Below are positions 1 through 32,393 of a DNA stretch of 32,393 nucleotides, one piece after another. The notes beneath the pieces are model-generated. The model did no database searches. It worked only from the letters and a program-made list of their open reading frames with translations, and had not been told where the DNA came from. How positions within the stretch are numbered: the first letter of the stretch is position 1; the number at the start of each line of letters is the position of its first letter. Both the position numbers and the translations under genes were made by a program. The stretch is from Armatimonadota bacterium (GTDB taxonomy: Bacteria > Armatimonadota > JAAZEB01), in assembly GCA_012512505.1 (NCBI GenBank), contig JAAZEB010000155.1, positions 1 to 32,393 on the forward strand, given 5' to 3'.

Positions 1-120
1 CTGGCAACGGAAGGTGGCCAGGCGTGCGAGAGACACCTCTACTTCGGCCATACCAAGCGAGGTTCAAATCGCGCGCCATTTCGCTCTGCTGACAGGCAAG
101 CATTGTGTTAGGCTCTAAAC

Positions 121-510
121 TCCAATCAGGATGACAGATTCACAGGTGGGTGCCTAGAACCCGCCTGTAGGGCAACACGCATGGGCAGCACTGACACGCA
201 ACACGTGCGCTGTCACTCTCGTTAGCACACAAGCACACAGCCGGGAATCTGTCATCCTGAGCGAAGCGAAGGATCTGCCCCTCGACGCACAAGGGGGTGT
301 CTAGAACCCGCCTGTAGGGCAGCGCGCATGGTCTCCTGACGCGCGGGCGGTACCGCAGCGTCTGCGTCGCCTGGGGAAGAGATCCTTCGCTTCGCTCAGA
401 GCTTGCCCTGAGCGAAGCGAAGGGATGACAAATTCACAAGGGGGTGCCTAGAACCCGCCTGTAGGGCCACGCCTGTATGGCAACACGCATGGGCAGCACC
501 GACACGCCCT
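121..510. repeat. Three-copy intergenic repeat cluster with hairpin
   Basis: The first 540 bases have no convincing gene. They contain three copies of a roughly 40-bp unit with the core CTAGAACCCGCCTGTAGGGC, at about 141-199, 288-331 and 435-510. The first and third copies continue into near-identical flanks (GCAACACGCATGGGCAGCAC). Copies 1 and 3 are preceded by an ATGACA(G/A)ATTCACA tail. The related AGCGAAGCGAAGG module occurs at 245-276 and, as a perfect inverted repeat, at 384-399 and 408-423 (16-bp stem, 8-nt loop). I read this as a REP-like non-coding element family. Confidence 0.8.
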
Positions 511-540
511 ACGCATCGCGTATTACGTCTGCGCGGCTCA

Positions 541-3500
541 CTAGCACTCGCTGTGCCCGCAGGCGTGGCAGGTCATGCAGCCTTCCTCATGGATGAAGGC
601 AGCCTGCCCGCAGGCGGGGCACAGGTCGGCGGCCACCCCGACCGGCGGTTCCGTCTCGTGGCTGGCAAGCTCGTCCGGAACCGGGTGCCCGTTGCCACTG
701 CCCTCCACGCCGTAATGCTCCTCCAACGCCTGGGCCACCGCATCCGGCAGCGAGCGCACTCGGTCGCGGCCGAAGCCGATCCAGCGCGCGCCGCCGATCC
801 CCTTCATCTGGTTCACCATTTCGCGGATGCGGTCCAGGGGGCTGAGGGGCGAGGCGATGCGCAGCACCAGGGACATCAGGCGCCCAATCGCCTCCGCCAT
901 CGCTTTGACGTCGGTGCCTCCCTTGCCGATGTCCACGAACACCTCGAAGGGGCGGCCCTCCGCGTCGTTGTTCATCGTGATGTGGGCAGTGCCGGCGGGC
1001 GTCTTCTTGCTGACGGTGACGCCGTAGCGCTTGTAGGGCCGGGGGCGCACCTTCGGCTGCTCCGCCACTGCCGGGGCCGCCGCCGGCTTCTCGCTCGCCT
1101 CTTTGCGCAGCAGCACCTGTTCGTCACGCGAGCCGTCGCGGTAGATCGTACCCCCTTTGCAGCCGAGGCGGTACATCAACTCGTACAGTTCGCGTGTCTG
1201 AGCCACCGTGTAGTTGTTCGGCACGTTGCAGGTCTTGGAGATGCTGGAATCGATCCAGCGCTGGACGGCGGCCTGCACGCGCACGTGCTCCTCGGGCGTC
1301 AGGTCCATCGCCGTGACGAAGAAGTCTGGCAGCGGCTCGCCCGGGTTCAGCTCCTGCCACTCGCGCACAATCTCTACGTTCTCCTCATGAACGCCCAGCC
1401 GGCTCTTGCGGAAGTAGGTCCACGAGAAGTACGGCTCGATGCCGGTGGAGGTGCCGACCATCGTTCCAATCGTGCCGTTCGGAGCCTGCGTCAGCAGTGT
1501 CACGTTGCGCACGCCCTTTTCAGCCACCAGGGCGCGCACGTCCTCCGGCATGCGCTTCATGTAGCCGCTCTGCAGGAACTTCTCGGCATCGAACTTGGGG
1601 AAGGCACCCTTCTCGGCGGCCAACTCCGCCGCGGCGCGGTAGGCCTCGCGGGCGATGAACTCGTAGAGCCGGTCGATGAACTTTTCCGACTCGGCGCTGC
1701 CATAGCGGATGCCGAGGCGAATCAGCATCTCCGCCAGGCCCATCGTGTTCAGGCCCACGCGCCGCTCCGACTTTTGCTGCGTCTCGTTCTCGGTGAAGAA
1801 GTAGGGCGTCGCGTCGATCACATCGTCCAGGAAGCGCACCGCGTAGCGCACCGCCTGCCCCAGCGGCTCCCAGTCCACCTCGCCGTCCTTCACGAACCGC
1901 GACAGGTTGATCGCCCCCAGGTTGCACACGCCCCAACTTGGCAGGCCCTGCTCGCCGCAGTTGTGCACCACGATCCCGTTCGCGACGAACGAGTGGGTCA
2001 GCGGCTCCGTCAGGTCGTAAACCTCCTCCTCGCCCTCGTACTCCAGAGACTGGAAGGTGGCGCGGTAGTCCTCACGGTAGGGGCCGCGGGTGCATCGCTC
2101 CAGGTAGGCCTGCAGTGCGTCCTGCTTGCGCCGCAGGAGGAAGCCGATCTCCTCCGCGAAGCGCGTCAGGTTGTCCTTGGAGATGACCAGGTCGTGGTAG
2201 GCCGCGGCCCGGTAGAAAGCGTGCCCCCCTTTGCCGTCCGGCATCTCGGCCATCCGCTCCGGCTTGCGGTTGCGGTACAGGGTGCTGGCGATGCCGAAGT
2301 TGAGCAGCAGGCGCTGCACGTCGAGGAGCAGCCCCTCGCTCTTCGACGAGAGCCGGACGCTGCATCCCTTCTCGCCGCTATCGTTGACCTGCCCGTCCGC
2401 GGTAAAGAGCGCGGCCAGGAAGCCGGCCTGCATCTCCCGCGAGGCGGTGAAGAGGCGCTCCGGCACTTTCAGCTTGTCGCCCACCAGCCCAAACTCGTTC
2501 GCGACCCGCCACAGCCGCCACCCACCGACGCGCGCTTCGTCGCGCCCGGCAACCTCAATGGCGCTCACCGGGTAGGGACGGTTGGCTTTCTCCATGCCGG
2601 CCACGATCCGGTTCACCTTCTCGGCGAAGGCCGGAGCCAACTCACGCTTCTCCTCGCCGAAGAAGGAGAGCACCGCCTCGTTCGCCTTGATGGTGCCGTC
2701 GCCCACCAGCCAGCCGAGCACCTCGCCCAACTCGCGTGTGCCGGTGCGCCCGAAGCCGCCGCCCCCCATCTGCAAGTGCACGCGGTCGCCCGGCACCAGG
2801 GCATCGGCACGCACCCAGCCGCGGTCGGTACGCACGCGGTGGTCGCCGGTCAGGCGCACCGTGTAGCCTTCGGCCGTGCGCAGCCGGTAGACCGGTTTGA
2901 CCCCCGTGCGGAAGACATCCGCCGCGGGCGCGAACCGTCGCTCAGGCGATAGACGCTCGTCCAGGGCGACGTCCACCTCCGGGTGCATGGCCAGATCCCC
3001 GATGCGCTCCAGGCCGCGACTGGTCGCCACCAGCGTCTCCGCGGTAACACACGGGTTTGTGCACAAGATCGGCGCGTAGTACCAGGAGTTGGACATGCGG
3101 TTGTAGCGGTCCACGAAGAAGACGCCCGGTTCGGCGCTGGCCCAGGCGCTTTCGATGATCGCGTTCCAGATCTCGCGCGCCGAGCGCGTCTTGTGGACCA
3201 CCACCGGCTTGCCGGCCGCGCGCCAGGCATCCAGGTCACCATCCCACCGGGTATCGAACTCCGGGTCGCTGGTGTCGGGGAAGACCAGCTCCCACTCGCG
3301 GTCGGCCTCCACCGCGGCCATGAAGTCGTCGGTGATGCCAACGCTGATGTTGGCGTTGGTGATCTTGCCGGCCTCGCGCTTGGCGGTGATGAAGTCCAGC
3401 ACGTCCGGGTGCCAGACGTTGAGGATCAGCATCAGGGCGCCGCGCCGCGACCCACCCTGCTCGATCAGGCCGGTGACGAAGGAGTAGAGGCCGCCCCAGG

Positions 3501-4155
3501 AGACCGAGCCGGAGGAGCGCCCGTTGACGCCGCGCACGTAGGAGTGGCGCGGGCGCAGGCTGGAAAGGTTGATCCCGACGCCGCCCCCGCGCGACATGAT
3601 CTCCATCATCGCCGAGAGCGTGTCGACAATCCCCTTGCGCGAGTCGCGCGGGCTGGGCACCACGTAGCAGTTGTAGTAGGTGAGCTGCTGGTCGGTGCCG
3701 GCGGCGGTGAGGATCCGTCCGGCGGGCACGAACTTCCAGTCGTCCAGCAGCCAGCGGAAGCGCTGCTCCCACTCGGCGGCTTTCGGCCCCTCCACGGCGG
3801 CGATGCCACGGGCCACGCGGGCCATCATCTCCTCGGGGCGCGTTTCCAGCGGCTTGTCAATGTGCTCCACCGCGCGCTGCAGCGTGCTCCCATCGCGCAG
3901 CCGCACCGTCACCGTGCCGTCTTGCAGGTCGGCAATCGTGCCGATCTCGCGCTGGCCGGTTTTCACGTCGGTGCAGACCACTACCACGTCGCCCACTGCC
4001 AGCGATCTCTTGCTGGCATCCTTCAAGGCGTAGCGGTCCAGGAAGATCTTCTCGCCCAGTTCATTCAGTCGATTGCGCGCGGGCGCCTCATCCCCCGAAG
4101 CCTGGTCCGACCGGGCCTCATCAACCCGGTGGGAATCTGATCGGGTGGTATCCAT
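541..4155 (-). CDS. nrdJ: Vitamin B12-dependent (class II) ribonucleotide reductase with intein
   Basis: Reduces ribonucleotides to deoxyribonucleotides in the cytoplasm, using adenosylcobalamin to make the cysteine thiyl radical. Numbering here starts from a GTG three codons upstream (4164). The N-terminal redox cysteine lies in YYNCYVV (Cys166). The catalytic NPCGEQ motif is split by an intein (see separate entry), so the radical cysteine is Cys736 and the second redox cysteine is Cys747 in GVCNLGAINL, 11 residues later as in Thermotoga NrdJ. A TSCPD-like region and a C-terminal zinc motif (CPACG...CHACG) that may feed electrons to the active site follow. Residues about 53-105 are an extra, probably beta-barrel, insertion before the ATP-cone-like start of the fold. 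The ATG at 4155 is preferred because AGGAG lies 8 nt before it, whereas the upstream GTG overlaps that site. Without the intein the protein is about 840 residues, normal for the family. nrdR lies directly upstream on the same strand. Confidence 0.96.
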   Translation of the reverse strand: MDTTRSDSHRVDEARSDQASGDEAPARNRLNELGEKIFLDRYALKDASKRSLAVGDVVVVCTDVKTGQREIGTIADLQDGTVTVRLRDGSTLQRAVEHIDKPLETRPEEMMARVARGIAAVEGPKAAEWEQRFRWLLDDWKFVPAGRILTAAGTDQQLTYYNCYVVPSPRDSRKGIVDTLSAMMEIMSRGGGVGINLSSLRPRHSYVRGVNGRSSGSVSWGGLYSFVTGLIEQGGSRRGALMLILNVWHPDVLDFITAKREAGKITNANISVGITDDFMAAVEADREWELVFPDTSDPEFDTRWDGDLDAWRAAGKPVVVHKTRSAREIWNAIIESAWASAEPGVFFVDRYNRMSNSWYYAPILCTNPCVTAETLVATSRGLERIGDLAMHPEVDVALDERLSPERRFAPAADVFRTGVKPVYRLRTAEGYTVRLTGDHRVRTDRGWVRADALVPGDRVHLQMGGGGFGRTGTRELGEVLGWLVGDGTIKANEAVLSFFGEEKRELAPAFAEKVNRIVAGMEKANRPYPVSAIEVAGRDEARVGGWRLWRVANEFGLVGDKLKVPERLFTASREMQAGFLAALFTADGQVNDSGEKGCSVRLSSKSEGLLLDVQRLLLNFGIASTLYRNRKPERMAEMPDGKGGHAFYRAAAYHDLVISKDNLTRFAEEIGFLLRRKQDALQAYLERCTRGPYREDYRATFQSLEYEGEEEVYDLTEPLTHSFVANGIVVHNCGEQGLPSWGVCNLGAINLSRFVKDGEVDWEPLGQAVRYAVRFLDDVIDATPYFFTENETQQKSERRVGLNTMGLAEMLIRLGIRYGSAESEKFIDRLYEFIAREAYRAAAELAAEKGAFPKFDAEKFLQSGYMKRMPEDVRALVAEKGVRNVTLLTQAPNGTIGTMVGTSTGIEPYFSWTYFRKSRLGVHEENVEIVREWQELNPGEPLPDFFVTAMDLTPEEHVRVQAAVQRWIDSSISKTCNVPNNYTVAQTRELYELMYRLGCKGGTIYRDGSRDEQVLLRKEASEKPAAAPAVAEQPKVRPRPYKRYGVTVSKKTPAGTAHITMNNDAEGRPFEVFVDIGKGGTDVKAMAEAIGRLMSLVLRIASPLSPLDRIREMVNQMKGIGGARWIGFGRDRVRSLPDAVAQALEEHYGVEGSGNGHPVPDELASHETEPPVGVAADLCPACGQAAFIHEEGCMTCHACGHSEC
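1960..3051 (-). other. Intein with LAGLIDADG homing endonuclease inside NrdJ
   Basis: A 364-residue in-frame insertion splits TNP^CGEQ. It begins with Cys (CVTAETLVATSRG, the A block), has a B-block TGDHRVRT with the expected histidine, and ends in HSFVANGIVVHN followed by Cys+1 of the extein. All residues needed for standard Cys/Asn/Cys splicing are present. Two dodecapeptide motifs, LGEVLGWLVGDG and GFLAALFTADG, keep their acidic residues (the Asp of GDG and of ADG). The homing endonuclease domain therefore looks intact. Boundaries are exact to the residue, because the host motif NPCGEQ is restored on removal. Confidence 0.95.
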
Positions 4156-4357
4156 AAAACTCACTCCTCGCGTTGGGATGGCATCAGTGTCACGGTTCCA
4201 TCGCCTTCACGATGACGTACTGCGAGACGCTGCGATGCACCGCTGGTTTCACTACGGATGATGGGGTCTGCGCTCGTGCCACCACCTGGCCCACGCCCGG
4301 CGGCGCCGGCCACCGTCGCAAAAGTGCACGAGCGTTTGGAACACTCTACTCCCCGGC

Positions 4358-4858
4358 TTACTCGCCGTAGGGGAGGCGGGGTTGGTCGCGCGGCGGCGCG
4401 TCCTTCTCCTCGTGCCGCAGCACGTCCACCAACTCACGGAACTGCGTCACGTCGCGAAACTGGCGGTAAACCGAGGCAAAGCGCACGTAGGCGACGTGGT
4501 CCAGCTCGCGCAGGCGCGCCATCAGCAGCTCGCCGATCTGCGCCGACTCGATCTCCCGGTCCACCCGGTTGACGAGTTCGCGGTCGATCTCCTCGGCAAG
4601 CTGCGCCAGCGCGTCGGCGTCCACGTTGCGTTTGTGACACGCCACCTGGAGGCTCCGCAGCACCTTGTTGCGGTCGTAAGGCTCGCGGCGACCATCCTTC
4701 TTCACCACCATCAGGCGCTTCTCTTCGATCTCCTCGTAGGTGGTGAACCGCTTGCCGCACTCCAAGCACTGGCGGCGCCGCTTCGTGGCCTCTCCCTCTC
4801 GGATCTCCCGGGAGTCGATCACCTTGTCTTGTAGGCTACCGCAATAGGGACACTTCAC
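4358..4858 (-). CDS. nrdR: Transcriptional repressor NrdR
   Basis: An ATP/dATP-sensing repressor of ribonucleotide reductase genes, about 166 residues. The N-terminal zinc ribbon is visible as CPYCG and CLECGKRF, followed by an ATP-cone domain (VVKKDGRREPYDRNKVLRSL). The family normally begins MKCPYCG, and here GTG-AAG-TGT at 4858 matches with an AGGGAG Shine-Dalgarno 9 nt upstream. An in-frame TTG at 4894 falls inside the -10 box and is unlikely. It lies immediately upstream of nrdJ on the same strand, about 200 bp away, the usual arrangement for its main target. No clear NrdR-box pair could be identified by eye before nrdJ. Confidence 0.95.
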   Translation of the reverse strand: MKCPYCGSLQDKVIDSREIREGEATKRRRQCLECGKRFTTYEEIEEKRLMVVKKDGRREPYDRNKVLRSLQVACHKRNVDADALAQLAEEIDRELVNRVDREIESAQIGELLMARLRELDHVAYVRFASVYRQFRDVTQFRELVDVLRHEEKDAPPRDQPRLPYGE

Positions 4859-4892
4859 GTGCGCCAGCTCCCTACATGTTGTGTGGTAAGCC

Positions 4893-4922
4893 AATATAGC
4901 ACGCCAGATATGCCGCTGTCAA
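4893..4922 (-). promoter_or_regulatory. Sigma70-type promoter of nrdR
   Basis: On the minus strand TTGACA (4922-4917) and TATATT (4898-4893) are separated by 18 bp. Transcription would start near 4886, giving a leader of about 28 nt before the GTG start. The leader contains ACACAACATGTAGG, a partial dyad that could be an autoregulatory site, but the match to an NrdR box is weak. Confidence 0.8.
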
Positions 4923-5028
4923 GAGGATTCTCCACCAACCGGTAGGGTTCCCGGCGCCGAGGCGGTGGCAAATGGAGTCAGGAAGGCGAGGGGATCGCGA
5001 GGGGTGGGGTGGGGAGTAGGCCCCCCGG

Positions 5029-5230
5029 CCCCCCAAAGTTGGGGGGAGCAGGTCTCCAGCCCTCCAAAGTTGGGGGAGTAGCCGCGTACGGAGATAGTTC
5101 CCCCCGGACTCGGGGGGTCAGGGGGGCCAGCCCCTACCGGTTCCCCCCGGATTCGGGGGGGCAGGGGGGCAATCTCCTGCCGGTTCCCCCGAGTTCGGGG
5201 GGGCAGGGGGGCCATCTCCTACCCCCCTGC
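5029..5230. repeat. Cluster of C6/G6 hairpin repeats
   Basis: Five short inverted repeats lie in the 340-bp gap after sat. Two are of the type CCCCCCAAAGTTGGGGGG (5029-5046, 5060-5078) and three of the type CCCCCCGGAxTCGGGGGG (5100-5117, 5143-5160, 5186-5203). The last three are followed by a CAGGGGGGC tract. The runs of six or seven G on both strands could form hairpins or G-quadruplexes. Position just after the sat stop fits a transcription barrier or terminator. The short open frame across it encodes only Pro/Gly-rich repeats and is not called as a gene. Confidence 0.8.
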
Positions 5231-5238
5231 CCATGGCT

Positions 5239-6396
5239 TTAGCCGCGCAGGCTGTCGATCAGCACCCGTGCCACCTCGGGGCGGGTGAACTCCACCGGCG
5301 GCACCTCGCCGGCGCGCAACATCTCGCGCACCTTGGTGCCGCTGAGGAAGACGTGGTGCTCCTTGCCGTGCGGGCAGGTCTTGGTGGAGGCCATGCAGCC
5401 GCACACGCGGCAATTGAAGGCGTGTTCGAAGAAGAGCGGGGTAATCCCCAGTTCGTCGGGGGTGAACTCGTCGAAGATGTGCTGGGCGTCGTAGGTACCG
5501 TAGTAGTTGCCGACGCCGGCATGGTCGCGCCCGACGATGAAGTGAGTGCAGCCGTAGTTCTTGCGCACGAGGGCGTGGAAGATCGCCTCGCGCGGGCCGG
5601 CGTAGCGCATCGCCGCGGGCAGCACGCCGAGCACCACGCGCTCGCGCGGGTAGTAGCCTTCCAGCAGCACCTCGTAGCAGCGCATGCGGACGTCGGCGGG
5701 GATGTCGTCGTCCTTGGTCTCGCCCACCAGCGGGTGCAGGAAGAGGCCGTCACCCACCTCCAGGGCGCACTTCTGGATGTACTCGTGGGCGCGGTGGACC
5801 GGGTTGCGCGTTTGGAAGCCGACCACGCGCTTCCAGCCCTTCTCGACGAAGACGCGGCGCGAGTCGGCCGGGTCGAGGCGATACTGGGGGAACTGCTGCC
5901 GGCCGGGGCGGCGCAGCACCGTCACCGGCCCGCCCAGGAGCACCGGGCCCTGGGCATACAGCGCCCGCACGCCGGGATGGGCCTCCTCAGTGGTGCGGTA
6001 GACCTGCTGAGCCTCGTGCCGCGCGTCGTAGCCGTACTTCTCCTCCAGGGTCAGGATCGCCACGATCTGCCCGGCCGTGTCGCGCAGGGCCACCTCCTGC
6101 CCTTCCTTCAGGGCGTCCGCCTGCTCCTGGCTGGCGGAAAGGGTGATCGGGATGCTCCAGGGCAGGCCGTTGGCCAGGTGCATCGTGGCGACAACGCTCT
6201 GGTAGTCCGCGGCGCCCAGGAAGCCGCGCAGTGGGCTGAAGGCACCGATGGCGAGCATCTCCAGGTCAGAGAGCTCGCGCTCATTCAAGGTGAGGGCGGG
6301 CAGGCCGGCGGCCCGGTCCAGCAGGTCGGCGCGGGCTTCCGCCGGGGCGAACAGGTTCAGCAGTTCGCCCCCGTGGGGGGGGATGGTCTCTCGCAA
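5239..6396 (-). CDS. sat: Sulfate adenylyltransferase (ATP sulfurylase)
   Basis: Forms adenosine 5'-phosphosulfate from ATP and sulfate, the first step of sulfate activation, in the cytoplasm. Length is 385 residues, typical of the monofunctional bacterial Sat/MET3-type enzyme without a kinase domain. Nucleotide-binding motifs [11 protein letters not shown] (195-205) and GRDHAG (289-294) are intact. A cysteine-rich stretch, NCRVCGCM...CPHG (329-344), matches the zinc site seen in some bacterial and thermophile homologues. The start is TTG with an AGAGG Shine-Dalgarno 8 nt upstream. It lies 55 bp downstream of an Rrf2-family regulator, probably in one transcript. No sulfite or APS reductase gene is in the window, so an assimilatory or dissimilatory role cannot be decided; assimilation is more likely. 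Confidence 0.96.
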
Positions 6397-6451
6397 CTTG
6401 GGTTCCTCTCATTGGGCCAGTGCGCTCCGCAGCGCCCCTGCCCCGGACAGC

Positions 6452-6892
6452 CTAGATGTAGAACATCGGCGCGCGCTCGCGCTCCGCTGCTTCCTGGCGC
6501 TCGGCGAGGTCGTGCAGGGTGGTGCCTTCCAGGACGGCATCGGCCTGGCTTTGCAGCCGTTCCCAGAGCTCAGCGAGGGCAACCGGGCGCTCCTCGGGCG
6601 GCAGATCCGGCGCGCGGAAGACGGCGGTGTCGCCGCGCAAGGCACGGAGCACGTCCGCGACCGTGATCTCGTCGGCGGGGCGGGCCAGCAGGAAGCCGCC
6701 AGCGGCGCCGCGCACGCTCTGCACGATGCCACCCCGGCGCAGTTGCAGGAGAATCTGGTCCAGGTAGGCCGGTGGAATGCGACCGCGCTGCGCGATGTCC
6801 CGGCTTTGGACCGGCCGTTCTTTGCCGCGCGCGGCGAGGTCGATCAGCGCCCGCAGGGCGTAGTCTTCGCGTATCCCGAAAATGGCTTTCAC
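6452..6892 (-). CDS. Rrf2-family transcriptional regulator (CymR-like)
   Basis: A winged-helix DNA-binding regulator of about 147 residues. The family signature is clear: IREDYALRALIDLA at the start, a recognition helix region (IPPAYLDQILLQLRRGGIV) and the wing VRGAAGGFLLARP. The iron-sulfur cysteines of IscR/NsrR are absent, favouring a CymR-like sulfur or cysteine-responsive type, consistent with sat directly downstream. Start choice is uncertain. GTG at 6892 gives VKAIFG, but a strong GGGAGGTGA overlaps it. That site is ideally placed (5 nt) for an ATT codon at 6883, and the promoter leaves only about 11 nt before the GTG. Confidence 0.9.
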   Translation of the reverse strand: MKAIFGIREDYALRALIDLAARGKERPVQSRDIAQRGRIPPAYLDQILLQLRRGGIVQSVRGAAGGFLLARPADEITVADVLRALRGDTAVFRAPDLPPEERPVALAELWERLQSQADAVLEGTTLHDLAERQEAAERERAPMFYI

Positions 6893-6909
6893 CTCCCAGG
6901 AACAGCCCG

Positions 6910-6939
6910 ATTGTAGCACCGCGCGTCCGGCGCTGTCAA
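6910..6939 (-). promoter_or_regulatory. Sigma70 promoter of rrf2-sat
   Basis: Minus-strand TTGACA (6939-6934), an 18-bp spacer and TACAAT (6915-6910). The predicted start near 6903 gives a very short leader. Confidence 0.85.
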
Positions 6940-6969
6940 TGCGTGGTGCCGTCCCGAGCAAACGTGCGC

Positions 6970-6999
6970 TTGATTGGGTGTCTGCCTGCATGCTATAAT
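6970..6999 (+). promoter_or_regulatory. Sigma70 promoter of the methyltransferase operon
   Basis: Plus-strand TTGATT (6970-6975), an 18-bp spacer and a consensus TATAAT (6994-6999). It diverges from the rrf2 promoter, with only 30 bp between the two -35 boxes, so a regulator binding between them could control both. Confidence 0.8.
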
Positions 7000-7014
7000 G
7001 CGCGGGGAGGGGGC

Positions 7015-7054
7015 GGGTGGTAGGAGCGCGGGTGCCACCCACCGTCGCGGTGGG
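7015..7054 (+). promoter_or_regulatory. Overlapping alternative hairpins in the operon leader
   Basis: GGGTGG (7015-7020) can pair with CCACCC (7035-7040), while CCCACC (7038-7043) can pair with GGTGGG (7049-7054). The two stems share bases and exclude each other. They also cover a GTG at 7032 that has a TAGGAG 5 nt upstream. A regulatory role is inference only. Confidence 0.4.
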
Positions 7055-7088
7055 GAGCCCGCTTCCGGCGCGGCAGGGACCAGCAGCG

Positions 7089-8825
7089 ATGCGGCAGGCA
7101 GAGGGCTATTGGGGTGGCGGGCGTGCCCGGCAGAAGGCGCGCCAACTAGGGCAGGTGTTTACCCCGGCGCCCCTGGCCAACCTGATCGCGGCCCGGTGCA
7201 TCTCGCGGCCGGAGGCCACCGTCTTTGACCCCTGCGTGGGCGAGGGGGCGCTGCTGCTGGCTGCCGGCCAGCGGCTAGCCGCATTGGGGGCTACCGCCTG
7301 GCACCGCCAGCTCTTCGGCCTGGAGATCGACCCGGAGGCGTGGGCTATCGGCCGCCAGCGCCTGGCCGCCGCCGCCGGGGTGGCGGTCGACGAGATCCGG
7401 GTGGCGCGAGGCGACTTCCTCGCGGGGCAATGGCCCGACCTCGGGCCTGATGGCCAGGCCTCGCTACAGGCAGCCGATACGCTGCCGGGGCTGGCCCTGC
7501 CGGCAGTCGCCCGTTGCCCTTCGCCGCCGCTGTTTGACGTGGCGATCATGAACCCGCCGTACACGCGGCAGGAGCTGCTGCCAGCGGCGCGCAAGGCGGA
7601 CGGGCACGCGGCCGGCCTGAGCCGGCGGATTGGGCTGCACGGGCACTTTTGGGTCCACCTGGCCCGCTGCCTGCGCGAGGGTGGCTGGCTGGGAGCGATC
7701 ACCACGGCAACCTGGCTCTCGGTCGATTCGGGGCACGGGCTGCGGGCGTTCCTGCTGGAGCAGTTCCGCGTTCACCTGCTGATCGACCTAGAGCGCGACG
7801 TGTTCCCGGACGCCTGCGTGGAGGCGTGCATCGCTATCCTGGAAAAGCGGTCGGGGCCGGCAGCGGCTGCCGCGCGCGCGGAGACCCCGGTTCGCTTCGT
7901 CCGGCTGGGGGCTGGCCGCGATCCACAGGCGGCGCTGGCCGAGGCCCTCGCAGGGGAGGGCGCTGGCGAGGGGGAGGGCTGGCGTGCCCGGGTGGTGCCC
8001 CAAGCGGCCCTGACGGCAGCAGAACGCTGGAGCCGCTTCTTCCTGCCGGCAGCCGCGTTCCGGGTCGTTCGCGCCGCCGAGAGCGCCCCGGGGGTGCCGC
8101 TGGCGGCGGTGGCGCACCTGCGTCGGGGGATCACCACCGGCAACAACCGCGTCTTCTTGCTGACGGCGGAGGCCGCCCGCGCGGCGGGCATCGAAGCGGC
8201 CCACCTGCGGGCGATCGTGCGCTCGCCCCGGGAGATCCCGGGCCTGGATACCGACGCGGTGGCGGCGCCGGCCAAGCTGCTGCTGCCGCCAAACCCGGAG
8301 CAGTCGGACAGTGGCGCCGCCGCCTACCTGCGAGCGCGGGGAGTGAGCGGGTCTGCCTACCTGCGGGGAGAGCCGCCCCCGCCGGCGCCGCTGCTATTTG
8401 GCTACGCGGTGCGCGGGCGCAAGGCGTTCTTCCGCAACTCGGCGTGCCTACTGGCGAGTGATAACTTCCTGGAGATCGTGCCGCGCCACCCGGACGACGT
8501 GCCGCTCCTGTTCGCCCTGCTGAACGCGCTGCCCACGGCGTTCCGGCTGGAGACGCTCGGGCGCGGGCAGGGGCGCGGCCTGCTGAAGATCCAGCGCCGC
8601 GAGTTGGCCGCGCTGGTGCTGCCAGACCCGGCCCGCCTCGATCCCGGTCTGCGCCGCGAGCTGGAGAGCCTGGGGGAGGCGCTGCGGCGCGAACCCGACT
8701 GCGTGGCCGCTCGAACCGCGCTGGACGAGGCAGCCTGCAGCGCCTGCGGCCTCGACCCCGAGGCGCTGCGCCGCGCCGAGCAAGAGTTGGTCACGGGCCG
8801 GCTGGCCCGGAAAGGCGCGTGGTGA
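7089..8825 (+). CDS. Gamma-type N6-adenine DNA methyltransferase (TaqI/Eco57I-like)
   Basis: Transfers a methyl group from S-adenosylmethionine to adenine in a DNA target. Motif X is GQVFTP (residues 21-26 from ATG 7089), motif I FDPCVGEGALL (46-56), an acidic motif II in LEIDPE (78-83) and motif IV NPPYTRQ (155-161). The second half, beginning near HLRRGITTGNNRVFLL, resembles the target-recognition region of TaqI- and type IIG-like enzymes. No nuclease motif is seen. Length is 578 residues from ATG 7089; a GTG at 7032 with a better Shine-Dalgarno would add 19 residues of low-complexity sequence. It is the first gene of a three-gene unit, and its TGA overlaps the next start by 4 bp. Confidence 0.88.
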   Translation: MRQAEGYWGGGRARQKARQLGQVFTPAPLANLIAARCISRPEATVFDPCVGEGALLLAAGQRLAALGATAWHRQLFGLEIDPEAWAIGRQRLAAAAGVAVDEIRVARGDFLAGQWPDLGPDGQASLQAADTLPGLALPAVARCPSPPLFDVAIMNPPYTRQELLPAARKADGHAAGLSRRIGLHGHFWVHLARCLREGGWLGAITTATWLSVDSGHGLRAFLLEQFRVHLLIDLERDVFPDACVEACIAILEKRSGPAAAAARAETPVRFVRLGAGRDPQAALAEALAGEGAGEGEGWRARVVPQAALTAAERWSRFFLPAAAFRVVRAAESAPGVPLAAVAHLRRGITTGNNRVFLLTAEAARAAGIEAAHLRAIVRSPREIPGLDTDAVAAPAKLLLPPNPEQSDSGAAAYLRARGVSGSAYLRGEPPPPAPLLFGYAVRGRKAFFRNSACLLASDNFLEIVPRHPDDVPLLFALLNALPTAFRLETLGRGQGRGLLKIQRRELAALVLPDPARLDPGLRRELESLGEALRREPDCVAARTALDEAACSACGLDPEALRRAEQELVTGRLARKGAW

Positions 8826-10213
8826 CGAAGCCGTCTTACTTTCAGAGCCGCTATCTGGCGCATAAATACTGGGGGCGGAGGCCCTGGTACGTGGTGCGGG
8901 GGCTGATCGAGGAGAACACCTGCGAGGGCGACGTGGTGCTCGACTCCTTCTGCGGCAGCGGCACCACGGTGATTGAGGCGCTGGCCACCCGACGACGCGC
9001 GGTCGGCGTCGATCTCAACCCGATGGCGGTCTTCATCACCCGCGTCACCGCCACGCCGGCCGATCCCGCCGCCCTGACCGACGCCTTCGAGCGGCTGCGC
9101 GCCGTGGCCCAGGCGCCGATTGACCGCCTCTACGAGCGCGATCCCGAGGGGATCGTGCCGGAGCACTGGTACCCGGATGTCGTCTTGCCGCACTCCTCGT
9201 TCGGGGCGGCGCGCAAGGGCGTCACCGTGGCGCACCTCTTCTCGCGGCGCAACCTGGCCGCCACCGCCTTCCTCTGGCACGCCATCAACACCCTGGAGTG
9301 CGATCCCGTCTCGCGTGATCTGCTGCGCTACACCTTCACCGCCGCGCTCGCCCAGTTCACCAAGATGATCCGCACCAAGAAGGAGGGCACCGGCTGGTAC
9401 GTCAACGCCTACCGCATCCCACGCAGTCACCGCGAGAATAACGTGTGGCACTCTTACGAAAACAAGCTGCGCGCCGTGCTGCGGATGAAGCGGGAAAGCA
9501 ACGAACTGCTGGGGCACGTGGAGATAACCCAGGCGCCTCCCACGACCCCCGGCGCCACCTGCTGCCTGCGCTGCGGCTCCGCCACCGACCTCTCCTTTCT
9601 GCCCGACAACAGCATCGACTATGTCTTTATCGACCCTCCCTGGGCGATCAAGTACTTCGACCTGAGCGTGCTGTGGTGTGCCTGGATGGGCTTCCCCCTC
9701 AACTTCGACGAGGAGATCTTCCCGCACGAGGCCAACTTCCGGGAAGACATGGCCCGCGCCCTCAAGGAGCTGGCGCGCGTGTTGCGCCCGGGCCGGCGGG
9801 CGACGGTGAACTTCGCCACCCGCCACACCGACCAGATCAACGATCTGCGCGAGGCGATTGAGCACTCCGGCCTGGAGTGGACCGGCACCCAGACGCTGCA
9901 GCAGGACCAGCTCTCCTTCGTGCAGCGGCAGACCGACCTGGCGCTGAAGGCAAACTACCTGCTGACGCTGGAGAAGTGGCGCGCCCCCGCCGGCGCCGCG
10001 GCGCTGCCGGTGACCGCTGACTGCGTGGCGGCGATGATCGGCGCGCTGCTGGCCCGACGGGGGCCGCTCTCTTACGACGAGATCTTCCAGCACCTCTACC
10101 CGGAGATTGCCCGCCGCCCGCTGGAGTGCGACATCCGCCGGGTGTTGGAGCGCAACTTCCGCCTGGTGGAGGAGCGCCGGCCCTATGTCGAGCCGCGCTG
10201 GGCGGCGGATTAG
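8822..10213 (+). CDS. DNA methyltransferase, DSFCGSGTT...DPPW type
   Basis: A second, unrelated DNA methylase of 463 residues. The SAM-binding motif DSFCGSGTT is at 41-49 and the catalytic motif DPPW at 271-274. The segment HKYWGRRPW (14-22) resembles the start of COG1743/DUF1156-like adenine methylases. A CLRCG pair (248-252) precedes the catalytic motif. The last 100 or so residues look like a winged-helix or target-recognition module. The start is GTG at 8822 inside GTGA, translationally coupled to the upstream methylase; GTG 8819 is an alternative. DPPW rather than NPPY fits either N6-adenine or N4-cytosine methylation, so the modified base is unknown. Confidence 0.82.
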   Translation: MTKPSYFQSRYLAHKYWGRRPWYVVRGLIEENTCEGDVVLDSFCGSGTTVIEALATRRRAVGVDLNPMAVFITRVTATPADPAALTDAFERLRAVAQAPIDRLYERDPEGIVPEHWYPDVVLPHSSFGAARKGVTVAHLFSRRNLAATAFLWHAINTLECDPVSRDLLRYTFTAALAQFTKMIRTKKEGTGWYVNAYRIPRSHRENNVWHSYENKLRAVLRMKRESNELLGHVEITQAPPTTPGATCCLRCGSATDLSFLPDNSIDYVFIDPPWAIKYFDLSVLWCAWMGFPLNFDEEIFPHEANFREDMARALKELARVLRPGRRATVNFATRHTDQINDLREAIEHSGLEWTGTQTLQQDQLSFVQRQTDLALKANYLLTLEKWRAPAGAAALPVTADCVAAMIGALLARRGPLSYDEIFQHLYPEIARRPLECDIRRVLERNFRLVEERRPYVEPRWAAD

Positions 10214-10224
10214 GGGAAGGCGAC

Positions 10225-13065
10225 GTGCCGACGATCCTGACGCCCTCACTGCACGAGCACAACTACTACCCGCCCCTCCTGGAACGCCTGGAGCGCGCCC
10301 TCGCCCGCCTCGGCCTCGACCGCAAGGGCTTCCACGTCGTCATCTCTCCCGATGCCGACAACCAGGCCGACCTGATGGTGAAGCAGTTCACTCAGGACCG
10401 CCTGGCAATCGAAGTGAAGAAGACGCGGGAAGATGTGGCCGCCGTGCGCACCTGGAAGCAGGCGCGCGGCTACGTCACCAACTCCACCACCGCCGGCCTG
10501 CGCCACTTCTGCGTCACCAATGGCGAGCTGCTCTTCATCTTCCGCCACGAGGAGGGGCAGCGCGTGGCCGCCTGCCTGGTGGCTGGCGGGCGCAAGGATC
10601 TGGGCCGCTTCGGCCCCGGCGGCGAGGCGGATGCCGTGCTCGACCGTTGGGAAGAGGAGATCACCGCGCTGCTGCGCGACCTCTTCGTCGTTCAGCGGGA
10701 GTACGCCCTCGACCACTCCTTCGCCGGCCTGATCGAGAAGTATGGCCAGGCCCACGTCCTCTTGGCCGAGCGGCTGCGCCGCGCCGTCGTCGAGCGCCTG
10801 GCCGACCCCCAGTGGCGGGAGGCGTTCCTGGCCTGGTGCCGCACCTTCTCTGCCACCCCCGAAGCGCCGGAGAACCAGGCCGTGGCCGCCGAGGAGGCCG
10901 CGCACCTGCTGCTGCACCGGATCCTCTGCTACGAGCTGTTCCGCACCCAGCTTGACCTGCTGGATGACCGCCTCAAGCGCCGCTTCCAGGTGCCGCGCGT
11001 CACCCTGGAGCCGCTTACCACCGCGGCGGTGGGAGACACGCCGATCACCCAGGCGCTGGCCGAGCGCTTCCAGGCCCTCACCCGCGTGAATTACACCCAG
11101 GTCTTCACGCGCGACCCGGTGCTGGACACCCTCCCCCTCGACACCGAGGCGGAGGGCATCGTGCGCGCCTTCCTGGAGGACGTGGATGCCTTCTCCTTCG
11201 ACCTGGGGAACTTCGAGGAGGCGCGCCGCCTCTTCCCCACCGTCTTCGAGGCGCTGGTGCCCCCGGAGAAGCGGCGCCGCTACGGGCAGGTCTTCACCCC
11301 CCAACCGCTGGTGGAGATCCTCTGCCGCCTCTGCATCACCGACCCTACGCAGCGGGTGCTGGACCCGGCGGCCGGCACCGGCGCCTTCCTGGACGGTGCC
11401 TACGAACGCCTCGACACGCTGGCGCTGGCGGCCGGCCAACCGCTGGACCACCGTGAGCTGCTGGCGCGCCTCTACGGGGTGGAGATCAGCACCTTCCCGC
11501 TGCACCTGTGCGCCGTGCGCCTGGCGCTGAAGCATCCCGCCTTGCCTACCGAGGCGCAGCTTTGCCACGCCGATTTCTTCCACACCGACCCCGGCTCGCT
11601 GCTGGGCGGGCAGCAAGCCGACGTGGTGCTCGGCAACCCTCCTTACATCCGGCAAGAGGTGCTGGCCGAGAAAGAGACCATCCGCGAGCGGATCCGGTCG
11701 GCACTGGGAGAGAGCGGGCCCACCGGCCACGCCTATCCCTACAGCCCGAGGGAGGCAGACGCCTACTTCTACTTCGTGGAATACGCCACCGCCTACCTGC
11801 GCGAAGGGGGCGCCGCCGGCTGGGTGCTCTCCGACAAGTTCCTGGTGGTGGACGCCGGCCGGCCGCTGAAGCAGTTCTTGCTGGATCACTACCACGTGCG
11901 CGCGGTCATCACCCTGGCGCGGCGCACCTTTGCCGAGGCCCTGGTGGACAACTGCCTCCTGGTGCTGCGCCGCCAGACGGGCGGAGCGCCGCCGGAGGCG
12001 CCCACGCTCTTCCTGAAGCTCCGCCGGCCGCTGCCGGTCGAGGAAGTGGCCCGTCTGGTGGAGGACCCGCGGCCGGGCGCCAACGCCTACCGCCGCGCGG
12101 TGGTCCGGCCGCGCTGCCAGATCGCCGCCGGCGACAAGTGGCTGGGCTACCTGACCGATGACGGCGTGCTGCCGCGCGTGCTCGCCTCGCCCGGGATGAC
12201 CCCGCTCGTTGCCGTCGCCACCTACGAGCGCGGGCCGGACAACGGCTGCGCCGCCTTCTTCTTCCCCAGCGAGGAGCTGATAGAGAGCTTCGGGCTGCCG
12301 GAACGCTTCCTGGTGCCGGCGGTGGAGCGGGGAAGCGACCTGCGCCGCCTGATCCTGCGCCGCAGCGAGTGCAAGCGCCTGCTGCGGGTGCCGCCGGATA
12401 CCGACCTGACAGCGCCCGCCAACGCTGGCCTGGCCGCTTACATCGCCTATGCCGAAACGCCCGAGTTCGACGCGGGCTACCGGCACCGGGGGCGCTACCT
12501 GCCGGTGCCACAGCGCCCGGTGGTCACCGCCAATGCCGGCGGCGGGCCCTGGTGGTCGTTCACCCGGGGCTCGGGCGACTGGCAGATCCTGGTGCCGCGC
12601 GGGTTCCGCACCCACTATAAGGTGGTGGCCAACCGGGCGCGGGCGCACCTCTCGACCAACTTCTGGGGCCTGCGCCTACGGGGCGCCGGTCGCCACCCCC
12701 GCGAGTTGGTGATCGATATCGCCTTCGTGACGGCGTTTCTGAACAGCAGCCTGGGGCAGCTTCAGGTGGAGCGCGAGGCGCGCCGCTACGCCGGCTTCAC
12801 CAAGCTGGAGCGCCAGGAGCTGGAGCGCCTGCGCGTCCTCGACCCCCAGCGCGTGCCGCTGCCGGAGCGCCGCCGTGTCTATCGGCTCTTCCGAGACCTC
12901 GATGCCGCCTATGGCACCCCGGCGTACGCGGATGCCCGCGAGGCGCTGGACCGGGCATTCCTCGCCCTCCTCGGCTGCGAAGAGCAGTACGACGACCTGA
13001 TTGACCTGCTGGACGAACTCGTTTCCGAGCGCCAGCAGTCCGGCGCCGGGCCGGATGCCGCCTGA
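10225..13065 (+). CDS. Nuclease-methyltransferase fusion, type IIG/type I-like restriction enzyme
   Basis: A 946-residue protein that probably both cuts and methylates DNA. The N-terminal 120 residues resemble an HsdR_N-like PD-(D/E)XK nuclease: Asp45/Asp49 in SPDADNQADL, then IEVKK (62-66), and a downstream FCVTNGELLFIF strand. A helical spacer (about 140-345) follows. The gamma-type methylase has GQVFTP (354-359), LDPAAGTGAFL (379-389) and NPPYIRQ (471-477). The remaining 450 residues would hold the target-recognition domain. The start is GTG 10225 with GGAAGG just upstream, 11 bp after the preceding gene. No helicase motif is seen, which argues against a classical type I motor subunit. It closes the operon. 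Confidence 0.85.
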   Translation: MPTILTPSLHEHNYYPPLLERLERALARLGLDRKGFHVVISPDADNQADLMVKQFTQDRLAIEVKKTREDVAAVRTWKQARGYVTNSTTAGLRHFCVTNGELLFIFRHEEGQRVAACLVAGGRKDLGRFGPGGEADAVLDRWEEEITALLRDLFVVQREYALDHSFAGLIEKYGQAHVLLAERLRRAVVERLADPQWREAFLAWCRTFSATPEAPENQAVAAEEAAHLLLHRILCYELFRTQLDLLDDRLKRRFQVPRVTLEPLTTAAVGDTPITQALAERFQALTRVNYTQVFTRDPVLDTLPLDTEAEGIVRAFLEDVDAFSFDLGNFEEARRLFPTVFEALVPPEKRRRYGQVFTPQPLVEILCRLCITDPTQRVLDPAAGTGAFLDGAYERLDTLALAAGQPLDHRELLARLYGVEISTFPLHLCAVRLALKHPALPTEAQLCHADFFHTDPGSLLGGQQADVVLGNPPYIRQEVLAEKETIRERIRSALGESGPTGHAYPYSPREADAYFYFVEYATAYLREGGAAGWVLSDKFLVVDAGRPLKQFLLDHYHVRAVITLARRTFAEALVDNCLLVLRRQTGGAPPEAPTLFLKLRRPLPVEEVARLVEDPRPGANAYRRAVVRPRCQIAAGDKWLGYLTDDGVLPRVLASPGMTPLVAVATYERGPDNGCAAFFFPSEELIESFGLPERFLVPAVERGSDLRRLILRRSECKRLLRVPPDTDLTAPANAGLAAYIAYAETPEFDAGYRHRGRYLPVPQRPVVTANAGGGPWWSFTRGSGDWQILVPRGFRTHYKVVANRARAHLSTNFWGLRLRGAGRHPRELVIDIAFVTAFLNSSLGQLQVEREARRYAGFTKLERQELERLRVLDPQRVPLPERRRVYRLFRDLDAAYGTPAYADAREALDRAFLALLGCEEQYDDLIDLLDELVSERQQSGAGPDAA

Positions 13066-13224
13066 GCCTGCGCCCGGCTGGCATACTCGTGTAGGACTCA
13101 TCGGCGAGGTGGGCGGGTCAATCGGGTAACTCCCCACGGCCACTGCAGTTTGGGGCGCGCAGGGCACCGGAGTGGTGCCACCGAAGGAGAGGGAAAAGCG
13201 CCCGAGCCCAAAGGAGTAACGTCG

Positions 13225-15168
13225 ATGATCCTGACGATGGCTCTGCTGAGCTTGCTGATGGCTGTCGGCACCGCGGAGCCGGCCGAGGCGGCGGCGAAGG
13301 AAGGGCCGCCGTTCCCGCGCATCGCCAACTGCTACGCGGTCGGGTTGTCGCCCGAGAGCACGCCGGCCGACATCGCGGAGATCGCGCGCTTTGACCTCCT
13401 CATCGGCGGTGTGATGTGCGACTGGGGCAACCCAGAGCACCGCCAGCGGCTGGCCGAGAAGATGGCCCTCGTCCGGCAACGAAACCCCCACATCCTCATC
13501 CTCGACTTCTCGTCCTCGGCGCCTTACTACTTCCCCAGCGACCCGAGTTTCCCCGAGAGCGGATGGCTGCTGCAGCCGAACGGCCAGCGCATCGCCGGCT
13601 GGCCCGGCACCGAGATGATCAACCTCACGCGCCCGGAGGTGCTCAACTTTCTGGCGGCACGCTCCGTTGCCAGCGTGAAGGAGCGGGGCTTCGACGGCAC
13701 GTTCATCGACTGCATGGCCAGCGGCTTTGACTGGTGGGCCTGCAACATCGAGAGCGGCGCCCCCTACCAGGTAGATGCCGACCGCGATGGCAAACCCGAC
13801 GACCGAGCCTGGCTCGACCACGAGTGGGCGCGGGCAAAGGCGGAACTGTCGCGCAAGGTGCGAGCCGGCATCGGCCCGGCGGCGCCCTTCATGACGAACT
13901 CGGCCGGGGAGTGGGGGCTTGCGACGACGAACGGCATCCTCCTGGAGGACTACCTTGACCACGTCCTGGCCGGCAACATGAGCTGGGACCGCGTCATGCG
14001 CGAATACCTGGCCTGGACGCGCGTGCCCCAGAAGCCCAACGTCACCACCATCGTCAGCAGCTCCGGCATAGAGCCCCCGTTCGATGCCTGGAACACGATG
14101 ACGGAGGAGGCGCGGAATGCCATCCTGGAGCGCGGCCGCAACCAGAAGGAACGGATGCGCTTCGGGTTGGCCACCACGCTCATGGGCGACGGCTACTTTG
14201 CCTATGACTTGCACACCCGCTGGCGCGGCCAGCGCTGGTGGTACCCGGAGTACGATGCCCCCCTGGGCTACGCCAAAGGCCCAGGCAAGCGCCAGCCCGA
14301 TGGCACCTGGCGCCGCGAGTTCGATGGCGGCACTGTCGTGGTGAACCCCACGCTCCTCGATGCCTCCGTGCGCTTCCGCGGCCGACACCGCGACGCCAGC
14401 AGTGGCAAGGTCTCCACCCGCTTTGTCGTCCCCGCGATGGACGGGCGCATCTTCCTGCCAACCACCGCGCCGCTCGCACCGGGCACGCTGCCGGATCCGC
14501 GGCCGGTGCTCTCGCTCTCCGGGCCGGATCGTGTCGTGGAGCGTGCCGACCGGGTGCTGCTTCGTCTGGAGGGGGCCGCGGCGCTCTTCGACAACGAGGG
14601 ACGCTTGCTGGCCTTGACCGACGGACGGCGCACGCTGCTGGAGCAGGCGCGCGCCTTCATCGTGAAGGACGACCGCTGGCGCGACTTCGCCTACGAGGGC
14701 TGCCGCCGGCAGCGCCTGCCAGACGGGAGACTGCGCTTCACCGGCCGACGCACTCAAGACGCGGTCGCGGTCAGCTACACGCTGGAGGTGCGGCCGGTGA
14801 AGCGCGGCCTTGATCTGGCCTACCAGTGGGAGGCGCTGTCCGACGCGCACTTCCACATGTTCCGGCAGCAGATTGACTTTCCGCTGGCGACCTACGGCGG
14901 CGGGAGCTACCAGGCCGGTGGCGCCCGTGGCAAGCTCCCCAGCGAGCGGTCACCCGAGCCGATCCTGCGGGGCGCCCTGCGCGAGCTGACCGCGCGCCCC
15001 AGCGCCGGGCCGACCGCACGCGTGTCGCTGTCAGGGGAGGGGACGCTGGTGGATGAGCGGCACTATGGCGTCGAGGCATTCCGCCTCGGCACCTACCCGA
15101 CCCACGGCAACGTCAAGGCCGGCGCCCGCTGGAAGTGCACGCTCCGCATCCGTCTTGCACCGCGGTGA
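13225..15168 (+). CDS. Secreted putative glycoside hydrolase, GHL15-like
   Basis: A 647-residue exported protein with a Sec signal peptide (MILTMALLSLLMAVGTAEPAEA, cleavage near residue 22-24) and an AGGAG 8 nt before the ATG. The central part has the look of the putative glycosidase family GHL15: a (beta/alpha)-barrel with LILDFSSSAPYYF, GFDGTFIDCMA and FMTNSAGEWG near the predicted active-site strands. The acidic residues of GTFID and of EWG are candidates for catalysis. A beta-rich C-terminal half follows. The substrate cannot be told from sequence. It begins the second plus-strand set, 160 bp after the restriction gene, and no clear promoter was found there. Confidence 0.75.
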   Translation: MILTMALLSLLMAVGTAEPAEAAAKEGPPFPRIANCYAVGLSPESTPADIAEIARFDLLIGGVMCDWGNPEHRQRLAEKMALVRQRNPHILILDFSSSAPYYFPSDPSFPESGWLLQPNGQRIAGWPGTEMINLTRPEVLNFLAARSVASVKERGFDGTFIDCMASGFDWWACNIESGAPYQVDADRDGKPDDRAWLDHEWARAKAELSRKVRAGIGPAAPFMTNSAGEWGLATTNGILLEDYLDHVLAGNMSWDRVMREYLAWTRVPQKPNVTTIVSSSGIEPPFDAWNTMTEEARNAILERGRNQKERMRFGLATTLMGDGYFAYDLHTRWRGQRWWYPEYDAPLGYAKGPGKRQPDGTWRREFDGGTVVVNPTLLDASVRFRGRHRDASSGKVSTRFVVPAMDGRIFLPTTAPLAPGTLPDPRPVLSLSGPDRVVERADRVLLRLEGAAALFDNEGRLLALTDGRRTLLEQARAFIVKDDRWRDFAYEGCRRQRLPDGRLRFTGRRTQDAVAVSYTLEVRPVKRGLDLAYQWEALSDAHFHMFRQQIDFPLATYGGGSYQAGGARGKLPSERSPEPILRGALRELTARPSAGPTARVSLSGEGTLVDERHYGVEAFRLGTYPTHGNVKAGARWKCTLRIRLAPR

Positions 15169-15348
15169 CCCCGTGGGCAGCCAGGCATCCTTGCCGTCCG
15201 TGCCGGGCGGGCGCCCTCGGATGGTTCACCGGCCCCGGCAGGGCTCCGGGCCCCAGCCGGCGAACACCGCCCCAACCCCGGTCGCAGGCCGGTGGCCGCC
15301 TTCCCGCCTCGACCCCGGCGGGGGCACGCGCAGCCGAAGGAGAACAGG

Positions 15349-16446
15349 GTGGACAATCATCGGGGTGCTGAGAGAGACCGAACGCGCCACACGCGGCGGG
15401 CGTTCCTGCGCGCCGCCGCCGCGCTGGCGGCAGGAGGGGAGACGCTGTTGAACGCACGCGCATCGTCCGCCGCCCCGGAGGCGGCACCGCCCTTCTTTCA
15501 GACACGCGGCCTCGTCCTGACGCCAGGCGAGCTAGAGGCGATGGACTGCCCGGCGCTGGCCAAGCGCCTGGGCATCAACCTGCTGGATTTCGGGCACCTG
15601 GTGGTGTGGGCCGCCAAGGAGGAGCTGGGGCAGAAGACGATGGCCGAGTGCCGCCGCCTCGGCATCGACGTGGAGTTCGGCTACCACGGCCCGAGCGGCC
15701 TGCTCCCGCGTGACCTGTTCGACCAGGACCCGTCGATGTTCCGGATGGACGAGCAGGGCAACCGCGTGCGCGAGCACAACCTGTGCGTCCACTCCGAGCG
15801 CGCGTTGGAGATCGCCTGCGAGGCGGCCGCCCGGCTGTCGGCGGTGGCCCGACCCACCACCGGCCGCTACCATATCTGGATCGACGACGGCATGCCGATG
15901 TGCCGCTGCCCCAAGTGCCGCGGCCTCTCCGACAGCGACCAGGCGCTGATCTTCGAGCATCACCTCCTGAAGAGGCTCCGCCGCGATGACCCGAAGGCGA
16001 CCGTGGCCCACCTGGCCTACCATTACACGATGGCCCCACCCACCCAGATCAAACCGGAGCCGGGCATCTTCCTCGAGTTCGCACCGATTGAGCGCGACAG
16101 CCGTAAGCCACTGGCCGACCCGGTGCACGCCAAACTGCTGGAGCAACTCGATGCCAACCTGGCCCTCTTCGGCAAGGAGGAGACCCAGGTGCTGGAATAT
16201 TGGCTGGACAACTCCCGCTTCTCCGGCTGGAAGCGCGAGAACATCCGCCAGGTGCCCTGGGATCGCGAGCTGTTCCTCAGCGACCTGCGGGTCTACGCCG
16301 AGCGGGGCATCCGCCACGTGCGCACCTACGCCTTCTGGTTTGACGCTGACTACATCCGCCGCTACGGCCCCCCGCCGTTTGACGAGTATGCGGAGGGCCT
16401 GCGACGCTGGCGGCTGGTGGGAGGGAAGGCCGATGGCGGCGCCTGA
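15349..16446 (+). CDS. Tat-exported DUF4838-like protein
   Basis: A 365-residue protein with a twin-arginine leader (HTRRAFLRAAAALAAGG, residues about 14-30). The middle carries CRCPKCRGLSDSDQALIF followed by a LAYHYTMAPPTQIKP segment, the arrangement typical of DUF4838 proteins that accompany carbohydrate-active enzymes. The GTG start has AAGGAG 7 nt upstream. The Tat leader implies folding, possibly with a bound metal, before export. It overlaps the next gene by 14 bp. Function is unknown; a glycosidase-like role is possible but no catalytic pair can be assigned. Confidence 0.7.
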   Translation: MDNHRGAERDRTRHTRRAFLRAAAALAAGGETLLNARASSAAPEAAPPFFQTRGLVLTPGELEAMDCPALAKRLGINLLDFGHLVVWAAKEELGQKTMAECRRLGIDVEFGYHGPSGLLPRDLFDQDPSMFRMDEQGNRVREHNLCVHSERALEIACEAAARLSAVARPTTGRYHIWIDDGMPMCRCPKCRGLSDSDQALIFEHHLLKRLRRDDPKATVAHLAYHYTMAPPTQIKPEPGIFLEFAPIERDSRKPLADPVHAKLLEQLDANLALFGKEETQVLEYWLDNSRFSGWKRENIRQVPWDRELFLSDLRVYAERGIRHVRTYAFWFDADYIRRYGPPPFDEYAEGLRRWRLVGGKADGGA

Positions 16447-16867
16447 CTTCTACTTCGCGATCAACGCCACGTTCCGCTTCTTCTACGAGCGGTGGGGTGA
16501 GGAGGGCCTGACCCGCTACTGGGAGGCGTTGGGCCGCGAGTACTTTGCCCCGCTCTCGCGGCACTTCCGCGAGGGCGGGCTCGCCGCGGTGGAAGAGTAC
16601 TGGCGCGACTTCTTCGCCGCGGAGCCGGGCGGCGAAGTGACAGTTCGCCGCGACGGGGAGCAGGTGACGCTGGAGGTGCGCGTGTGCCCGGCGATTCGGC
16701 ACCTGCGCGCGCACGGCCGCGAGGTGATGCCGCTCTACTGCCGGCACTGCGACGTGGTCTCCGGCACCATCGCCCGGGAGGCCGGGCTCCGCTTTGGGCG
16801 AGAGGGTGGCGACGGCGCCTGCCGGCAGTGGTTCGCGCCCGCCGGGGAGGGAGAGGCGCGCCGATGA
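16433..16867 (+). CDS. Small Cys-containing protein, paralogue A (ATC-hydrolase-like)
   Basis: 144 residues, no signal peptide, ATG with GGGAGGGAAGG upstream. It aligns along almost its whole length with the next gene: GEEGLTRYWE, EYW, a CP near residue 85, YCRHC near 102 and a final CRQWF. The spaced CP...YCxHC cysteines recall the L-2-amino-thiazoline-4-carboxylate hydrolase family (PF14196). That assignment is by general resemblance only. It lies between the DUF4838-like gene (14-bp overlap) and its paralogue (4-bp overlap). Confidence 0.7.
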   Translation: MAAPDFYFAINATFRFFYERWGEEGLTRYWEALGREYFAPLSRHFREGGLAAVEEYWRDFFAAEPGGEVTVRRDGEQVTLEVRVCPAIRHLRAHGREVMPLYCRHCDVVSGTIAREAGLRFGREGGDGACRQWFAPAGEGEARR

Positions 16868-17397
16868 TCGGCTGCCAGGACTTCTGTGGGCACTACGACT
16901 GGACCTTCGCCTACCTCCAGCGGGAGTACGGCGAGGAGGCACTGCGCGACTATTGGGAACAGGCAATCGCGCGTGATTCCCAGGCGCACGCGCGCGCGCT
17001 GATCGCTGCCAAAGGCTTCCAGGGGATGGCGGAGTACTGGGGGCACACCCTGGCGGAGGAGGAGGCCGGCTACGTCGCCACCGCGGGAGCAAACTATTAC
17101 CGCGTCGACATGCACCGCTGCCCCTCGCTTGGCTTCCTGCTGGAGCGCGGCCAGCAGCAGTTCGCCGACTACTGCGAGCACTGCATCGGCTGGATTGGGC
17201 CGCTGATGGCCGACTACGGCTTTGCCATCGACCACGCGCACAACCATCGCGGGCAGTGCTGGTGGGAGTTCCGGAGGGCTTCCGAGGCCGGTGCGCCCTC
17301 CGCGCCGGGAGAGGTGGCCGGCCCGAAGGACGTGCGCCTGCGGCAGGATTGGGAGAGCGGCCCGATCGACCGCTACCTGCGGTCACGGCGAGAGTAG
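16864..17397 (+). CDS. Small Cys-containing protein, paralogue B (ATC-hydrolase-like)
   Basis: 177 residues, starting at an ATGA overlap with paralogue A. Shared features are GEEALRDYWE, EYW, RCPSLGFL, YCEHC and CWWEF in the same order and spacing. It adds about 40 residues at the C-terminus, and the first lines carry two further cysteines (GCQDFC). Tandem duplication with divergence suggests a heteromeric pair. Similarity to the ATC-hydrolase family is suggested by the cysteine pattern but not proven. Confidence 0.72.
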   Translation: MIGCQDFCGHYDWTFAYLQREYGEEALRDYWEQAIARDSQAHARALIAAKGFQGMAEYWGHTLAEEEAGYVATAGANYYRVDMHRCPSLGFLLERGQQQFADYCEHCIGWIGPLMADYGFAIDHAHNHRGQCWWEFRRASEAGAPSAPGEVAGPKDVRLRQDWESGPIDRYLRSRRE

Positions 17398-17431
17398 AGG
17401 CCACCGCGCGGGGCCGACGCGCGGTGGCCTC
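17397..17431. terminator. Hairpin between convergent genes
   Basis: A perfect 14-bp GC-rich stem (17397-17410 with 17418-17431) and a 7-nt loop, lying exactly between the stop of paralogue B and that of the cytochrome gene. There is no U-tract on either side, so it is a likely bidirectional barrier rather than a classical intrinsic terminator. Confidence 0.7.
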
Positions 17432-17438
17432 ACAGCGG

Positions 17439-18101
17439 TTATTCGGCGGCAGCGGGAGCGGGCGGGGTGGCGCCGTGGCACTTCTTGCAGTCGGCAATCG
17501 CCGGCGCGGTCTTGCCTTCCGGCGAGACGGTCTTGCCGTCGTGGCAGGTGGCGCACAGGGTGGTGTGGGGATCCGGCATCTTCATCACCCCGGCCTTGCG
17601 GGCAAACGGCTTGGGATGGCAGGCGCCGCAGGCATAGCCGGCACCCACTTCCTTGTCGGAAAGGGCCGTGTGCCGCTCGTGCGGGAAGATCACCGGGCCA
17701 TCCTGCGCCTTGGCCGCCAGAGTGCTCGGTTTGACCGGCGCGTGGCAGGCGTTGCAGGTCATCACGCTCTCGGCCACACGCTTCTCATCCTTCGGCGCGG
17801 TCATCTTGCCGTCGTGACACTTGCCACACGCCTTCTTGGCGTAGAGGTCCTTCATCTCGAAGGAGCCACGCTTCTGGGGGAAGAGGGCGTCGTGGCAGTC
17901 CTCACACTTAAAGCCGGCCTCCTCGTGCGAGAGGTGGCTAAAGACGACCATGCCGCGCGTGCCCGGGTAGCCGAGGAAGCCACCGCCGACGGCGTTGGGA
18001 ACCTTCTTCTCCTCTTCCTCAGCCGCCCGCACGTTGGCGAAGGTCAGGGCCAGGGTGGCTGCCAGGGCCACACCGGCAACAGCGACAGGAACCGTTCTCA
18101 T
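17439..18101 (-). CDS. Exported hexaheme c-type cytochrome
   Basis: A 220-residue periplasmic electron carrier with an N-terminal signal peptide (residues 1-27). It has six CxxCH haem sites: CEDCH, CGKCH, CNACH, CGACH, CATCH and CKKCH at 66, 92, 116, 158, 183 and 205. The sites form two triheme halves, each opened by a His pair (FSHLSH at 55-59; FPHERH at 139-144), so the protein looks like a tandem duplication of a cytochrome c7/c3-like unit. The ATG at 18101 has GGAGG 7 nt upstream. No partner oxidoreductase is nearby, so its electron donor and acceptor are unknown. Confidence 0.92.
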   Translation of the reverse strand: MRTVPVAVAGVALAATLALTFANVRAAEEEEKKVPNAVGGGFLGYPGTRGMVVFSHLSHEEAGFKCEDCHDALFPQKRGSFEMKDLYAKKACGKCHDGKMTAPKDEKRVAESVMTCNACHAPVKPSTLAAKAQDGPVIFPHERHTALSDKEVGAGYACGACHPKPFARKAGVMKMPDPHTTLCATCHDGKTVSPEGKTAPAIADCKKCHGATPPAPAAAE

Positions 18102-18348
18102 CCTCTTGCCTCCACTGGGAGGGGCGCTCGCTGCCTGGCGCGGGGAGCGCCTGCTTACTCCCACGCCCTGCCCTCTGCGCCACGCCCCCTCAATCGTTCT
18201 CCGGTGCCCGCACGCCACGTGCCGCAGCCTGCAAGGCACGCACGCACATCACACCGCGCGGGGCAGTTGGACATAATTCGCCATCGCGGCGGCGTCTCCT
18301 GCTGCCTGCACCCCAGGAAGGGCCGGTCCTGCCGGTCATAGCTCCCGG

Positions 18349-19194
18349 TTAAGGCGCGTGGCGGCGGCGGCCGCAGGCGCAGGCTTCCCCGGCGCCGCAG
18401 CCGCGCTTCGGCGGCTCCGCCCGGGCCAGCACCGGAAAGCGCTCGCCCACCAACGGGGCGCCCGGCTTTAGATTGAGGTCATCGGTCACGCAGTGGGGAG
18501 CCCCCGAGTAGGAGGTGCGATCCGGCATGTAGATGATCACCAGGGCACGCCGGGGTGCCTCCCCACGGTTTGGCGGGGCGTAGTGGAAGGTGAGGCCGTG
18601 GTGGAAGGTGCAGCTTCCGGCGCGCAGCGGCACCGGCACCGGGGTGAAGTCTTTACCCTCTGGCTCCGGCACCAGTGAGAAGATATCTTGCGGCTCCACC
18701 AGGTTGATCGGCGGCAGCTTGCCCCAGGTGTGCGAGCGCGGCACGAAGTGCATGCAGCCGTTGCGCTCGTCAACGTCGTCCAGCGCCAGCCAGCAAGAGA
18801 GCGCCCCGGGCTCGTTCATCGGCCAGTAGGGGAGGTCCTGGTGCCAATGTGACGGCTTGCTATCGCTGGGAAGCTTGATCAGGGCGTGGTCGTGCCACAG
18901 CCGCAGGCGCGGCACGCCCGCCAACTGCCGGGCGATCTCGGCGAGGCGGGGGTGGAAGACAACGGCGCGCATCCCCGGATGGTCGCGCCAGAGGTTCACC
19001 TTCTGGAGGAAGATGCGGTCGTACTCGGGGTTGCCGGTGCGGTCGATACCGCCCTGCAGGCGCATCTGCATCGCTTCGGCAAGGGAGGCGCGCGCCTGCT
19101 CGACCTCGGCCGGGGTCAGCACGTCGTTGAACTGGATGAAACCGTTCTCCTGGTAATAGCGCACCTGCGCGTCCGGCAGGCGGAATTCACTCAT
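18349..19194 (-). CDS. Phytanoyl-CoA dioxygenase (PhyH) family protein
   Basis: An Fe(II)/2-oxoglutarate-dependent oxygenase, 281 residues. The metal-binding motif is HWHQD (His118, Asp120), with a distal His about residue 204 in HHGLTFHYAPPN and a 2-oxoglutarate arginine about 215. The ATG is preceded by GGAGGAA. The substrate is unknown; this family hydroxylates many small molecules. The C-terminal tail (GCGAGEACACGRRRH) is unusually cysteine-rich. A perfect 7-1-7 dyad lies 28 bp upstream of the start. The hexaheme cytochrome follows about 250 bp downstream, and that gap holds no clear gene. Confidence 0.9.
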   Translation of the reverse strand: MSEFRLPDAQVRYYQENGFIQFNDVLTPAEVEQARASLAEAMQMRLQGGIDRTGNPEYDRIFLQKVNLWRDHPGMRAVVFHPRLAEIARQLAGVPRLRLWHDHALIKLPSDSKPSHWHQDLPYWPMNEPGALSCWLALDDVDERNGCMHFVPRSHTWGKLPPINLVEPQDIFSLVPEPEGKDFTPVPVPLRAGSCTFHHGLTFHYAPPNRGEAPRRALVIIYMPDRTSYSGAPHCVTDDLNLKPGAPLVGERFPVLARAEPPKRGCGAGEACACGRRRHAP

Positions 19195-19222
19195 CAGGTT
19201 CCTCCCGCACGGTCGGGCTCAT

Positions 19223-19237
19223 CTGCACTCAGTGCAG
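19223..19237. promoter_or_regulatory. Perfect dyad CTGCACTcAGTGCAG upstream of the dioxygenase
   Basis: A 7-bp perfect inverted repeat with one central base, 28 bp before the PhyH start codon. Size and place suit a dimeric repressor or activator site. No matching regulator is encoded nearby. Confidence 0.45.
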
Positions 19238-19281
19238 GTAACACCGCCGCCGACGGATCGGTTCGCCCCGAACGTGGGGGG

Positions 19282-19358
19282 AGGTGATAGGTGATAGGTG
19301 TCAGGTGTTAGGTGTTAGGTGTTAGGTGTTAGGTGTTAGGTGTCAGGTGTTAGGTGTC
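19282..19358. repeat. Eleven tandem copies of AGGTGtt-type heptamer
   Basis: Eleven head-to-tail 7-bp units, AGGTGAT or AGGTGT(T/C), in the gap between the dioxygenase and the MTHFR gene. The last base of each unit varies among T and C. It is a slippage-prone simple repeat with G pairs every 7 bp, not a CRISPR. Confidence 0.85.
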
Positions 19359-19364
19359 AGGGTT

Positions 19365-19418
19365 GGTAGGGGCGAAACAACCGGCAGCCATATCGATGCC
19401 GGTTGCTTCGCACCTACC
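19365..19418. repeat. 54-bp imperfect palindrome
   Basis: GGTAGG(gg)CGAA(a)CAACCGGCA and its complement TGCCGGTTG(c)TTCG(ca)CCTACC flank a 10-nt loop. It lies directly after the heptamer repeats and 20 bp past the MTHFR stop. It may act as a terminator for that gene and may belong to a dispersed repeat family. Confidence 0.7.
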
Positions 19419-19439
19419 GTTCGTTGGCACCCGCGCCCT

Positions 19440-20996
19440 CTATTCGTCGGGTGGCGGCTCCTTGCTGGCCGAGACCGACTTGCGCTTCGGGGTGTTGTCG
19501 AGGTGCTTGTAGTGGTTCGCCAGAGAGTGGGTGCGGTTGAGCGACCAGTCGCGCGGGGGCACCAGCGTCTCGGCGAACTTGCGCGGGTCCTCGTGCTGGG
19601 CGAGGGTTGCCAGGTAGGCCAGGTTCCAGACGCACTGTTGGTCCGGGTTCACTTCGCAGGTGCCATCGATGCGGGAGCCACCACAAGGGCCGTTGCGCAG
19701 CTCCTTGTAGCAGCGGCCCTGGCTGCACAGCGTGTAGCCAAGGTAGTCGGCCACGCAGTCGCCGCACTGCACGCAGCCGAAGGTCCGCCGCTTGAAGACA
19801 TCGGCGGCGGCAAGGAGCTGGTACCAGAAGCCGCGGCGCCACTCCGCCTTGGTATCACCTCGCAGGCGGGCGGCCCAGAACCGGGCGCCAGGCGAGCCTT
19901 CGGCAATCATGAGCTGGTTGATGGCGCGGCACAGCCGCTGCGTGAAGCTGAGCCCGTACGGCATGGTGCCGATCTGGTAGGGTTGGGTGTCGTCGCTGAA
20001 GCCATCCTTGCCCTTGGGGAAGAGGTAATACTCGCCCGGCACCTCCAAGATCAGCTCGTCGAGGCGGTCGCGCCAGCCGTCACCGATCTCGGCGGCACGC
20101 TCGCGAATCGTCATGAAGTCGGCATGGCTCAAGCCGAAGCCGCCGATGTGGGCACCGGCAAAGTCCAATCCCTTCACGGCGGCGACCATCAGGGCGGCGC
20201 GTTCGAGGCGCTGGGGCTTCTTCTCGCCCTCCAGGGCCTGGATGAGGGCATCGGGCACCACACAGCCGGCCACCTCGCCGGCGCGCATCAGTTTGGCGAT
20301 CGTCGCCGTGGGCACGTAGATGCTGGGGATAACGGGGATGTGCTCCAGCCCCTCGCGGCGCAGATACTGCTTCAGCTCGTAGAGCTTGCGCAGGTTGTAG
20401 CCGAGCTGGGTGATGATATACTGTGCGCCGCTGGCGATCTTCAGCTCCAGCTTGAAAAGCTGCATCATCTGGTCCGGCTCGCGCGTCTTGTAGGGATTGA
20501 CGGCGGCGCCCGGGAAGAAGTCAAACGGCGTGGTCTGGGCCTGGCGCGGCCCCACGGAGTAGGGGAGCCCCGCGCGCATCGCGTTCACCAGGTCGAGGAT
20601 GAGCACGGAATCGAGATCGTACACCGGCTTGGCGGCGCCAGCAAAACCATCCTTGTGGGCATCGCCAGTCAGGCACAGGATGTTGGCGACACCCAAGCGG
20701 GCCAGGGCGTGCAGGCGGCCTTCCAGGAAGGCGCGGTTTCCATCTTTGCCGGTGAGGTGGGCAATTGGGGTGAGGCCCTGCGCTTGCACGGCGGCGACAA
20801 ACGCCTCTGGGGGCAGGGCGGGGTTGCCGCCGGGAAGGTCTGTGGCGCTGATGACGCGGATCCCCTCCGCGGTGGCGGCGGCATCGGCAACAAACTGCTC
20901 GGCATCCGGGATGGCATGGTCACGGCCGAGTACCAACTCGGCGGAGTAGACGAACTCCCCCCGCGTGAGTGCGGCGCGTAACGCGTTCGGTCCCAT
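19440..20996 (-). CDS. Methylenetetrahydrofolate reductase with fused MetV-like domain
   Basis: A 518-residue protein. Residues about 1-300 are the MetF-type barrel that reduces methylene- to methyl-tetrahydrofolate (ILCLTGDAHKDG, ITQLGYNLRKLYEL, VPVIPSIYVP-like strand). The C-terminal 110 residues carry the Cys pattern CVQCGDCVADYL, CSQGRCYKEL and GPCGGSRIDGTCEV (about 408-447) of the MTHFR C-terminal/MetV family, which binds zinc or an iron-sulfur cluster. In acetogens these are separate subunits (MetF, MetV); here they are joined. The ATG has GGAAGGAAG upstream. The role could be methionine supply or one-carbon flow; no other Wood-Ljungdahl gene is visible in the window. Confidence 0.88.
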   Translation of the reverse strand: MGPNALRAALTRGEFVYSAELVLGRDHAIPDAEQFVADAAATAEGIRVISATDLPGGNPALPPEAFVAAVQAQGLTPIAHLTGKDGNRAFLEGRLHALARLGVANILCLTGDAHKDGFAGAAKPVYDLDSVLILDLVNAMRAGLPYSVGPRQAQTTPFDFFPGAAVNPYKTREPDQMMQLFKLELKIASGAQYIITQLGYNLRKLYELKQYLRREGLEHIPVIPSIYVPTATIAKLMRAGEVAGCVVPDALIQALEGEKKPQRLERAALMVAAVKGLDFAGAHIGGFGLSHADFMTIRERAAEIGDGWRDRLDELILEVPGEYYLFPKGKDGFSDDTQPYQIGTMPYGLSFTQRLCRAINQLMIAEGSPGARFWAARLRGDTKAEWRRGFWYQLLAAADVFKRRTFGCVQCGDCVADYLGYTLCSQGRCYKELRNGPCGGSRIDGTCEVNPDQQCVWNLAYLATLAQHEDPRKFAETLVPPRDWSLNRTHSLANHYKHLDNTPKRKSVSASKEPPPDE

Positions 20997-21074
20997 TGTC
21001 TTCCTTCCGACGTGATTGGGGCAGCCAGAGGCGCACGGGACTCACCTCCTCAGTCACACTATCCCACACGTGCC

Positions 21075-21100
21075 CCCGGGCGCAACTCCTTCCGCCCGGG
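21075..21100 (-). terminator. Hairpin after EamA transporter
   Basis: CCCGGGCG (21075-21082) and CGCCCGGG (21093-21100) with a 10-nt loop, 2 bp past the EamA stop on its coding strand. There is no T-tract. Probably a weak terminator or RNA 3'-end stem. Confidence 0.5.
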
Positions 21101-21102
21101 CT

Positions 21103-21987
21103 TCAGGGGCGGGTGGCCAGCCGGATCCCAACGAAGACGAGCAGGAGCGCGACCAGGAAGGAGAACCCGATCCGCTCGCCGAGGAGCAGCCAGGCCAGCA
21201 CGGCGGTACCCAGCGGCGCCAGGTACTGCGTCGGGGCCAGGGTGGCGGCGTCCACCACCGCCAGGGCACGGTACCACAGCGCGAACGCCAGCGCCGAGGG
21301 CACCAGGCCGAGGTACAGCAGCAGGCCGATGGCAGTTGGGGGCAGGTGGCGGGGAAGGGGGGTGACGACCATCAGGGCCGCCAGCAGCAGCGTGCCCCAT
21401 CCCATCGCCAGCGTCGTCGTCAGGAGGCCACCGTAGCGGCGAACCACGCCCTTCCCCAGCAGGGTGTAGATCGCCCACCCGAGCGCGGCACCCACCGCGG
21501 CGAGCACGCCCCACAGCTCTTCACCGCGCGTCGACACTGGCCCGGAGGGGGTGCCGGCCAGGGCAACGACCGCGACCCCGGCGAGACCGATCACCGCGCC
21601 GGTCAGGCGTCGAACGGTCAGCGGCTCGCCGCTCAGCGGGGCAAGCAGGGCAACGAAGACCGGGTTGGCGTTCAAGACCAGGCTGACGTTCACCGCGGCG
21701 GTGAGCTCGCTGGCGGCGGCGCCGAGGATGCCCAGCGCCGCCACCCCGGTGAGCCCCAGCCAGAAGAAGGGAAGTGGCTCGCGAACGAAAGCGGTGAGGT
21801 GGCGGGCTTCGCCGCGCGCCACCGTCACCGCGGTGAGTACCAGCGCTCCGATCAGGAAGCGGCTGAACGCCAGCCCTACCGGGTCGATGTCGGAGACGCG
21901 GTAGAGGAGGCGCATCGTCACGTAGGTGCTGCCCCAAATGACGGCCGCCAGCGATCCCAGGAGAAGGCCCCGCGTTGCCTCGCGCAC
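21103..21987 (-). CDS. EamA/DMT-family transporter
   Basis: An inner-membrane permease of 294 residues with about ten hydrophobic segments in two EamA repeats. The first opens LLLGSLAAVIWGSTYVTMRL; the second is near LWGVLAAVGAALGWAIYTLL. Such proteins export or import small metabolites such as amino acids or sugars; the substrate cannot be told. The GTG start is 20 bp downstream of the class II aldolase stop, so the two are probably co-transcribed. Confidence 0.92.
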   Translation of the reverse strand: MREATRGLLLGSLAAVIWGSTYVTMRLLYRVSDIDPVGLAFSRFLIGALVLTAVTVARGEARHLTAFVREPLPFFWLGLTGVAALGILGAAASELTAAVNVSLVLNANPVFVALLAPLSGEPLTVRRLTGAVIGLAGVAVVALAGTPSGPVSTRGEELWGVLAAVGAALGWAIYTLLGKGVVRRYGGLLTTTLAMGWGTLLLAALMVVTPLPRHLPPTAIGLLLYLGLVPSALAFALWYRALAVVDAATLAPTQYLAPLGTAVLAWLLLGERIGFSFLVALLLVFVGIRLATRP

Positions 21988-22007
21988 CCAGGTGCTCCAG
22001 AACCGTG

Positions 22008-22772
22008 CTACCTGAAGATCAACTGACGCCGGAGGGCTTCGTCTGGGCGGCGATGGATGCGCTCAACGTTCTCGGGAGAAAGGAACTGGGGGCCGCCAAA
22101 GGCAGCGGTGGCCAGCAGCACCCGGCAAGTTTTCACCCACATTGCCGTCACGCTCTCCACTTCGGCGGGGGTGCGTCCGAGCGCGATCAGGCCGTGGTTG
22201 CGCAGCAGGATCACCTTCGGTATCTCGCCGTGCTGCTCCACGTGGGCGCGGATGCCGTCGCGGATGGCATGAGCCAGTGGCAGGCCGGGGTCGGTGTAGG
22301 GCACCAGCAGCGGCGCTGGCCCGCAGACGACGATCTGGTCCGGGAACAGGCTGCCGCCGATGACCTTCTCAGCGTCGCGCGCGCAAAGGAGCGCGTTCAC
22401 CATCGTGGGGTGAGTGTGGCCGACGAAGCGGATCCCCTCCAGGCCGAGCAGGAGGGCGTGAAACGTCGCCTCGATCGAGGGCGCCGCCGCTTCGGGGTTG
22501 ACGCTCGCCGCGCGCAGGCCGTCTTTGATCTGCGCGTCGGTCAGCGAGCCCTGCTTCAGGAGCTCCATCACTGCCGGGCGGCGCACCGCCACGAACCCCT
22601 CTGGCTGGATGCCGACCAGGCTTTGCCCGCTGGCCTTGATGAGGAAGATCTCCTCGTCTACGGCGGCGGAGGTGTTTCCCTCACCCAGGATCACCAGGTC
22701 ACGCTCCGGCTCACCGAGCCGGGCAGACATCGCCGTCAACTGCTGCAGCACCTTCTGGTATCTGTCGTCCAT
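22008..22772 (-). CDS. Class II aldolase/adducin family protein
   Basis: 254 residues. Family features are the phosphate-binding loop GEGNTS (30-35), the catalytic glutamate in SIEATFH (101), the zinc histidines of HTHP (119, 121) and a further His in RNHG (193). The enzyme probably cleaves or epimerises a sugar phosphate, like fuculose- or ribulose-phosphate aldolases or epimerases. It has no C-terminal amphipathic targeting helix. An AGAGG lies upstream of the ATG. It shares an operon with the EamA transporter, and an FGGY kinase lies 3.8 kb further on, so a sugar route is plausible but unproven. Confidence 0.9.
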   Translation of the reverse strand: MDDRYQKVLQQLTAMSARLGEPERDLVILGEGNTSAAVDEEIFLIKASGQSLVGIQPEGFVAVRRPAVMELLKQGSLTDAQIKDGLRAASVNPEAAAPSIEATFHALLLGLEGIRFVGHTHPTMVNALLCARDAEKVIGGSLFPDQIVVCGPAPLLVPYTDPGLPLAHAIRDGIRAHVEQHGEIPKVILLRNHGLIALGRTPAEVESVTAMWVKTCRVLLATAAFGGPQFLSPENVERIHRRPDEALRRQLIFR

Positions 22773-22882
22773 GCCCGTCCTCTATCCGTTGCTCGCTCCC
22801 CCGGCGCCGGCCGGGCCCCGGGGCACTACGCAGGGAGTTCTCGCTCGGGCGCGGCGATGCCTGCTGCCGCAGAAAGCACAAA

Positions 22883-22910
22883 GGGCAGCGTCCCTCTCGG
22901 CACGCTGCCC
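22883..22910 (-). terminator. Terminator of the RRM-protein gene
   Basis: GGGCAGCGT and ACGCTGCCC form a 9-bp stem with a 10-nt loop. On the minus strand it is followed by a T-rich CTTTGTGCTTTC. It lies about 115 bp past the stop of the RRM gene and before the aldolase start. Confidence 0.7.
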
Positions 22911-23024
22911 CTTGTTCATCTATCGTAGTGGCTCAGGGGTGCATCCGGCAAGCCGGCCCCGGTTCTTTGCGCGGCCAGGCACGGCCGCCCGGGCGCTGAG
23001 GATGCCCCACCCACCGAACCTGGC

Positions 23025-23453
23025 CTACCAGCGGTCGGCGCTGCCGCCGCGACCGCCGCCGCCGCTATAGCCGCTGCTGCGGGCGGTGCTGCCGCCGCCG
23101 TAGTTGCCACCACCGTAGCCGCCGCCCCGCGCGCCACCGCCACCGCGGCCGCCGCCGAAACCGCCACGACCACCGCCGTAGCCGCCACGACCGCCACCTC
23201 GCTCCGAGCGCTCCTTGGCTTCGTTCACCGTGAGCGTACGACCACCCAACTCGCTGCCTTCGAGCTGCCGGATCGCCGTCGCCGCGTCCTCGTCGTTCTG
23301 CATCTCGACGAATCCGAAGCCCCGGCTGCGACCGGTCTCGCGATCGGTCACCACGTCGGCCGAAGTCACCGGACCGACTGCCTCAAATGCCTGCCGCAGC
23401 TCTGCGGAGGTCGTGTTGTACGACAGACCCCCTACGAAAATGCGCTTTGCCAT
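23025..23453 (-). CDS. Glycine-rich RRM RNA-binding protein
   Basis: 142 residues. One RNA-recognition motif has RNP2 IFVGGL (5-10) and RNP1 RGFGFVEM (about 46-53), followed by a 60-residue tail of Gly/Arg/Tyr repeats (GGYGGGRGGFGGGRGG and similar). Proteins of this shape in cyanobacteria and other bacteria are cold-induced RNA chaperones. The ATG at 23453 begins the family-typical MAKRIFVGG and has AAAGGAG upstream. The 5' leader of about 134 nt begins with a stable hairpin, which fits post-transcriptional or cold control (inference). Confidence 0.95.
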   Translation of the reverse strand: MAKRIFVGGLSYNTTSAELRQAFEAVGPVTSADVVTDRETGRSRGFGFVEMQNDEDAATAIRQLEGSELGGRTLTVNEAKERSERGGGRGGYGGGRGGFGGGRGGGGARGGGYGGGNYGGGSTARSSGYSGGGGRGGSADRW

Positions 23454-23555
23454 TGCTGGCTCCTTTCCCACCTCATCACCTATCTCTAATGCGCCTGAAA
23501 AACGCAGTCCGGGATCGGAGCCATTCGGCCGAACGCGAACCACACGCTTCTCTCT

Positions 23556-23582
23556 CGACCGCCTGAAGGTGGCCGGCGGTCG
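23556..23582 (-). promoter_or_regulatory. Hairpin at the 5' end of the RRM-gene leader
   Basis: An 8-bp stem (CGACCGCC/GGCGGTCG) with an 11-nt loop, starting only a few nucleotides after the predicted transcription start. It could stabilise the RNA or act as a temperature-responsive element. Confidence 0.5.
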
Positions 23583-23593
23583 TGCACCCCCAC

Positions 23594-23622
23594 AGTATAC
23601 CCGGTTTGGCCCAATAAAGCAA
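23594..23622 (-). promoter_or_regulatory. Sigma70 promoter of the RRM gene
   Basis: Minus-strand TTGCTT (23622-23617), a 17-bp spacer and TATACT (23599-23594). It lies between the phosphohexomutase stop and the RRM gene, so that gene has its own promoter. Confidence 0.75.
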
Positions 23623-23669
23623 GAGAAATGTTGGGAATACAGTGGCTGCCTGCCAGCCCCGGGAACGCC

Positions 23670-25031
23670 CTACGGCAGCAGCGCCGCCAACTCGGGCACC
23701 GGCGCCAGGAACGCGGCCTGCACCGCTGCCCGTGCTGGCTCGGTGCGTCCCTCGAAGCGCAGCGTCAGTGCCGCCTCGGTAACCGAGGGCCGTGCCAGGC
23801 CCCAGCCATCGCGGAACTGCACCCGCACGCCATCGAGGCGGCTCACCTGGTCGGGCGGGAAGGCGGCGGCGATGCGCTCCAGGAGGGGCGCCGGGTCACC
23901 GGGGTAGCGCACGCGGATGTCCGGCGTGGTGGCGTAGCGCGGCAGGGCATCGACGAGGGTCGAGAGCGGCTGCCCGGCGCGCGCCAGGGCGCCGAGCAGC
24001 ACCAGGGCGCAGTAGAGGCCGTCGTCGCCCCCTTCCAGGACGCGGAAGAAGTAGTGGCCGCTGGCCTCGGGGGCAAAGAGAGCTCCCTCGACGAGGACCC
24101 GCGTCTTGATGAAGGTGTGTCCAGAGCGCTCCATCAGGGGCACGCCGCCACAGCGCCGGATCTCATCGGCAACCGCCTGCGAGCACTTGATGTCGTGAAC
24201 GACGCGGGCGCCCGGCTCGGAAGGCACCAGGGCGCGCACCAGCAGCATCGCGGCGGCATCGCTGCTCACCGGCCGGCCGCGGTCGTCGGCGAAGGCGACG
24301 CGGTCGCCATCCCCATCGAAGGCGATCCCGAGTGCCGCGCCCTCGGCCACCACCCGGGCGCCCAGGCCGGCCAGGTGCGTCGGCACCGAGGGATTGGGGT
24401 CTCGGCCAGGGAAGCGGCCGTCGGCCACGTCGTTGAGCAGCCCCACCTGGCAGCCGGCGTCACGGAGCAGCCGGCCCGCCAGCCCAGCCCAACTGCCGTT
24501 GCCGGGATCCACCACCAGGCGCAGGCGGCGCGCCTCGGGTGGCAGCAGCTCGTCGGCCGCGCCCAGCAGGAAGTCACTGTAGTCCTTCTCGATGGAGAGC
24601 GAGGTGACGCTGCCCGGCGCCGGCTCGTGGCAGTTCGCCGCGGCCAAGGCGCGCAACTCGGAAAGCTCCTCGCCGGTAACCGGCAGCTCGCCGAGCACCA
24701 GCTTCAGCCCGTTGTGCGGCGCCGCGTTGTGGGAGGCGGTGACCATCACGCCGGCGGGCACGCCCAAGCGTCGCCGGGCGAAGTAGAAAAGAGGCGTCGG
24801 CACGGTGCCCAGATCCACGCAGGCGGCGCCAGACCCGGTGAGCCCCTCCAGGAGCGCCGCCTTCAGCGATGGGGTGCTTAGGCGCACGTCGCCCCCGACG
24901 AGGACGCGAACCTCGCGACCGCGGCGGCGCAGCAAGACCGCTACCGCGGCCCCGACGCGGCGGACCTTCTCCTCAGTCAACTCCTGACCGTAGAGGCCGC
25001 GGATGTCACACGCCTTGAAGATCGAATGCAT
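23670..25031 (-). CDS. Phosphomannomutase/phosphoglucomutase
   Basis: A 453-residue alpha-D-phosphohexomutase interconverting hexose 1- and 6-phosphates for cell-surface polysaccharide and nucleotide-sugar synthesis. All four family loops are present: the phosphoserine loop TASHN (Ser100), the metal loop DGDGDR (239-244), the sugar-specificity loop PEASGHYF (321-328) and a GGDDG downstream. The fourth, phosphate-binding domain contains RVQFRDGWGLARPSVTE. Full-length, no defects. The ATG lacks a strong Shine-Dalgarno. The FGGY kinase is 100 bp upstream on the same strand. Confidence 0.95.
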   Translation of the reverse strand: MHSIFKACDIRGLYGQELTEEKVRRVGAAVAVLLRRRGREVRVLVGGDVRLSTPSLKAALLEGLTGSGAACVDLGTVPTPLFYFARRRLGVPAGVMVTASHNAAPHNGLKLVLGELPVTGEELSELRALAAANCHEPAPGSVTSLSIEKDYSDFLLGAADELLPPEARRLRLVVDPGNGSWAGLAGRLLRDAGCQVGLLNDVADGRFPGRDPNPSVPTHLAGLGARVVAEGAALGIAFDGDGDRVAFADDRGRPVSSDAAAMLLVRALVPSEPGARVVHDIKCSQAVADEIRRCGGVPLMERSGHTFIKTRVLVEGALFAPEASGHYFFRVLEGGDDGLYCALVLLGALARAGQPLSTLVDALPRYATTPDIRVRYPGDPAPLLERIAAAFPPDQVSRLDGVRVQFRDGWGLARPSVTEAALTLRFEGRTEPARAAVQAAFLAPVPELAALLP

Positions 25032-25132
25032 TCAGCGCCACCACTCTCCCAGTGGGTCGTTTGCCATGGCCGTAGCGGGGCGGGAAGCGGAGACTGACCG
25101 CGACCTGCTCAGCGGCTCTTCGCCGACGGGTC

Positions 25133-26584
25133 CTACCCGTACCCCCGCCGGGCGCAGGCCTCACGGAAGCGCGCGTAGAGGGCCTCGTAGGCGTCGCGCA
25201 GTGCCGGGCGCGGCTCCACGGCGCACTCCGGATGAACCATGGCGCGCACGGCCGCGGAGAGGCTGGAGTGAAGAGTGCCCGCCGCCGCCAGCAGCGCGGC
25301 GCCGAAGGCGGCCTCCACTACCTGCGGGCGCACCAGCGTCCGCCCCAGCAGATCGGCACGGATCTGCAGCCACTCGCGGCTGCGCGCGGCGCCCCCGGTG
25401 ACGTGGATCCGCGGTCCCACCGGCACCCCGAGCGATTCCATCACCTCGAAGACCCACCGCTCCAGGCAGGCCGTTCCCTCCAGGTGCGCCGCGTAAAGCG
25501 CGCCTGTCTCCGTGCCGGCCGGCGCCTCGATAAAGCCTTCGGCGGCTGGGGCAACAAAGGGAAGCCGCTCGCCGCGCCGAGCCAGCGGGTAGACGGTGAG
25601 CGGGGTGGGGGAGAGCGCCAGCGCCTGCCGGTCCAACGCCGGCCAGTCGGCACCGGCAAAGCGCCGCTCCAACCACTCGCCGCCGGTGCTGCTGGCGCCG
25701 CCCGGCAGCCAGTAGCCCTCCGGGTGACGGTGGCAGTAGATCCGCCCCGCCGGATCGCGCACCAGATCGCGGCTGACGCCTCGCACCACGAGAGTGGTGC
25801 CCAGGGTGGCGTTCCACTCGCCCGGGGCAATCGCGCCCGAGGCCAGGAACGCCGCGGTGCCATCGGTGGCCCCGGCGGCGACGGCCAGGCCGGGGGACAG
25901 GCCAGTCTCCCGTGCCGCTGCCGCGGACACCGCGCCGATCCGGGTGCCCGGCGCGGTGACGCGCGGCAGTTTTGCCAAGGGAATGCCCAGGTCGCGCTCG
26001 ATCCACTTGCCCCAGCACAACTCCAGCAAATCGTAGCCCGTCTTCAGGGCGTTGGAGGAGTCGGAAAGGCCGAGCTCGCCGGTTAGGCGCAGCACCAGGT
26101 AATCGGCCGCGTGGAGGAAGCAGGCGGTGCGCTCGAAAAGCTCCGGCTCGTGGATCCGGATCCAGAGGAGCCGGGGGAGGGCAAAGGGAGCCTGGAAGGC
26201 GTAGCCCAGTTTCGCTGCCAGCGCCCGGCCGGCTTCCTGCACCTGCGCGGCCTCTTCCACGGCGCGCGCGTCGTTGTACATCAGGGCCGGCCGCAGCGCG
26301 CGCCCCGCCGCGTCCACCGGCACCACCGTGCCCGAGGTGGCGGTGACGGCAATCGCCACCATCCGCTCCGGTGCCACCTGGGCGCCCACCTGCTGCAGGC
26401 AGGCCCGCGCGGCCTCCCACCAGGAGTCTACCTCTTGCTCCGACCAACCAGGCGGCAGCGGCGGCCCAGCACGCTCCGGCAGCCGCTGCGACGCCGCCGC
26501 CAGCACGCGCCCGGCGGCATCCACCGCCAGCGCCCGTGCCCCTTGCGTGCCCACGTCGAGCCCAACAACACACTCCCTGCTCAT
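25133..26584 (-). CDS. FGGY-family carbohydrate kinase (xylulokinase-like)
   Basis: A 483-residue sugar kinase. The N-terminal phosphate loop is GLDVGTQGARAL. A catalytic-type Asp lies in VAAGATDGTAAF, and TGGAARSREWLQ is the adenosine-binding GGGA-like motif. The conserved EAAFGAALLA helix closes the second domain. Family members phosphorylate xylulose, ribulose, fuculose, glycerol and others, and sequence alone does not decide. The ATG at 26584 starts MSRECVVGLD; an upstream in-frame extension has no family similarity. It diverges from the secreted protein at 26773 across 188 bp with no gene. Confidence 0.92.
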   Translation of the reverse strand: MSRECVVGLDVGTQGARALAVDAAGRVLAAASQRLPERAGPPLPPGWSEQEVDSWWEAARACLQQVGAQVAPERMVAIAVTATSGTVVPVDAAGRALRPALMYNDARAVEEAAQVQEAGRALAAKLGYAFQAPFALPRLLWIRIHEPELFERTACFLHAADYLVLRLTGELGLSDSSNALKTGYDLLELCWGKWIERDLGIPLAKLPRVTAPGTRIGAVSAAAARETGLSPGLAVAAGATDGTAAFLASGAIAPGEWNATLGTTLVVRGVSRDLVRDPAGRIYCHRHPEGYWLPGGASSTGGEWLERRFAGADWPALDRQALALSPTPLTVYPLARRGERLPFVAPAAEGFIEAPAGTETGALYAAHLEGTACLERWVFEVMESLGVPVGPRIHVTGGAARSREWLQIRADLLGRTLVRPQVVEAAFGAALLAAAGTLHSSLSAAVRAMVHPECAVEPRPALRDAYEALYARFREACARRGYG

Positions 26585-26772
26585 AGGCCCCCCAGCCGCA
26601 TCCCCGCGGGTCACCCCGTTGCCCCTTTCCCCCGGGATTCGCCGCTGCCCGGGGCAACTCCCTCTCACCGGCGGCAGGGGCGCCGCGGCGAGCCGCCGAA
26701 CTACGCGCCCGGAGGTTTGCAGGGGGCACCATGCCACACCGGCCCCTGCTGCCTGGATGGGAGCGATGGCCG

Positions 26773-28533
26773 ATGGAGAAGCACACCCTGATCCTGTCGC
26801 TGGCCCTGATCGGCACGCCAGCCGCCCTCGCCCAGGAAGACTGGGATACCTGGCCGCCGCGCGCCTACCTGCTGAAGTCGCTGACCGAGGCGGTGCCCGA
26901 CATACTCGACTTTTACCACCCCGAGACCGGCCGCTTCGGCACCGAGCCGTGGATCTGCCTTGACCAAAACGTCCTCTTCCCCCTGGCGGCCGCCTGGGCG
27001 ATCCGCGACCCGGCCAACCCCTGGTACCACAGCGACCAGGTACTGCAGGCGATTGCCGGTGGCGGCGAGGCGTTGGTGGACGCCATGGATGACGCGGGCA
27101 TGTGGCTCTTCAAAAAGAAGGATGGCTCCACCTGGGGGCAGATCCATATGCCATGGACCTACAGCCGCTGGATTCGGGCCTACGCCCTGGTGCGCGATGC
27201 CCTCCCCGCGGCGACACGGGCGAAGTGGGAGAAGGGGCTGCGCCTCGGCTTCACCGGCATCTGCAAGTACATGGAGGATGGCCCGCACAATATCCCCACC
27301 CACCACGCCATGGCGCTCTACATCGCCGGCGAGTGCTTCGACAACCAGGAGTGGAAGCAGGCTGCCGCCGCCTTCATGGCCCGCATCGTGCGGGCGCAGG
27401 ATCCTGTTGGCTTCTGGTCAGAGCACTTCGGGCCGGTGGTCGGCTACAACGATGTCTACGTCGATGCGCTCGGGGTCTACTATCACTTCTCGAAAGACCC
27501 GGTAGTGCTGGAGGCGCTGCGCCGGGCGGGGCAGTTCCACGCCAGCGTGCTGTGGCCGGACGGAACCTCCGTCGCCGCCATCGACGAGCGCCAGACCTAC
27601 TCCGGGGCGATCTACGGCGGCAACGTCGGCTTCACCTGGACCCCCGAGGGCCGCGGCTTCCTGCTGATGCAGATGGCCCGCTGGGCCGGCCCGGAGCGGC
27701 GCGCCGTCGGGGCCGACTACGCGGCCTCCCTGCTCCTCTACAGCGGTGATGGCCCCTTCGTGGCACCGCCAGCGGATCGTGCCGAGGGCATGGTGGTCCT
27801 CGGCAAGAACGACGCCCTCATCCGGCGCCGCAAGCCGTGGCAGTGGGCGCTCTCCGGCTACGCCTGCCCGCCGGTCCAGAGCCGTTGGATCCAGGACCGC
27901 CAGAACCTGGTAGACCTCTACCACGACTCGCTCGGGTTGGTGGCCGGCGGCGGCAACACCAAGCTGCAGCCCTATTGGTCCACCTTCACCGTGGGCGATC
28001 CCGCCCTGCTGCGGCACCAGCCGGGCGATGAGGCGCCCGGCTTCGTGCCCACCATCGACCTGCGCTGGACGCCCGACGACGCGGAGATCGCCAACCACGA
28101 CGCCGTCTCCGTGCTGACGGCGCGCTACGGCGAGGTGTCGTGCCAGGTGAGCGTGGAGGCGCGCGCTGGCGGGACGCTGCGGGTCACCTACCAGGCACCG
28201 CGCGGCCGCCGGGTGGAGGCGCACCTGCCGCTGCTGCGGCGGGCGGCGGCGCTGCGTACCGCCACCGGCAGGACGGTGGCACTGGACGAAGAGCCGGTGC
28301 TGCTGGATGCCGCCGCGATAGGCGAGCACTTCGTCTTCGCCGGCTTGAAGGTGACGATGCCGCCCGGGGCCTCACTGCGCTGGCCGGCACGCCCACACAA
28401 CCCCTACGCCAAGGACGGCGCTGCCACCCTGGCGGAGGCCCGGCTGGTGCTGGTGCTGCCCTTCACCGAGACGGACGAGCACGCCGTCATCCTCTCCCAC
28501 CAGCCAGAGGAGGCGCCACCCACTAAACATTAG
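26773..28533 (+). CDS. Secreted alpha/alpha-toroid-like protein, probable polysaccharide-degrading
   Basis: 586 residues with a Sec signal peptide (MEKHTLILSLALIGTPAALA, cut before QED). The first 350 residues are rich in helices bearing aromatic and His motifs (GPHNIPTHHAMALYIAGE, FWSEHFGPVVGYNDVYVDALG, IYGGNVGFTWTPEGRG). This recalls the (alpha/alpha)-barrel of heparinase-, lyase- or hydrolase-type enzymes. A beta-sandwich-like C-terminal part follows from about 400. The exact family was not recognised. The start uses GGGAG 9 nt upstream. Beyond the stop at 28533 there is a 217-bp gap holding the promoter and leader of the next gene. Confidence 0.65.
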   Translation: MEKHTLILSLALIGTPAALAQEDWDTWPPRAYLLKSLTEAVPDILDFYHPETGRFGTEPWICLDQNVLFPLAAAWAIRDPANPWYHSDQVLQAIAGGGEALVDAMDDAGMWLFKKKDGSTWGQIHMPWTYSRWIRAYALVRDALPAATRAKWEKGLRLGFTGICKYMEDGPHNIPTHHAMALYIAGECFDNQEWKQAAAAFMARIVRAQDPVGFWSEHFGPVVGYNDVYVDALGVYYHFSKDPVVLEALRRAGQFHASVLWPDGTSVAAIDERQTYSGAIYGGNVGFTWTPEGRGFLLMQMARWAGPERRAVGADYAASLLLYSGDGPFVAPPADRAEGMVVLGKNDALIRRRKPWQWALSGYACPPVQSRWIQDRQNLVDLYHDSLGLVAGGGNTKLQPYWSTFTVGDPALLRHQPGDEAPGFVPTIDLRWTPDDAEIANHDAVSVLTARYGEVSCQVSVEARAGGTLRVTYQAPRGRRVEAHLPLLRRAAALRTATGRTVALDEEPVLLDAAAIGEHFVFAGLKVTMPPGASLRWPARPHNPYAKDGAATLAEARLVLVLPFTETDEHAVILSHQPEEAPPTKH

Positions 28534-28573
28534 ACGTTTCTAATGCACTTTTAACCTCGCTTTAATGTTGCCG

Positions 28574-28582
28574 TGCTATACT
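28574..28582 (+). promoter_or_regulatory. Extended -10 promoter of the prepilin-like gene
   Basis: TGC followed by TATACT (28577-28582) gives a TGn extended -10. No good -35 is present 17 bp upstream. Transcription would start near 28589. Confidence 0.6.
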
Positions 28583-28636
28583 GGGACGGTAGCGACCTGT
28601 CAGCGAACAACCACGCCCACGGCACCACGCGAAGGG

Positions 28637-28735
28637 CCCGGTTCGCTCCTTAACGGGTCGTGAAGGCAGGGGCCTGCCCGGCCGAGAGTCCGAGCAGGAC
28701 GCTTTGGCCGGCACCCCTATCCACACCCCTATCCA
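28637..28735 (+). promoter_or_regulatory. Structured 5' leader with three hairpins and a 12-bp tandem repeat
   Basis: The leader of about 160 nt contains GCCCG...CGGGT (28637-28660), GGCAGGGGCCTGCC (28665-28678) and a nested stem CCGGCC/GGCCGG enclosing GTCC/GGAC (28678-28711). Two perfect tandem copies of CACCCCTATCCA (28712-28735) follow directly before the GGAGG. It does not match any riboswitch class that I know by eye. Confidence 0.55.
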
Positions 28736-28750
28736 GAGGAGGGCACCGTC

Positions 28751-29380
28751 ATGATTCGCAGGAAAGGGTTTACTCTGATTGAGTTGCTCGTGGTCATCGC
28801 GATTATCGCGATCCTGGCGGCGATCCTGTTCCCGGTCTTCGCGCGGGCGCGCGAGAACGCACGCAAGTCATCCTGCCAGAGCAACCTGAAGCAGCTCGGC
28901 AGCGCGATGATGATGTACGTGCAGGACGACGACGAGACGTACTTGCTGCACTGCGCGGGTGGCAACTGCTGGGCGCGGATGCTGACGCCGTATCACAAGA
29001 ACACCGCGGTGCTCAACTGCCCAAGCCAGGCCTTCACCTCGGGGAGGGCGTGCGCGGATGGCAGCTACGGCTACAACATGAACGCGCTCGATGGGGTATC
29101 GATGGCCCAGTTGCAACGCCCCGCGGATGTGATCGCCATTGCCGACGCACGAAGGAAGGCCCGTACGGGCGAGGTGTGCCCGGTGCGCTTCATCAACCAC
29201 AACAGCAACATGACCGGCTCGCCACCAGCCTGCGGCTGGGAGGGGTGCAACTCCACGGATAGCTGCCTGGCAAACTGGCACTCCGATGGGGCCAACATCG
29301 CCTTCGCCGACGGGCACGTCAAGTGGATGAAGAAGCAGGCCCTGGAGAGTGCGTTCCCCACGTACTGGCGGAACCAGTAG
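28751..29380 (+). CDS. Prepilin-like DUF1559/H-X9-DG protein
   Basis: 209 residues. It starts with a type IV pilin/pseudopilin leader ([13 protein letters not shown], with the prepilin-peptidase cut expected between Gly and Phe) and one hydrophobic helix. The sequence continues [19 protein letters not shown], which is characteristic of Armatimonadota-type DUF1559 proteins. It ends with the H-X9-DG motif ([17 protein letters not shown]). Several cysteines suggest a disulphide-bonded outer part. It is probably displayed on the cell surface or assembled as a minor pilin; its function is unknown. ATG with AGAGGAGGG upstream. Confidence 0.93.
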
Positions 29381-29401
29381 CGCGGCCAGCTACTCAGCTC
29401 A

Positions 29402-29450
29402 GGAGCGGAGGCACCGGGCAGACAGCCGGTGCCTCCGCTCCTTTTTTTTT
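29402..29450 (+). terminator. Strong intrinsic terminator
   Basis: A perfect 16-bp stem (29402-29417 with 29426-29441), 8-nt loop, and nine T residues (29442-29450). It is placed 21 bp past the prepilin-like stop. Confidence 0.97.
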
Positions 29451-29473
29451 GGGGTGCGGTCTACCGTCGGCGC

Positions 29474-29851
29474 TCAGCCGATGACGGCGACGCAGTCGAT
29501 CTCCACCTCCAGGCCCGGGCGGGCCAGGGAGACGCCCACGGTAGTGCGCGCCGGCCGGTGGCTGCCGAAGAACTCGGCGTAAACCGCGTTCATCGTGTCG
29601 AAGTCGCGCTGCACGTCGGTGAGGTAGACGGTCGTCTTCACCACCCGGTCTACCGAGGAGCCGGCGGCCTCCAGCAGGGCGCGGATGTTCTCGAGCGTCT
29701 GCCGCGTCTGGGCAGCAACGCCGCCGGGAACGATCTCCGTTGTGCCCGGCCGATAGCCGACCTGTCCGGAGACGTAGACCACGTCGCCGACACGCACGGC
29801 GCCGGCCAGTGGGATCGTGGGATGAGGGTGGATCGGTTCCAGAGAAGGCAT
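29474..29851 (-). CDS. RidA/YjgF-family imine deaminase
   Basis: 125 residues. Hydrolyses reactive enamine/imine intermediates (for example 2-aminoacrylate) to ketoacids, usually as a homotrimer. Features are GDVVYVSGQVG, KTTVYLTDVQRDF and the substrate-binding Arg in RPARTTVGV (about 102). These are consistent with the active RidA subfamily rather than an Arg-less paralogue. ATG with AAGGAG 7 nt upstream. It is the last gene of the microcompartment-type set, 137 bp downstream of the shell gene. Confidence 0.95.
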   Translation of the reverse strand: MPSLEPIHPHPTIPLAGAVRVGDVVYVSGQVGYRPGTTEIVPGGVAAQTRQTLENIRALLEAAGSSVDRVVKTTVYLTDVQRDFDTMNAVYAEFFGSHRPARTTVGVSLARPGLEVEIDCVAVIG

Positions 29852-29932
29852 CGCTTCACTCCTTGGGTGTTGCACGGTCGATAAGCCAGCCAGATACGAA
29901 GCGGCCCGCACGAGCCGAAAGCCTCCATCAGC

Positions 29933-29982
29933 GCCTGGCGCGGCGCGGGTCGCCGCCTCGCCGAGGGATCACCGCGCCAGGC
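29933..29982 (-). promoter_or_regulatory. Intercistronic hairpin between the BMC and RidA genes
   Basis: GCCTGGCGCGG (29933-29943) and CCGCGCCAGGC (29972-29982) form an 11-bp perfect stem with a 28-nt interior, 6 bp past the BMC stop. It may end or process the shell transcript, or reduce read-through into ridA. Confidence 0.5.
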
Positions 29983-29988
29983 ACCAGC

Positions 29989-30660
29989 CTACTCTCCCGG
30001 CAGCAGCCGGGCCAGGTCGGCATGCGGCCGGGCGATGACGTGCGAGGCGATGTGCTTGCCGCCGATGCGCTGGCAGGCGGCGGTGCCCGCCTCAACGGCG
30101 GCGGCGACGGCCGCCACGTCGCCGCGCACGATCACGGTGACGTAGCCGGCGCCGATCTTCTCTTTGCCCACCAGTTCCACGTTGGCGGCCTTTAGCATCG
30201 CGTCGGCAGCTTCCAGCATCGCCGTGAGCCCCTGGGTCTCCACAAAGCCCAGGGCCAGGCTGTTCGTCTCCTTGCGCATCACTGCTCCTTCGGGGCCGGG
30301 CGCGGCGCCCGTCTCGCGGTCTCCCGCCGCCGGTTCCCGCTCTGGGCGGGGGTAGTACTGCTCGTAGCCGCCGTAGAGGGCGTTGAAAGTTCGCCGGGGA
30401 GCCACCAGCGCCGGGGGAATCACCGGGCGCGCCAGCACCTCGGCGGCGAACGCGGCGCCCATCTGCTCGGCGGCAGCCCGCCCAGCGGCAACGGCCGCCT
30501 GCACCGCCGCCGTCGCGCCCCTCAGGCGGATCAGCATCTCGCCGCGGCCGTTCGCCTCGATGGAGGCGACCACCACCCCGGCGGCCTTGCCAACGCAATC
30601 GGCGACGACCGCCGTGGGCGAGAAGCCAGCCACTTCCACCAACCCGAGGGCCTCGGTCAC
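29989..30660 (-). CDS. Tandem BMC-domain shell protein (BMC-T-like)
   Basis: A bacterial-microcompartment shell protein of 223 residues with two BMC domains (about 3-80 and 135-215). Both show the family start ([14 protein letters not shown]), the central helix ([22 protein letters not shown]), the strand MLIRLRG or TVIVRGD and an end ARP. The second domain has the typical pore-lining KIGAG; the first is more divergent (no KIG; GRGEM). Domain order is normal rather than circularly permuted. The linker of about 50 residues is rich in Tyr, Pro and Gly. The start GTG overlaps the aldolase stop as GTGA. An internal ATG at 30279 has a perfect AAGGAG 5 nt upstream, so a separate second-domain protein of 96 residues (29989-30279) may also be made. 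Confidence 0.93.
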
Positions 30661-31694
30661 CGGCTACCCTCCTGCCGCAGGCGCAGCAGCACCTCGCGCA
30701 CCACGGCGCGCACCTGCTCTTCGGAGAGATTGGCGGCGGCCTGGGTGGCGCACACAGGCGAGACGGGTGGCGGCGGCACCAGTGGATCAGGATCGAACTC
30801 TTTCAGCAGTTCGTGCAGCACCTGGCGCAGCGCCTCGATGTTGCAGCGCTCGCCCGGAGCCAGCGGCTGGCGCGACTCGCCCATTCGGAAGCCGCGCAGT
30901 TCCATCGCCGCGCGGAACCCCTCCGGGAAGCCAGCCCCGAACAGCATGGTGTTGATCAGATGCAGCACGCGGTACTGCAGCGCCACCGCCCGGGGGAAGT
31001 CGCCCCGCTCCACGCAGCGGAACATCTCCACCACCACTTCGGGCACCACGCCGGCGGTAGCGACCGTGCCGCCATCGCCCCCCATCAGCAGCGTCGGCAC
31101 CAGGATCTCCTCGCAGCCGATCAGGAAGGAGAAGTCTGGGCGCAGCGGGCGCACCTCGTTGATGGTGTTCAGGAAGCGCGGCATGTCGCGGCTGCTGTCT
31201 TTGATGGCGACGATGCGCGGCAGCTCCACCAGTCGCTTCAGCACGTCGATGCTGATCTCGTTGTTGGTGAACTGGGGGATGTTGTAGAGGGTGATATCGA
31301 TGGGGCTATGTCGGGCCAGGGTAGCGAAGTGCTCGTAGACGCTCTCCTGGCTCAGGCGGTAGTACCACGGCGGCACCACCGCCACCGTGTCGCAGCCCAG
31401 CTCCGCGTAGTACTCGCAGGCGGCCAGCGTTTTCTCCAGGCTGAACTCGGCCGCGCCCGCCAGCACCTTCGCGCGCCCGCGGTTCTGGTCCACCACGATC
31501 CGCACGATCTCCTTGTGCTCCTCGAAGGAGAAGCGGACGAACTCGCCCATCGTGCCGTTCGGGTAGAGGCCGTGTACCCCGCGCTGGATCAGGAACTCCA
31601 CCAGCCGGCGCAGCTCGCCCTCGTTGATGCGCCCCCGGGAATCGAGAGGCACCATGTTGGGAGTGAAGATACCGCGCAGTCGTTCTCGTGGCAT
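30657..31694 (-). CDS. DapA-superfamily aldolase/lyase with probable BMC encapsulation peptide
   Basis: 345 residues. The barrel is of the dihydrodipicolinate synthase/N-acetylneuraminate lyase family: NGTMGE (46-51), Tyr137 in TLYNIP and Schiff-base Lys165 in VAIKDSS. It probably cleaves or forms a 2-keto acid by a pyruvate-Schiff-base mechanism; the exact substrate is unknown. After the barrel comes a Pro-rich linker (about 302-313, [13 protein letters not shown]) and an amphipathic helix (about 322-343, with [16 protein letters not shown]). This linker-helix tail is not part of ordinary DapA and looks like the encapsulation peptides that direct enzymes into microcompartments. The gene overlaps the shell-protein start by 4 bp, supporting that reading. 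GGAGG lies 12 nt before the ATG. Confidence 0.93.
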
Positions 31695-31792
31695 GGGAAC
31701 CGTGCGCCTCCTCGGCAGTCGTGTGCTGGACAGGTTCTCTGACCGGCGCGCGGACTCCTTCGGGGCCCATCGCGGCCGGAAAGCAGGTTACC

Positions 31793-32341
31793 TCAGCCGG
31801 CGGCCAGCCACTTCCCGGTGTGGGTGAGCACCGCCAGCTTCATCTCCAGGTTCTGCCGGCGCACCGGGACCACGTCGCGCAGGTCGAAGCCGCAGGTCTG
31901 CAGCACGCGCTCGAGGGTGGCGGCGCAGGCTGGCCCGCCCCCGCCGCGGCCGCCAGCCACGCAGACGCCCACGGCCGGCTTCCCGGCGATTCCGGCCTTG
32001 CCCGCCTCGTGCAGGCAGGTGCGGCGCAGGCGGTCGAGGAACGCCTTGAGGCTCTCGCTCAGGTCGGCAAAGTAGACGGGGGTGGCGAAGACGCCGGCGT
32101 CGGCGGCGCGCAGCTTTGCCACCAGACCGGCCTGATCGTCGGCGATCTCACACTCGCCCTGGCTGAGGCAGGTGCCCCAGCCGTTCTCATCACACTGGCG
32201 GCAACGCTCGATCCGCAGCGTCGGCAGGAACACCTGCTCCACCTCCGCGCCCTCCGCCTGCGCCCCCATCGCCAGCGCGGCGGCGGCGCGCGCCGTTTGC
32301 CCCTCCGGGTTTCTGCTGCCCAGGATCACCAGAACCTTCAT
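31793..32341 (-). CDS. Flavodoxin-fold NADPH-dependent FMN reductase/iron-sulfur flavoprotein
   Basis: 182 residues. The FMN phosphate loop is GSRNPEGQT (8-16). Four cysteines at 47, 50, 58 and 64 (CRQC...C...C) have the spacing seen in iron-sulfur flavoproteins and related FMN reductases. A TPVYFADLSESLKAFLDR segment is also family-typical. It reduces flavins, quinones or an unknown acceptor in the cytoplasm. ATG at 32341 with GGGAGAAGAG upstream. Its stop lies 98 bp before the aldolase start, on the same strand, so it may be the first visible gene of the microcompartment-type operon. The 52 bases beyond 32341 hold no gene. Confidence 0.88.
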   Translation of the reverse strand: MKVLVILGSRNPEGQTARAAAALAMGAQAEGAEVEQVFLPTLRIERCRQCDENGWGTCLSQGECEIADDQAGLVAKLRAADAGVFATPVYFADLSESLKAFLDRLRRTCLHEAGKAGIAGKPAVGVCVAGGRGGGGPACAATLERVLQTCGFDLRDVVPVRRQNLEMKLAVLTHTGKWLAAG

Positions 32342-32393
32342 CGCTCTTCTCCCATACGCGGGCGGGTGATCCACGAAGGACACGAAGGCTCAC

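Follow-up and report, generated by a model that had tools for sequence, protein, structure and literature searches.

A predicted bifunctional intein at the radical cysteine of a class II ribonucleotide reductase from an Armatimonadota bacterium

Inteins favour conserved, functionally critical sites, as set out in the cited part of PMC2814812, and ribonucleotide reductases are frequent hosts: rir1 alleles are spread over bacteria and archaea, and rir1-b is represented by 15 halobacterial, 55 bacterial and 5 other euryarchaeal sequences (in the part of PMC4071816 used here). The RIR1 inteins of InBase resemble the element described here in that they likewise lie in the large subunit of the reductase, are bifunctional and have a wide, patchy distribution (same part of PMC4071816). 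The R2 (NrdB) intein of Aquifex aeolicus also splits an essential catalytic site of a reductase and is removed on expression, but it sits in the small subunit and interrupts the iron-site ligands, not the radical cysteine (PMC8772380, in part). Among phages, the inteins of SPbeta-type NrdE occupy an equivalent position and are 30% identical to ours over residues 1-364, while their host is a phage class Ib (class I) enzyme and ours belongs to class II. The NP/CGE site studied here (the slash marks the splice junction) may correspond to one of the lettered RIR1 alleles of InBase. Two further relatives can be compared through their structures. PI-PfuI (1dq3), whose host is presumably the ribonucleotide reductase of Pyrococcus furiosus, has a fold like that of our intein over the whole length (Z 27.5, rmsd 4.6 Å, 325 aligned), but shares 18% identity and is 454 aa long; the NrdJ-1 intein (8ubs) is alike in the fold of its splicing domain (Z 20.0, rmsd 2.0, 133 aligned), but is split and without an endonuclease, and we assume its +1 residue to be the Ser just after the radical Cys. 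In the open-licence PMC literature we found no papers pairing an intein with the reductase finger loop, or with nrdJ and Chloroflexi, and none on Mth RIR1 and proline; for methanogen RIR1 none was relevant by title, and the combination of intein and Armatimonadetes returned, by title, only CRISPR papers.

The window, that is, the whole stretch of 32,393 nucleotides analysed, carries on its minus strand a single open frame (541-4164, GTG start, 1207 aa, zero internal stops) for the precursor of a class II, B12-dependent ribonucleotide reductase, NrdJ, with an intein inside it. The precursor has the Pfam host domains Ribonuc_red_lgN, Ribonuc_red_lgC (384 bits) and TSCPD; its score of 573.6 bits against the NCBIfam model NrdJ_Z (TIGR02504, cut-off 399.95) and its NPCXE finger loop, here NPCGEQ, are those of a class II NrdJ, and going by the NCBIfam name the enzyme would be adenosylcobalamin-dependent. 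The N-extein (3052-4164, minus strand, 371 aa) ends in LCTNP, and the C-extein (541-1959, minus strand, 472 aa plus stop) begins with CGEQ. Directly upstream on the same strand lies the gene for the repressor NrdR (4358-4894, identified by both Pfam and NCBIfam), which adjoins nrdJ also in the two nearest relatives, G001 and G002. Two shadow frames run opposite nrdJ on the plus strand (553-2952, 799 aa; 2983-4140, 385 aa), as is typical of high-GC coding DNA. A riboswitch or tRNA link to the intein locus was considered and dropped, since the window contains no Rfam match at the gathering threshold and no tRNA.

Between the two exteins lies an intein of 364 aa (1960-3051, minus strand, 1092 bp) that runs from CVTAETLV to GIVVHN, with exactly the coordinates given in the original prediction. 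The codon of Asn364 occupies 1962-1960, and the next codon, TGC at 1959-1957, encodes the Cys of CGEQ; these codon-exact junctions confirm that the insertion falls between Pro and Cys of NPCGEQ. Inside the host domains, the precursor matches the Pfam models Intein_splicing (PF14890; 50.3 bits, cut-off 35.8) and LAGLIDADG_3 (PF14528; 78.1 bits, cut-off 22.5), which, judged by these scores, are far beyond chance. The residues that define a class 1 intein are all present on the minus strand (block motifs named after part of PMC4031507): Cys1, the first splicing nucleophile (3049-3051); the TxxH of block B, here TGDH with Thr68 and His71 (2839-2850); block F, from Asp346 to His353 (1993-2016); His363-Asn364 of block G (1960-1965); and Cys+1 (1957-1959). 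The homing endonuclease domain, at about residues 102-328 (2068-2748, minus strand), contains a pair of LAGLIDADG helices, and each carries its catalytic acid: LGWLVGDGT with Asp118 (2692-2718, minus strand) and FLAALFTADG with Asp219 (2392-2421, minus strand). When the window intein is aligned with 13 related inteins, Thr68, His71, Asp118, Asp219, Asp346, His353 and His363 are invariant (14/14), Cys1 is kept in all save L009, which begins inside the intein, and Asn364 is found in 13 of the 14, with Gln in L013. With both LAGLIDADG Asp residues kept throughout, the endonuclease motifs are intact, as had been claimed. Two inteins at the NP/CGE site end in Gln, not Asn: L013 (4596-4598, HQ/CGEQ) and L088 (GQ/CGEQ).

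The AlphaFold model of the intein has a pLDDT of 89.8 and a pTM of 0.90, and its best fold match is the TliVMA intein (7qsu; Z 27.8, 301 aligned, 3.7 Å). The HINT splicing fold is evident from the matches to 1mi8 (Z 21.4, rmsd 1.9 over 133) and 4o1r (Z 20.6, rmsd 2.2 over 136), and structures of I-DmoI match at Z 17 over about residues 102-316. Over its whole length, the confidently modelled fold is matched best by solved bifunctional inteins. Modelling 931 aa, the greater part of the precursor, gave a structure too weak for geometry (pLDDT 72.6, pTM 0.59). The NCBIfam reductase model PRK08332 aligns in one stretch from intein residue 43 through the C-extein, and this suggests that the reductases behind that model hold an intein at the same junction. 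The window insert is a true intein from a mobile family, of which many are already recorded at this position, and it is ordinary in kind. We regard it as very probable that a class 1 intein of the bifunctional type, equipped with a LAGLIDADG homing endonuclease, lies here in the only ribonucleotide reductase that was detected in the genome. What the analysis shows is the sequence and position, the intact residues, the fold model, the empty site, horizontal movement across the family and purifying selection; that the precursor splices and is inactive before it does so, and that the endonuclease cuts and homes, is inferred. The notion that the insert is a dead relic in a non-functional host gene has practically no probability in our eyes: the frame is open, all splicing residues are kept, exteins and intein are both under purifying selection, no other reductase was found, and the analysis yielded no evidence in its support.

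In class II reductases the catalytic cysteine is surrounded by NPCXE in 3,175 of 3,347 sequences, with NPCGE in 2,005, and the thiyl radical sits on the finger-loop cysteine of the motif NXCXE (PMC9669993, in part). The Cys of NPCGEQ in the window aligns with Cys322 of Thermotoga NrdJ (1xje), and from this alignment and the finger-loop motif it follows that the +1 nucleophile of splicing and the radical cysteine are one residue, as the original prediction held. A search with the NrdJ model, which also detects E. coli among the controls, finds a single gene of the NrdJ/NrdA type in the 96.9% complete genome of the window, and the class III NrdD model has no match there; at this completeness, a second reductase could be missing from the assembly. 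Because it is the sole reductase found in the genome, nrdJ is probably essential, and with it splicing.

We propose that NrdJ would be translated as the 1207-aa precursor, in which the intein splits the finger loop that bears the radical cysteine. Cys1 would attack at the Pro-Cys bond, and the N-extein would be handed to Cys+1, the future radical cysteine; Asn364 would then cyclise, and an S-to-N shift would restore NPCGEQ. Only after splicing could this cysteine take its place at the loop tip and form the thiyl radical, and there are good grounds to expect that the precursor is inactive until then. The endonuclease, for its part, would cleave an nrdJ without intein at these conserved codons, and the intein would be copied in; such a site would shield the element, as imprecise loss would kill an essential enzyme and the target codons would be unable to drift. 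Against this explanation we count the Pro at position -1, which is said, from work on another reductase intein, to be capable of slowing splicing; a Methanothermobacter RIR1 intein with Pro at -1 has reportedly been studied.

With the reductase's own thiols as nucleophiles, splicing might also be conditional, and the intein might place dNTP synthesis under a checkpoint that responds to redox state or stress. Cys-4 (CTNP/C), Cys1 and Cys+1 lie together in the precursor, redox-trapped inteins exist (3nzm is among the fold matches), and a mycobacterial DnaB intein is called an oxidative stress sensor in the title of a paper. Of the 45 loci with an intein, however, only 12 have Cys-4, which is present also in the intein-free NrdJ of G001 and is therefore a feature of the host; we consider such a checkpoint very improbable. 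A strict redox gate, in which oxidation would block splicing and catalysis at one thiol and active NrdJ would form only in a reduced cytosol, seems to us a shade less probable again.

The bifunctional intein favoured here can be followed among close relatives. When the precursor was searched in 61 genomes (the window's own and 60 relatives), 60 of them matched; among the 29 loci L027-L055, the site is an uninterrupted N[PL]CxE in 26, holds an intein in one (G002) and is uncovered in two. The nearest host gene, that of G001 from a sister genus in the same family, has exteins 88% and 85% identical to those of the window, and these adjoin exactly at the insertion bond, leaving a clean empty site, as is expected of the precise insertion of a class 1 intein. 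The next relative, G002, carries the intein.

In the host tree, the window groups with the empty-site G001 (support 100/99; 96/91 with insert-free columns), and a grouping with the intein-bearing G002 is rejected (AU p=0.004). This arrangement is what recent homing into the window lineage would give; a single loss in G001, however, explains it equally well, so that the occupied, empty and occupied sites reflect either one loss in G001 or two gains. Recent homing is further opposed by the GC3 of the window intein, which is fully host-like (0.904, against 0.883 and 0.905 in the exteins), and by the nearest intein known in this analysis being only 84% identical; we consider it unlikely. The idea of a compositionally foreign intein was dropped, as GC along the region is flat and GC3 equals that of the host. 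In G002 (L057), the GC3 of the intein, 0.852, is lower than that of the exteins (0.927 and 0.937), and this copy may be a younger arrival than that of the window.

Between window and G002 the inteins differ with dN 0.117 and dS 1.05, compared with a dS of 0.70 and 0.67 for the exteins, and identity at fourfold sites is lower in the intein (78/187) than in the exteins (210/369; Fisher p=0.0009; bootstrap difference -0.24 to -0.06). A signature of recent exchange near the junction was also sought, and identity between window and G002 showed no consistent rise over 20, 40 or 80 codons on each side. Given the host-like GC3 and a silent divergence of the intein that exceeds that of its exteins, the window copy appears not to be a fresh arrival, nor to have been exchanged recently with that of G002. 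The description of the intein as recently mobile is thus not upheld for this copy.

The same observations are what one would see if the intein still splices while its endonuclease is no longer active and the element is now inherited vertically. Against this stand both LAGLIDADG catalytic Asp residues, kept as they are in all 14 aligned inteins, and the dN/dS between window and G002, which is 0.113 for the endonuclease, 0.112 for the whole intein and 0.230 and 0.162 for the exteins. As the endonuclease is under about the same constraint as the remainder of the intein, these ratios argue for purifying selection on it and for a function that is kept up. We thus see loss of endonuclease activity as possible, and as clearly the less probable reading next to an endonuclease whose function has been maintained.

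A wider survey bears on the mobility of the intein family. The intein-bearing set comprises 45 loci: the window, 12 of 22 loci from a first search, four from a second and 28 from a third. From the 22 we excluded L017-L025 (nine loci with another host) and L009, which has no N-junction; the second search gave matches in 17 of 291 genomes and 10 loci were taken, namely the window, G002, the four used and L062-L065, which were left out; the third matched 63 of 400 genomes, and of the 30 loci taken two were repeats. The N-junction NP/ is found in 44 of the 45 loci (L080 ends there), and the C-junction is /CGE in 36 and /CSE in eight, again 44 of 45, the end of L088 being called two residues short of CGEQ; since inteins from the NP/C site itself served as queries, the counts speak for breadth and say nothing of a preference for the site. 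The hosts that bear names include Armatimonadetes, Chloroflexi, Candidatus Microgenomatus and Candidatus Kerfeldbacteria.

Intein and host trees were built from 29 of the 45 loci. L008 and L013 join the window and G002 in the host tree (99/99), but in the intein tree they join L010, L011 and L016 (100/99), whose hosts fall on a remote branch of NrdJ. Each data set rejects the grouping of the other: AU is 1e-5 for the host grouping tested on the inteins, and 4.5e-78 (6.5e-43 with insert-free columns) for the intein grouping tested on the hosts. The groups were chosen once quick trees had been seen, so these p-values are descriptive; the differences in log-likelihood are large, at 64 and 480-493. 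The first host trees, built on the 300 residues that flank the site on either side, may include other inserts (L010, L013 and similar hosts); redoing the host tree with columns anchored on the window exteins left the conflict unchanged. Such a strong conflict indicates that inteins have crossed between NrdJ subfamilies and that the family moves horizontally. Together with the empty site in the sister genus and purifying selection on the endonuclease, the conflicting trees uphold at the level of the family the mobility originally proposed. Elsewhere in the protein, L010 and L013 have further large inserts, which separate aligned blocks by about 448 aa and 941 aa, respectively, and L010, L013, L011 and L016 have long frames of up to 2317 aa; the NrdJ hosts of L010 and L013 may carry several inteins each.

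Mobile replicons were covered as well. An intein alignment scan of viral contigs gave one weak, partial locus at 26%, 31 annotated phage records match the intein, none of them at 60% identity or above, and no plasmid record covers 80% of the precursor. Four of the 31 phage records were examined, and in all four the insert precedes the radical cysteine: NL/C...N/CSE in SPbeta NrdE, NL/C...N/CTE in both a staphylococcal SPbeta-like phage and an uncultured phage, and NP/C...N/CGE in a Moorella phage. From these inserts, the position ahead of the radical cysteine appears to be a niche for inteins in reductases of class I and class II alike. The window intein is a clean and well-documented case: its +1 residue is the cysteine that carries the catalytic radical in the one enzyme for making dNTPs that the genome search detected, a sister genus has the empty site, and related inteins occur in several bacterial phyla. 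The case lends support to the established view that inteins survive where the host cannot alter the site; it overturns nothing and opens nothing new, and the pair of empty and occupied sites lends itself well to tests of homing and of enzyme activation that depends on splicing.

Other inteins and neighbouring genes were seen in passing. The genome of the window has a second intein at L106 (2452-7575, minus strand, G000:C172), in a 1707-aa protein with the junctions GFNK/CLTGDT...VVHN/SHSAAY; its host, labelled by eye, reads as DNA polymerase III alpha. G001 has an intein elsewhere, at L109 (1871-4393, plus strand, G001:C209), in a protein that is SpoVR-like by eye (NEGWA/CATGD...NHN/SFWHG). 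Within the window, three consecutive or overlapping frames at 7017-13065 (plus strand) have N6/N4 DNA methyltransferase domains and score as type II or IIG restriction-modification, possibly a defence cluster; at 29989-31694 (minus strand), a protein with two bacterial microcompartment shell domains adjoins a gene of the dihydrodipicolinate synthase family.

Follow-up and report, generated by a model that had tools for sequence, protein, structure and literature searches.

The window, a stretch of 32,393 nucleotides from an Armatimonadota bacterium, carries three plus-strand genes, p1, p2 and p3, which fill positions 7089-13065. They most probably make up a Type IIG (IIC/G) restriction-modification system with the M1-M2-RM layout of BpuSI, in which p1 and p2 would act on opposite strands of an asymmetric site and p3 would cut when neither strand is modified. 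This reading is directly supported by the order and coupling of the genes, the domain make-up of the proteins, the homology of the nuclease with its conserved catalytic residues and purifying selection in three genera. The features of the operon are as follows.

6970..6999, plus strand: promoter-like site, TTGATT-18-TATAAT, TG-extended, upstream of p1 (consensus scan)
7089..8825, plus strand: p1, gamma-class (NPPY) m6A DNA methyltransferase, 578 aa, M1-like (Pfam and PDB match)
8822..10213 (alternative start 8819), plus strand: p2, N6/N4 amino-methyltransferase, 463-464 aa, M2-like (Pfam, PDB, motifs)
10225..13065, plus strand: p3, probable Type IIG restriction-modification fusion, 946 aa (N6_Mtase E 2.5e-24; BpuSI 3s1s E 2.9e-12 with the three-genus profile)
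10225..10620, plus strand: predicted PD-(D/E)XK nuclease domain of p3, about residues 1-130 (profile match to 3s1s)
11200..12024, plus strand: gamma methyltransferase domain of p3 with DPAAGTG and NPPY (Pfam N6_Mtase, residues 349-600)
12025..13062, plus strand: C-terminal region of p3, presumed target recognition domain (follows the methyltransferase domain as in BpuSI)

All three reading frames are open at these coordinates and display strong coding periodicity, and the G+C content of their codon positions is distributed as in genuine genes of this G+C-rich genome. The overlap of p1 and p2 amounts to 4-7 bp, depending on whether p2 starts at 8819 or at 8822. The GTG at 8822 overlaps the stop codon of p1 as GTGA, the classical form, and the junction resembles that of genes coupled in translation. 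The start of p3 is the GTG at 10225, 11 bp past the p2 stop, and is preceded by a Shine-Dalgarno-like stretch, GGGGAAGG. Both methylases are encoded ahead of the nuclease, an order that fits protection before cutting. The original prediction had placed three adjacent methylase genes here, two of them translationally coupled and the third 11 bp further on; it had assigned p1 to the NPPY gamma type, p2 to the DSFCGSGTT...DPPW type and p3 to the PD-(D/E)XK-methylase fusions. This description is borne out by the reading frames and by the domain matches given below.

A consensus scan of positions 6850-13300 returned two promoter-like sites against 0.3 expected, which by itself is no evidence of function. 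The site at 6970-6999 lies within a divergent intergenic region common to the operon and to the genes of an Rrf2-family regulator and a sulfate adenylyltransferase. The latter two are found on the minus strand, the Rrf2/CymR-like regulator at 6452-7042 and then the sulfate adenylyltransferase at 5239-6396, divergent from the operon and sharing its upstream region.

The p3 protein is assigned on its sequence to Type IIG (IIC), as it appears to unite a nuclease, a gamma methylase and a specificity region in one chain. For the predicted nuclease the sequence evidence is good. Residues 1-116 are similar to the BpuSI nuclease, and the E value is 2.4e-10 when p3 is used as a whole single sequence and improves to 2.9e-12 with a profile of the three genera. 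When the N-terminal profile alone is compared with the PDB, BpuSI (3s1s, E 7e-8) is the sole significant chain. D49, E63 and K65 of p3 (numbered from Met1) line up with D60, E76 and K78 of BpuSI, as counted from the alignment, and are invariant across the three genera. The BpuSI residues are those which we take to be catalytic. The match is a distant one: the Pfam family BpuSI_N (PF15516) is found in p3 at E 0.001 and 19.5 bits, under its curated cut-off of 25 bits. Besides N6_Mtase, the Eco57I family of Pfam is also assigned to p3, and the score of MmeI_Mtase, 23.4, is below the cut-off of 27. The C-terminal region has no match in a Pfam search and weakly resembles residues 724-804 of BpuSI with the three-genus profile.

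Between genera, the overall dN/dS ratio is 0.22-0.30; for p3 as a whole it is 0.22-0.25, and the nuclease part of p3 has the lowest values, 0.11-0.21. The nuclease function therefore appears to have been under selection, and the arrangement of the reading frames is not due to chance, since it is the nuclease part that is best conserved. It is barely conceivable that p3 is a methylase with a dead nuclease and that the operon serves epigenetic marking only. Such a role might be argued from the AlphaFold model of p3, which was made from three sequences, has a pLDDT of 37 and leaves the PD-(D/E)XK fold unconfirmed, but the invariance of the active-site D, E and K and the low dN/dS of this part speak against it.

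The first methylase, p1, is matched by the Pfam families N6_Mtase (E 1.9e-17) and Eco57I (E 5.5e-13), and its closest PDB match is M.BseCI (E 5.6e-13). It is homologous to p3 over the gamma methylase domains, with 27% identity over the 615 columns of the full-length alignment. The deduction of a shared site from a likeness of the p1 and p3 C-terminal regions is unsupported by sequence: a direct tblastn search gave no significant match between the two regions, and the common recognition site is thus something that we infer.

The second methylase, p2, belongs to another class. It is matched by N6_N4_Mtase of Pfam (E 2.5e-15) and by cytosine-N4 and other DNA methyltransferases in the PDB (E about 1e-6, spanning the motif I region). 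Motif I (DSFCGSGTT) comes first and motif IV (DPPW) about 230 residues further on; DPPW in place of SPP(Y/W) is taken by us as a pointer to m6A. The structural matches of the AlphaFold model of p2 (pLDDT 62) are generic Rossmann methylases with low TM-scores only, so the model adds nothing to the sequence evidence. A scan of viral contigs with p2 found no relatives.

The original prediction regarded two methylases beside a Type IIG enzyme as unusual. The BpuSI system, however, has just this composition, with two methyltransferases and RM.BpuSI (PMC3817140), and a review of the Type II enzymes recognizes stand-alone forms (MmeI) as well as forms with one companion (Eco57I) and with two (BpuSI) (PMC4081073). 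M1.BpuSI makes m6A on the top strand of GGGAC and M2.BpuSI makes m5C on the other strand (PMC3817140). RM.BpuSI cuts 10/14 downstream, and its own methylase activity is 4-6 fold weaker than that of M1 (PMC3817140). Modification by M2 alone stops cutting in vitro, and stable clones require both M1 and M2 (PMC3817140).

The p1-p2-p3 operon has the same parts as BpuSI and its homologue BspLU11III, namely two separate methylases and one nuclease-methylase-specificity fusion. The N-terminal PD-(D/E)XK domains are homologous by profile, the domain order of p3 is that of BpuSI, and a gamma m6A methylase is present in both M1 and RM as it is in p1 and p3. The difference lies in the second methylase, which is a cytosine-C5 enzyme in M2.BpuSI and an amino (N6 or N4) methylase (N6_N4_Mtase, DPPW) in p2; the cytosine-C5 M2 is a feature of the prototype BpuSI and not a requirement of the layout. 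Systems of the Eco57I type likewise pair a fused RM with a companion methylase, and here p1 and the p3 methylase domain are homologues, but Eco57I-type systems have one companion only, whereas the operon adds a second of another class. Stand-alone enzymes of the MmeI type (Type IIG/IIL) are, like p3, single-chain nuclease-methylase-specificity proteins; unlike p3, MmeI protects by methylation of one strand without a companion.

Given the BpuSI precedent and the forms described in the review, the simplest reading is an asymmetric site at which p1 modifies one strand and p2 the other, and p3 cuts unmodified DNA. On one strand of the recognition site p1 would put m6A and so be the main protector of this strand, and the amino-methyltransferase p2 would modify the opposite strand. 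The fusion protein p3 would use its C-terminal domain to recognize this site as well, its PD-(D/E)XK domain would cut at a fixed distance if neither strand is modified, and p3 may itself weakly methylate one strand. We infer from the precedent that p1, p2 and p3 have one site in common, which strand belongs to each enzyme, which base p2 modifies and that cleavage takes place beside the site.

A layered modification scheme, which had been suggested originally, would give the three enzymes three different motifs and let the combined marks govern cutting, as in a conditional defence system. There are three methylase domains of two classes, and the C-terminal sequences of p1 and p3 do not support a common site. 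Such a system is nevertheless highly improbable, because the parts can be accounted for by a single asymmetric site that is modified on both strands, BpuSI provides a precedent for three methylases with one site, and the search beside the operon found no extra effector, no helicase and no defence regulator. The predicted lack of BREX or DISARM markers and of a helicase was confirmed by a PADLOC scan of ten neighbouring proteins, and the marker searches beside the operon ruled out BREX and DISARM as candidates. MADS was rejected as well; the MAD2 model NF047738 scores 57.5 bits, short of its cut-off of 720, and the searches found no MAD partner genes. The sole PADLOC hits in the ten proteins are homing-endonuclease models that match an intein.

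This intein interrupts the barrel domain of the large chain of ribonucleotide reductase (541-4164, minus strand, 1207 aa) at about residues 413-735, and carries a LAGLIDADG endonuclease domain (Pfam Intein_splicing, LAGLIDADG_3). An nrdR-like regulator at 4358-4894 adjoins the reductase gene.

Relatives of the operon were sought among 291 genomes of the phylum Armatimonadota. Full-length p3 is found in only three of them, G000 (the genome of the window), G203 and G204, which belong to one family and each to another genus, and a search of the genome contigs with the p3 profile gave no relatives beyond the two already known. Homologues that never occur together would have spoken against a system; p1, p2 and p3 are all present in 3/3 sampled genera of the family. 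Two of the three genera keep the gene order, and the third departs from it. For G203, the order p1-p2-p3 emerges when two contigs are joined that overlap identically over 127 bp inside p2; the genes are then 30 and 41 bp apart. In G204 the genes are dispersed. There, p1 and p2 are on one contig, where a DUF1828/DUF1829 gene separates them, and p3 is on a separate contig of 17.5 kb, adjoining phosphoglycerate mutase and threonine synthase. The separation of p3 from p1 and p2 indicates that tight linkage is not essential. Each of the three genomes has other surroundings for the operon genes, as would be seen with a mobile module. The DUF1828/DUF1829 gene (L027 1571-2296, minus strand) has an unusually low G+C content at the third codon position and is possibly a recent insertion.

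Searches of plasmids and phages returned methylase matches of 21-31%. The two haloarchaeal fusions inspected among them are stand-alone, without companion methylases. The nuclease part of p3 alone has no match among plasmids.

Each of the three genomes (G000, G203 and G204) has a second, solitary p2-like gene, the product of which is 65-67% identical to p2.

G000, contig C308, 22510-23853 (L051 8511-9854); L052 7758-9149; L053 5950-7344: solitary p2-like DNA methylase, adjoining glycosyltransferase genes

In G203 and G204 the neighbours belong to the GT9 family according to Pfam, and the neighbour in the genome of the window is similar to these. The solitary methylase is a candidate for a lineage-wide epigenetic methylase. 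The solitary copies group with one another (support 87/97) and not with the operon copies, and the two lines probably split earlier than the genera. Operon and solitary copies diverge most in residues 81-135, in residues 336-388 and in the C-terminal part, which suggests different tasks.

The conserved solitary paralogue beside glycosyltransferase genes in 3/3 genomes is the main support for a two-gene system of the Eco57I type, in which p1 and p3 would suffice and p2 would be an unrelated methylase with its own site that has joined the operon. Eco57I, which needs one companion only, is a precedent for p1 and p3 alone (PMC4081073), and the separation of p1 from p2 by other genes in G204 also counts in favour of a non-cognate p2. 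Against this, in two genera the operon copy of p2 has remained flanked by p1 and p3, in one of them with the GTGA overlap, and it forms a group distinct from the solitary copies, the divergence of which suggests separate tasks; a p2 foreign to the system is thus unlikely. The presence of the paralogue in each genome means that the specificity of p2 could be independent of that of p3. In the extreme, p2 and its paralogue would have one motif in common, different from the site of p3, the operon would tie restriction to a lineage-wide epigenetic mark, and both marks would be needed for cutting or protection; this is considered very unlikely.

The BpuSI-like reading, in which p2 is the second-strand enzyme, would extend the M1-M2-RM layout to the Armatimonadota, and it suggests that the M2 slot can hold an amino-methyltransferase. 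Since the solitary paralogue is kept in 3/3 sampled genera, the operon/solitary pair offers a small test case for the exchange between companion and solitary methylases. On the practical side, a new Type IIS/G cutter could be obtained from p3. A distant methylase of the p2 type (840 aa), from a further member of the phylum, lies beside an ATPase-like protein of 1211 aa (L055 7633-13902, minus strand), and this pair, annotated by eye, recalls a BREX-like pair.

Follow-up and report, generated by a model that had tools for sequence, protein, structure and literature searches.

A DapA-family enzyme with a putative encapsulation peptide and a tandem shell protein probably form a satellite module of a PVM-like metabolosome

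The window analysed here, a stretch of 32,393 nucleotides from an Armatimonadota bacterium, probably contains a satellite module belonging to a PVM-like metabolosome, in which a trans-encoded class I pyruvate aldolase is the cargo and is accompanied by a BMC-T shell protein of its own (Table 1). Judging from sequence comparisons, the C-terminal tail of this DapA-family enzyme very probably sends it into a protein-shelled organelle, and it is highly likely that the enzyme is encapsulated in the shell encoded on contig C49 of the same genome. The system is best read as an extension of a known organelle type, not as a new one.

Table 1. Coordinates of the features of the module and of the class II aldolase of the C49 locus
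Feature	Position	Strand	Basis
Terminator-like element, strong hairpin then T run on the plus strand, separating the module, at its RidA end, from a pilin-like gene	29401..29442	.	17-bp perfect arms
RidA-type enamine/imine deaminase	29474..29851	-	TIGR00004 over cut-off; ATG start, AAGGAG site
Tandem BMC-domain shell protein (BMC-T, unpermuted)	29989..30660	-	PF00936 twice, whole protein E 1.3e-39
DapA-superfamily class I aldolase/lyase with C-terminal extension, 345 aa	30657..31694	-	PF00701 E 1.6e-61, residues 6-294
Encapsulation-peptide-like helix, residues 325-342, after a Pro-rich linker (residues about 300-324)	30669..30722	-	Clade conservation, peptide score, low-confidence model
FMN-reductase/flavodoxin-fold protein with CxxC...C motif	31793..32341	-	PF03358 FMN_red 1.8e-23
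C49 class II aldolase (PF00596) with C-terminal peptide	L006:12628-13443		Aldolase encoded with shell genes, as in PVM-like loci

The GTG start of the BMC-T gene overlaps the stop of the DapA-family gene by 4 bp (GTGA; span of the pair 29989-31694, minus strand), which bears out the overlap between a DapA gene and a double BMC-domain gene described in a first-pass annotation of this DNA. The first BMC domain of the shell protein is divergent and the second is BMC-H-like, its nearest PDB sequence is 6ner, a tandem fusion of BMC-H, and a search of the genome with PF00936 found no other tandem BMC protein. The pair is indeed flanked, as that annotation had it, by a RidA gene, on the same strand and 137 bp downstream of the BMC-T stop, and by an FMN-reductase-type gene, which carries CRQCDENGWGTC and lies 98 bp upstream of the DapA gene. 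Readable sequence stops in this direction at the contig end (32393), 52 bp beyond the start of the flavoprotein gene. A hairpin between BMC-T and RidA has an energy that is ordinary in comparison with shuffles. Further away, the window encodes the large subunit of a ribonucleotide reductase, interrupted in frame by an intein that has LAGLIDADG and Intein_splicing domains (541-4164, minus strand), two N6 DNA methyltransferases of the Eco57I type whose genes enclose a third, methylase-like one (7017-13065, plus strand), possibly a restriction or defence locus, and a protein of 600 residues that begins like a signal peptide and matches nothing in Pfam or NCBIfam (26731-28533, plus strand). A class II aldolase that lacks any extension of the encapsulation type, together with an FGGY sugar kinase (22008-22772 and 25133-26737, minus strand), possibly represents a deoxy-sugar or pentulose route.

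The window enzyme shares its protein family and its catalytic Tyr and Lys with E. coli DapA, NanA, YagE and YjhH, and alignment to these proteins places the catalytic residue at Tyr137 and the Schiff-base residue at Lys165. With both intact, the protein is probably an active class I (Schiff-base lysine) enzyme. The view that it is not the DapA of lysine synthesis stood up on several counts: Phe142 replaces Arg138 of the YNxPxR motif of DHDPS, the score against TIGR00674 is 164.6 bits, under the cut-off of 206.15, so that neither mark of DapA sensu stricto is present, and a separate DapA-like gene on contig C2 of the same genome retains the arginine. Nor does it qualify as an N-acetylneuraminate lyase, reaching 147 of 382 bits against TIGR00683 and 166.6 of 281 bits against NF003164 and grouping apart from NanA in the tree. 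The tailed proteins instead form a clade of their own (24/24 sequences, support 0.993), apparently an undescribed subfamily, on a long stem; the clade lacks the DHDPS Arg138 and branches separately from the four E. coli enzymes, none of which has the C-terminal extension.

This extension sets the clade apart. Past window residue 296 there are 39 to 52 residues in the five tailed sequences first compared, against 4 to 18 in 19 others, and every one of the 24 clade sequences has the tail, which the 19 family members compared from outside the clade all lack. Class II aldolase peptides served to build a position matrix, with which we scored the C-termini of the proteins called in the loci examined. 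The window tail scored 6.9, a level that 9 of 588 control C-termini attain. Seven of these nine belong to class II aldolase cargo, with one gene entered twice, and several of the seven had contributed to the matrix; the other two, L103_1794_2942 and L097_2535_3605, are unrelated. When the 36 residues scored were shuffled 20,000 times, 0.75% of the shuffles attained the window score. The matrix fails to set every clade member apart, since scores within the clade go as low as -0.5, and the helix of the window enzyme, taken by itself, has a hydrophobic moment that was unexceptional, and not significant, against shuffles. An AlphaFold model (two sequences, mean pLDDT 58.7) places the helix behind a coil with low confidence, and since a fold search would need a higher mean, the model was used solely for the helix call. 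The Pro-rich linker and helix reported in the first-pass annotation are thus borne out by the sequence, and their interpretation as an encapsulation peptide gains support from conservation in the clade and from likeness to the peptides of the enzymes encoded on C49. Terminal peptides resembling the tail are found there on the class II aldolase (...HTRELVERITREVLQSLRSR), PduL (MDEQELIRAITTEVLRRL...) and AldDH (...ENQIRQIVEDVMRAL...), and a 266-residue protein has an N-terminal peptide of the same kind. As expected of cargo of this shell, the DapA-family enzyme has at its terminus a short helix, predicted with low confidence, on a flexible linker.

Within the window's phylum, 4 of 291 genomes were found to have a tailed enzyme, those of the other three being 56-64% identical to the window enzyme, and all four are among the 15 with PF00936 matches (Fisher 5e-6, ignoring relatedness). 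A profile search of 392 sampled Planctomycetota gave matches in 39 genomes at E <= 1e-80, and in 38 of them the match extends at least as far as model position 311. Tails were aligned for 20 of the 38, and in the others the extension rests mainly on model coordinates. The remaining match, in G652, is tailless, stopping at position 296, and this genome has no BMC genes. BMC genes are present in all 38 tailed planctomycetes and in 11 of 41 sampled genomes without a match (Fisher 4e-13, ignoring relatedness), giving 42/42 tailed genomes with shell genes across both phyla, although relatedness of the genomes inflates these co-occurrence counts. Among planctomycete shell loci read from tailed genomes, 19 of 22 are a PVM operon with a class II aldolase and three are partial, one of them at a contig end, whereas none of 11 shell loci from planctomycetes without the tailed enzyme (some on short contigs) matches the PVM aldolase or PduL, which indicates a link with PVM-type shells in particular. 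The converse fails in the window's phylum, where eight of the PVM-like loci read belong to genomes without a tailed DapA. Viral contigs yielded no relatives, and the only family members found on plasmids were less than 60% identical in their best places.

As a rule the tailed gene lies at a distance from shell genes, and in three genomes it adjoins BMC-T: that of the window; G214, from another family of the same phylum, with the same GTGA overlap; and the planctomycete G660, with a 55-bp gap. The coupled pair in G214 and the spaced pair in G660 argue that the arrangement in the window is not due to chance. In G511 the tailed gene lies about 3.5 kb upstream of a tandem BMC gene, and in G656 it is near the PVM operon. 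The tandem BMC family occurs in eight compared loci (seven besides the window), all from tailed-DapA genomes; G320, which has no tailed DapA, contains a 32% match. That most planctomycete copies do not adjoin shell genes would suit an ordinary cytosolic DapA paralogue whose tail and shell neighbour are coincidental, but we consider this highly improbable in view of the restriction of the tail to the clade, the shell genes in every tailed genome and the three adjacent pairs. The association of the enzyme with a microcompartment, as first proposed, is instead supported by the overlap with BMC-T and by the co-occurrence with shell genes.

Searches of the genome with PF00936 and PF03319 located a single other shell locus, on C49, which has three BMC-H genes and one BMC-P gene, no BMC-T, and genes for AldDH, PduL, a class II aldolase and the 266-residue protein, which is without a Pfam match (L006:10091-10891, minus strand); proteins similar to the latter occur in many of the PVM and PVM-like loci read. 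The C49 locus shares with the PVM and PVM-like BMCs the class II aldolase, AldDH, PduL, BMC-H, BMC-P and enzymes that bear encapsulation peptides, here including AldDH and PduL, and we call it PVM-like because of its class II aldolase. It is not a strict PVM locus, since the planctomycete PVM operons read have AckA (acetate kinase), a DeoR regulator and three BMC-P genes, whereas the 19 kb read on C49 gives no match to the first two and has one BMC-P gene. The PVM operons read contain no DapA-family enzyme, unlike the window module. The window, on a contig that ends at 32393, thus contributes only BMC-T and the DapA-family enzyme, too little by itself for a shell, and BMC-H and BMC-P are on C49, a division expected of a satellite locus. 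In other genomes, in loci L040 (9321-11278), L045 (8411-10383) and L114 (1432-3440), an RnfC/PduS-like protein beside a PduT-like tandem BMC protein constitutes a separate satellite.

The first-pass annotation had gone further and proposed a self-standing new metabolosome, with the DapA-family protein as signature enzyme and RidA clearing reactive imines. The position of RidA, on the same strand and close downstream, is compatible with such a type, as is our finding no BMC type with a DapA-family enzyme in the literature searched. Nevertheless, we regard it as very unlikely: BMC-T is the contig's sole shell gene, no AldDH or PduL was seen among the annotated window genes, the genome already has a PVM-like core that holds its only BMC-P, and the tailed gene goes with the PVM operon in the planctomycetes checked. 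Neither RidA nor the flavoprotein was found beside the DapA gene or BMC-T in the relatives examined, the neighbours there including a YCII protein in G214 and, downstream of the tailed gene in G213 and G216, pentapeptide-repeat proteins (L034:5563-6564 and L035:14066-14965, both minus strand). As this neighbourhood is not conserved, RidA and the flavoprotein were dropped as pathway members and are not reckoned to the system. Homologues with the same tail but no BMC neighbours, which the first-pass annotation had named as a refutation of its proposal, do occur across Planctomycetota, always in shell-bearing genomes; they argue against an operon-defined new type and are compatible with encapsulation in trans.

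2-Aminomuconate deaminase is an enzyme of the RidA superfamily. The locus of the ARO BMC, which acts on 2-aminophenol, can include this deaminase (PMC10470539); its enzymes and shell differ from those of the window, and the window RidA is not a conserved partner. Closer likenesses are found among known satellites. Satellite loci that pair signature enzymes with BMC-T have been described and proposed to widen the substrate range, and a distal, trans-encoded sugar enzyme or aldolase with an extension like an encapsulation peptide was noted for HO genomes (Sutter et al. 2021; PMC8217296). As in the EUT-module satellites of that survey, the window has a signature enzyme and one BMC-T away from the main locus; it differs from the EUT and HO satellites in its DapA-family aldolase, its unpermuted BMC-T and a core that is PVM-like rather than HO or SPU. 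The main texts of two BMC surveys make no mention of a DHDPS/DapA-family enzyme, and our literature searches returned no report of a DapA-family enzyme in a BMC, a prior listing in supplementary files being possible in either case.

We propose that the C-terminal peptide would bind the shell as the peptides of PVM enzymes do, so that the DapA-family aldolase would be carried inside. Its translation would be coupled to that of BMC-T, which is reasonably likely to join the shell, perhaps providing a larger pore for the substrate. Class I aldolases of the DapA family release pyruvate and an aldehyde, and within the shell the enzyme may cleave a 2-keto-3-deoxy sugar acid in this manner; we suggest this reaction tentatively, with 2-keto-3-deoxy-L-fuconate or -L-rhamnonate as best-guess substrate and pyruvate and L-lactaldehyde as products. 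Encapsulated AldDH and PduL would then process the aldehyde, as they would that of the class II aldolase. In Planctomycetes and Verrucomicrobia, fucose and rhamnose derived from algal and plant polysaccharides are known to be broken down by way of the PVM organelle. To our knowledge, FucH, an L-2-keto-3-deoxyfuconate aldolase, carries no encapsulation peptide. As described in PMC11199699, FucH yields pyruvate and L-lactaldehyde, the cleavage proposed here. L-lactaldehyde is also the aldehyde handled by the PVM core of a characterised organelle (PMC8857213) of the BMC type described in PMC4207490, and an aldehyde shared in this way is the simplest link between the two.

The sequence of the subfamily leaves room for other substrates. 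It is about equally distant from DapA, NanA and YagE/YjhH, and its FPEGxRA motif and active-site residues fit no single reference, as might be the case if the tail reflects shell association and the substrate has nothing to do with deoxy sugars, candidates being 2-keto-3-deoxygluconate, a 2-keto-3-deoxypentonate (with glycolaldehyde as product) or 4-hydroxy-2-oxoglutarate. We think this somewhat unlikely, because co-occurrence with a lactaldehyde-producing PVM operon favours a shared aldehyde. Active-site differences within the subfamily (YKIP in G213 and G214; D/E195; E/A196) indicate that the substrate may vary among its members. Gene neighbourhoods were dropped as a clue to it, those in planctomycetes resembling housekeeping genes and those in G214 (PdxA, URO-D, YCII) having no evident common theme, and so was an enolase-superfamily sugar-acid dehydratase (PF13378), since matches in all seven genomes, with or without a tailed DapA, make the counts uninformative.

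DapA-family aldolases are reversible, and the enzyme could be PVM cargo that works in the condensing direction, trapping the aldehyde with pyruvate as a non-volatile 2-keto-3-deoxy acid. The handling of lactaldehyde by the PVM core (PMC4207490, PMC8857213) and our finding neither a dehydratase nor a dehydrogenase gene for sugar acids next to the DapA gene would accord with a trap, which we nonetheless judge quite unlikely, since it would spend pyruvate and need an exit route for the product, and none was found. The tailed relatives across Planctomycetota, always accompanied by shell genes, suggest that the organelle has a second aldolase encoded elsewhere. It is possible, though we advance it with caution, that PVM-type metabolosomes of Planctomycetota and of the window's phylum hold a second, DapA-family pyruvate aldolase acting on lactaldehyde, and our literature searches found no description of such chemistry for microcompartments. 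Such an enzyme might conceivably open a second route of entry, for deoxy-sugar acids that are not phosphorylated, or else use pyruvate to trap aldehyde within the organelle.

If a second aldolase, encoded in trans, is a regular cargo of the PVM organelle, the pathway as published would be incomplete, and surveys limited to the locus would miss conserved cargo. An encapsulation peptide combined with co-occurrence offers a concrete, genome-wide way to orphan cargo of this kind, and the substrate of the enzyme would reveal whether deoxy-sugar intermediates enter these organelles in phosphorylated as well as non-phosphorylated form.
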